Positions 1-33,013 of a stretch of DNA of 33,013 bases are shown piece after piece. The notes beneath the pieces were generated by a model. The model saw only the letters and a list, made by a program, of their open reading frames with translations. It was not told the origin of the DNA and did no database searches. The translations under genes and the position numbers were made by a program. Source of the DNA: a virus; the IMG/VR virus record IMGVR_UViG_3300031687_000061, positions 1-33,013 of that record. One strand, 5' to 3'. How positions within the stretch are numbered: position 1 is the first letter of the stretch; the number at the start of each line of letters is the position of its first letter.

Positions 1-3
1 ATC

Positions 4-120
4 TCATACTGTCATTTTGGATACACCCAGTTCTTTAGACAGCAGGCGTTGCGTAAGGGAATGCTTGCTACGAAATAGCCTTAAATCTTCAGGGGTGATG
101 GGATCAAACTTTGAAGACAT
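4..120 (-). pseudogene. Short HTH-like ORF, possibly a broken Cro/C1-type regulator
   Basis: The reading frame from ATG at 120 gives 38 residues. It contains a helix-turn-helix-like stretch (SLTQRLLSKELGVSKMTV) of the XRE/Cro kind. It ends at a TGA (6-4) exactly where such proteins usually continue into a WE-containing recognition-helix end, so it looks truncated or interrupted, although the window edge prevents a check. There is no well-placed ribosome binding site; the nearest purine run (AAAAGG) is about 14 bases upstream of the ATG. It points away from the head operon and shares its upstream region with the promoter at 126-155. It could be a decayed repressor or a very short real protein. 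Confidence 0.35.
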
Positions 121-125
121 TTTAG

Positions 126-155
126 TTGACAACACCTTTTAAAAGCTCTTATAAT
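126..155 (+). promoter_or_regulatory. Consensus sigma70 promoter for the packaging/head operon
   Basis: TTGACA at 126-131 and TATAAT at 150-155 both match the sigma70 consensus exactly, with an 18-base spacer. The expected start site is near 162, upstream of the first packaging gene. The near-palindrome GTTGACAAC (125-133) covers the -35 box and could be an operator half-site. The hexamers are seen directly; promoter activity is inferred. Confidence 0.8.
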
Positions 156-160
156 ATTAA

Positions 161-220
161 TTACGGGTTCGCTTCCGTAAATGCGACATGATACCTGATC
201 CCCTGTTGGGGATAAGGTAT
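161..220 (+). promoter_or_regulatory. Two tandem hairpins at the 5' end of the predicted late transcript
   Basis: The first hairpin is TTACGG (161-166) with CCGTAA (175-180). The second is ATACCTgATCCCC (191-203) with GGGGATaAGGTAT (208-220), a 12-bp stem with one mismatch and a tgtt loop. No U-run follows, so neither looks like an intrinsic terminator. They lie just after the expected start site, which suggests a leader RNA role such as antitermination or transcript protection, or a packaging or binding site at the DNA level. Confidence 0.5.
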
Positions 221-275
221 ATCACTGTTTAGTTCTCTTTCAACGTTTAAGTACTCTTGTGCCTGGAGAATAAAA

Positions 276-551
276 GTGTCGGATAAGTTCAACACAGTTG
301 CACCTGAGTCAGTTAACAATAACAATACTCAAAGACCTTCTACTGCACTTACACCCAAAGGCGGGGTAAACAAAGGCTCCGAATGGAAAAACCGGCAGAG
401 TCGCGAAGCCAAAAAACCAAAAAACAGGGATGGGCTTCCCGGCCATAACGCAGCAATGCGGAAGGTAAGAGCAAAGTTTCGTACAGGAAAAACCTTAAAT
501 CCCGAAGAAAAAGCACTACTTGCTAAGATGAAAAGCATGATAAATGATTGA
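276..551 (+). CDS. Small basic protein of unknown function
   Basis: This is a 91-residue protein starting at GTG, with GGAG seven bases upstream. It is polar and strongly basic in the middle (KGGVNKGSEWKNRQSREAKK), with a possible helix at the C terminus (residues 72-90). I do not recognise the family. It is the first gene after the strong promoter and overlaps the small terminase gene by 8 bases, so it is probably translationally coupled and may act in packaging or DNA binding. That role is inferred from position only. Confidence 0.7.
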   Translation: MSDKFNTVAPESVNNNNTQRPSTALTPKGGVNKGSEWKNRQSREAKKPKNRDGLPGHNAAMRKVRAKFRTGKTLNPEEKALLAKMKSMIND

Positions 552-1143
552 TGAGATCCTTGAAGAATATGAAAACCTCACGGATCAAGAGAAGCTCGGG
601 ATTCCGCTGGACAACATGCGGCATGAGATCTTCTCCGTCCATGTGGCAACTGGAAGAAGCCTTCCAGATTCTTATCGTGCAGCGTTTGGCTTACCAGAAG
701 GAGGCCAAGTAGGAAGTAGACCTTCTGCTCTTGTTAAACGACAAGACATTCGTGTCCGTATCGGTCACATCGCTGTTCAAAGAGCAGAGATGGTCATCAA
801 CAGGTCGCTGCTGACCGAGAAAAACATACTTGATGAATACGCATGGGGAGTTCGTAACGCCAGAGAGCTAAACCGTTACAAAGATCACAAGGGATACCTT
901 GATAGCCTTGCGCGCATTTTTGGTTTATTCTCAGAGTCTGAAAGTAAGAATGAAATGGCAAACAGATCCATCGAAGAACTTCGCCTAGAAGTCAAGATGC
1001 TGGAGGATGAGTTTGGACCAAGCGGAGGAATACAAGAATCTCCAGCGCAAGGCGCAGATTCTGCGCGAGATATCACGCCGGAAGCTGGAGAACTACAAGC
1101 CCTATCTGAAGCAGATGGAGTTCCACAAGGTAGGAAGCACTAA
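544..1143 (+). CDS. terS: Probable terminase small subunit
   Basis: This 199-residue protein lies directly before the large terminase. Residues 20-130 have the layout of small terminase subunits: an N-terminal helical part that reads like a putative HTH (TGRSLPDSYRAAFGLPE), then RQDIRVRIGHIAVQRAE and a long helical segment typical of oligomerisation regions. Small subunits recognise phage DNA and regulate the large subunit's ATPase. The last ~45 residues are Gly/Ala/Glu-rich, and their DNA also encodes the start of TerL in another frame. The call rests mostly on position and length; sequence similarity is weak. Confidence 0.65.
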   Translation: MIDEILEEYENLTDQEKLGIPLDNMRHEIFSVHVATGRSLPDSYRAAFGLPEGGQVGSRPSALVKRQDIRVRIGHIAVQRAEMVINRSLLTEKNILDEYAWGVRNARELNRYKDHKGYLDSLARIFGLFSESESKNEMANRSIEELRLEVKMLEDEFGPSGGIQESPAQGADSARDITPEAGELQALSEADGVPQGRKH

Positions 1144-2413
1144 ACGAGAACGGTGCTTTATGGCTGGAAATCAGCTCGGGAAAACCCTTTCAGGCGGCAT
1201 GGAAATGGCTATGCACTTGACGGGAAACTACCCGGATTGGTGGGAAGGCCACAGATTTACACACCCAATTAGAGCATGGGCTTCAGGGAATAGCTCCGAA
1301 ACTACCCGAGACAATCCCCAACGAGTCCTGCTCGGTGATTCACCAGAGCAATGGGGAACGGGTTCCCTCCCAGCCTCTTCAGTTCTCGAAGTAAAGCGTG
1401 CTAAAGGAGTTAGTGACTCAGCGGACATTGTTACTGTCCGGCACTCCAGCGGAGGCGTTTCTACTCTTAAATTTAAAACATATGATCAAGGTCGAGAAAA
1501 GTGGCAGGGCGTTCCAGTACACGTCGTGTGGTTTGATGAAGAGCCGCCTGCCGACGTTTATTCAGAAGGCGTGACTCGTACCAATGCAACTCAGGGCATT
1601 ACCTACATCACGGCTACGCCGCTCATGGGCATGACTCAAGTTATTCGTCTCTTCTACCCCGAAGTCTCGGACGAGGCCAAGGGCCTCGTCAAGATGACTA
1701 TTTACGATGCGGGCCATTTTAGCCCCAGTCAAATCGAAGAAATCATTGCTAAAACTCCCCTGCATGAAGTCGAAGCTAGAACTCAAGGAAAACCAATGCT
1801 GGGCGAGGGTCTTATCTTTCCTGTCCCAGAAAGTGAGTTGGTCGTTGATCCGTTCGAGATTCCGTCTCACTGGTCTAAAATTATTGGAGTTGATTTTGGA
1901 TGGGATCATCCTACTGCTGCTTGCCTTTGTGCTTGGGATCGCGATGACGACGCTTTCTATATTACTGCCGCTTACAAACAGCGCAGAGAAGTTATCGCAA
2001 TACATGCAGCAGCATTAAAAGCGTGGGGCAACTATCCAGTTGCTTGGCCTCACGATGGATACAAGCATGATCAATCTTCAGGTGAACAAATTGCAACAAT
2101 GTACAGAAATCATGGACTTAAAATGTTGCCAGATCACGCCACAAATATATCTGGTGGCTTTGGCGTAGAAGCTCCAGTGCAAGAAATGCTTGAAGCAATG
2201 CTAACTGGTAAATTTAAGATTTTCTCACATTGCAAACCTCTTTTAGACGAAATCGGTCAGTATCACAGGAAATCTGGTAAGATTGTAAAATTGTACGATG
2301 ATGTTATATCATCAGCTAGGTACGCTTGGATGATGAAGCGTTACGCTAAAACTGAAACAAAGAGATTAATGGTTGAGTCTACGGGGCTCGATTACAACCC
2401 TCTAATGAATTGA
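1007..2413 (+). CDS. terL: Terminase large subunit
   Basis: This 468-residue DNA-packaging motor has an ATPase domain with Walker A GNQLGKT (residues 54-60) and Walker B VVWFDEE (D177, E178). An RNase-H-like nuclease domain starts at IIGVDFGWDHPTA (D296) and has a later acidic pair, D431/D432. It would pump DNA into the procapsid and cut concatemers. It overlaps terS by over 130 bases. GGAGG at 1002-1006 abuts the ATG at 1007, whereas TTG at 1013 lies six bases beyond it, so TTG may be the true start. The first half is visibly richer in G+C than the second. Confidence 0.95.
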   Translation: MSLDQAEEYKNLQRKAQILREISRRKLENYKPYLKQMEFHKVGSTKRERCFMAGNQLGKTLSGGMEMAMHLTGNYPDWWEGHRFTHPIRAWASGNSSETTRDNPQRVLLGDSPEQWGTGSLPASSVLEVKRAKGVSDSADIVTVRHSSGGVSTLKFKTYDQGREKWQGVPVHVVWFDEEPPADVYSEGVTRTNATQGITYITATPLMGMTQVIRLFYPEVSDEAKGLVKMTIYDAGHFSPSQIEEIIAKTPLHEVEARTQGKPMLGEGLIFPVPESELVVDPFEIPSHWSKIIGVDFGWDHPTAACLCAWDRDDDAFYITAAYKQRREVIAIHAAALKAWGNYPVAWPHDGYKHDQSSGEQIATMYRNHGLKMLPDHATNISGGFGVEAPVQEMLEAMLTGKFKIFSHCKPLLDEIGQYHRKSGKIVKLYDDVISSARYAWMMKRYAKTETKRLMVESTGLDYNPLMN

Positions 2414-2420
2414 GGTGGCT

Positions 2421-2612
2421 ATGCTACTCGGTGGCAGCAAGCCTACACCAAAGAACGATAAACCTTGGTGGATGGTGGAAGAAGAAGTAGAGCAAGACAA
2501 ACGCATTAAAAGTGCTTTATCTGCAATGCAGACAACTATGGCTTCTAAAGCGCCAACCAATATGATGCTTCACGGTCCATCACAACCCAAATCAAAAAAG
2601 ACGGGCTACTAA
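2421..2612 (+). CDS. Small protein between terminase and portal, unknown
   Basis: This is a 63-residue polar protein. ATG at 2421 is preferred because GAGG at 2412-2415 is five bases upstream; an in-frame GTG at 2415 lacks such a site. It contains KPWWMVEEEVEQDKR and a Lys/Pro-rich tail. Its stop codon is immediately followed by the portal ATG. Small ORFs at this place are common in short-tailed phages, but I do not recognise a family and see no transmembrane segment. Confidence 0.7.
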   Translation: MLLGGSKPTPKNDKPWWMVEEEVEQDKRIKSALSAMQTTMASKAPTNMMLHGPSQPKSKKTGY

Positions 2613-4232
2613 ATGGTAAAGACTGCCAAAGAATGTAGAGATGTTTTTTCAGAAATGAAAAACAAAAGAGTTCCTTGGGAGTCTCGATACCAAGCTATTT
2701 CAGATTACCAATTGGCTAGATCTGATTTTCAGCAACAATCACGAAGTAAATCCCCTGAAGACAGCAAGATTTATGACGGAACAGCAATGGACTCATGGTT
2801 CATGCTTACAAATGCCATTCAGGCAATTCTTATTAATACTGAAACAAACTGGGTCTACCTTGATTCATTGGAAGAGTCTGAAACAACCGATGAAGAAGTT
2901 CTTTGGTTTGAAAATGCAAGGATTAATCTTCAAAATATCTTTAGGAGTGATGCTTGTCGTTTCCCAACCCAAATTAACGAAACGCTTGGCGATCTAACTG
3001 GTTATGGTTATGGAGCTATCCATTCTGGTTATGATCCATTTAAACATTCATTGTTTTTTTCTTCTAGACCCATTACCGAAATTTTCATTGATCAAGACAC
3101 AAAAGGAACTGTTGATAAGGTATTTAGGAGATATACGTTAAAAAACGAACAAGCTGAAAGAATTTTTGGAAGCAAAACGCCAGATTTAATATTAAAAGCA
3201 AATAAAGCAGGCAAGGGATTGGAGGAGATGAGTTGGTTACACACATTTAGTCCTCACCCCGATAAATACAATTCAGTTATTTCCTATCAACTCTTAGAAT
3301 CAGAAGGTGATATTGTTACAACTGAGGAGTACGACGAGCTTCCTATCCACGTTGTTCGTTGGAGAACCGATGCAGGGCAAGTCTATGGACGTGGCCCCGG
3401 GGTAATTGCGGATCCCTTTGCGCGTACCCTTAATCAGGTCGTAAAGACGTGGATTAAACAGGCTCAAAAAGCTGTTGACCCTCCACTTCTTGTATCTGAC
3501 GATGGCGTAATACAGGGACCAAAGACTACTCCCGGGGCCATCAATTTTGTAAGTTCTTATTCTCCTGGCTCAATGGAACCTATTCGTCCCCTTAATTCAG
3601 GAGCTAATTTCAGCGTTGCAAACGCTGAAATTGAGCGTCTTCAGAATTCAATTAGAAAAGCTTACCACCATGACATACTTCAAATTACTGACAGCAAAGA
3701 ACTTACTGCTTTTCATGTCCAAGAGTTAACTCAAAGAGCGCAGCAATGGATTGCTCCAGTATTCCAAAGAATTAAGGTTGAGTTAATTCAACCTATGGTC
3801 GAAAGGTCATTGAAGCTTGGTATAGAGAATAGGCTCATTCCAATGATGCCTCCTTCCTTACAAGAGAAAGGCGTTAAGGTTGTTTACATATCGCCTGCTC
3901 AAAGAGCAAATAGAATTCAAGAAGCCGAAGCAACAATGAAAGCTCTTGAAAGAATTATTGCTCTTTCTCAAGTCTATCCAGAAATGCTTGATAACTACAA
4001 TCCTGATAAGGTTGCAAAGACAATTCATAATGACTTTGCGGCGGATCCTTCAATCATGCGTACAACTAAAGAAATTAAAAAGCTAAGGAGTGATCGGGAT
4101 GAAAACAGAGCCAAAATGGCAGAGAAAGAAGAAAATTCTGAAATGCTTCAGCAAGCTCAAAGCCTGACTTCTGCGCCTGATGGCGGCGCTGAAACTGCTG
4201 ACGTTTTAAATCAACTAAGAGGAAGGTTTTAG
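2613..4232 (+). CDS. Portal (T7-like head-to-tail connector) protein
   Basis: The 539-residue length fits the T7 gp8 family. The N-terminal region has the family-like stretches YDGTAMDSWFMLTNAIQA (about residues 54-71) and DLTGYGYGAIHSGYDP (about 126-141). A Trp/Arg/Gly-rich segment (VVRWRTDAGQVYGRGPG, about 247-263) follows, then a long C-terminal helical part. Twelve copies form the ring at the unique capsid vertex through which DNA is packaged and ejected. The last ~60 residues are highly charged. It begins directly after the preceding stop codon and its TAG overlaps the next GTG by one base. Confidence 0.93.
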   Translation: MVKTAKECRDVFSEMKNKRVPWESRYQAISDYQLARSDFQQQSRSKSPEDSKIYDGTAMDSWFMLTNAIQAILINTETNWVYLDSLEESETTDEEVLWFENARINLQNIFRSDACRFPTQINETLGDLTGYGYGAIHSGYDPFKHSLFFSSRPITEIFIDQDTKGTVDKVFRRYTLKNEQAERIFGSKTPDLILKANKAGKGLEEMSWLHTFSPHPDKYNSVISYQLLESEGDIVTTEEYDELPIHVVRWRTDAGQVYGRGPGVIADPFARTLNQVVKTWIKQAQKAVDPPLLVSDDGVIQGPKTTPGAINFVSSYSPGSMEPIRPLNSGANFSVANAEIERLQNSIRKAYHHDILQITDSKELTAFHVQELTQRAQQWIAPVFQRIKVELIQPMVERSLKLGIENRLIPMMPPSLQEKGVKVVYISPAQRANRIQEAEATMKALERIIALSQVYPEMLDNYNPDKVAKTIHNDFAADPSIMRTTKEIKKLRSDRDENRAKMAEKEENSEMLQQAQSLTSAPDGGAETADVLNQLRGRF

Positions 4233-4489
4233 TGAATAACACAGTTTTTGACAAGGAAAAAGCATCACTTTACTCTGCTGTGTTTAATAATCCAGATGGA
4301 AGAAAAGTAGTTGATGATTTAATTAATTTCGTTGGTTACTTCGGGGAAGGTTTTGCAACAGACCCTTATTCTACTAGTTACAACTGCGGTCAAAGAAGAG
4401 TTGTTACCAGGATCTTGAATCTAGTAGGAATGATCCATGCGGTTGATATGGTTAATGAACTAAAAGAAAGGCAAATGATTGATGAATGA
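4232..4489 (+). CDS. Bbp19-like phage protein
   Basis: This 85-residue protein starts at GTG (4232) with AGAGGAAGG a few bases upstream. It has the two-part signature of the Bbp19 family of small podovirus proteins: FNNPDGRKVVDDLINF near the N terminus and DPYSTSYNCGQRRVVTRIL in the second half. The family is named from a Bordetella phage and sits between portal and scaffold genes; its function is unknown. It overlaps the portal stop by one base and the scaffold gene by 8 bases, indicating tight coupling in the head-assembly operon. Confidence 0.8.
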   Translation: MNNTVFDKEKASLYSAVFNNPDGRKVVDDLINFVGYFGEGFATDPYSTSYNCGQRRVVTRILNLVGMIHAVDMVNELKERQMIDE

Positions 4490-5312
4490 GGAAACAGCCG
4501 AAAGCAACGAAGACGGCGAAGTAACAGAAGTTGAATCTGCGCCTACTCCATCTTTTTTGGATGGAATAGATTCTCAATTCAGAGAAGACCCTTCTGTATC
4601 CAAGTTCAATAATGTAAACGATCTTGTTAAGGAACACGTTAATTTACAATCGATGCTTGGGCGCAAAGGCGTCATTGTTCCCAATGCTGAAGATTCTCCA
4701 GAGACTTGGAACAAATACAAATCAGAAATGGGGATTCCTGAAAACCAAGAGGGTTATGAAGTCCCTCCTGATCAAAGCAATGACGTATTTCAAAGACTTG
4801 CAGAAGCATCTTTTAATGCAAATTTAAGTTCAGATCAATACGACAAAATAGTTAATTCTTTTTCGTCCTGGCAAGAATCAGCAGACGAAAATTTATTTAA
4901 AGAAGCAGAGCTAACTACAGAAGAAAATATTTCTGGTTTAAGAAAAGAATGGGGACGATCCTTTGAGGCAAAGACCAATATTGGTGCTTCTGCTTTAAAT
5001 AAATTGACTGAAGGCAACCCTGACACCTTGGCGTCAATAGAGCTTTCAAACGGAACGCAATTAGGAAACGAACCTGCTTTCATTAAAATGATGGCAGAAA
5101 TTGGAAATTCTTTTCAGGAAAAAGGTTTGCTAGAAGGAACAAATACTAATTACGGTGCAATGAGCCCAGAAGAAGCCAACGCAAAGCTTTCTCAGATTAT
5201 GTCTGATCCAGAAAAAGCAGCGATCTTGTTTAGCCAAGAATTTCATCCTTCCAAACAAGAGCTTGTCAAAGAAAGAGAAAGATTGCTATCATTTGCATAT
5301 CCTGATAATTAA
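4482..5312 (+). CDS. Scaffolding (capsid assembly) protein
   Basis: This 276-residue acidic, helical protein lies directly before the major capsid gene. Residues 20-60 carry a pattern common to podovirus scaffolds: FLDGIDSQFREDPSVSKF followed by NVNDLVKEHVNLQSMLGRKG. The rest is charged with coiled-coil tendency and a basic C-terminal end (KQELVKERERL). Scaffolds guide capsid subunits into a procapsid and then leave. ATG at 4482 is taken as the start; a TTG at 4479 directly precedes it and has slightly better spacing from AAGG (4468-4471). Confidence 0.85.
   Translation: MNEETAESNEDGEVTEVESAPTPSFLDGIDSQFREDPSVSKFNNVNDLVKEHVNLQSMLGRKGVIVPNAEDSPETWNKYKSEMGIPENQEGYEVPPDQSNDVFQRLAEASFNANLSSDQYDKIVNSFSSWQESADENLFKEAELTTEENISGLRKEWGRSFEAKTNIGASALNKLTEGNPDTLASIELSNGTQLGNEPAFIKMMAEIGNSFQEKGLLEGTNTNYGAMSPEEANAKLSQIMSDPEKAAILFSQEFHPSKQELVKERERLLSFAYPDN
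5283..5309 (+). promoter_or_regulatory. Weak candidate promoter before the capsid leader
   Basis: TTGCTA (5283-5288) and GATAAT (5304-5309) resemble -35 and -10 boxes but have a short 15-base spacer. If active, transcription would start near 5316, just before the structured leader. The match is marginal, and readthrough from the upstream operon is an equally good explanation of capsid transcription. Confidence 0.25.
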
Positions 5313-5321
5313 TGCAATCTT

Positions 5322-5450
5322 TAGGATATCGGGTAGCTTTTACGAGTCCGATGCTTGGGTAAAGAGCCCTGCCACAGAGGCGTAAATCTGTAGGGAAAGG
5401 GTCCGATTGCGGGCAGCCCCATCCTGTTAAACTCTAAGTAAAACAGGAGG
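5322..5450 (+). promoter_or_regulatory. Structured 5' leader of the major capsid gene, possible translational switch
   Basis: This 143-base gap holds several complementary segments. A closing stem pairs AGGAT (5323-5327) with ATCCT (5421-5425). ATCGG (5328-5332) can pair with either copy of CCGAT (5348-5352 or 5403-5407). CCCT (5367-5370) plus ACAGA (5374-5378) pair with TCTGT plus AGGG (5387-5395). GGG (5411-5413) pairs with CCC. Competing with the closing stem, TCCTGTT (5422-5428) pairs with AACAGGA (5442-5448), which masks most of the ribosome binding site AGGAGG (5445-5450). The pairing is read from the sequence; regulation is inferred. I do not recognise a known riboswitch class. Confidence 0.55.
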
Positions 5451-5455
5451 TAGCT

Positions 5456-6370
5456 ATGTCTACCCAGATTACAACTTCCTTTATTCAGGGATTTAAGCAG
5501 GGCATTGATATCCTTTCGCAACAGAAGGGTTCTAAGCTCCAGAACACCGTTCGTAATGAAATGCAGTCTTCCAAGCAGGACCATTACGACCAGATTGGTT
5601 CGACCGCTGTTGTGCAGCGAACGAGCCGACACGGCGATACGCCAATTGTCAACACGCCCCATTCGAGACGAAACGTCACGCTCAATGATTACGAGTGGGC
5701 GGATCTGATTGACCGTCAGGATCGTCTTCGACTGCTAAACGATCCAGGCAACGCTTACTCGACGAATGCTGCATATGCGATGGGACGCAAGAAGGATGAA
5801 CTTATCCTTGATGCTTTCACGAAGACGCAGACGACGGGTGAAACGGGCTCAGGAAGCGCTGGCGCAGTCAATGTTGCCTTTGGGTCGGCGAGTGGCTCGG
5901 ACGATGGTCCGATTACGGTTGAAAAGCTGATTACGGCAAGAACTTATCTTATGGCTGAAGATACCAGCGATGAAGATATGTTTTGTTGTTTAACTGCTTA
6001 TCAGATTGCTCAGCTTCTCGACGACAATCGAATCAGCAGCTCTGACTTCAATACCGTCAAGGCGCTTGTTGCTGGACAGATTGACACCTATTTAGGGTTT
6101 AAGTTTATCCAAATTGCACAGTCTGTTAATCCAAATACAGATGGTGCCGCTGATGGTGCCGCGGACAGCAATCGTCCTGTTTTCTTCTGGAAGAAGAGCG
6201 GGATCGTTCTTTCTACTGGAGTTGGCGAAGCAGGCACTTCTGCTCGAATTACTGAACGTGCGGACAAGAGCTACTCGACGCAGATTTATTACTCTGCTTC
6301 GTTTGGTTCGGCCCGAATGGAAGAAGCTAAGCTAACGATTGGTTATGCGGACGATAGTGGTCCAGCGTAA
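5456..6370 (+). CDS. Major capsid protein
   Basis: This 304-residue protein follows the scaffold gene and has a strong ribosome binding site (AGGAGG, five bases before ATG). It resembles the podovirus phage-capsid family, which is expected to adopt the HK97 fold. Typical parts are FIQGFKQGIDILSQQ near the N terminus, RRNVTLNDYEWADLIDRQD (residues 64-82), which matches the family's spine region, and a Gly/Ser-rich loop (about 125-145). Hundreds of copies form the head shell. Its DNA is visibly richer in G+C, with many CGA/CGT and AAG codons, than its neighbours, which fits high expression. It is flanked by a structured leader and a terminator. Confidence 0.88.
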   Translation: MSTQITTSFIQGFKQGIDILSQQKGSKLQNTVRNEMQSSKQDHYDQIGSTAVVQRTSRHGDTPIVNTPHSRRNVTLNDYEWADLIDRQDRLRLLNDPGNAYSTNAAYAMGRKKDELILDAFTKTQTTGETGSGSAGAVNVAFGSASGSDDGPITVEKLITARTYLMAEDTSDEDMFCCLTAYQIAQLLDDNRISSSDFNTVKALVAGQIDTYLGFKFIQIAQSVNPNTDGAADGAADSNRPVFFWKKSGIVLSTGVGEAGTSARITERADKSYSTQIYYSASFGSARMEEAKLTIGYADDSGPA

Positions 6371-6389
6371 TTAATAATTAAACGAGATT

Positions 6390-6430
6390 GAGTTCCCCTA
6401 GAGCAATGTAGTTCTAGGGGAACTCCTTTT
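6390..6430 (+). terminator. Intrinsic terminator after the major capsid gene
   Basis: A perfect 13-bp stem GAGTTCCCCTAGA (6390-6402) pairs with TCTAGGGGAACTC (6413-6425) across a 10-base loop, followed by CTTTT. It lies 19 bases after the capsid stop and should limit readthrough into the next gene. Confidence 0.9.
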
Positions 6431-6436
6431 CACATT

Positions 6437-6462
6437 TCTAGCGCGGTGTCGTGCTAGAGGAG
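6437..6462 (+). promoter_or_regulatory. Hairpin overlapping the ribosome binding site of the next gene
   Basis: TCTAGC (6437-6442) pairs with GCTAGA (6453-6458). The stem takes in the first bases of the Shine-Dalgarno run AGAGGAG (6456-6462) that serves ATG 6471. It could damp translation or protect the 5' end of a processed message. The pairing is seen directly; the effect is inferred. Confidence 0.45.
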
Positions 6463-6470
6463 AAATGAAA

Positions 6471-7016
6471 ATGGCTGTTGTTTATCAGTATTCTAGTCTT
6501 CTTACGGATGGTGCTCAGAATGGCACTGCAAACTTAACTCCAAACACGCAGTTCAGAGCATCTGTTGGCGTAAGTCACGCCAGAATGCGGCTAAAGTATG
6601 GTACTTGTCACATTCCTTTAGATGACGAATCCGCAGGCGAAGACCTTTTGTCTCTTGCTATGTTTGGAAAGAATGATCGAATTTTCAGAATCGACCTTGG
6701 TACTGGAGCTGATCTTTCTAGTGGCAATAACCTAGACATTGAAATTGGTATTTACAATGTTAATGAAGCTGGAACTATTGGCTCACTCGTAGGTAGTAAA
6801 AACAGCCTTGCAGATATTGACGCTGCGGCTGAAGTTACTTTTGGGTCTGCTGACCATACAGTTGCTGCTGCTCGTGGCATTGAGTTGTGGTCTGTTGCTG
6901 GTTTGAGTACTGCTTCTTCTGGTGGCAATTTTATTGTTGCTGCCACTAATGAATCTGGTGATGTTACAACGGCTGGCACGCTTACGTTCCAGTTCCAGTA
7001 CACCGCTGGCGACTGA
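6471..7016 (+). CDS. Probable structural (head decoration-like) protein, unknown
   Basis: This 181-residue protein is Gly/Ser/Ala/Thr-rich and predicted to be mostly beta-strand. It has its own ribosome binding site (AGAGGAG, eight bases before ATG 6471); an ATG at 6465 is too close to that site. It sits alone between two strong terminators directly after the major capsid gene, the usual position and format of an abundant decoration or head protein. No recognised domain or signal peptide is visible; the role is inferred from position and composition. Confidence 0.75.
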   Translation: MAVVYQYSSLLTDGAQNGTANLTPNTQFRASVGVSHARMRLKYGTCHIPLDDESAGEDLLSLAMFGKNDRIFRIDLGTGADLSSGNNLDIEIGIYNVNEAGTIGSLVGSKNSLADIDAAAEVTFGSADHTVAAARGIELWSVAGLSTASSGGNFIVAATNESGDVTTAGTLTFQFQYTAGD

Positions 7017-7023
7017 TTAATAC

Positions 7024-7082
7024 AAACACACAGGGGAGCGGCTCAAGCCGCTTCCCTGATGTGTTTACTTTGTTTTGTTTTT
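7024..7082 (+). terminator. Intrinsic terminator
   Basis: AAACACA (7024-7030) pairs with TGTGTTT (7060-7066), enclosing an inner GC-rich stem AGCGGC/GCCGCT with a tcaa loop. T-rich sequence (7067-7082) follows. It lies just after the stop of the putative decoration gene and isolates it from the tail block. Confidence 0.88.
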
Positions 7083-7096
7083 AAAAGGATTTAATT

Positions 7097-8119
7097 ATGC
7101 CTGCTGGAACTTGGGGGTCAAACGGAAATATTTACAGAGGTTCTGCTGTATGGAACCAAGGTAAACTAGGAGACGATCATGTAAGCACCGAGGGTTACAA
7201 CGCGGCTGGTGTAATTAATTATACAAATGGAATAAACAGAACAGAGCCCTTTAATCAGATTTTAGAAAATAATTCAACTTACAGTAAAAATCAAACAAGC
7301 TCTCCAATCTCAATATTAGACTCACAAAACTGGCAAGAAGCTAAAGACGTATTTATTTTTGCCAAATTAAGAGCTACAGATGTTTTAAATTCCATTAAGG
7401 TTTCGACTGATGCAAAGTTTGACTCCAGTAATTTTTTTCTTGTTAATATTTACTTAGGAGACAGAACCTCTCAAGAACCAATTCTTTGGGATGAAGAAAC
7501 AATTACTACAAACAGTTTGTCAATTACAGATGACGCTGGCAATAATAGAACTAAATTTACTTTTACAACGAGCGATATGATCAATGCTAAGGATTGGTAT
7601 AACGATCAAACAATTACAGTAAGCGGAAGTAGCACTATTTCTTCCGGAACTTACACAATAAAAAATTACACAAGAAATAGCGGATCAACTACTGTCGATT
7701 TTACTCTAAGTTCTAACCCTGCTAATCTTGCTGGTAGCTACGTAAACATAGAAGCAACCTCAACAAATCAAACAGCAACTTTTACTTTTGTTAGAAATAA
7801 GGGAATTAGACATATTTATAGCACTAACACAAATTCAGCAGCAGACGGTTCAATTCCATTAAATGAAGACACTGGTGAAATTATGACTTGGAATGCGGTT
7901 GGCAGATCTTGTCATAGTCTTGGTAAGGAAATGCACGAATACAACAAAGATTATTCTAGTTACGGAAATTTAACTTTCCTAAATAGAACTGCGGATAGAT
8001 TAATAAAGAAAGATGACATTTGTTACCTGGGGTGTTCTTTCCTTAGATCTCCTACGTTTGACGGAGGTGAGACTTCTTCAAGATTAGGATTTTCTGTAGA
8101 CTACGGATCACATCAGTAG
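7097..8119 (+). CDS. Structural protein of unknown function
   Basis: This 340-residue protein is rich in Asn, Thr and Ser and beta-strand-like, with AAAAGG eight bases before the ATG. Residues 130-245 are strongly alternating Thr/Ser/Ile/Val (for example TITVSGSSTISSGTYTIK), typical of Ig-like or fibre-like folds. The N-terminal part has NGNIYRGSAVWNQGKLGDDH. It lies between the head genes and tail tubular protein A, so it may be a head fibre or an adaptor-associated protein. I do not recognise a family. Confidence 0.75.
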   Translation: MPAGTWGSNGNIYRGSAVWNQGKLGDDHVSTEGYNAAGVINYTNGINRTEPFNQILENNSTYSKNQTSSPISILDSQNWQEAKDVFIFAKLRATDVLNSIKVSTDAKFDSSNFFLVNIYLGDRTSQEPILWDEETITTNSLSITDDAGNNRTKFTFTTSDMINAKDWYNDQTITVSGSSTISSGTYTIKNYTRNSGSTTVDFTLSSNPANLAGSYVNIEATSTNQTATFTFVRNKGIRHIYSTNTNSAADGSIPLNEDTGEIMTWNAVGRSCHSLGKEMHEYNKDYSSYGNLTFLNRTADRLIKKDDICYLGCSFLRSPTFDGGETSSRLGFSVDYGSHQ

Positions 8120-8138
8120 TCAACTTTAGGAGTAGGAA

Positions 8139-9290
8139 ATGGCGCAATCTGAAGTTGATATTGCCAACAGGGCATTAATACGTCTTGGTTTGCAAACTAT
8201 TACTGGCACAGCTACCAGCTTTAGCACTCTTATTTCAGCGGGTGATACAAAGCAAAGTCTTGCATTGCTAAATATACATTTTAAGGATTGGCAAAGAGAG
8301 TTATTGCGATCTCATCCTTGGAATTTTGCAGTTAAGAGAACGACTTTAATAAGACCAGTATCGTTAAGTCCTCAGAATATAACAATACGTAGATTTTACT
8401 CAGGAGACGCTTCTAATGGAACTGTTTACGATCAAGATCATTCTAATTCAAAATTAAATAATCCCGTTGTTCTCGACTTAAGAAGCAAGGAACACACAGA
8501 CGGACCGCAAGGCGTAGCGCCTTCGGCTTCTTCTATTGGATTTGATCACAATATTCAAGACAATGACGCAATTTATCTTAGCGGAACTCCTTATACTATT
8601 CTTAATGACAAATGGTATTACGTTAAACGAGGTTGGCATGATGGGAATAATGCAACTACCACACACCGAACTGGCGGCGCTTTAGCAAGTCCTGAACTTT
8701 ATATTTCTTTATACAATAAGTTAGGCGATCAAGGAGGGCTGGCTAACCAAACAGCAGGCTCTGTACCCGTTGACGCTTCAGGCGATCGGTATGGATTTTC
8801 CGTAAACGGAACATCTCTTTCTGGTTTTGGGAATACTGATTATTCAGTAGGAAGTATTAAATCAGAAAAAAAGTCTAGATGGCAATACGTATATAAATTA
8901 CCAGACGATGTTATTAGACTTTTAGATGTTGAAGACTTGAATGCTGGTGAAGAGTTTGTAGTAGAAAAGTCCAGCAACACTACAAGTGCAACTATTCCTC
9001 AAAGATCTTTGCTTTGTAATTCAGGAGAAAAAATACACATAAAATATATTGGAGATGTAGATTTTTCTACTTCTCAAAGCGGAGTAGATTCTTTGTTCTG
9101 CGAAGTTTTATCTTTAAAAATAGCCCTTAAGCTTTCCGAACTTTTAGTAAAGACTGCTTCCGTTACTGAGCTTATTGTTAAAGAATACACAATGGCTTTA
9201 TCTCAAGCTAAATCAATAGACGCTCAAGAAGGTTCTTCTGTAATGGATTACCATTCAACGTGGTCTGACGAAATGGGGCGAGTAGTTTGA
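8139..9290 (+). CDS. Tail tubular protein A (adaptor, T7 gp11-like), enlarged
   Basis: This 383-residue protein has the two ends of the gp11 family. The N terminus has DIANRALIRLGLQTITG and DWQRELLRSHPWNFAVKRT (about residues 50-68). The C-terminal half has WQYVYKLPDDVIRLLDVED (about 248-266) and CEVLSLKIALKLSELLVKTA (about 321-340). It forms the ring joining portal and tail nozzle. T7 gp11 is about 196 residues; the extra length is a ~165-residue Asn/Ser/Gly-rich insertion (about residues 80-245) between the two conserved parts. Its stop overlaps the TTG start of tail protein B. Confidence 0.88.
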   Translation: MAQSEVDIANRALIRLGLQTITGTATSFSTLISAGDTKQSLALLNIHFKDWQRELLRSHPWNFAVKRTTLIRPVSLSPQNITIRRFYSGDASNGTVYDQDHSNSKLNNPVVLDLRSKEHTDGPQGVAPSASSIGFDHNIQDNDAIYLSGTPYTILNDKWYYVKRGWHDGNNATTTHRTGGALASPELYISLYNKLGDQGGLANQTAGSVPVDASGDRYGFSVNGTSLSGFGNTDYSVGSIKSEKKSRWQYVYKLPDDVIRLLDVEDLNAGEEFVVEKSSNTTSATIPQRSLLCNSGEKIHIKYIGDVDFSTSQSGVDSLFCEVLSLKIALKLSELLVKTASVTELIVKEYTMALSQAKSIDAQEGSSVMDYHSTWSDEMGRVV

Positions 9291-12200
9291 CTCAAATAAA
9301 CATTGAGCAAAAAACGTTTTCTGGGGGAGAGATTAGTCCTGACCTAGAATCAAGGTCTGATTTAGATAAATACCAAACTTCTTTATCTGATAGTCAAAAT
9401 GTTCTTTGCACAAACAAGGGAGATTTAATTCCTAGACCCGGTACAGAATACGTTGACATGACTGCGGGAGTTAATTCCGTTGGTGCTCCTGAAAAAGCAA
9501 GGCTTATTCCGTTTAAGTTTTCAGAAGAAGAAAGTTACTTAATCGAATTTACTGAAAGGAAAATGAGAGTCTTCAGGCACGGCGAATCTGTTAAATACGA
9601 ATATACTGAATCTGGTCTTTCCGACACTGTTCATAAATCAATTAGTTCATCAATCTTTATTGATGAAACACAATACCCAGTTGCAAGTAATGACAATACA
9701 AGTAGCCCTACTAGAAGTTACGCATCTGCAAGCGGTGAATTTATTTTTCAAGGGAAGAATTCTTTTCCTTACGATGCTGGAGCTGGTCCCTTTACGATTT
9801 CAGGATTAGACGGCACAAGCGCCATTTCTAGCTTTACGATGTCTAAGCAGACAGGTACAGACGATATTGCTTACGCTGCGCCTGATGCAATTACTGCAAC
9901 TTCTGTTTTTTGGATTCACTCTGTAGATCGAGACATCTCAGCTTCTCCAACTATTAATAAAGACAGTGATGGTGCAAGTCTTAGCTTTTACAAGCCAGTA
10001 GATGTTGTTAGAATTACTTGGAACCCCAAGTTTTGCGTAGGGGGTTCCGGTTACGCTGCTGCTCCTAATAACTACTTTGTAGCAAAGGCGGCTACTGCCG
10101 ATCCTACCCGAGCTGCAACTTCTAGGCCAGCAAATAATACAGCAACTAAATGGAGTTTTTTCTCAGCAGGAACAACTGACACTACAGGGAGTGTTTTACA
10201 AGATCTTGTAAGTAGTCCAAAAACTATTTTTAGAACTGATTTTATTGGGCAAACAGATCCCTCTTCAAACGGTACTGCAACTTCGCCAATTCCTTATCTC
10301 GAATCAGAGTTAAACGATTTGCAGTACGCAATTGCAGGAGATTTTATTTTTATTACACACCCCAATTATCAACCTAGAAAAATTACAAGATTGGGATTGA
10401 ATAACTTTAAAATCTGTCGTCATTATACAAATTATGGTCCTTGGAGAAATGGACCTACTTACCCAGGCGTTGCTTGGGGAGGTGGTCACTACATGACTGG
10501 TACTGGTTCAAGCACTCCGTCAACTGGAGGGGTTGATGGAGATAATCTTGGGTATACAGGTAAATCAAATATTAAACTGTATAATTTATCTATTACTGGT
10601 ACAAATGGTTATCTTTGGAAAAGTTCAGGTTCTCCTGATATTGTTACTGCTGCAAGCGGAACTAACGCAGACCCTTCGATTATTGGTAGAAAATTACGAA
10701 TTGCTTGTCCTGTCGGAAAGCCGTTATTTTCCACTCAAGGGCAAGGAAGTGTTCGACATAATCCTTTTGATTCTACGGGGGATTTTCTAGATTACATTGA
10801 TGGAACAAAGCCCAGAAGTCAAAACACATCAACTTCAATATCTCCCAATGGTGATACTTCTAGCATTTCCGGCGTAAGCGTTAGTTCCTTGGCTGATTTT
10901 GAAAGCGTTAGTTCACCTGCTTTTTTCTTTCTAGAAGGAAGCGTTGAACCATACATAAAAACGTCTACGTCTACACCTCATTCAAATCCGTTAAGGGCTT
11001 ACAGGTACAGAATTACTAAGCCTTTAAATATGTATCGACACAGAGAATTTCCTTACTTTGTAGGATTAACTGGCACAACAAAGATTGGTCATTTATTTGA
11101 AGAAGCTCAACCTGACGGAACGGGTGGATGGCCTTCCTGTGTAGCTATTTTTGATAACAGACTTGTATATTCAACAAACGACGAATCACCAAATTCTATT
11201 GCCTTTTCCGTAAAGGGTGATTTTAATAACTTTGAACCAGATGATTGGGGAGCGAATGTTGCAAATACAATTAAAGGGGATAACTTAAGTAATTGGTCAG
11301 TTGCCTCCACTTATAATCCAGTTACATTTGATTATCACGGATTTGTTTACAGTATAGAAGAAGGTTTAGCAGACAAAATCCTTTGGTTAAAATCAACTAA
11401 TTATGGGTTAATAGCAGGCACGCCCAATGGAATTTACCTTTCTCAAAAGCTCCGTTCAGGCGGTGCAGTAACGCCATCGAATTTTTCAATGAGAATGATT
11501 TCAGAAGAAGGGTCTTCCAAAGTTCCAGCAGAATACATTGACGGAAAAATTTACTACATCAGCAAACTTGGAGACAAGTTGCTGAGTATGCAATACAGCC
11601 AAGACGCAGATGGATTCCGCCCGCAGGTGGAATCCATCTTTAGCGAACACTTGCTAAAAGATGGCGTAAAAGCAATGGCATATGCAAGAACGCCAATCTC
11701 AATACTTTGGCTTATTACAAACACTGGTAAACTTATTTCAGCAGTAAACTTAGACGTATCTAAAGAAAAGGCTTTATTTAAACACAAGTTAGGAAGTCCT
11801 GATTACAACAACAGAACAACTCCTTTAATTAATTCTGTTGCAGTTATTCCTTCAGATGAATTAGGTTTTGATCAGTTATACATGTCAGTTACAAGAAGCC
11901 CCAGTTTACCATTGATGGTAAACGATGCTATATCAGAAGGGCAATCTGCTTCTGTAAATCTCGCAGCTCTTACAAGTGACACTACAACAGGCTTTAATCC
12001 TGGGTACTCAACAAGCCATGCTGAAGCAGCGGGGATTGTCCAGTACCCTTGGTTTCTAAATGGCGATGGGAGCGGTGGGGATACTAGTGCTAACTCATCT
12101 AATACTATATGGGCAACTTTAACTAAAACTACAGAAGGAGTCAGGTTAGAAAGAACTGGAAATGTAGACTTTGCAGATGGTACAGATGATTCAGACACTA

Positions 12201-14158
12201 CATCAAACGGAGTTGGGTCATTGGCTACTCCCAACGATACGCCTGAACATTTATTTTATCACACAGTCGGGTTAGGTGGAGCCGCCAATTTCCAACCTCC
12301 AGATCCTTCAACTGGAGAAGACGATATTTGGCAAACTGCAGAAATTCCAGAGCAAGCAGCTTCCGTTTTCGCTCAATCAAAAACAGGAGTTTTTGACGAT
12401 CCGTCAAATGGATTTGCTAACGGTGATCTTTCTTTAAATCTTAGCGGAGGATCCCCTTTAGTAACTAGTAATAGATACATTACTCTTCTTTGTACAATTC
12501 ATTCTACTAAAGCAGATATGAGTGCTGCTGACATTCCAAATTATTTGAATATGTACTATTACGGACTTGGACCAAGCGGAGGTGTTCTTGCTGCTGGGTC
12601 AGGTACTAATTTTTTACCTTCACATATTAATGGTGTAGAAACGGGCACAGACAGAGATGTAAACTTTGATCAAATTTCAGTAGTTGCAAACAGGTCAGCC
12701 ACAAGTGGTTTATTCAATAGCGGCGCAGAAAACATGGCAAGTGAAAGAGATAAGCCAATCTATATCACTTGGGATATATATAATGATTACAGAATGTTTA
12801 ACGGATTAGGATCGACTTCTAATAATAATTTTCACCCTCTTGGATTTTACTTTGGCTTTAGCGATGCGCCTAGTATTAATAAAACTTCAGGCCAGATGAC
12901 GGGAACCGCTTTGAGCGGAAACCAGTATTCCGTTACTTTGCACGGAATGATATTAGGAAACATTGTTCCTAACATTGATAACAATACTGTTTCAACTCCA
13001 GCCTTAAGGGCTGCGGCATCAACACCTGTTTCACCTTCTCTTTTTGGCACATTTCAAACTCCTGCCCAATTGCTAGAAGGCGGAATGAATACAATTGAAA
13101 GGCTTACCAATTATTCTCCTTACCTAAAAAATACTCAACAATTCGTTGGTGCTGATTGTTCAATAAGCAATAAGACTATTTATGCTTCTGGAGAACCAAG
13201 CGAAAAAATTACAAACGTTCTTGTTGTTGATTATGACACGACTAATGATAAAACAAGAATATATGTAGATAATGAAAGCATGGTTATTGGGGACAAGTTT
13301 ATAATTGAATCTCTGGAAGGCGATCTTGAATATTTAAACTACGGAGATACTCACGTAGTTGACGGAGTGGATTCTACTAATAATTTCTATACGATTAACA
13401 CGCGAGCAAACCCCGCCAAGGGGATTGCCGCAGACTCAGACCATCTTGGATCCGCTACTTCACCTAGTTACTCAAAGGGCGGAATTATACTTAAATCAAG
13501 AAACTCGGTCAAATTGCCTGGGATAAGGCTTGCATACGACAGTGCTACTCAATCGTATGTAACTTTTAATCACGCATTTTCTTACTTTAGTGCTTGGAAT
13601 AATTTTGTTTATTTTAACAGAGGCTTAAAACACGGAGAAATTTTTTCGCTTGGTGAGTATTCTTTTCCCGAATCAGCCCAAGGCGATGTGCAAAATCTGA
13701 GCGGATCGGGCGGTAGATATCTCTATAAACCTTTTAATGGCTCCATTAGTATCTCTTCTATTATTGGTAACTCAATGTTTACATCCAGTCCAGATTTTTA
13801 CATTGGATATAAACCTGAAGTTTACTTTAGTACGTTGCCGCCTAGAATGAATACCCAGCTTGGAGCGATGGATACTAACGATTTGGTAATTACTTCTGTT
13901 GGTGTGAATCTTACAGATACACACCAAATAAAAGTAATGAGAAACAATCAAAGGGAATATAAAGAAAATTTGATTAATGATGAGTTTTCTTACGATTCTG
14001 CTTCGGTTGACGCAGTTAGAAGAAGTGGTATTTACGAATTAGGATTAATTCCTGAAGAAAAAGATAATTTTGGGAAAATACGTTTTGAGCCTGAAGTTGG
14101 TTATCCTTTTAGAATTAAATCAATTGCAATTCGCGGAGAAAGGCAAACTCGAAGATGA
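9287..14158 (+). CDS. Tail tubular protein B (nozzle, T7 gp12-like), giant form
   Basis: This 1623-residue protein starts at TTG inside the TTPA stop (TTGA), with GGGGCG six bases upstream. The start NIEQKTFSGGEISPDLESR and DLIPRPGTEYVD are hallmarks of the gp12 nozzle family. Others are AGDFIFITHPNYQPRKITR (about residue 350), FDNRLVYST (about 625) and GLIAGTPNGIYLSQKLRSGG (about 707-726). T7 gp12 is about 794 residues. The excess comes mainly from insertions at about 125-330 and 872-1265. The second splits LYMSVTRS from NTIERLTNYSPYL, which are near each other in ordinary family members. The nozzle forms the tail tube and contacts the cell surface. Confidence 0.9.
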   Translation: MTQINIEQKTFSGGEISPDLESRSDLDKYQTSLSDSQNVLCTNKGDLIPRPGTEYVDMTAGVNSVGAPEKARLIPFKFSEEESYLIEFTERKMRVFRHGESVKYEYTESGLSDTVHKSISSSIFIDETQYPVASNDNTSSPTRSYASASGEFIFQGKNSFPYDAGAGPFTISGLDGTSAISSFTMSKQTGTDDIAYAAPDAITATSVFWIHSVDRDISASPTINKDSDGASLSFYKPVDVVRITWNPKFCVGGSGYAAAPNNYFVAKAATADPTRAATSRPANNTATKWSFFSAGTTDTTGSVLQDLVSSPKTIFRTDFIGQTDPSSNGTATSPIPYLESELNDLQYAIAGDFIFITHPNYQPRKITRLGLNNFKICRHYTNYGPWRNGPTYPGVAWGGGHYMTGTGSSTPSTGGVDGDNLGYTGKSNIKLYNLSITGTNGYLWKSSGSPDIVTAASGTNADPSIIGRKLRIACPVGKPLFSTQGQGSVRHNPFDSTGDFLDYIDGTKPRSQNTSTSISPNGDTSSISGVSVSSLADFESVSSPAFFFLEGSVEPYIKTSTSTPHSNPLRAYRYRITKPLNMYRHREFPYFVGLTGTTKIGHLFEEAQPDGTGGWPSCVAIFDNRLVYSTNDESPNSIAFSVKGDFNNFEPDDWGANVANTIKGDNLSNWSVASTYNPVTFDYHGFVYSIEEGLADKILWLKSTNYGLIAGTPNGIYLSQKLRSGGAVTPSNFSMRMISEEGSSKVPAEYIDGKIYYISKLGDKLLSMQYSQDADGFRPQVESIFSEHLLKDGVKAMAYARTPISILWLITNTGKLISAVNLDVSKEKALFKHKLGSPDYNNRTTPLINSVAVIPSDELGFDQLYMSVTRSPSLPLMVNDAISEGQSASVNLAALTSDTTTGFNPGYSTSHAEAAGIVQYPWFLNGDGSGGDTSANSSNTIWATLTKTTEGVRLERTGNVDFADGTDDSDTTSNGVGSLATPNDTPEHLFYHTVGLGGAANFQPPDPSTGEDDIWQTAEIPEQAASVFAQSKTGVFDDPSNGFANGDLSLNLSGGSPLVTSNRYITLLCTIHSTKADMSAADIPNYLNMYYYGLGPSGGVLAAGSGTNFLPSHINGVETGTDRDVNFDQISVVANRSATSGLFNSGAENMASERDKPIYITWDIYNDYRMFNGLGSTSNNNFHPLGFYFGFSDAPSINKTSGQMTGTALSGNQYSVTLHGMILGNIVPNIDNNTVSTPALRAAASTPVSPSLFGTFQTPAQLLEGGMNTIERLTNYSPYLKNTQQFVGADCSISNKTIYASGEPSEKITNVLVVDYDTTNDKTRIYVDNESMVIGDKFIIESLEGDLEYLNYGDTHVVDGVDSTNNFYTINTRANPAKGIAADSDHLGSATSPSYSKGGIILKSRNSVKLPGIRLAYDSATQSYVTFNHAFSYFSAWNNFVYFNRGLKHGEIFSLGEYSFPESAQGDVQNLSGSGGRYLYKPFNGSISISSIIGNSMFTSSPDFYIGYKPEVYFSTLPPRMNTQLGAMDTNDLVITSVGVNLTDTHQIKVMRNNQREYKENLINDEFSYDSASVDAVRRSGIYELGLIPEEKDNFGKIRFEPEVGYPFRIKSIAIRGERQTRR

Positions 14159-14793
14159 GTAATTTTTTTAAGACAAACATTGACTTCACTGAAGGTTTGA
14201 TAAAAACTCGCGACCGAATAGATGGCGTTACTGAAAGCCCTTTAACTGAAGGTTTAATGGATAAAAACGCCACTACTGCAAGTCTTTTAGATGATGCTAG
14301 CGCTCCAAAAGCTCCAAAAGCTCCAGAAGCTCCAGCTGCTCCGCCTTCATCAAGTGCGGCTAATATTTCTAAAGGCGCAGGTGCCGTAACGAAAGTTGCG
14401 AGTGCTGCTGTAGGCGTTGTTGAGTCTTTTGATCAAGCTGAAATGAACAATGCAGCAATTAACAATATTGAAAAAGACTTAGAAGCAGGATTGATGCTTG
14501 GTTCTCGGTCTTCTGGAAAACAAAAAGCGTCAGCAGCAGTCACTGGTAACAGGGCAGCTCTTAGTGATATTACAAACACGCAAAGGCAAGCTGATGCTTC
14601 AGCAATGCGAGAAGCAGCAATGGCAGTCTCTCAATTAGAATCAGACACTACTAGCGGCTTTGTAAGCGCTGGTATAAACATGGTTGACTCTGTAGCTAAA
14701 GCTGGTGGAACGTTTGCTTCTATGGGTTCAGGCGCTGCCGCTGAAGGCACCAGCCTCGTCGAGCCGCGCATTTCGGCGAGGGGGATGGCTTAA
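14155..14793 (+). CDS. Internal virion protein, T7 gp14-like by position
   Basis: This 212-residue protein is Ala- and Ser-rich. It has an Ala/Pro/Lys repeat linker (APKAPKAPEAPAAPP, about residues 50-64) and then a long helical part with amphipathic stretches (AGAVTKVASAAVGVVESF). Its length and its place right after the nozzle gene match the gp14 type of ejection protein, which enters the cell envelope and helps form the DNA channel. It overlaps the upstream gene by ATGA and the downstream ATG by one base. Similarity to gp14 is by composition and position, not by clear motifs. Confidence 0.65.
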   Translation: MSNFFKTNIDFTEGLIKTRDRIDGVTESPLTEGLMDKNATTASLLDDASAPKAPKAPEAPAAPPSSSAANISKGAGAVTKVASAAVGVVESFDQAEMNNAAINNIEKDLEAGLMLGSRSSGKQKASAAVTGNRAALSDITNTQRQADASAMREAAMAVSQLESDTTSGFVSAGINMVDSVAKAGGTFASMGSGAAAEGTSLVEPRISARGMA

Positions 14794-17700
14794 TGGCAAA
14801 TAAAATTTCAAATTCTATTGCAGGATTAGCTAATACGTTTAATAAGATTGGAGACGATTTAGAAGCAAAGGAAAGAAGAGAGGAAGTAAAAAGAAAAGAA
14901 GATGATTTAATTGATCGTAGAAATAAAGACGCTGAAAACAGAATTCAGCTTGCTGACGCTTCTGCTGGCTTAACTGAAAAAATTGAAACAGGCTATACTC
15001 AATTTGATGCAAAACTTGAAGAGCAAAGATTTGAAGGTTTACTTGCTGGTGAGGAAGGGAAAAGCTCTTTTGATTCGATAGATTTTTTAAAAAATTATGA
15101 GTCTGATATTATGGATCCGTTTGAGTCTAATTTTGATATTGAACAAACTGACTATAATCAAGATCAAGTTGCTCAAGCAAGAGCAGCTTACACTAAAACT
15201 CGTCAAAACGTCAGAAGCCAATTAAGAGCAAAGTATGCTGAAAACCAAACTAAACATATTAATAAAAGGTTTACTGCAAGATCTGCTGTTTTACTTGATG
15301 TTTTAGATGGAAAAGTTGATAGCGGTGAAGATCCAGTAGCTGCTTACAATACGTATGTTGCAGGTATTACTGAACTTCAAAAAATAGTAGGTGAACCAAT
15401 TGTAATAGGTCAGTCTGCAGACGGAGAGCTAATCACTCATAGTCCTTTCTTGGGTGAAACTGCTATTCAAATGTCTCTTCGTTTTAATGGAGCAAGACAA
15501 ACTGTTTCCAGTTTGGTTTCTGCTGGCAAATTTGAACAATCTCAAGATTTTTACGAAGGCTTAACTACTGGTACAGAGGGCAGTAGCGTTAAAGATTTTA
15601 TTGAGAAACTAACAGGTTCTGAATCTGGAGGAAGATCAGATGCCTCTTATACTAATGAAGAAGGTGATTCATATGTAGGTTTAATTCAATTTGGTGAAGA
15701 TAGACTTACTGATTTTAGAAATGCAACTAATACGGAATTTACTCAAGAAGAATTTAGAAACGATGTAGATTTACAAGACGAAGCTGGCATTTGGCATATT
15801 AAAGATATTGATAAAAGAATTGCAAGTCAAAAAGCAAAAAATCCAGACCTTTTTAGAAGATACAATAATCTTGACGGTCTTCGTGCTGTTGCTCATCTTA
15901 GCGGGATGGGCAAAAACTTCGTTTCTTTTCTTAAAGGAAAAGGCAATGTTAAGGATGCACTTGGTACAAGCCAACAAGATTATTACAATCTGTATGCTAA
16001 TGGTGCTAAACAAGGCACTTCTAGTCTTCATGGAGTAAGCAAACAAGGCGTTTCTTACAGAAAACTTCTTAGAGATTCATTTGAAGAAGAAATGAAAGCA
16101 GAAATCAAGAATATTACTGAAGGAGTAGGAGCATCCGAAAGCCAAGTTCTTTTATTAACTGAAGAACACGACATTGATCCTACTAACGAAGAGAATTTTG
16201 CCAAACTCAGACAATATATAGAAAGTCGCAAAGCTGTAGTAGAACAAGCTTTAGAATTTGATTCAGACAACCCCCAAATGAATATATTAGATCCACAGCA
16301 AAAATTTGCTTTAGAGCGTCACGTATATGATTTAGTCACCGGCAAAGTCCAAGCTTCTACAAATCGCGTTTCTCCTGCAAGTGCTGCTGCGGTTATGGCT
16401 AAAACTCCAGTTGGAAGCAGAGCGCCGAAGCTTTCTCAGTTAATTGCTCAACAGGGTAGTGGAGAAATTCCTGAAGCAATTCTTACCCCAGTTATAGGAA
16501 TGCTTGAATCTCCACTTGTTTCTGATCCAAGAATAAAAGCAAAACAAATACAAGACAGAAGGAATATGGTTACCCTTTTAAACAAGCATGCTAAAGATGG
16601 CAGAATTCCTACATCATTGCAATTTTCTATAGGTACAAACTTTGCTCGGTTTTTAGCAAGAAACCCAAATATTTCTGATGACGATATTTTAAAATTTGCT
16701 TCATCAACTATTGACGACAAAATTAAATATGAACAACCGTTTGTAGATGAAGACGGTGTTGTCGAAAGAACTAGCATTGACATTGGGGCACTTGCAAATG
16801 TAATTCAAGGTGGCGGCATTTTTAATAAATTAGAGGAAGGATTCATAGAACCAGGTACTACGTCTGAGCAAATAAATTTAACTACCGCAATACGTGTTAA
16901 ACAAGATTCAGGCAGGAATATGAGTGACTCTATTGCAGATGTTAATGCAAGTGTTCAAATTCAAAGAAATGCAAACGTGCCGGTTAGACCTAATTTTGTT
17001 AGAGCTAAGACAGAAGACGAAGCAAGGCTTTATGAAGTTGGGTTAGTAAATTTAGTAGCTAACGCAGCAGGCAAGACTTTTAATACCCAAAAAGAATTTA
17101 TTGAGTTTGCACAAAGTTTTGTTGCAATTCCACGAGATCCTTATGATCCCAATGATAATGAGTATAGAATTGTTACTAGAGGAACCAATCGACCTATGCT
17201 GGATAATCAATACATTGATGTAAGCGAAGTATATGCGCTCAGAAATAAAGGAATTGCAAGTATTGATCAATTAATGGATAGCAAAATTCAAGTAATGGAT
17301 GATGTTTCAGAAGAAATTGGAATTAGAGATGTTGCAAGCAGATGGGACGGGGGAAAAGATACAGAATGGTTTTATCGTACATTTTCAGATGCTTTTGACT
17401 TTGAAAACGTAGATCAACTTGGCGCGCTAGGAGCATTTGATAGCAATGGTGATCGTTTTTCAGAAGCAAATCTTTACAACCAAACTAATATTAACGCTTC
17501 TGGAAATCCAAACCAAACTATTTTAAACGTATTAACTAACAGCGAAAACGTTCTTGAAGCTATGAAAAAAAGTGATCCTGCAACTTATAAAGATATAGTT
17601 AGATTAAGAGAAAACCTTAAAAGATTTGGCAGTCTTTCTCATATTCAGATTTTCCCAGATTACATGGAAGAGATTTCAGCAGCAATGCTTACAAGACTTT

Positions 17701-19400
17701 ACATAAGGGCTTCGTTAGTTGACGACAATAAAGTTGGTAAATTAGAACTCACCCCAAGAGATATTCAAAGTATTGATCTTGTAGATTCCCTTCCTTCTGG
17801 AGAAAGGGAAAGACTTGAAGCTCAAGGCAGAAAAAATGGTTTAGCAGTTGCTTTTTCTAAGCTTTACCCTGAAGCAGCGGCAGCAGATAAAGCAGTTCCA
17901 GGAACTGCTTTTGTTAAATCAATGATGGAAATGGCAAATTCAGGTGCTTCACTGTTTGCTGGTTTGTCTAGGTACAATACAACGGCTGTAAACGCAATTG
18001 CTTTAGGTCAACCAATGCCAGATCTTAAAAACAATAGACAAAAAACTCTTGATAGTTCTTATGACAAACCTATTGCTATGGGTAGTGCAAGACTTAATTC
18101 TAAAAGGTTTTTATCTATTAGAGAGTCAACTGTTGACGGATTTATTGAAGCAGCGGTTAAAAACAGTAGTGAAAACGAACCTCTAATCATTTCAAGTGAA
18201 AATGTAAGTCCCAACGATTCAACTAACGCAGCAGGAGATCTTGCTAATAATTTAATTGGTAGAGCTGTGAATGGTAATCTACAGGGTGGAACAAGTTTCC
18301 AAATACTTGATAACGCTGGAGCTTCATTAAGTATTGAATCTAGAGTAGTTGATGGTGATACTGTTTCAATAACTTCATCGAATGGAGAGCAAGTAATTAT
18401 TCACAACCACATGCCTGAAGACACTCTTTCCTTAAACGAATTAACACCTATTACTTTAAAGTTGCCCGAAGAAACTGCCGTAAGGGTGGTAGGACAAAAC
18501 GCACCAGAAGTTAAAAAAGCTTGGAGAGGAGAACCTGGAGAAGAAGGAGGTAATGAAAGTTACGTCTTTATGGTTGAGTCTACTAAGGGTAAACAAGTGT
18601 ACGTTCAAGTTTTTCCGACTGTCGATGGAAGAGACTTGATGAAAGACAACTACAACAGAGTTCTTGGAGGATTGTCAGTTGATGGGGAAGATTTAACTGC
18701 ATCATCTCTTAAAGCTGGTTTAACTAAAACTTTATTTATGAGTGGGTTTGGCATTGAATTTGGTGTTGAACAAGCAGAAGAATACGCTTTAGCTGCACAA
18801 CAAGGTAACGATTTTGCTTTAGGATTGTATTCAGAAAAATCTCCTACTGTAGAACGAAAAGCATATTCACACTTAGAGCAACAAGCTTTAGAGAACAAGA
18901 AAGGGAAAAACTCGCCTCCCTTCCAGCCTCTCTTTCTTTCTGTTCCAGACGGCAATGGCGCTGGTTTTCTTATTGGAAACAGTTATCCAGATTTAGGTAT
19001 TCCCGAAGTTGATTTAAACAACGCTAAACACACTGAGACTTTGATTCAGCATTTTAGAAAATTAAGCAAGAAAAGGGAATTTCTTCCTTTTTCTGATGAA
19101 GCATCTGCTAACTCATTTATTGCTGAAAGCGCAAAATACATTTTTGACTCAAACGTATCACCTGTTTACAAATCAGTAAGAGCAGGAATGAGGGAGCATA
19201 CAAATAGAGTTTACGTACAAAATGAAACAGACATGCTTATAGAAGAATTTCCAAATTATACGGGTATTCAAATTGCACAAGCAGTTCGTAAATCATCATA
19301 CGGAAGATCAAGAAATTATTTTCATGTCGATGATCTTAGAAGAATTTTAGAATCAGAATCTTTGGGCTACATCCCCATGTTTACCAACGGAGAAAATTGA
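14793..19400 (+). CDS. Internal virion protein with transglycosylase and SNase-like nuclease domains
   Basis: This is a 1535-residue ejection protein. Residues 1-120 are a charged, coiled-coil-like region. Residues ~265-420 form a lysozyme/transglycosylase-like domain: GSESGG with likely catalytic E277, GLIQFGEDRL (296-305) and DGLRAVAHLSGMGK. It would open peptidoglycan during ejection. Residues ~1180-1310 resemble a staphylococcal-nuclease (TNase) fold: VVDGDTV (1185-1191), VRVVGQNAPE with R1231 and E1239, then DNYNRVLGGLSVDG with R1289. These match SNase D21, R35, E43 and R87, while the D40 position is Asn. A ~30-residue loop separates the first two motifs. It sits between the gp14-like and gp16-like genes. 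Enzyme activity is inferred. Confidence 0.8.
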   Translation: MANKISNSIAGLANTFNKIGDDLEAKERREEVKRKEDDLIDRRNKDAENRIQLADASAGLTEKIETGYTQFDAKLEEQRFEGLLAGEEGKSSFDSIDFLKNYESDIMDPFESNFDIEQTDYNQDQVAQARAAYTKTRQNVRSQLRAKYAENQTKHINKRFTARSAVLLDVLDGKVDSGEDPVAAYNTYVAGITELQKIVGEPIVIGQSADGELITHSPFLGETAIQMSLRFNGARQTVSSLVSAGKFEQSQDFYEGLTTGTEGSSVKDFIEKLTGSESGGRSDASYTNEEGDSYVGLIQFGEDRLTDFRNATNTEFTQEEFRNDVDLQDEAGIWHIKDIDKRIASQKAKNPDLFRRYNNLDGLRAVAHLSGMGKNFVSFLKGKGNVKDALGTSQQDYYNLYANGAKQGTSSLHGVSKQGVSYRKLLRDSFEEEMKAEIKNITEGVGASESQVLLLTEEHDIDPTNEENFAKLRQYIESRKAVVEQALEFDSDNPQMNILDPQQKFALERHVYDLVTGKVQASTNRVSPASAAAVMAKTPVGSRAPKLSQLIAQQGSGEIPEAILTPVIGMLESPLVSDPRIKAKQIQDRRNMVTLLNKHAKDGRIPTSLQFSIGTNFARFLARNPNISDDDILKFASSTIDDKIKYEQPFVDEDGVVERTSIDIGALANVIQGGGIFNKLEEGFIEPGTTSEQINLTTAIRVKQDSGRNMSDSIADVNASVQIQRNANVPVRPNFVRAKTEDEARLYEVGLVNLVANAAGKTFNTQKEFIEFAQSFVAIPRDPYDPNDNEYRIVTRGTNRPMLDNQYIDVSEVYALRNKGIASIDQLMDSKIQVMDDVSEEIGIRDVASRWDGGKDTEWFYRTFSDAFDFENVDQLGALGAFDSNGDRFSEANLYNQTNINASGNPNQTILNVLTNSENVLEAMKKSDPATYKDIVRLRENLKRFGSLSHIQIFPDYMEEISAAMLTRLYIRASLVDDNKVGKLELTPRDIQSIDLVDSLPSGERERLEAQGRKNGLAVAFSKLYPEAAAADKAVPGTAFVKSMMEMANSGASLFAGLSRYNTTAVNAIALGQPMPDLKNNRQKTLDSSYDKPIAMGSARLNSKRFLSIRESTVDGFIEAAVKNSSENEPLIISSENVSPNDSTNAAGDLANNLIGRAVNGNLQGGTSFQILDNAGASLSIESRVVDGDTVSITSSNGEQVIIHNHMPEDTLSLNELTPITLKLPEETAVRVVGQNAPEVKKAWRGEPGEEGGNESYVFMVESTKGKQVYVQVFPTVDGRDLMKDNYNRVLGGLSVDGEDLTASSLKAGLTKTLFMSGFGIEFGVEQAEEYALAAQQGNDFALGLYSEKSPTVERKAYSHLEQQALENKKGKNSPPFQPLFLSVPDGNGAGFLIGNSYPDLGIPEVDLNNAKHTETLIQHFRKLSKKREFLPFSDEASANSFIAESAKYIFDSNVSPVYKSVRAGMREHTNRVYVQNETDMLIEEFPNYTGIQIAQAVRKSSYGRSRNYFHVDDLRRILESESLGYIPMFTNGEN

Positions 19401-22400
19401 TGCCAGTTGTAGACATTTTTGGCAATCGAGTTACTGGTCAAGGTCTTGCGACAGAGCCTACCTATAACTTTGCTGAAAAAATGAGCGCAGCATCAAACAT
19501 GACTGTTCTTGGTTCTATGTTTAAAGGCTTAAAGGTTACGCCAGAAGACGAAAGAGCTGCTCGTCATTTTTCTGGATACGGAACGTCTCCAGAAATTGAC
19601 GGAGATGTTAGAGACTACAGATGGATGCAGGAAAAAAGACAGATTATATCTGACTTTATTCCCGTTATGCAGGAAGAACGAAAAGAGCTTCGACAACAAC
19701 CAATTACAAATGAGTCTATTGCTTACTTAATGGAAGCAGACACTTATCAACAGTTTTTAAATAGACGAGGCGTTATCAACGCAAACGCTAAAGCAAACGC
19801 TGTTTTTCAAGAACACCCAGCGGCTGTTTTTAGCAGCAGCATTGCAATGTCTTTAATTGAGCCTTGGAATCTTGCGGGTTTACCTTTGGCTTTGGTCAAG
19901 ACTGGTTCTAAGGTTGCCAGCGCTGCTCGCATGGGTGCCTTTGGGGCAGCCCAGGCGAGCGTTGAAGAAGGTGTTCTTCACTACAACGATCCAAACAGGA
20001 CCGTTGGTCAATCGCTTATTAGCGTTGGCGCAGCAGGTACGATTACTGGTTTATTTGGAGCTTACTTAGGTAAAACCAAAGGAAGTCAAACCGAAGCATT
20101 AGAAGAAGTTACTAGACGAATTAAAAGTATTGATGACGAAGGTCGTGTTGTTATTGATTTAGAGAATGATTTAATTGATCCTTCTTTGACAACTATCAAT
20201 TTAAACTTAGCAACTGAAGAAGAGATATTAAAATCTTTTAGTAACTTACCCGGTGTAGGCAGAGCTGTTGCTAAGAAGATCATTCAATTAAGAAATGAAA
20301 GAGTAAGCGAAAGCTTTGAGTCTTTAGATGATCTGCTTGACGGAAGCCTTGACGCAAACACACTTGCTAAAATAAATAAAATTATTGATAGCGGTAATTA
20401 CCACGCTAACGGAGTGGCCCTTAGTGAGTCGGGTAAGATCGTAGGGAGTTACGGTGTAGAGAAAATTGCAGCGTTAAGTTCTCCGCTTATGAAACTTACT
20501 CAAAGTCCTTTTCCTGAAGTCAGAAGAGCAGCTCAAGAGTTAATGCAAACTAACTTTAGAACAACTGACAATCTAAAAGGCGGAGTAAACAAGATAAGTC
20601 TTGAAGAAATAATGGATCAGAATCAACAACTTGGAAACAAGTTGATTGATGACATAGAGTTTTCTTATTACTCGTACATGAACCCTGGTAAAGAAGCAAC
20701 TGACTTTGTAAGAGGAAGAGGCGGCAGGCTTTTCCGGCAAGCCGGACAGCTTGCTCAAAACTTAAGGCAAGCCAACGTAGATCAACTTTCATCTAGGCCA
20801 TTCCAAAGACCCGGCAAGTTGAGTTTTGATGAATACAAAGTTGCTGTTTTTGAACACAGAACAGGATCTAAGGTAAGCACTGATCCGAACATTATTAATG
20901 CTTCAAAGCATTACGATGAGTTTTTTGACTCAAGGGCTTCAGAGTTTAAAGAGTTATTAAAAAAACTTTATAACGGAGAAGAAAACCACTGGATAAACAC
21001 AGTTAAATATACTCACAGGATATACAACAAGGGTCAGATCGCAGAAAGCCCTGAAGCTTTTAGGGACTTTTTAATTGACCAAGCTTTAAAAAAGTACGGG
21101 GGAAGGGAAGGTGCGGAAGCCGCGCTTGGCGTTCCTCTTCCAGAAATGAAAAGAATATTTGAAAGTTCAATTAGAAAACTAATTGCTTCTCCAGAAGATA
21201 GACTTATTTTAGAAGAGGTTTTTGAACCCGCTAAAAGAGGCGCTTCTAAAGACAGGCTTTGGACTTTTATAGATGACGCTGACTTATATAGAACTAACTT
21301 TGCAGTTAAGGATATTGAAGCAATTGCTAATTCCTACATATCAGGCCCACTTGCTGACATAGATTTCTTTAGAAAGTATGGGACTTTTGATGTAGATGAA
21401 ATTGCTAATAAACTAAGAACTGCAATTGATTCTCGTATATTAAAGAGTGGTGTAGATATAGACGATCTTACTTCTGAAGCTTTACGTAAGACAGATAAGG
21501 ATCTTGAGCTTTTTAAAAACATGCTAAGAAGAGTAAGAGGGACTTACATGGACCCGAACTCTCCGCTGCCTGGAAGTACGCAAAGAGTTTTAATGGACAA
21601 CATTAAAAAGTTTAACAATCTAAGGATAGGTGGAGGCTTTGCGATTAAGTCTTTGCCTGACATTGGACGATCTGTAATGTTCTTAGGATTAAAAAGAGCA
21701 TACGGTCCAACAATACAAGGATACGTTGGAAGAAACGCCCAACTACTAGAGCAGTTGAAAGCTTCCCAAAGGGAGCTTTCAACTATTGGAGTAGGGAACG
21801 AGATTAATTCTTCTCAAATAATTTCACAGTATACGAATACCAGCATGACTAATATTACAGGCAATGCTTTTACTGATCTTTTAGGCAAAGCAAATAACTC
21901 AATGTTTATTTTGAACGGTCTAAGCGTATGGAATCAACACATGAAGCGCGTAGCTGGTGTAGGCGTTGTTGATAAGATTATTCACTCTGGCGCTATGAGG
22001 AAAGCAGGCAAGCTTTCTGAAAAAGAAATGGCAAACATTAGAAGATTAGGAATATCTGATAGAGATCTTGACGACATTTATTCTGAGTATTTAAAACATG
22101 GTCAATCTTACAAGGGTGTTCACCTTCTTAATTTTCAAAACTGGAGTAAGAAGGCAAGGTCTTCAATGGATTCTTCTGGTCTTACATTAGACAGAAAAAT
22201 GCAACTTGCTGTAAAAAGAGAAGTAGACACAATCATTGTGACCCCAGGCAAAGGCGACATTCCTTTGATTATGGAAAACTCTTACGTCAGTATGATTGGT
22301 CAATATAGAACCTTCCCAATTGCAGCAATGATGAGGCAGACCGTTCCATTAGCTCAAAACATGAACAAGAACGCTATGGCTGGACTATTCATATCAATGG

Positions 22401-22756
22401 GTGCTGGAATTATTGCATCTCAGTATTCTTCTTTTGCAAGAGGAACACAGCATGATGATGATTCTTGGGAAGATTACCTTTGGGAGTCTCTTGAAGATAC
22501 TGGCAATCTTTCTACAATAGGTGAATTCGGAAACTTTGCACAAATGATTCAAAAGGGAAATCCGGCTCTTGGTGGTCCTACTCTGACGGGTGCAATTGAT
22601 GTTGGTAAAACAATTGCAGGAATGTCTAACCCCGAGGGGATGAATGAATTTGAAATAAGAGCAGCTCAAAGGCTTGTGCCTATGTTTGGTCTTTATCAGA
22701 TGGTAAAGGCTTTGCCCGTTGGTGTGGCAACTGGAATTGAAAGTTTAATAGATTAA
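19400..22756 (+). CDS. Large internal virion protein with ComEA-like helix-hairpin-helix module
   Basis: This 1118-residue protein is last in the ejection-protein trio, the position of T7 gp16. ATG 19400 is preferred over the adjoining TTG because GGAG lies seven bases upstream. Residues ~263-330 form a helix-hairpin-helix module of the ComEA type: INLNLATEEEILKSF, LPGVGRAVAKKIIQLR (G285, G287) and FESLDDLLDG. This is a sequence-nonspecific DNA-binding fold. Hydrophobic Ala/Gly-rich segments (about 140-240) and one near the C terminus (AGLFISMGAGIIASQ) could insert into the membrane. It probably helps form the trans-envelope DNA channel; the HhH would contact the passing DNA. Confidence 0.8.
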   Translation: MPVVDIFGNRVTGQGLATEPTYNFAEKMSAASNMTVLGSMFKGLKVTPEDERAARHFSGYGTSPEIDGDVRDYRWMQEKRQIISDFIPVMQEERKELRQQPITNESIAYLMEADTYQQFLNRRGVINANAKANAVFQEHPAAVFSSSIAMSLIEPWNLAGLPLALVKTGSKVASAARMGAFGAAQASVEEGVLHYNDPNRTVGQSLISVGAAGTITGLFGAYLGKTKGSQTEALEEVTRRIKSIDDEGRVVIDLENDLIDPSLTTINLNLATEEEILKSFSNLPGVGRAVAKKIIQLRNERVSESFESLDDLLDGSLDANTLAKINKIIDSGNYHANGVALSESGKIVGSYGVEKIAALSSPLMKLTQSPFPEVRRAAQELMQTNFRTTDNLKGGVNKISLEEIMDQNQQLGNKLIDDIEFSYYSYMNPGKEATDFVRGRGGRLFRQAGQLAQNLRQANVDQLSSRPFQRPGKLSFDEYKVAVFEHRTGSKVSTDPNIINASKHYDEFFDSRASEFKELLKKLYNGEENHWINTVKYTHRIYNKGQIAESPEAFRDFLIDQALKKYGGREGAEAALGVPLPEMKRIFESSIRKLIASPEDRLILEEVFEPAKRGASKDRLWTFIDDADLYRTNFAVKDIEAIANSYISGPLADIDFFRKYGTFDVDEIANKLRTAIDSRILKSGVDIDDLTSEALRKTDKDLELFKNMLRRVRGTYMDPNSPLPGSTQRVLMDNIKKFNNLRIGGGFAIKSLPDIGRSVMFLGLKRAYGPTIQGYVGRNAQLLEQLKASQRELSTIGVGNEINSSQIISQYTNTSMTNITGNAFTDLLGKANNSMFILNGLSVWNQHMKRVAGVGVVDKIIHSGAMRKAGKLSEKEMANIRRLGISDRDLDDIYSEYLKHGQSYKGVHLLNFQNWSKKARSSMDSSGLTLDRKMQLAVKREVDTIIVTPGKGDIPLIMENSYVSMIGQYRTFPIAAMMRQTVPLAQNMNKNAMAGLFISMGAGIIASQYSSFARGTQHDDDSWEDYLWESLEDTGNLSTIGEFGNFAQMIQKGNPALGGPTLTGAIDVGKTIAGMSNPEGMNEFEIRAAQRLVPMFGLYQMVKALPVGVATGIESLID

Positions 22757-22767
22757 AGGATTCAACA

Positions 22768-23061
22768 ATGGCATCAGGATCGACCCAAATCACTTTAGGT
22801 AACATCTACCAAGCCTCTCTTAGAGATGGTGCGCGTGGAGTAATTCAGTTCACAAAAGGTGATACAAACCTTTCCGTTTACGGCAGTCTCGATGATGTGA
22901 CCTATATACTCATTGAGGCTTTTACTGCGAGTGCCATTAAGGAAATTGCATTACCTTTGTATGTTGCAGTTGTCGTAGGGAGCACTGCTCAGTACGCAAA
23001 AGCAAGCCTTCCAGGAGCGAGTTTTAGTACGTCTACGTTCTTTATTAACGAGACAAAGTAA
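22768..23061 (+). CDS. Small beta-rich protein, paralogue of the gene at 30408-30725
   Basis: This 97-residue protein has AAAGGA upstream of its ATG. The core TNLSVYGSLDDVTYILI (about residues 32-48), followed by an AVVVG segment, aligns with TNLSIYGSLNGINFKLI and AVTTG in the minus-strand gene at 30408-30725. The fold is probably a small beta-sandwich. Its place between the ejection genes and the lysis region suggests a virion accessory protein, but the function is unknown. Confidence 0.75.
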   Translation: MASGSTQITLGNIYQASLRDGARGVIQFTKGDTNLSVYGSLDDVTYILIEAFTASAIKEIALPLYVAVVVGSTAQYAKASLPGASFSTSTFFINETK

Positions 23062-23327
23062 TGCCGTTGCTCAATGGCACTTCGTGCAGATATGTAGAAA
23101 TAAATACAAATGAAGTGTTTGTTTTTATCGAGAGTTTTAGTCAAAACTTTTTAATTGATGAATTTGTCAATGATATTATATTAGATAAAGAATTGACTAA
23201 CAGTGAAAAGATATGGATACATGACATGGACCAATCAGATAAATCTAAGTTTGTCTCTGAGTATTTCGATTGTGTTCATACAGTTGATTTTCAAAATCTG
23301 ACTTCTATCTATTCAGTAAGTTGGTAA
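23061..23327 (+). CDS. Hypothetical protein
   Basis: This 88-residue acidic protein has an ATG that overlaps the previous TAA by one base. It contains aromatic and acidic stretches (FLIDEFVNDIILDKELTNSEKIWIHDMD) and no membrane segment. I do not recognise it. Tight coupling to the upstream small beta-rich protein suggests the two act together. Confidence 0.65.
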   Translation: MPLLNGTSCRYVEINTNEVFVFIESFSQNFLIDEFVNDIILDKELTNSEKIWIHDMDQSDKSKFVSEYFDCVHTVDFQNLTSIYSVSW

Positions 23328-23331
23328 TCAA

Positions 23332-23961
23332 ATGTTAAAAAAAATGAATTACCCATTAGAGAATCAAATAACAGGCCCGATTTTAAAACCAACAGTCTAT
23401 GCTGACAATAACGATACTCTTGGAAATAGCTTGTTAACTGTAAATGAAATTTATGAAGGAAACTATCAGTATACATTTAGTAACTCAGCTCTTGTAACAG
23501 TAAATGAAGCAGGTTCTCCTACTCGTGGTAATTTTGTAATAAGTGGAATAACCTTTGCCTTAACTAAACTAAATATATACAGAATAAATTTTGGGTCACC
23601 ACCTAATTTCGAGGGCGCTTATGACTATATAGTCATTCATGCAACAACTGCTGGTGCTACTAAGTTAAAAGCTGCAATTGAAGCTTCTACTCTTCGTCAA
23701 ACTATGGGAGTCAGAATAAACACAGAAGATGGTGAAGCGAGAGATTGGTATCCAGAAACTGCTGGATCTGGATCTCTTTTTGAATGGAAAGGCCCTAATT
23801 ATGTAAATACAAGCGCGGGAGAAGTCGAAAACGACATGATGGTTTTAAGGCTTCAAGATGTCGGAGTAATAGCGGAGTTCGTTACAGATAGTGTGGTTTG
23901 GGGAGACGGAACAGGTGGTGCGCAAACTAGTGATAGTCTCACCATTAGCCTTTTGACTTAA
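23332..23961 (+). CDS. Hypothetical structural protein
   Basis: This 209-residue protein is probably beta-rich, with Thr/Asn/Gly-rich strands (NYQYTFSNSALVTVNEAG). A central segment resembles a compact domain (YDYIVIHATTAGATKLKAAIE), and the C terminus is VVWGDGTGGAQTSDSLTISLL. A second in-frame ATG lies at 23344; neither has a clear ribosome binding site. It sits between the ejection genes and the lysis region, where tail fibre or spike accessories are often found. The family is not recognised. Confidence 0.65.
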   Translation: MLKKMNYPLENQITGPILKPTVYADNNDTLGNSLLTVNEIYEGNYQYTFSNSALVTVNEAGSPTRGNFVISGITFALTKLNIYRINFGSPPNFEGAYDYIVIHATTAGATKLKAAIEASTLRQTMGVRINTEDGEARDWYPETAGSGSLFEWKGPNYVNTSAGEVENDMMVLRLQDVGVIAEFVTDSVVWGDGTGGAQTSDSLTISLLT

Positions 23962-23963
23962 CC

Positions 23964-24215
23964 ATGGAAGGTAACGGTCATCAAAGAGAACTTGGTCAAT
24001 TCTTTCAAGAGGTTAAAGAATTGAGACATGATTACCAGAATCTCAAAACAGTAATTAACATGCTCGACGAGAATCAAAGAAACTTAGAAAGAGAATTGAT
24101 GAATCTTAGAGGTGAGTTAAAAACTTTCCAAGCTAAGTTAATGACAATGGGATCTGTGTCAATTGCTGTTATAACAGCAGGGGCATGGGTTATACAGATA
24201 TTCTTTATTCCATGA
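23964..24215 (+). CDS. XhlA-like coiled-coil membrane protein (lysis accessory or holin)
   Basis: This 83-residue protein has an N-terminal coiled coil (about residues 8-56, ELRHDYQNLKTVINML then NQRNLERELMNLRGEL) and one C-terminal transmembrane helix (SVSIAVITAGAWVIQIFFIP, about 64-83). This is the layout of XhlA/hemolysin-type proteins, which assist holins or endolysins. Its stop overlaps the next ATG (ATGA), placing it first in the lysis region. XhlA-like identity is by architecture; other small coiled-coil membrane proteins look alike. Confidence 0.65.
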   Translation: MEGNGHQRELGQFFQEVKELRHDYQNLKTVINMLDENQRNLERELMNLRGELKTFQAKLMTMGSVSIAVITAGAWVIQIFFIP

Positions 24216-24577
24216 AAATTAATAATCGCTTTGAAAGAGCCACCCAAGTAGTGAGATGGCTAAAGACAGAATTTAAAATGGAATCTTTAAAGAAATTACT
24301 TTGGGTAGATATACTTTTAGATGAAGATGGTAAGTCTCAACTATGTGGTTGTGTGGAAGAGGAAAGCAATGGAGATCTTACCATTACGCTTTCAAAAAGA
24401 GCTTGCTCAACATTCCAACTGACTATCGACACAGTGATCCATGAAGCCGCTCATGCGGCTTTATGGAACACTGGCTTAGGTATGTTGCACGGAGATAAAT
24501 TTTGGAAACGTTATGGAAGAATGATGGACGCTTACGAACATCACGGCCACATGGATTCAAAAGCTTTTGATGTCTAA
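24212..24577 (+). CDS. SprT-like zinc metalloprotease
   Basis: This 121-residue protein has the zinc motif HEAAH (H77, E78, H81) and a downstream H93 in LHGDKFWKRYGR, as in SprT/Wss1-type metallopeptidases. The start at 24212 gives an ATGA overlap with the XhlA-like gene; an in-frame ATG at 24185 would extend the N terminus by nine residues. Two cysteines (CGC, 45-47) lie before the motif; the C-terminal zinc ribbon of full-length SprT is absent. Cellular relatives act on DNA-protein crosslinks; its place inside the lysis region is unusual. Substrate unknown. Confidence 0.8.
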   Translation: MKINNRFERATQVVRWLKTEFKMESLKKLLWVDILLDEDGKSQLCGCVEEESNGDLTITLSKRACSTFQLTIDTVIHEAAHAALWNTGLGMLHGDKFWKRYGRMMDAYEHHGHMDSKAFDV

Positions 24578-24950
24578 TCGAACTCGAATCATATTTAAAA
24601 GAGATTCTGAATCTTCAGTAGGTCGCGGTGCGGTAATTTATCACGCTCACTTTAGGCCGGAAATAGCAACAATTATTTACTGGGCAGCATTTTATGCACC
24701 TTCTGAACTAGGCGAAGAGATGTGGATAACGGAAGGTTGGAGAGACATAAGAGATAAAAGAGATTTACATAAAGAATGCAGAGCATTTGACATTGATTGC
24801 ATGAGAATTAATGCTGAAAGTTACAGTTTAAAATTTTTAATTGCTCAAGGCTGGGCAAGTTGTCTTGCCGACGAGCTTGGATCTGATTATCAAGTTATTC
24901 TACACGGAGGGGAGAAAGCTCTTCACCTTCACGTGGAACTAGACCCATGA
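24570..24950 (+). CDS. Probable endolysin, M15-type D,D/L,D-peptidase
   Basis: This 126-residue protein has the M15/VanY-like zinc motifs: TEGWRD (in place of the usual SGYR), then HKECRAFD (H67, D74, matching HxxGxAxD with Cys for Gly), and HLHVEL (H119, H121). It would cut the peptide stems of peptidoglycan. ATG 24570 overlaps the SprT-like stop by 8 bases; a TTG lies just before it. There is no signal peptide, so release depends on a holin. It stands between two membrane-protein genes and just ahead of the spanins, as expected for an endolysin. Confidence 0.8.
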   Translation: MSNRTRIIFKRDSESSVGRGAVIYHAHFRPEIATIIYWAAFYAPSELGEEMWITEGWRDIRDKRDLHKECRAFDIDCMRINAESYSLKFLIAQGWASCLADELGSDYQVILHGGEKALHLHVELDP

Positions 24951-24958
24951 GGTACGTA

Positions 24959-25135
24959 ATGGATTTTTTAATTGAAAACGGAACAGTATTACTAGACTTA
25001 GCATTTCAAGTTGTTGGTTTTTTCGCAATCGTTGCATCTATGACTCCCAATGAAAATGACAATAAATGGGTAGACGCCATTCTTAAAGCCTTTAATACAA
25101 TTGGTTTCAATGTAGGTAAGGCCCGAAACGTTTAA
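24959..25135 (+). CDS. Small membrane protein, holin candidate
   Basis: This 58-residue protein has a hydrophobic helix at about residues 7-27 (NGTVLLDLAFQVVGFFAIVAS) and a polar, mildly basic tail ending KARNV. ATG 24959 has GAGG six bases upstream (24949-24952); an earlier in-frame ATG at 24947 overlaps the endolysin stop. Its position between endolysin and spanins makes it the best holin candidate, perhaps acting with the coiled-coil membrane protein at 23964. Confidence 0.65.
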   Translation: MDFLIENGTVLLDLAFQVVGFFAIVASMTPNENDNKWVDAILKAFNTIGFNVGKARNV

Positions 25136-25136
25136 T

Positions 25137-25376
25137 ATGGATCATCTTTTATACATTGTTTTAACGATATTTGTCATATCTTCAGTTTCTGCTGTATCTG
25201 GATTTTTTTATTCTCGATACAGATTTGCAAAATCTAAAGTTGAAGACTTGAGGAATCAAAAGGATATACATCTTGATCCACTTATGTCTTCAAGCCAGCT
25301 TTCTTTTGTTGCTCATAAGCTTATTGAGTTGCGTAAACGCGCCAAAAAATTGCGGTATACCACACCCCCCAAGTGA
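25137..25376 (+). CDS. Rz-like inner-membrane spanin subunit
   Basis: This 79-residue protein has an N-terminal transmembrane helix (about residues 4-26, LLYIVLTIFVISSVSAVSGFF) and a charged remainder with helical stretches (RFAKSKVEDLRNQKD and FVAHKLIELRKRAKK). This is the layout of i-spanins. The second half of the gene also encodes, in another frame, the start of a lipoprotein, the typical overlapping Rz/Rz1 arrangement. It is shorter than lambda Rz (153 residues). The pair would fuse inner and outer membranes at the end of lysis. Confidence 0.75.
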   Translation: MDHLLYIVLTIFVISSVSAVSGFFYSRYRFAKSKVEDLRNQKDIHLDPLMSSSQLSFVAHKLIELRKRAKKLRYTTPPK

Positions 25377-25473
25377 TGCACTTGAAGAAATGGCAAACAA
25401 ATCTCTTGTAACTACCAATCCCGGAACGGAATTGTGGGTCAGAGAGATATTTAGGGTTTGCCAATGGCAGTAG
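25273..25473 (+). CDS. Rz1-like outer-membrane lipoprotein spanin
   Basis: This is a 66-residue lipoprotein read in the frame shifted from the Rz-like gene. Its signal peptide has a hydrophobic core and lipobox LLSC with the lipidated cysteine at residue 20, followed by VNAPKNCGIPHPPSD. The start is TTG at 25273, with AAAAGG about nine bases upstream. It runs 97 bases past the Rz stop, so the pair is overlapping rather than fully embedded, and its end overlaps the next gene by 10 bases. It implies an outer membrane in the host. Confidence 0.75.
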   Translation: MIHLCLQASFLLLLISLLSCVNAPKNCGIPHPPSDALEEMANKSLVTTNPGTELWVREIFRVCQWQ

Positions 25474-26495
25474 AAGACACAGAGCTTTTAGCACTCAGGT
25501 ATTTGCAAAAGCAAAAGAATAATTTGAATACAGTCAAGCTGGCATTGTCTTCTTCTGAAAAAGAAAACGAGCAGTTAAGAAGCGATTTAGAGCGTTTAAA
25601 GAAAACCCCCCGGAAAAAGCTTCGCCCCAAAAAGCTTCCTTTCCCTAAAGGCAAAAGAGCTTTCATACTAGGATTGACGGATAATCACTACACGCAGCAG
25701 GTAGACCCGACGCTTAGCGGAGGGGTGAACCTGCACGACGAGAAAATAGCTTTCAATAGAGTCTCAAGTGTAATTTCTCAGGCAAATGAGATCATAGAGG
25801 ATAGAAGATCTAAATACGGGGTGTCAGAGGCCCTCATTTGGCTTGGAGGAGACTCTATGGTGAATGCTGACTTACACCCCCACTTCCAGAGGTTGACCCC
25901 TTACGAGCCGCTGGAAGAGCTTGAAGTAGTATATAATATAAAGATGGCTCTATTCGATCAGATTAAAGAGGGTCCGCTACGCCGTGTCCCCTTGAGGGTC
26001 CACGGTTCGCTTTCTAATCATGGGAGAGATGGGAAAAAAGAAGAAGTTTCTGCCGAGATGGCTTTTAGGAGAAGCTACGACGTATCTCTTTACCATCAGT
26101 TAAATAGAGGCTTGGATTTACCTTTTCGCATTGAAGATACTTATTGGGGAATTGAAACAGTTGGCGGTGTAAAATGCTTACTGCATCACGGTCATATGAT
26201 TCATATGAAAGTAATGCCTCATACTAATTTTTACCAACCTAATTGGAGCATGTTGGGACGTAGGCTTGTACACCCAAAGCACAAAGGAGTTAGATTAGCA
26301 ATGATCGGCCATTGGCATACTGCTGCTGAGTACCAAAGCAACGAGTTTGCTTTTGTAAGCGCAGGCTGCACTGTCGGACAAGATGGTTACGCTTATGGTC
26401 ATGGCTTTTTGCCAGAAAGACCATCTCAGCCTTTAATTGAAATTAACTCTGAAACTAAACAAGTTATTTCAGTTCACAGAATTTATACAAGTTAA
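25464..26495 (+). CDS. Calcineurin-like metallophosphoesterase with N-terminal coiled coil
   Basis: This 343-residue protein begins at ATG 25464, with AGGG seven bases upstream. Residues 1-50 are a probable coiled coil and 50-64 a very basic linker. The two-metal phosphoesterase motifs follow in order: DNH (D73, H75), GGD (D130), SNHGRDG (N185, H186), HHGH (H241-H244) and GHWH (H283, H285). All ligand positions are present, so a phosphodiesterase or nuclease of the Mre11/SbcD or related type is likely, but the substrate cannot be told. It overlaps the Rz1 end and is the last gene of the rightward block. Confidence 0.88.
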   Translation: MAVEDTELLALRYLQKQKNNLNTVKLALSSSEKENEQLRSDLERLKKTPRKKLRPKKLPFPKGKRAFILGLTDNHYTQQVDPTLSGGVNLHDEKIAFNRVSSVISQANEIIEDRRSKYGVSEALIWLGGDSMVNADLHPHFQRLTPYEPLEELEVVYNIKMALFDQIKEGPLRRVPLRVHGSLSNHGRDGKKEEVSAEMAFRRSYDVSLYHQLNRGLDLPFRIEDTYWGIETVGGVKCLLHHGHMIHMKVMPHTNFYQPNWSMLGRRLVHPKHKGVRLAMIGHWHTAAEYQSNEFAFVSAGCTVGQDGYAYGHGFLPERPSQPLIEINSETKQVISVHRIYTS

Positions 26496-26842
26496 GTATT
26501 TCTTGTTCTTTTTCGACTAAGGGCAGTATTTCTCCCTGAACTTACTTTTGTTCTTTTTGATTTTTGCAGATTAATTTTATTTCTTTTTTTATTTTCAATA
26601 TCTGCCATTGAAGTTACATCGCTTAAGCGGCTTTGAGGTCTCTGTTGATTCAGTAGTCTCCAGCTCGGTACTCTTGCCCCTTCCAAAAATTCTTGGTCAG
26701 CTATTTCATTGCGAGAGGTTAAATTATCAGTAAGTTCAGACAATTCCAGATCTGTCATAAAATTCGCATCTAACAAAGTATTCGCTCTAGTCCGGCGAGA
26801 CGAATCGAAGCGATTAAAGCGATTTATAGAATAATTGTTCAT
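26492..26842 (-). CDS. Basic hypothetical protein
   Basis: This 116-residue, Arg/Asn/Ser-rich protein ends in a strongly basic tail (KSKRTKVSSGR, RKRTRNT), as in nucleic-acid-binding proteins. GAGGATGAAAA before the ATG provides a ribosome binding site that overlaps the stop of the gene upstream. It converges with the metallophosphoesterase gene with a 4-base overlap, and no terminator is seen between them. No family is recognised. Confidence 0.6.
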   Translation of the reverse strand: MNNYSINRFNRFDSSRRTRANTLLDANFMTDLELSELTDNLTSRNEIADQEFLEGARVPSWRLLNQQRPQSRLSDVTSMADIENKKRNKINLQKSKRTKVSSGRNTALSRKRTRNT

Positions 26843-26845
26843 TTT

Positions 26846-27115
26846 TCATCCTCTAGACATTTGGATTTGATACCAAGTAGCAATCGTATTTCTCATTGCT
26901 TCTATCAATAACTTTAACTCAATTGCATTATTTTGAAAAGCTTCTTGTTCTGACAAAACATCAGAAACAGTATAGCTAATCAGCTTTTCTGCGGCGTCCC
27001 CTACGCTTTCGGCGCACAAGATTTGGTCTTTCGACTGGATCCACCACCGTGTTGGGTGGCCGTTTTGGTACATCGTTACCCCGGGGGAGAACTGAACTAA
27101 GTTCCTTTTCTTCAT
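26846..27115 (-). CDS. Hypothetical protein, N-terminal part dual-coded
   Basis: This 89-residue protein is helical in its second half (EAFQNNAIELKLLIEAMRNTIATWYQI), with a Trp-rich patch GHPTRWWIQSKD. The first 140 bases also encode the basic tail of the gene at 26976-27275 in another frame. A later start at ATG 27073, preceded by a GGGG run, would shorten the overlap. Function unknown; it is co-transcribed with the leftward block that begins at the RuvC-like gene. Confidence 0.6.
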   Translation of the reverse strand: MKKRNLVQFSPGVTMYQNGHPTRWWIQSKDQILCAESVGDAAEKLISYTVSDVLSEQEAFQNNAIELKLLIEAMRNTIATWYQIQMSRG

Positions 27116-27275
27116 TCCATACCTGTAAGAATTTAACCAAAATATTCGCAGTCTCAGGCCCTATTGTTTTAGATACGTGTTTGTTTATTTTCTTAAGATC
27201 ATCTCTTGGAAATATTTTCCCTTGGGATTTTATGTCAATAAACTTTTTACTAATTTCTATATTAATCCTTTCCAC
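26976..27275 (-). CDS. Hypothetical protein with highly basic C terminus
   Basis: This 99-residue protein starts at GTG (27275), with CAGGT upstream. Residues 1-55 are ordinary mixed-charge helical sequence (KKFIDIKSQGKIFPRDDLKK). The tail ends in RRKRRGRRRK, encoded in DNA that overlaps the next gene. It may bind DNA. No family is recognised, and the overlap leaves some doubt about the natural length of either gene. Confidence 0.55.
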   Translation of the reverse strand: MERINIEISKKFIDIKSQGKIFPRDDLKKINKHVSKTIGPETANILVKFLQVWNEEKELSSVLPRGNDVPKRPPNTVVDPVERPNLVRRKRRGRRRKAD

Positions 27276-27528
27276 TGTGATACCTGGCTAAAATTCTTTC
27301 TCCTAAAGTTCCCTCGCCGAGAACTTCTATTTCATAATGCCCGCCAGATCTATTGGCTAATAATTGCGCTAGAAATCGGGATCCGAATGGTAGCCCTTGG
27401 TTGGCTGGAGAAACAGCCTTGAAAAGTATTGAATTGTTAAAATCTTCATTTATTGAAAGAATTTCTATATGAATTTCAGGCTGTTTTCTGCTTTCATTTG
27501 AAGTTAGTATTATCATAAAAAGAGCCAT
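27262..27528 (-). CDS. Hypothetical protein
   Basis: This protein is about 88 residues long if it starts at ATG 27528. Other in-frame ATGs at 27582 and 27516 give 106 or 84 residues. The longest form overlaps the RuvC-like gene by 89 bases, the shortest by 23. It has an alternating strand pattern (EIHIEILSI, HYEIEVLGEG) and a Gly-rich turn LLANRSGGHYEIEV. Its stop overlaps the next GTG region by 14 bases. Function not recognised. Confidence 0.55.
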   Translation of the reverse strand: MALFMIILTSNESRKQPEIHIEILSINEDFNNSILFKAVSPANQGLPFGSRFLAQLLANRSGGHYEIEVLGEGTLGERILARYHSGKD

Positions 27529-28051
27529 CTCTTTTGAGAGCTTGGATGGGTCCGCTGATTTTGATAGTTTCATTACTTTCATCTGTAACTAATTTCCCTA
27601 GATAGGCAATCCACATAGAATCAGCTTCATTATCGGTAAGTTCCCAGTCTGGGCAAAACCGATTATTAGCAGATTCTATCATTAAATCTTTTTTCGCGTT
27701 TCCTTTACTTGTTGCAGTTTTTTTTATTGCTTGAACTGAAAGATAGTTGCTTTCTATATTCCAAGTATGGCAAGCCATTAGAAGAATCATACGATAAGCA
27801 CCATAAGCGTGAGCTGCTTTAGTCCCTAAATGTCTTGCAACATATTCGTAATAAACAACAATTTCGCTTTTATCAAAGTGAGTACATGCTTCTTCAAACA
27901 TTGCGTCAATATGGTTCCAGAACTTTTTGTAACGCATAGCTTCGTCTTTTGATGTTCCAAAATATGACTCGTGAGTGTACATTGTATTTTTGTCTAGTAC
28001 GGAAATACCTGTTCTAGCCCCAAGGTCTATGCCAAAGAAAAGTTTATACAT
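27494..28051 (-). CDS. RuvC-like Holliday junction resolvase
   Basis: This 185-residue protein has the RNase-H-type fold motifs of RuvC-like nucleases: GIDLGARTGISVL with D9, VVYYEYVARH with E69, a basic stretch TATSKGNAKKDLM, and LTDNEADSMWIA with acidic residues D140 and D144. It would cut branched recombination or replication intermediates, useful before packaging. It follows the AAA helicase gene and shares its direction; upstream is a gap with a strong hairpin and a possible promoter. Confidence 0.85.
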   Translation of the reverse strand: MYKLFFGIDLGARTGISVLDKNTMYTHESYFGTSKDEAMRYKKFWNHIDAMFEEACTHFDKSEIVVYYEYVARHLGTKAAHAYGAYRMILLMACHTWNIESNYLSVQAIKKTATSKGNAKKDLMIESANNRFCPDWELTDNEADSMWIAYLGKLVTDESNETIKISGPIQALKRDGSFYDNTNFK

Positions 28052-28071
28052 TTGGATATCCTTAATAAAGT

Positions 28072-28143
28072 TAACTTTAAATAAAAGTTATTGACAAACG
28101 TTAAGATGCTTATCAGAATCCCTTTAGGGATTCTGATAAGCAT
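28072..28143. promoter_or_regulatory. AT-rich gap with a 17-bp perfect hairpin; candidate origin or regulatory site
   Basis: The gap between the helicase and resolvase genes has a perfect 17-bp inverted repeat (28106-28122 with 28127-28143, loop TTTA). Next to it lies an AT-rich tract with a second 7-bp inverted repeat TAACTTT/AAAGTTA (28072-28078, 28084-28090). Read on the minus strand, TTGTCA (28097-28092) could be a -35 box for the resolvase gene, but the -10 is poor. No U-run follows the hairpin in either direction, so it is not a standard terminator. Confidence 0.5.
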
Positions 28144-28159
28144 AACACTATCCTTTTAG

Positions 28160-29251
28160 TCAGCCCCAAATGATTTTATTTTTTCTTCCTGACCTTATTT
28201 TACTAACTAAATTTTCTTGATGCCATTTCTGCATTAGAAATGCAGAAGCCACACGAGATCTTTCTAGGTTTGGAAGTTTATTATTATTTACCAATAGACT
28301 TGCAACGTCGTCTTTGTCGTACTCAACATTTTCTTTTAGTAAATCTGACGGTTTTAAGTTTTGCACTGTTTCGATGTCTGATACATCAGGGTCTGTGACC
28401 GGCCTGAAATAAAGTATTTCGTCTGCACCATAATGCTCTGGTCTTATTTCAAAGAACGTAGTAGGCATAGTGCTTGATACATTTGAAACAGTTCTCATTC
28501 GCCTAATGTGCTTTTTGTCTTCTCCTTCCATTTGCTCTAACAAAACGTTGCTTGATGCACTTCCAGAGATTGCGCCAGCACCTCGGACGCTGCTCCATAC
28601 TTCAACTTCAGACTTGCCTTGAGTTGGTTTTGCTGTGTGATGAATTAATAGTACGGCAACATTGCATTTAGAAGCAATTTTTTGAATGTTATTCATAACT
28701 TTTGACATACCTGCGTTATCGTTTTCTGTTGTATTGTCTGGTAGGGATGCTGACAGAGTGTCTATGATGAGAAGGCTTGCGCCTTCTGGCATGGCTTCTT
28801 CGATGAGCCTATGTGATCCTTCTGAGTCCATTGAGTAAATACCGCGAGGTAGCAAAACTCCTGGTGCGTCACCAATTAAATAAATGTTATCCCAATAGGA
28901 ATCTTTTCTAACAAGATCTGAACGCATTTGATCTAGCTTTTTAAGTCGCCTAGCAAGCTCGGAGGCTGGGAAATCAGGTGACAGGTAGACCACCTTGGTA
29001 CCCGGACATTCAAGCACTGCACCCGGCCACGGAGCAGGCACTCTGGCTTCGTCTACCGACGCAACAGCGCTTGCAATGTTAAGTGCAAACCAGCTCTTAC
29101 CGGAATAGGGAGGAGCGCTAAGCACTGTTACATGGCCTCTGTGGAGCAATCCTGCTACTACCGCAACGGGTGGTGGACTTGATGCTAATTCCATAGCCCT
29201 TTCGCCATTATAAATATATGGTTTCATCTTGATGGATATAATTTCTGACAT
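28160..29251 (-). CDS. RepA/KaiC-like AAA ATPase, probable replicative helicase
   Basis: This 363-residue protein starts at ATG 29251, with AAAAGG six bases upstream; a longer GTG-started frame exists but lacks that site. It has Walker A SAPPYSGKSW (K52), Walker B LLIIDTL (160-166) and the sensor-like LLIHHTAKPTQGK (201-213), followed by a Gly/Ala/Ser-rich segment. These are typical of RSF1010 RepA-type hexameric helicases (AAA_25). The C terminus (about 315-363) looks like a winged helix. It is transcribed divergently from ssb, which fits a replication module. Confidence 0.87.
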   Translation of the reverse strand: MSEIISIKMKPYIYNGERAMELASSPPPVAVVAGLLHRGHVTVLSAPPYSGKSWFALNIASAVASVDEARVPAPWPGAVLECPGTKVVYLSPDFPASELARRLKKLDQMRSDLVRKDSYWDNIYLIGDAPGVLLPRGIYSMDSEGSHRLIEEAMPEGASLLIIDTLSASLPDNTTENDNAGMSKVMNNIQKIASKCNVAVLLIHHTAKPTQGKSEVEVWSSVRGAGAISGSASSNVLLEQMEGEDKKHIRRMRTVSNVSSTMPTTFFEIRPEHYGADEILYFRPVTDPDVSDIETVQNLKPSDLLKENVEYDKDDVASLLVNNNKLPNLERSRVASAFLMQKWHQENLVSKIRSGRKNKIIWG

Positions 29252-29266
29252 TGAAAACCTTTTCAG

Positions 29267-29294
29267 TTGATACTGTGAGTCGGACAGGTACAAT
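29267..29294 (+). promoter_or_regulatory. Sigma70-like promoter for ssb and erf
   Basis: TTGATA (29267-29272) and TACAAT (29289-29294) each match five of six consensus bases, with a 16-base spacer. They lie in the divergent gap between the helicase and ssb genes, about 50 bases before the ssb start. The location is what would be expected for early expression of the recombination genes. Confidence 0.6.
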
Positions 29295-29343
29295 GAAAAT
29301 TCATCGAAAGCAATGCTGCATTCGATTTTACAGGTGATAAACT

Positions 29344-29736
29344 TTGCTAAATGTTAATCGTGTAACTCTCCTTGGTAATGTAATTGAGGATCCTACTGTT
29401 CGTAACACTAAAAGTGGTACAAAGGTTGCAAACTTCCGAATCGCTACTTCTAAGAAGTGGAAGAATAAGGAAGGTGAAGCGCAGTCGAGTCGTCAGTTTC
29501 ACCGTTGTACAGTGTTTGGCGGCGTTGCCGACTTTGTCGGCACACTCGCCAAAGGTGATGCAGTTTACGTAGAAGGTGAGTTGACATACGGCTCATACGA
29601 AAAAGAAGGACAGAAGGTCTATACAACCGATATTAATATTGGTTTTGATGGAAAGGTAATTGCACTTGACTATGGAGATGAAGATGGAAACGAAAATGGA
29701 AGCGGAAACAATAACAATGAAGAAGCCCCTTTCTGA
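29344..29736 (+). CDS. ssb: Single-stranded DNA-binding protein
   Basis: This 130-residue OB-fold protein has the SSB N terminus VNRVTLLGNVIEDPTVR and later FRIATSKKWKN and VYVEGELTYGSYE. An Asn/Gly/Glu-rich linker leads to an acidic tip ending EEAPF, which resembles the conserved DDDIPF-type tail that recruits partner proteins. The start is TTG at 29344, with AGGTGA six bases upstream; no ATG in this frame fits. It overlaps the erf gene by 20 bases, pairing SSB with a strand-annealing recombinase. Confidence 0.93.
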   Translation: MLNVNRVTLLGNVIEDPTVRNTKSGTKVANFRIATSKKWKNKEGEAQSSRQFHRCTVFGGVADFVGTLAKGDAVYVEGELTYGSYEKEGQKVYTTDINIGFDGKVIALDYGDEDGNENGSGNNNNEEAPF

Positions 29737-30355
29737 TATAAACTTAGCGCTCTTCAACATTAGGAGAGATATTTCTGCTGTTAACAAATCCCGCAAAGGG
29801 TACAACTATAAGTATGCTGATTTAAAGGATTGCCATAATGCACTCGATCCGCTTCTCGAAAGAGAAGGTGTTGTCTGGATTACAGAACCCCACTGTACAG
29901 ACGATGGGAGGGCTGGCGTTGCTTACTCTGCCATTCATATTGAATCCGGCACTTCGCGCGACGGCACTCTCATGCTCCCGATGGTTGATGGCGACCCCCA
30001 AAAGGCAGGAAGCGCTATTACTTATAGCAGACGCTACGCTTTGGCAATATTCGGACTTCTTACAGAAGAAGACGATGATGGACGAGCGTCAACAAAGAAA
30101 AAGCTACCCGCAAAAGAAAAGAAAACGGTTTCATCAAAGTACATAACGATGGATGAGTCTATGGCTTTTCTGACAAAATGTAGATTGATGGCCGATAATA
30201 AGTTTAAGGGTAAAAAAGATAAAGCCGATGCCGAATACATGCGTATTGGTAAGGCTCTAGTTTCCCATCTGGGGATTGAGAAACTTGGCGGTATGGAACC
30301 TTCGATGGTCGATAAGGCAAATAAGTTTTTGCTTTCGATTGATGAAGTATTCTAG
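29717..30355 (+). CDS. erf: ERF-family single-strand annealing protein
   Basis: This 212-residue protein is counted from ATG 29717; upstream in-frame ATGs would add a Met/Glu-rich stretch that duplicates ssb coding sequence. ERF signatures are visible: INLALFNIRRDISAVNK, KGYNYKYADL (about residues 27-36), a region that aligns with the family core, and AGSAITYSRRYALAIFGLLTEEDDDG (split here for reading: AITYSRRYAL then LLTEEDDDG). The C-terminal third is charged and variable. It anneals complementary strands during phage recombination together with SSB. Confidence 0.88.
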   Translation: MKKPLSDINLALFNIRRDISAVNKSRKGYNYKYADLKDCHNALDPLLEREGVVWITEPHCTDDGRAGVAYSAIHIESGTSRDGTLMLPMVDGDPQKAGSAITYSRRYALAIFGLLTEEDDDGRASTKKKLPAKEKKTVSSKYITMDESMAFLTKCRLMADNKFKGKKDKADAEYMRIGKALVSHLGIEKLGGMEPSMVDKANKFLLSIDEVF

Positions 30356-30363
30356 GTTTAGAC

Positions 30364-30405
30364 AATAAGCACTAGGGGGGCCACTAGGCTCCCCCGGTGC
30401 TTATT
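30364..30405. terminator. Bidirectional intrinsic terminator between convergent genes
   Basis: AATAAGCAC (30364-30372) pairs with GTGCTTATT (30397-30405) around an inner GGGGG/CCCCC stem. The A-run before and T-rich sequence after allow termination in both directions, between erf (rightward) and the leftward block. Confidence 0.88.
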
Positions 30406-30407
30406 TA

Positions 30408-30725
30408 TTATAAGTCTTCGTAAATGTGAATTTCAGAATCTCCAAAGTTATCAGTTTCATCAAAGTCAGTATTGACTCTGATAGCACTTGTTCCTGTAGT
30501 TACAGCTATGAATGGATACCAAATACTGTATTTTTCAATCGTTTCTGCACTATAAGTTTTAATTAGCTTAAAGTTTATTCCATTCAGACTGCCGTAAATA
30601 CTTAGGTTAGTAGGCGAACCAGATCCACCATTATCTCTAAAATAATGAACCATAATAGAGTCATTTACAAATCCTTCAGAAATAAAAATGTCTCCTGCTT
30701 CAATTTGTAGGCTTTTATTTGGCAT
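30408..30725 (-). CDS. Small beta-rich protein, paralogue of the gene at 22768-23061
   Basis: This 105-residue protein has AAAGG six bases before its ATG. The segment TNLSIYGSLNGINFKLI plus the following AVTTGTSAIRV aligns with the plus-strand gene near 22768, and the length is similar. The N and C termini differ. It overlaps the upstream gene by 11 bases. The function is unknown; a virion accessory role is possible from the relationship to a gene in the late block. Confidence 0.72.
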   Translation of the reverse strand: MPNKSLQIEAGDIFISEGFVNDSIMVHYFRDNGGSGSPTNLSIYGSLNGINFKLIKTYSAETIEKYSIWYPFIAVTTGTSAIRVNTDFDETDNFGDSEIHIYEDL

Positions 30726-31089
30726 AATCTACCTTTCGTTTAAATCTTCCGTCAGGAAGTCTTTCTAGTTTAGCTCTTGGCTTTTCAATCTTTACTTTTT
30801 TAACTTTCTTATTATTCTTCTTGTTTCTGCCAAAGCTAAGAGTTTTATTAAATTGCTTAGGTTCAGCAACCATCAACTCCATAATTGCATTTAAGCGAAA
30901 CTTAACTTCTGAGTACGGAATCTTTTCTTCGATAAAATATTGATCAAGTAAGATAATTGCTTGGCTAAAACCTTTGAAGTAATGATGGCGTTGATCAGGG
31001 GTAGTAGCCATGTGTTCACCGGCTTGAATGCCTTTAATATAGATTTCATTAAATGTATCAGGGTCCAGAACATTGCTATTGCCTTTCAT
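30715..31089 (-). CDS. Hypothetical protein with basic C terminus
   Basis: This 124-residue protein has AAAGGA before its ATG. Residues 1-75 are helical (FNEIYIKGIQAG, HHYFKGFSQAIILLDQYFIEE). The last 40 are very Lys/Arg-rich (KKNNKKVKKVKIEKPRAK), suggesting nucleic-acid contact. It overlaps the next gene by 11 bases. No family is recognised. Confidence 0.65.
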   Translation of the reverse strand: MKGNSNVLDPDTFNEIYIKGIQAGEHMATTPDQRHHYFKGFSQAIILLDQYFIEEKIPYSEVKFRLNAIMELMVAEPKQFNKTLSFGRNKKNNKKVKKVKIEKPRAKLERLPDGRFKRKVDYAK

Positions 31090-31098
31090 GTGATTCCT

Positions 31099-31278
31099 TT
31101 AAAATTTTTGGTTCTTTTCGTACTTTGCTTCAATTTCTCCGTTATGGAATTCTTTTTCTTTTTGCAATTCCTCAATAGAGTTTTCGTCAAAGTCATCCTT
31201 TTCCTGGTCTTCTTCGTATATGTAATCCTCTTCGTCTAGGGGTGGCTCAAGTGATAGATTCGATCCAATTGAAGGCAT
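31099..31278 (-). CDS. Small acidic protein (59 residues)
   Basis: From ATG 31278, with AAGG six bases upstream, the frame gives 59 residues rich in Glu and Asp (DEEDYIYEEDQEKDDFDE) with a helical second half (IEELQKEKEFHNGEIEAK). It fits without a gap between the neighbours, whose spacing is 9 and 1 bases, which supports it as a real gene. It resembles highly acidic phage host-takeover or DNA-mimic proteins in composition only. Confidence 0.6.
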   Translation of the reverse strand: MPSIGSNLSLEPPLDEEDYIYEEDQEKDDFDENSIEELQKEKEFHNGEIEAKYEKNQKF

Positions 31279-31279
31279 G

Positions 31280-31429
31280 TTAATCCTTATTAGGTAGTTT
31301 ATGAATAGAGATATGAGATGTATTATTTCTTGATGCGTATTCTTTTACAGTAGACAACATGTCATTTAAATATTGACAATCTGTTTCCACTCTAAGCCCA
31401 TCTACTTCGCCGCAAACTACTCTCCACAT
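31280..31429 (-). CDS. Small hypothetical protein (49 residues)
   Basis: ATG 31429 is preceded by AAGGGA at good spacing. The frame gives 49 residues: MWRVVCGEVDGLRVETD, then a helical middle (YLNDMLSTVKEYASR) and ISIHKLPNKD, ending one base before the next ATG region. Its close packing with neighbouring small genes on the same strand supports it. No family is recognised. Confidence 0.55.
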   Translation of the reverse strand: MWRVVCGEVDGLRVETDCQYLNDMLSTVKEYASRNNTSHISIHKLPNKD

Positions 31430-31441
31430 TTGATTCCCTTT

Positions 31442-31672
31442 CTAAATTAATTCGATTCCCTTAGAATCAAATTCTTCTATAAGCAATTCTAATGTTTGCC
31501 TACTTGGACTGTTAAATCCGCATTCAATATTTCTTATTGTTACATGCGATAGGCCGCAAGCATCAGCAAGGTCTTGTCTTGACATATTTGATTGCTTTCT
31601 TGCGTCCATGATTCTCTGCCCGTTAATAGACAATTCACCACTTCCTAAACAGAAAGGGCAAGTCTTATTCAT
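31442..31672 (-). CDS. XRE-family HTH regulator with N-terminal CPFC motif
   Basis: This 76-residue protein has an XRE helix-turn-helix (SRQDLADACGLSHVTIRNIE, residues 31-50), followed by a helical C-terminal part LELLIEEFDSKGIEL. The N terminus has one zinc-knuckle-like half, CPFCLGSGEL; a second CxxC is missing, so zinc binding would need a dimer. It is probably a repressor or activator of phage genes. It overlaps the gene upstream by 8 bases. Confidence 0.82.
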   Translation of the reverse strand: MNKTCPFCLGSGELSINGQRIMDARKQSNMSRQDLADACGLSHVTIRNIECGFNSPSRQTLELLIEEFDSKGIELI

Positions 31673-31880
31673 CTGGGTTATCTATACTTATAAATACTGG
31701 CTCATCTTTATAATTTAAATACTTAATGATAGTCCTCAGTGCATCAGAGATACTCCTTGCGCTATTGAGCCGAAAGGGCTGCGAAGCAGTAAGCTTCGCG
31801 GGTCCGCTTGACCATCCCCTTATGAAGCCACGTTCCTTTACGCCTTCGTGTATTGTTATTCGTATTTCATTGTAACTCAT
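31665..31880 (-). CDS. Hypothetical protein
   Basis: This 71-residue protein starts at ATG 31880, with AAAGGA upstream and the tRNA-Ile gene just beyond. It has a strand-like start (EIRITIHEGVKERGF) and end (PVFISIDNPDE) around a helix (SISDALRTIIKYL). The pattern is compact and plausible, but no family is recognised. It overlaps the XRE gene by 8 bases and is likely co-expressed with it. Confidence 0.6.
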   Translation of the reverse strand: MSYNEIRITIHEGVKERGFIRGWSSGPAKLTASQPFRLNSARSISDALRTIIKYLNYKDEPVFISIDNPDE

Positions 31881-31898
31881 ACAAACACTTTCCTTTCA

Positions 31899-31975
31899 TG
31901 GTCGGCCCACCGGGACTTGAACCCGGAACCGCACGCTTATAAGACGTGTGCTCTAACCAGTTGAGCTATGGGCCA
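31899..31975 (-). tRNA. tRNA-Ile (anticodon UAU)
   Basis: A full cloverleaf is visible. The acceptor TGGCCCA pairs with TGGGCCG (U-G at the tip). The D stem is GCTC/GAGC and the anticodon stem CACGT/GCGTG with loop CTTATAA. The T arm is CCGGG-TTCAAGT-CCCGG, and CCA is encoded. Anticodon UAU reads AUA, a codon that most bacteria read with a lysidine-modified CAU tRNA. Length is 77 bases including CCA. Confidence 0.93.
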
Positions 31976-31993
31976 TTTATCACTTGGCTTATG

Positions 31994-32070
31994 TGGTGCA
32001 CCCGGCAGGACTCGAACCTACGACCTGCCGCTTAGAAGGCGGCTGCTCTATCCTGCTGAGCTACGGGTGC
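31994..32070 (-). tRNA. tRNA-Arg (anticodon UCU)
   Basis: The cloverleaf has acceptor GCACCCG/CGGGTGC, D stem GCTC/GAGC, anticodon stem GCCGC/GCGGC with loop CTTCTAA and T arm GTAGG-TTCGAGT-CCTGC, with encoded CCA. Anticodon UCU reads AGA, which is frequent in the genes here (for example the ejection proteins) and often rare in hosts. Confidence 0.95.
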
Positions 32071-32076
32071 ATTATT

Positions 32077-32313
32077 CTAATCGGTAGCTTTTTGCTCGTT
32101 ATTTATTTCATATTGCACTCTTGATAGTTCTTCTATTTTTCTTGATGCAGCATTTTCAAACCTTTCTTGAGTTGATATTTCTTCATCGAGTATCATGGAT
32201 GCAAATGCTTTGAGACTATCTGATTCTCCGTGTTTTCGCACAGCGTGCATGTAGAAAAGATGTATTAAAACAGCAGTTGATCTTAGTTCTTTTGAGGTAA
32301 AATCTTTACTCAT
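32077..32313 (-). CDS. Hypothetical protein
   Basis: This 78-residue, mostly helical protein (STAVLIHLFYMHAVRKHG, then FENAASRKIEELSRVQYE) has its ATG overlapping the stop of the small Cys-rich gene upstream (ATGA). It lies between two tRNA genes. No membrane segment is convincing, and no family is recognised. Confidence 0.6.
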   Translation of the reverse strand: MSKDFTSKELRSTAVLIHLFYMHAVRKHGESDSLKAFASMILDEEISTQERFENAASRKIEELSRVQYEINNEQKATD

Positions 32314-32435
32314 TTTTCTTCATCCTCTGCAATGCAATCTCCGCATTTCCATTCGTTTTTGGAATTGTATTCTCCGTCACAGTTCCAATCGAGATCAATG
32401 TAGTGATCTCCTGCATGGCAATATTCCATAGCCAT
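32310..32435 (-). CDS. Cys-rich microprotein, probable zinc ribbon (41 residues)
   Basis: From ATG 32435 the frame gives 41 residues with cysteines at 6, 19, 31 and 34 (YCHAGD, WNCDGEY, WKCGDC), an arrangement that can hold one zinc ion, and an acidic tail. AGGAG lies ten bases upstream. It is coupled by ATGA to the next gene and directly follows the tRNA-Leu gene. Such tiny zinc-binding proteins are common in phage accessory blocks; the role is unknown. Confidence 0.6.
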   Translation of the reverse strand: MAMEYCHAGDHYIDLDWNCDGEYNSKNEWKCGDCIAEDEEK

Positions 32436-32452
32436 ATTGCGTAAACTCCTAA

Positions 32453-32529
32453 TGGTAGGGATGGTGGGACTCGAACCCACACCTGTAGAGATTTTAAGTC
32501 TCTTGCCTCTGCCGTTGGGCTACATCCCC
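32453..32529 (-). tRNA. tRNA with UAA anticodon (Leu, UUA), short variable loop
   Basis: The cloverleaf has acceptor GGGGATG/CATCCCT, anticodon stem AGAGA/TCTCT with loop CTTAAAA, and T arm GTGGG-TTCGAGT-CCCAC, with encoded CCA. The anticodon reads UUA (Leu). The variable loop is only six bases (ACAGGT), whereas bacterial tRNA-Leu normally has a long variable arm, and the D stem has three good pairs. Confidence 0.88.
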
Positions 32530-32530
32530 A

Positions 32531-32878
32531 TTACCACCAGCACCTATAAATAATATTCCAATTCATATCTGAATATTGTTTTGCATTGTCTATATACAAT
32601 AGATCTTGCTCTTTCTCTTCGTCATCATCATATGATTCCCCAAAGAAAAAGCCTCTAGTCTCAGGAAGGTTGTTATTTTCTATATCTTGTTCTAAGTCAA
32701 CTAAGTCATCGCGAGTAAGATACATATCTATGCAGTTAAAATCTCCAGGTTTTTTAACTAAATCTTTTTTAACAGCAAGCTTTTCCATCCATCCTTGGAG
32801 GTTTGCATGTTTTCGCCAAAGGCCAATTTGTTCAACTTCTTCGCCTTTTTTTGCAATTAAGTATTGATCTAAACCCAT
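32531..32878 (-). CDS. Conserved MGLDQYL-type protein, unknown function
   Basis: This 115-residue protein has AGGAG before its ATG. It starts MGLDQYLIAKK and has WRKHANLQGWMEKL (about residues 21-34), LTRDDLVDLEQDIENN and GFFFGESYDDDEEKEQDL, ending NIIYRCWW. The MGLD-Y-L start with the WRK-N--H/GW pattern and the GFFFG block recur in many phage and bacterial proteins of unknown function, as I recall. It is the first gene after the attenuator-like structure at the right edge. Confidence 0.75.
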   Translation of the reverse strand: MGLDQYLIAKKGEEVEQIGLWRKHANLQGWMEKLAVKKDLVKKPGDFNCIDMYLTRDDLVDLEQDIENNNLPETRGFFFGESYDDDEEKEQDLLYIDNAKQYSDMNWNIIYRCWW

Positions 32879-32901
32879 TAGTTACTCCTAATGTAATTAT
32901 T

Positions 32902-33000
32902 AAATAAAAAATGCGGGGGCGAAAGAGATTCAGAGTGACCAGAATGCCCATGTATCTCAAGCATCTCTATCTATTAATGAACTGCCCCCGCTCAGTTCAT
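32902..33000 (-). terminator. Attenuator-like leader or terminator at the right edge
   Basis: Read leftward, ATGAACTG (33000-32993) pairs with CAGTTCAT (32984-32977), with GCGGGGG in its loop. GCGGGGGC (32991-32984) also pairs with GCCCCCGC (32920-32913), followed at once by ATTTTTTATTT (32912-32902). Inside, AGAGAT pairs with ATCTCT. The second form is a terminator-like stem with a U-run; the first competes with it or forms a pseudoknot with it. It lies before the leftward small-gene and tRNA block. Confidence 0.6.
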
Positions 33001-33013
33001 GAAGGGTTACATG

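Follow-up and report, generated by a model that had tools for sequence, protein, structure and literature searches.

The coat-protein operator of the RNA phages MS2 and R17 is a single hairpin with a bulged A and an ANYA loop, and it represses the replicase gene. The scaffolding protein of P22 autoregulates post-transcriptionally by acting on the scaffold gene, a system in which, to our knowledge, no such RNA element is known. Ribosomal-protein autoregulatory leaders are structured, are bound by a product of their operon and mimic rRNA sites, while the guanidine-II (mini-ykkC) riboswitch is a tandem pair of similar small hairpins located before a gene, with conserved terminal loops. The put sites of the HK022 kind stand at the start of early transcripts. 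Phages of the HTVC010P type infect SAR11, which is among the most abundant marine bacteria.

As far as the open-access literature searched goes (including PMC6487183, PMC9004378, PMC12753301 and PMC10504331), no RNA in the capsid leader of HTVC010P-type phages is described, and the authors of PMC10504331 report that they could not identify 'ribonucleotide switches' in Skadi-1. The twin-hairpin structure before the capsid gene is real and, within the limits of these searches, has no earlier description; what it does we infer.

The window, meaning the whole stretch of DNA analysed, is a 33,013-base viral record whose ORFs match terminase, head-tail adaptor, protease and major head protein families. 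The nearest solved structures in the PDB for the capsid ORF include T7 gp10 and other phage capsids, and its closest named relatives are those of HTVC010P-type pelagiphages, with identity of at most 45%; the phage is an HTVC010P-like marine phage. Relatives of the upstream ORF are annotated as capsid assembly, scaffolding or protease. Between the stop of this ORF (5312) and the capsid start (5456) there are 143 nt, within and around which the following features were located.

4479 to 5312, + strand: upstream ORF (277 aa), matching phrog_3742 and phrog_458 (protease)
5327 to 5353, + strand: h1, hairpin with internal loop GG-GTAG / T-CC, folding at -7 kcal/mol
5357 to 5369, + strand: ha, 4-bp hairpin GGGT/GCCC between h1 and h2, from the leader alignment
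5374 to 5391, + strand: hm, hairpin ACAGA-GGCGTAAA-TCTGT between h1 and h2, from the leader alignment
5399 to 5419, + strand: h2, mirror of h1, with internal loop T-CC / GG-GCAG
5422 to 5448, + strand: Shine-Dalgarno masking hairpin TCCTGTT/AACAGGA, named by the first-pass annotation and local to the window's clade
5445 to 5450, + strand: Shine-Dalgarno AGGAGG of the capsid gene, read from the sequence
5449 to 5464, + strand: start-codon hairpin GGTAG/CTACC with the ATG in its loop, from folding (arms 5449-5453 and 5460-5464, the 3' arm being coding)
5456 to 6370, + strand: major capsid protein gene (304 aa), phrog_3437 and Pfam PF19821, with T7-like capsid relatives in the PDB

Directly 3' of the capsid gene (6390-6425) lies a perfect inverted repeat of 13 bp, GAGTTCCCCTAGA / TCTAGGGGAACTC, enclosing a loop of 10 nt and followed by CTTTTC, which looks like a transcription terminator or processing site. 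A hairpin TCTAGC/GCTAGA is found a little further on (about 6437-6464), against AGAGGAG, the ribosome site of the gene that follows, which starts at 6465.

Both h1 and h2 carry the same asymmetric internal loop, 5'-GG-RYAR-3' opposite 5'-Y-CC-3', and the order of its strands is inverted between them: h1 reads GG-RYAR-stem-loop-stem-Y-CC, and h2 reads Y-CC-stem-loop-stem-GG-RYAR. In h1, the outer stem pairs 5327-5332 with 5348-5353 (the first pair being T.G) and the inner one 5337-5339 with 5344-5346 around a terminal loop at 5340-5343, with RYAR at 5333-5336 on the 5' arm and Y at 5347. In h2, the stems are 5399-5401/5417-5419 and 5403-5405/5410-5412, the terminal loop is 5406-5409, Y is 5402 and RYAR occupies 5413-5416 on the 3' arm. 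Two such hairpins are present, or three in some relatives, and in most leaders the 3' end of h2 is roughly 30-45 nt upstream of the start codon.

Leaders were gathered through the capsid protein alone, from 96 loci (L002-L097), dropping those with no capsid start (L003, L015, L018) or with too little upstream sequence (L046, L047); the 79 that remained distinct were separated by exact identity only, so that relatives count many times. By a strict rule, these 79 leaders contain 59 h1 and 35 h2 matches, against 0.4 and 0.5 in 20 dinucleotide-shuffle sets; per leader, h1 is present in 56, h2 in 35 and both in 30. Elsewhere, the strict rule matched once on the leader reverse strand and 17 times in 316,545 bases outside leaders. 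Among 32 purine/pyrimidine classes of 4x1 loops, RYRR/Y is the only enriched one (94 matches, the next class having 7). A relaxed rule recovered h1 in 55, h2 in 54, either in 70 and both in 39 of the 79 leaders (1.8 h1, 1.6 h2 and 0.2 both in shuffles), and a broader scan of 90 leaders, run with no shuffled control, found h1 in 82, h2 in 59 and both in 56, some of these h2 (L053, L056) looking wrong. The whole record of the window has 4 strict matches on the + strand, 2 of them being those of the leader, and 2 on the - strand, where about 1.3 per strand are expected; ct3Et533 has h1 in its capsid leader and three further strict matches, one of which overlaps that h1 (1.5 expected per strand). 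As in a protein-binding operator, the motif recurs with constrained unpaired letters and variable stems, and its position is in the leader of the capsid gene and not elsewhere.

Covariation was evaluated in a non-circular way, by selecting hairpins on one stem and testing the other, which gave 12 pair positions. Nine of them are paired at 0.86-0.98, against 0.40-0.60 with shuffled partners, and h2 base pairs 1 (0.81 vs 0.65) and 3 (0.78 vs 0.42) lie above all 500 shuffles, while the outer pair 3 of h1 fails (0.44 vs 0.40, equalled in 136 of 500 shuffles). Stem pairs outside the selection thus co-vary at 11 of 12 positions, where relatedness is uncorrected and the shuffle count is not to be read as a probability. 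Most tested positions show three to six standard pair types, a spread for which a single ancestral helix cannot account. Since the hairpins in two of the alignments (A4 and A5) were picked for pairing, their paired percentages are biased and the one-stem-selected test is the fairer one.

The unpaired letters also vary together. In 108 hairpins, the last R combines with Y as G/T in 67, A/C in 29, A/T in 12 and G/C in none, the pattern expected if G.U and A.C contacts can replace each other. One ACAG/C loop turned up under the relaxed rule, and in L021 and L030 both hairpins have changed their third loop letter, an A, to T. Within leaders, the Y letters of h1 and h2 are T,T in 24, C,T in 24, C,C in 4 and T,C in 4 (56 leaders). 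As the loop class often differs between h1 and h2 of the same leader, the two sites are generally not evolving in step. Taken across the leaders, these comparisons of sequence show that both hairpins exist as base-paired structures, that their loop letters are constrained and that the element accompanies this capsid gene.

For h2, 34 hairpins went into a covariance model (R1) from which the window's clade was left out. When 76,746 bases, comprising the window, five members of its clade and nine further loci, were searched with R1, the only matches at E <=1 were the six h2 of the clade (E 0.0016-0.012; window h2 at 0.0061). Over three whole records (109,619 bases), the window h2 was the best match (E 0.0087), being recognised by a model built without its own clade. 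The corresponding h1 model (R2), built from 19 hairpins of one length with the clade left out, is too narrow: it finds the h1 of L002 and L005 (E 0.042) and that of HTVC010P, a training member, and misses the window h1 (at E up to 10 in one run and up to 1 in another), which satisfies the strict rule. In Rfam 15 at the gathering score, the window matched only three tRNAs, far from the leader and on the - strand near the record end (31902-31975, 31997-32070 and 32456-32529). At E up to 10, the 5200-5560 region gave one chance snoRNA match outside the leader, and no family was matched in 20 related loci. The stretch GGGAA...GCGGGCAGCCCC had looked cobalamin-like by eye, a resemblance that the Rfam search ruled out.

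Three hairpin patterns (A and B of h1 types, C of h2 type) were run over 2.9 million viral contigs, and 181 of the 194 viral places found are just before this capsid gene, counting these loop types only. In 91 of 93 stretches with pattern A, the capsid gene starts 108-117 nt downstream on the same strand; the exceptions (L163 and L191) are GC-rich DNA with no capsid gene, the match being inside listed open reading frames. Pattern B precedes the capsid gene in 31 of 33 stretches (L260 and L264 being counted by reading the gene start) and pattern C in 59 of 68 (L322 by reading), the other nine being inside longer ORFs without h1 beside them. Just before the capsid start in L260 and L264 there is a second h2-like hairpin that includes part of the ribosome binding site (AACCCTCTGAT..AAGGATAATT). 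Pattern A matched 25 times in 84,980 genomes of bacteria and archaea, never with this capsid gene and never with an h2 behind it; all 25 matches are within open frames of at least 80 codons and look like chance.

Among 15 named records, the strict motif is absent in 13, and the whole genome of HTVC010P has no match by the strict rule. By eye, HTVC010P, Skadi-4, Greip, HTVC204P and Lederberg have a deviant h2 together with an h1 whose loop is ACAA/C, AAAA/C or ATAA/C. The general form of this cultured pelagiphage h1 is TAAG-ACAA-TTC..GAA-C-CTTA, with AAAA in Skadi-4 and ATAA in HTVC204P, and the broader scan also finds it in HTVC010P, Skadi-4, Greip and Lederberg and not in HTVC204P. Pelagiphages, HTVC010P among them, have a small ORF after the scaffold gene and before the capsid gene that h1 overlaps; it is annotated at 927-1103 in L098, with similar ORFs in L104, L105, L106, L111 and L112, and is absent from the window. 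The leader of Baldr (L099) has two h2-type hairpins and no recognised h1, an apparent rearrangement of the element. The leaders of Vibrio 1.179.O, 237E40-1, Yersinia YeP5 and E. coli vB_EcoM_APEC contain no element by strict search, by eye or by the models; their capsids are only 25-27% identical to that of the window, and R2 scores weakly (E 0.26) at one place within the capsid gene of APEC.

A hairpin of h2 type (e.g. GCTCCAG..CTGGACAAGC) was also seen in the first ~60 nt of the scaffold gene in 9 of the 69 loci with a scaffold start (L026, L027, L028, L029, L032, L050, L051, L054 and L059), with varying loop letters and a conserved peptide. It may be a coding coincidence or a second site; as a second site it was set aside, being in only 9 of 69 genes and in lineages that share much the same peptide.

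The first-pass annotation of this locus had described the leader as a switch, in which a closing stem and a hairpin masking the Shine-Dalgarno compete and a duplicated CCGAT offers a second pair of alternatives. The pieces are all present in a leader of 143 nt: AGGAT at 5323-5327 facing ATCCT at 5421-5425, CCGAT at 5348-5352 and 5403-5407, and the mask arms TCCTGTT (5422-5428) and AACAGGA (5442-5448), which cover the AGGA of the AGGAGG. A structured, conserved leader directly before the capsid gene is also confirmed, with h1 and h2, which that annotation had left unnamed, as the conserved structure. When the named helices were counted in an alignment of six leaders (window, L002, L004, L005, L006 and L007), the closing stem kept 5, 3, 4, 3, 3 and 2 of its 5 pairs, and the CCGAT alternative was complete in the window only, with 3 of 5 pairs in the other five; the CCGAT duplication is better explained as the second strand (T-CC, facing GG-RYAR) of the motif present in both hairpins. 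The mask has 7 of 7 pairs with identical letters in the window, L004 and L006, and is broken in L002 and L005 (4 of 7); in L007, part of the Shine-Dalgarno is instead covered by a hairpin unlike the mask. The compensatory changes anticipated in both stems are therefore missing from the closing stem and reduced to at most one differing version (L007) in the mask, whereas h1 and h2 show them.

Folding of the whole leader is uninformative as a test, since the 171-nt fold is not beyond chance (z -0.78, with 46 of 200 shuffles folding as well). Taken as one region, the Shine-Dalgarno and start-codon hairpins do fold beyond chance (z -2.67, 3 of 200), and the mask region out-folds its shuffles in L006 also. 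Over 76 leaders, the accessibility of the Shine-Dalgarno equals that of shuffled controls (0.34 vs 0.33; 0.39 vs 0.39 in a second run, with 8 of 76 at p<=0.05), and the mask is not family-wide; in single leaders, accessibility as low was reached in 0 of 40 shuffles for L004, L006 and L023 and in 3 of 40 for the window. Masking belongs to a few leaders and not to the family, and no conserved, mutually exclusive pairing hiding the ribosome site, as in a translational riboswitch or thermosensor, was found in these leaders. Since the closing stem and the CCGAT alternative are not conserved, and neither the mask nor a lowered accessibility is found family-wide, the switch is at best a local trait.

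Other parts of the leader are less widely shared. The ha hairpin shows compensatory changes (GGGT/GCCC, GAGC/GCTT, AAGC/GCTT) in five of the six leaders and keeps 2 of 4 pairs in L007 in this alignment. The hm hairpin has 5 of 5 pairs in four of them and 4 of 5 in two, but as a family-wide part this TAAA-loop hairpin is too weak outside the clade (20 of 79 leaders, vs 9.4 in shuffles). A start-codon hairpin, unmentioned in the first-pass annotation, can be read as GGTAG or GGTGG with CTACC in the window, L002, L004, L005 and L006. Pairing of the h2 RYAG strand with the start codon, which appeared in folds of L002, L004 and L005, is broken by GCAG in the window and L006.

We suggest, with a probability of about 0.45, that the leader element is a cis-regulator of capsid expression recognised by a protein, without naming a particular one. 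This agrees with one of the three options of the first-pass annotation, the protein-binding autoregulatory site, which we judge the most likely of them; the switch logic of the other two, riboswitch and thermosensor, is unsupported in relatives. The repeated internal loop, set in freely varying stems and terminal loops, would be the recognition site of an RNA-binding protein; with a sensor of metabolites or a factor from the host, one would expect the element ahead of further genes as well. The binder would most likely be phage-encoded, and our guess is that it could be the capsid protein or its assembly partner. Binding may set capsid output post-transcriptionally, up or down, through translation or stability of the message. 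The usual 30S footprint extends from about -20 to +15, and h2 lies upstream of it, so simple occlusion is unlikely and any effect of binding would be indirect; in the window's clade, the opening of the downstream Shine-Dalgarno and start-codon hairpins could be altered by a factor bound to h2. Counting against this reading are the loop class that often differs between the two hairpins of a leader, the accessibility of the Shine-Dalgarno, which is not reduced in the family as a whole, and the lack of overlap between h2 and the ribosome site. In a more specific version, which we consider doubtful, the HK97-fold capsid protein of this abundant ocean phage group would bind its own leader at the twin GG-RYAR/Y-CC sites, and free subunits would hold back, or else stabilise, their own production until they are consumed in assembly. 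Capsid residues H59, H69 and R71 show little or no variation across 84 element-bearing phages and do not occur in the Vibrio, Yersinia, E. coli and methylophage relatives; R58 is equally constant in the 84, but vB_EcoM_APEC and YeP5 also have it, while Vibrio 1.179.O, 237E40-1 and methylophage MEP301 lack it. We do not take these residues as evidence for the binder, as capsid assembly or plain ancestry would fit equally well.

The main rivals to protein recognition are mRNA stability and processing, under which the hairpins would shield the capsid transcript or direct a nuclease of the host, and no regulatory ligand would be involved. In favour are the large demand for capsid and the place of the hairpins, which precede the ribosome site and in most leaders lie beyond the 30S footprint; yet a purely protective stem would not need constant RYAR/Y letters, and stems of ~6-10 bp are short for RNase III. 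A promoter-like site is seen in the window at 5263-5292 (two in 5150-6500, 1.6 being expected), but no general promoter was found just before h1 (10 of 56 leaders, vs 8.5 expected), so that h1 is not established as the 5' end of the message, and we consider this explanation unlikely. A protein-free contact with the RNA machinery, such as a put-like antiterminator or a ribosome standby site, appears improbable: there are two hairpins, and the phage probably depends on the host RNA polymerase like its cultured relative Skadi-1, which lacks its own (PMC10504331), but the element is mid-operon and before a single gene.

Just as improbable to us is a small-molecule riboswitch with a pocket formed by the two loops and the middle hairpins. 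The compact conserved fold and constrained unpaired letters would suit it, and a glutamine riboswitch is used elsewhere by marine phages (PMC9004378); against it, the element precedes one phage gene only, the 25 bacterial pattern A matches are all in ORFs and without h2, the middle region is unconserved across the family and there is no conserved expression platform. The translational switch of closing stem against mask, with the CCGAT pair as a second switch, draws on the mask in the window, L004 and L006 and on the folding of its region beyond shuffles in the window and L006, but with the closing stem and CCGAT alternative unconserved and the mask absent in L002 and L005 and unenriched in 76 leaders, we regard it as very improbable. 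Hardly likely at all is a DNA-level site, a cruciform or a DNA-protein site coincidentally in the leader: wobble pairs are few (7 of 237 paired cells in hairpin alignment A4), as it would predict, but the orientation is constantly that of the sense strand of the gene, the position is confined to the leader, and variation between G.U and A.C in the loop is in keeping with RNA.

An element with a defined four-letter loop offers a testable post-transcriptional control point for HTVC010P-type phages, and the twin-hairpin leader a short RNA bait for finding the binding partner. If it is true that the capsid or scaffold protein of a dsDNA phage binds here, this would give a molecular mechanism for the old question of head-protein balance.

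Compared with known systems, the glutamine riboswitch of the marine phage Melnitz (PMC9004378) is also an RNA regulator, with family and gene unrelated to ours. In guanidine-II it is the terminal loops that are conserved, whereas here the conserved part is the internal loop, which is mirrored, and Rfam gave no such match in the window or in 20 relatives. With ribosomal-protein leaders the proposed element would share a structured leader recognised by a product of the operon, although no cellular counterpart was found here. With P22 it would share, as proposed, post-transcriptional control of the ratio of head proteins in a podophage. Unlike the MS2/R17 operator, the present element belongs to dsDNA phages, is known from sequence, has mirrored pairs and a 4x1 internal loop, and stands before the capsid gene itself; like it, it is a small phage hairpin with specific unpaired letters in its stem near the ribosome site, for which recognition by a protein is the model that we favour.

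Follow-up and report, generated by a model that had tools for sequence, protein, structure and literature searches.

The stretch of DNA analysed here (the window) is a 33,013-base virus record of an uncultured marine short-tailed phage with a GC content of 40%, in which a terminase, a head-tail connector, a major capsid protein and tail genes are accompanied by two large genes for internal proteins, ORF15 and ORF16 (Table 1). The order of tail tube gene, small gene, ORF15 and gp16-type ORF16 is as in T7-type ejection modules, with a tail gene of phrog_376 upstream of ORF15 and a gene of phrog_342, annotated 'internal virion protein with endolysin domain', downstream. Among the other genes, a tail tubular B-like protein of 1623 residues (window 9287-14158) carries about 390 extra residues (roughly 871-1265) that are absent from three relatives. 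Replication and recombination genes encode an exonuclease (phrog_284; 25458-26495), a DnaB/AAA_25-type ATPase (28160-29293) and an ERF recombinase (29660-30355), and a SprT-like metallopeptidase just above its Pfam cut-off lies at 24185-24577, an SprT-like protease being annotated also in the pelagiphage Greip. Three tRNA genes, Ile-tat, Arg-tct and Leu-taa, occupy the minus strand at 31899-32529; the Ile anticodon tat is of the kind that usually decodes ATA.

Table 1. Position and basis of the features of ORF15 and ORF16 (window coordinates; residues are those of the respective protein unless stated otherwise)
Feature	Positions	Strand	Basis
ORF15, 1535-residue probable gp15-position ejection (internal virion) protein	14793..19400	+	ORF call and translation; between phrog_376 tail-protein gene and phrog_342 gene
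Probable muramidase/SLT-like segment of ORF15, residues 255-404, candidate catalytic Glu277 in ESGG	15555..16004	+	tblastn to annotated peptidoglycan hydrolase; motif alignment
SNase domain of ORF15 as modelled, residues 1168-1362	18294..18878	+	PF00565 above cut-off; AlphaFold model; structural match to staphylococcal nuclease
VVDGDTV, residues 1185-1191 (D19=D1187, D21=D1189, plus T22)	18345..18365	+	motif in frame; alignment
Insertion of ~30 residues relative to SNases, before the R35 strand, residues ~1200-1228	18390..18476	+	alignment; low pLDDT at model residues 44-50
AVRVVGQNAPE, residues 1229-1239 (R35=R1231, position 40=N1236, position 41=A1237, E43=E1239)	18477..18509	+	alignment
DNYNRVLGG, residues 1285-1293 (R87=R1289)	18645..18671	+	alignment
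Last helix of the SNase fold, model residues 161-173	18774..18812	+	AlphaFold model
ORF16, gp16-type ejection protein, partner of ORF15	19397..22756	+	phrog_342, E=3e-51 over residues 681-1106
Helix-hairpin-helix (DNA-binding type) in ORF16, residues 266-315	20192..20341	+	PF12836, E=7e-5, just under curated cut-off

The full-length ORF15 protein matches no PHROG or Pfam family, including any known gp15 family, and is for that reason called here the gp15-position protein rather than gp15. We infer that it is an ejection protein from the gene order and from the match of the next gene to T7 gp16-type internal virion proteins, in line with the preliminary description, which had taken the 1535-residue product for an internal virion protein. 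The helix-hairpin-helix of ORF16 recurs in the related phage L009 and is alignable in all four relatives; together with the gene order and the gp16-type neighbour, it fits a DNA-handling ejection complex. Since ORF15 by itself matches no known ejection protein family and its ejection is read from gene context rather than from proteomics, the protein might instead never be delivered into the host and be a tail or scaffold component, with its staphylococcal nuclease-like (SNase) domain, described below, acting in assembly or lysis. The T7-type gene order and the phrog_342 match of ORF16 make this scarcely credible.

In ORF15, residues 255-404 are probably a muramidase or transglycosylase. A tblastn search aligns residues 252-405 with a protein of a Sulfitobacter phage that is annotated 'peptidoglycan hydrolase', and an ESGG...QFG motif is common to both. 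The transglycosylase of the preliminary description is thus backed by a resemblance to annotated peptidoglycan hydrolases and by the ESGG motif, but not by Pfam, where no lysozyme or SLT model passes its cut-off (PF18013, E 0.085). The module is like that of T7 in its gene order, in the gp16-type phrog_342 assignment of the next gene and in that one of its two large proteins possibly includes a muramidase segment; it is unlike T7 in that this segment is found in the gp15-position protein and not in gp16, that an SNase domain is added, and that ORF15 falls into no known gp15 family. The gp16-type muramidase of T7 seems to have its place in ORF15 in this phage, as if moved from one protein to the other.

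Near its C-terminus, ORF15 contains a genuine SNase-family domain (residues 1168-1362). In isolation, this domain matches the Pfam SNase family PF00565 with 24.1 bits (E=5e-5), or with 24.8 bits (E=3e-5) when other boundaries are chosen, the gathering cut-off being 21 bits; a Pfam scan of full-length ORF15 misses it. NCBIfam nuclease models (E=0.001-0.002) and PHROG nuclease families match the isolated domain weakly, and a phmmer search of the PDB with the domain returned no significant match. A profile built from 40 other SNases (37 bacterial or archaeal and three from phages) was run against every ORF of the window, of its kin and of six related phages; it finds the domain with 33.5 bits (E=4e-9), and hhalign aligns the two with P=1.2e-9 and 36% identity over 95 columns. 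A chance match of motifs was rejected, as none of 7,832 decoys made by reversal or shuffling scored above 9.9 bits (E=0.33), compared with the 33.5 bits of the domain. The SNase-like domain that the preliminary description had placed in the C-terminal segment is therefore real, and the motifs it had quoted, VVDGDTV and VRVVGQNAPE, are present in frame; the span it had given, 18345-18720, does lie within the domain but is too short, the match of the structural model extending over about nucleotides 18297-18833.

An AlphaFold model of residues 1168-1362, computed from a 36-sequence alignment, has a pLDDT of 75.8, with values of 84-93 for the blocks around the catalytic positions. Residues 2-180 of the model match residues 10-141 of staphylococcal nuclease (Z 16.1, 2.2 Å over 131 residues), and Foldseek likewise assigns the model to the SNase OB-barrel fold (E 3.9e-9). 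SNases were among the sequences from which the model was computed, so that it serves as confirmation and its fold still depends on the sequence match; from the single sequence, AlphaFold gives the segment a pLDDT of 34. A fold other than that of SNases, or catalytic residues that do not line up, had been named beforehand as outcomes that would speak against the domain; what the model predicts is the SNase fold, with the residues aligned across the 36 sequences.

The columns of D19, D21, T22, R35, E43 and R87 (staphylococcal nuclease numbering) are invariant throughout this alignment, which includes the window and two of its diverged kin. The published mechanism of SNases assigns the Ca2+-bound phosphate to R35 and R87 and the attacking water to E43 (PMC8436206), and the equivalents of all three are kept in the window as R1231, E1239 and R1289. 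With respect to the Ca2+ ligands, Asp21 is kept as D1189, whereas the strict Asp40 is not, position 40 being occupied by N1236. This is the pattern that the preliminary description had read from the motifs, namely D21, R35, E43 and R87 retained and Asn in place of D40. Asn at position 40 occurs in 5 of the 37 natural SNases with a readable motif and Ala at position 41 in 7 of them, so that neither substitution by itself marks a dead enzyme. The window domain thus shares the OB-barrel fold and the D19, D21, T22, R35, E43 and R87 equivalents with the SNase family (PF00565, for example 1SNC), but differs from staphylococcal nuclease in being embedded near the C-terminus of a 1535-residue phage protein, in its Asn40 and in the insertion of ~30 residues that separates the D21 strand from the R35 strand and is modelled with low confidence.

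Relatives of the window were sought among viral contigs with ORF15, ORF16, the portal and capsid proteins, the L010 domain and L010/L011 alignments, and only three informative ones were obtained; genome contigs scanned with ORF15 contained none. The portal search found seven contigs, six of them at 70-100% identity, of which two are identical or nearly so over the available part. The three longer contigs, L009, L010 and L011, likewise from uncultured phages, have the same gene order, with a protein of 1379-1595 residues in place of ORF15 and an evident homologue of ORF16. While the portal and capsid proteins are 70-87% identical among the window and these three, the ORF15 proteins are almost beyond pairwise recognition, which indicates that the ejection protein evolves very fast.

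In L010 and L011, the corresponding gene has a divergent SNase copy in the corresponding position, with the same invariant residues (VVKDADT ... GRLKGLKAAE / GRIKNLDAAE ... GTFGRE / GTFGRD), position 40 being Lys in L010 and Asp in L011. When hhalign was slid along the L010/L011 pair against the SNase profile, the peak fell exactly at the expected stretch (P=1.6e-4), with 0.03 or weaker elsewhere. Between these two proteins the SNase region is the most conserved part, at 57-63 identities per 100 columns compared with 34% overall. The domains of the window and its kin share only about 20% identity; the four kin domains on their own are misaligned by MAFFT, and bacterial SNases were added to the alignment. 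L009, whose ORF16 is closest to that of the window (43%), is not supported as an SNase (hhalign P=0.3): its region retains 30% identity over 82 residues and the motifs are lost. Judged from these comparisons, the domain is old in this phage group, kept in three of the four members and lost or erased in L009. Its loss from the member that is closest by partner protein suggests that not every member of the group depends on the activity.

These comparisons bear on whether the domain still cuts. A retired SNase, in which the OB-fold serves as a nucleic-acid-binding or structural module of the ejection channel that grips or guides DNA, would account for Asn at position 40 in the window and Lys in L010, as well as for the weak similarity without motifs in L009. 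Moreover, a virion protein that meets the DNA of its own phage has good reason not to cut, and gp15 and gp16 of T7 bind DNA (PMC8954989). Binding, however, does not need R35, E43 and R87 jointly, and all three are kept in the window, L010 and L011 at about 20% identity, an invariance that points to selection on catalysis and leads us to consider a purely binding or structural role rather unlikely. The Ca2+ site itself may be weakened, given Asn40 in the window and Lys40 in L010.

We suggest, with moderate confidence and on the strength of sequence and predicted structure, that the domain is a catalytically competent, Ca2+-dependent and sequence-nonspecific nuclease that is delivered by the ejection apparatus and acts at the cell envelope. 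We infer virion presence, ejection, Ca2+ gating and nuclease activity alike: the domain would be silent in the virion beside the packaged DNA, with the dependence on Ca2+ as the switch that keeps it so; ORF15 would be ejected along with the other internal proteins, as are gp15 and gp16 of T7; and the nuclease would work at the envelope during or after passage of the phage DNA. Cytoplasmic Ca2+ is far below the level that SNases need, and the periplasm of a marine host should share the Ca2+ of seawater. Because of this low cytoplasmic level, and because the ejection channel would shield the incoming phage genome, the substrate that we prefer, as the least certain part of the proposal, would be nucleic acid of the periplasm or its immediate surroundings, for example the DNA of competing phages. 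An engineered precedent for safe carriage is provided by staphylococcal nuclease placed in the T4 head, where the virus was active and the packaged DNA was digested only upon addition of calcium (PMC3012670).

Alternatively, the nuclease could enter the cytoplasm with the genome and degrade host DNA or RNA early, shutting down the host and feeding phage synthesis. Breakdown of nucleic acid near ejection genes does appear to be a theme, since HTVC010P-type phages, distant relatives of the window, are reported to encode a putative ribonuclease next to an internal virion protein, within a genomic island (PMC6487183), which may by analogy be a parallel to the SNase of the window, and predicted nucleases have been described in multi-domain proteins that are injected (PMC5512222). 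Nevertheless, the DNA of the phage itself would be exposed in the cytoplasm, the Ca2+ requirement of SNases is well above the cytoplasmic level, and ORF15 would by analogy behave like gp15 of T7, which remains in the periplasmic tunnel (PMC8954989); we therefore regard a cytoplasmic role as highly unlikely. A further extension of the envelope-acting nuclease, namely that the Ca2+-gated nuclease of the ejection channel remains in the envelope once entry is over and destroys the periplasmic DNA of later-arriving phages while the phage's own genome is shielded within the channel, would amount to superinfection exclusion by the injection machine and is doubtful. If a nuclease is indeed built into the ejection machine, the channel that delivers the genome could also destroy nucleic acid at the site of entry. 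How a virion can house a nuclease next to the genome it packages then becomes a testable question, to which Ca2+ gating would be a simple and checkable answer.

In 50,697 phage records, tblastn with ORF15 and with its domain matched the muramidase-like segment only and never the SNase domain; queries with the L010 domain or with the complete L010 and L009 proteins had the same outcome. Generic SNase matches occur in 35 of the 50,697 records, and the annotated ones that were opened are separate nuclease genes (YokF of SPbeta and others), of the same domain family as that of the window but standing alone. Scanning of viral contigs with an SNase-type alignment likewise gave standalone SNases only, the three nearest to the window domain being ORFs of 135-154 residues. 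A six-frame search of four phage records with PF00565 had no match, not even in the window itself, and is too insensitive to show absence. The best viral fold match (E 8e-8), BFVD entry A0A6J5NQ80, is a protein of 1342 residues from an uncultured Caudovirales phage that is named 'Staphylococcal nuclease (SNase-like), OB-fold', has 16% identity to the window domain in the aligned part and is known here by name and fold match alone; automatic annotation has thus already recorded this domain in a large phage protein.

The open-access full texts contained no paper on an SNase in ejection or virion proteins (subscription journals were outside the scope), and a review that assigns transglycosylase and DNA-binding functions to the ejection proteins of short-tailed phages has no word starting with 'nuclease' in its full text (PMC8954989). 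In the loci of six cultured or assembled relatives (HTVC010P, Baldr, HTVC035P, Skadi-4, Greip and MW202510), nothing matched the SNase profile. The remark in the preliminary description that no standard T7-type ejection protein is known to have this domain therefore holds for the six relatives and the open-access texts covered. By capsid protein (about 44%), HTVC010P-type pelagiphages are the nearest cultured phages and have a similar gene order; their ejection slot, however, holds other proteins, with a Phage_lysozyme domain in that of Skadi-4, and their GC content is 31-32% in the three measured as compared with 40% in the window.

Polyvalent proteins, the injected multi-domain proteins of phages and conjugative elements, have predicted nucleases of other folds, and neither 'SNase' nor 'staphylococcal' occurs in the main text of the survey that describes them (PMC5512222). 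ORF15, which is encoded among virion genes, may resemble them in being multi-domain and in combining peptidoglycan-attacking with nucleic-acid-targeting domains, of which the SNase is certain and the muramidase only probable; no metallopeptidase or other domain shared with polyvalent proteins was found in ORF15. Separately, we note that gp20 of HTVC010P (14832-16343), which lies in the ejection region and is annotated as hypothetical, matches the large polyvalent protein associated domain 38 (LPD38) with E=9e-49.

Follow-up and report, generated by a model that had tools for sequence, protein, structure and literature searches.

The protein at the gp16 position of the window, by which we mean the whole stretch of DNA analyzed (a 33-kb IMG/VR contig of 33,013 nucleotides), contains, around residues 264-335, a segment of the ComEA helix-hairpin-helix (HhH) type. 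Sequence comparison confirms this as a genuine match, more than chance though modest in strength. As judged from the same comparisons, the block is an insertion, specific to one lineage, in a gp16-type ejection protein, since three relatives carry it and the wider family and T7 gp16 do not. Our best explanation, to which we give a probability of about 0.45, is that an accessory DNA-holding HhH module was inserted in one marine phage lineage, at what would be the cytoplasmic mouth of the entry channel.

The gp16-Position Protein and Its Neighbor

Terminase, portal, capsid, and tail proteins are ordered in the window as usual in a short-tailed phage, and the closest terminases of isolates, from phages of Rhizobium, Microcystis, Pelagibacter, and others, are 42-51% identical. 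We take the window and the related contigs to be marine, going by their sample numbers and terminase kin. The open reading frame at 19397-22756 (+) encodes 1119 residues if it is started at the TTG at 19397; the ATG at 19400, which shares bases with the stop of the upstream gene, is the likelier start. Residues are numbered throughout with the TTG at 19397 as the first. The relevant features are as follows.

14793..19400, + strand: gp15-position protein, 1535 aa, adjoining the gp16-position gene
15555-16004, + strand: peptidoglycan-hydrolase-like part of the gp15-position protein (tblastn)
18480-18746, + strand: SNase-like part of the gp15-position protein (Pfam SNase PF00565)
19400..22756, + strand: gp16-position ejection (internal virion) protein, 1118 aa from the ATG (phrog_342, phrog_16310)
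19802..20074, + strand: hydrophobic segments, residues 136-177 and 202-226 (Kyte-Doolittle), counterpart of T7 gp16 TMH I
20186..20401, + strand: HhH insertion, residues 264-335 (HHH_3 and comE matches; in three relatives, not in the wider family)
20246..20260, + strand: hairpin LPGVG of HhH 1, residues 284-288, followed by RAVAKKII (from the sequence)
20336..20392, + strand: degenerate second hairpin and helix, residues 314-332, LDGSLDANTLAKINKIIDS (aligned to the second HhH of ComEA 8dss)
21437..22714, + strand: conserved gp16 C-terminal region, residues 681-1106 (phrog_342 match; hhalign to T7 gp16)

In profile searches, the gp16-position protein matches phrog_342, "internal virion protein with endolysin domain", over residues 681-1106 (E 3e-51) and phrog_16310 (E 1.5e-42). 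It can be aligned end to end with ejection proteins from five phages (20-23% identity), and hhalign pairs its C-terminal region with T7 gp16 887-1148 (E 2.5e-5). By profile and full-length alignment it is a gp16-type ejection protein, and we infer from these matches that it is present in the virion and ejected into the host.

A second DNA-handling module had been proposed for the neighboring gp15-position protein, in the form of an SNase-like domain, and it proves real as a sequence match: Pfam SNase PF00565 recognizes a slice of the protein with E 4.1e-5 and 24.4 bits, over the cut-off of 21. The corresponding slice of one relative (G002) gave no Pfam match to SNase. The peptidoglycan-hydrolase-like part of the same protein was found by tblastn to Sulfitobacter phage peptidoglycan hydrolases/endolysins, the best match being a related phage protein at 5e-10. 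This part thus sits in the gp15-position protein; in T7, it is at the gp16 N-terminus. Lysozyme activity has been reported for the gp15-like K1E gp35 (PMC8954989).

Sequence Evidence for the HhH Segment

The sequence-only reading had placed a ComEA-like HhH at residues ~263-330 of the gp16-position protein, and profile searches bear this out. Its pattern, INLNLATEEEI...LPGVGRAVAKKII...FESLDDLL, corresponds to residues 267-314 of the open reading frame. Pfam HHH_3 matches residues 266-315 with E 7e-5 and 23.3 bits, short of the curated cut-off of 27, and of four weaker matches at the same spot, three are to HhH families and one is to DUF655. NCBIfam comE (TIGR01259) matches with E 6.4e-5 for the whole protein and 5.6e-6 on the slice, again under its curated cut-off, as is the score of every Pfam and NCBIfam HhH match. 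The block of four members aligns by hhalign with E. coli YbaV (E 1.3e-4), and, scored against a profile built from the two canonical copies, YbaV exceeds every one of its own shuffles. Among PDB chains, the segment matches EEPD1 (E 7e-4) and ComEA 8dss (E 0.03), the latter alignment spanning both HhH units. A six-frame translation of the whole window contains the hairpin motif characteristic of HhH, [h]xGhGxxxAxxh, a single time, at 20246 as LPGVGRAVAKKI, and all four copies of the block retain it; 608,000 residues of shuffled sequence contain it about 13 times. When the block alone was used in tblastn against 50,697 phage records, nothing was found at E 1, and the block of P0004, the homologue from the relative G001, gave only weak matches (best E 0.07). 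In the collection of papers searched, none combines helix-hairpin-helix, ejection protein, and phage.

The ComEA pattern itself stands in part. The first hairpin is present, but the second GxG hairpin is absent, with DGSLD in its place in the window, DDPDL in P0004, and AGLPE and AGLPQ in P0005 and P0006, the homologues from the other two relatives, and the signature lysine of ComEA is also missing. In ComEA proteins, that lysine, which is K63 of the V. cholerae protein and K164 of the B. subtilis one, matches the motif in its degree of conservation (PMC3879209, PMC9747964). Its column, located via the numbering in these two papers and the GIG motif, is occupied by Val in the window protein, by Thr in P0004, and by Arg in P0005 and P0006. 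EEPD1 has an identical RAVA at the positions covering this column. The HhH 1 segment has a net charge of +3 to +5 in each of the four copies, and the whole 72-residue block of the window is slightly acidic (8 K/R vs 11 D/E). Because the lysine is replaced by Val and hairpin 2 is degenerate, we regard ComEA-like DNA binding by the block as plausible at most.

AlphaFold models of the block, with pLDDT 46-50, are too poor to confirm its fold or orientation. Modeled alone from a 4-sequence alignment, the block has a mean pLDDT of 46, a low confidence. Within the whole protein (9-sequence alignment), its predicted helices 274-282, 290-301, and 320-332 come in the expected order at pLDDT 25-54, and the first two flank the hairpin LPGVG in this low-confidence model. 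Foldseek and VIA searches with these low-confidence models gave no significant match. The weak Foldseek matches of the block included several HhH proteins (MBD4, RecR, Rad51, and OGG1) and were given no evidential weight.

Distribution of the Block among Relatives

Direct searches with window proteins as single queries found no close relatives, and no prophage relatives were found among bacterial genome contigs. Since single-protein queries found none, relatives were sought through the portal and terminase, and these searches yielded three contigs with a gp16 homologue, one of the homologues being incomplete. In G001 (3300020473_000065), which is 44% identical, the canonical motif reads SIPGVGKKTAQLIVKLRN, and HHH_3 was found independently at the same place (E 4e-7; with the whole protein, P0004, E 4e-4 and 20.8 bits, under the cut-off). 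The columns that hold the window motif in the alignment read NIVGLGRKRAEKLV in G002 (37% identical) and KIHGLGKKRAEIFV in G003 (28% identical). These divergent copies were recognized by neither Pfam nor NCBIfam, and their scores against the canonical profile are close to those of shuffled sequences, so that apart from position their likeness is marginal; we call them HhH because the motif stands in the same columns while being rare in shuffled sequence. Block identity is 41% between the window and G001 and 71% between G002 and G003. Conservation of the block is about equal to that of its flanks, one pair reaching 71% vs 59-66% in the flanks, and all four copies retain the GxG hairpin and the basic residue that follows it, despite divergence elsewhere in the block.

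All 16 wider relatives are without the block, as is T7 gp16. This set comprises homologues from Vibrio, E. coli, Klebsiella, and Alteromonas, a spring virome, IMG/VR contigs, and the pelagiphage Hodr, and includes several near-duplicates. In 15 of the 16, the block site holds 17-35 residues, in most cases a linker of the form VGAAxV..TT. The Hodr protein (record positions 3612-7355) instead has ~94 unrelated residues there, and T7 gp16 has an unrelated stretch of its own. Among cultured relatives, the Pelagibacter phages Baldr and Hodr have the motif in neither large protein, and the searches turned up no phage in culture that carries the block. The locus tags of these two records seem to be swapped, with EXVC031PHodr tags in the Baldr record (OQ414636) and EXVC032PBaldr tags in the Hodr record (OQ414635).

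Placement Relative to the Membrane Segments

Kyte-Doolittle analysis gives hydrophobic segments at 136-177, 202-226, 989-1014, and 1092-1114 of the window protein, that is, two putatively membrane-crossing regions (136-226 and 989-1114), as in gp16-type proteins. In T7 gp16 the segments are 319-373, 386-413, 1132-1158, 1188-1213, and 1251-1271, plus 894-913; the two sets correspond in order, with T7 894-913 as an extra, and a family HMM matches T7 gp16 295-558 with E 6.6e-6. The HhH starts ~38 residues past the segment equivalent to T7 386-413. In a review that assembles the T7 structures into a composite, gp16 comprises TMH I (243-410), a host-cytoplasmic gp16-C (411-1118), and TMH II (1119-1290); gp16-C binds DNA independently of sequence, and the behavior of point mutants cited there points to a clamp exerted by gp16-C on the genome at about 850 bp (PMC8954989). 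That gp16 reaches into the cytoplasm is also reported elsewhere (PMC11784390). Because the block follows the TMH I counterpart and T7 gp16-C is modeled as cytoplasmic, the block is probably on the host-cytoplasmic side, at the start of gp16-C, rather than periplasmic, in an analogy with a composite T7 topology to which homology across the HhH region is weak and distant.

A Possible Role in Genome Entry and Its Alternatives

The explanation that we favor takes a ComEA-type HhH module to have been inserted directly behind the first membrane-inserting segment in one short-tailed phage lineage. Several ejected copies would cross the inner membrane, and the module would end at the cytoplasmic mouth of the channel, by analogy with T7. 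There, HhH 1 would grip the phosphate backbone of the incoming dsDNA without sequence preference, and a ring of copies would supplement the DNA clamp already ascribed to gp16-C. Such a ring may resist back-slip, or it may brake entry until transcription pulls the genome in. The demonstrated part of this account comprises the HhH match, conservation in the lineage, the fact that the block is inserted, and where it lies with respect to the hydrophobic segment; the HhH matches, the block in three relatives and its absence in wider ones, the gp16 homology, the adjacency to the TMH I counterpart, the cytoplasmic DNA clamp modeled for T7 gp16-C, and the net positive charge of HhH 1 all favor it. What we infer beyond this is how the protein is threaded through the membrane, that the module binds DNA, and that it works as a clamp or ratchet. 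The acidic block, the Val in place of lysine, the degenerate hairpin 2, the unrecognized divergent copies, the low-confidence models, and the weak homology to a T7 topology that is itself a composite count against the account.

The HhH might instead serve the virion or its assembly, packing in the core against the packaged DNA or adjacent ejection proteins or helping these proteins to assemble, with no DNA holding during entry. Ejection proteins are packed beside DNA in the head (PMC8954989), the wider family manages without the block, and hairpin 2 and the ComEA lysine have been lost, all of which would suit such a role; the GxG hairpin and the following basic residue, kept in every copy despite divergence, are easier to reconcile with contact to nucleic acid than with a free protein surface, and we consider this alternative somewhat unlikely. 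The same losses, together with the acidic overall charge, could also mark the block as a leftover or spacer, a former HhH that still folds, has lost DNA binding, and fills a tolerant insertion site, as the unrelated inserts of Hodr and T7 gp16 at this site would suggest. A conservation equal to or over that of the flanks and the retention of the motif in all copies speak against a mere filler, which we think distinctly unlikely.

The original proposal, in which the HhH grips or ratchets DNA across the periplasmic part of the channel like ComEA in transformation, fares worse. It has the sequence likeness to ComEA on its side, and the topology of the window protein is a prediction by analogy with T7; against it, the block follows the TMH I counterpart, T7 gp16-C is placed in the cytoplasm (PMC8954989), and the signature lysine is missing. 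We hold a periplasmic grip to be improbable, and less likely than holding on the cytoplasmic side.

A discrete, removable HhH module at the predicted cytoplasmic channel mouth would offer a defined piece for mutation and assay in asking how short-tailed phages hold and meter the leading end of their genomes at the inner membrane. A ratchet function has so far been ascribed only vaguely to gp16-C. The HhH insertion also suggests a site open to domain swapping: because Hodr and T7 gp16 carry different unrelated stretches there, the junction at the HhH position may, on these alignments, be an insertion site for different modules. The fuller proposition, that gp16-type proteins exchange modules at the junction following their first membrane segment and that this lineage received there a ComEA-derived, cytoplasmic-side ratchet ring acting on the entering genome, is speculative and, in our estimate, unlikely.

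Comparison with Known Systems

The best single PDB sequence match of the block is the HhH domain of EEPD1 (PDB 9yi2), with which it has LPGV.RAVA in common; EEPD1 is otherwise an unrelated protein of the endonuclease/exonuclease/phosphatase family. The window protein resembles T7 gp16 and phrog_342 in gene position, length class, C-terminal region, and first hydrophobic segment. It differs from T7 gp16 in lacking the N-terminal transglycosylase domain, the peptidoglycan-hydrolase-like part being in the neighbor instead, and in carrying the HhH block, which T7 gp16 does not have. With ComEA (TIGR01259, HHH_3, 8dss) it shares the pattern IN.N.AteeEi..LPGvG..vAkkII..R...F.s..DLl and the first hairpin, and the block differs in its degenerate second hairpin and the Val at the K63/K164 position. 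Whereas ComEA is a small secreted or membrane-anchored competence protein, the HhH of the window is internal to a virion protein of 1118 residues without a signal peptide and, if the analogy with T7 holds, probably lies on the cytoplasmic side.
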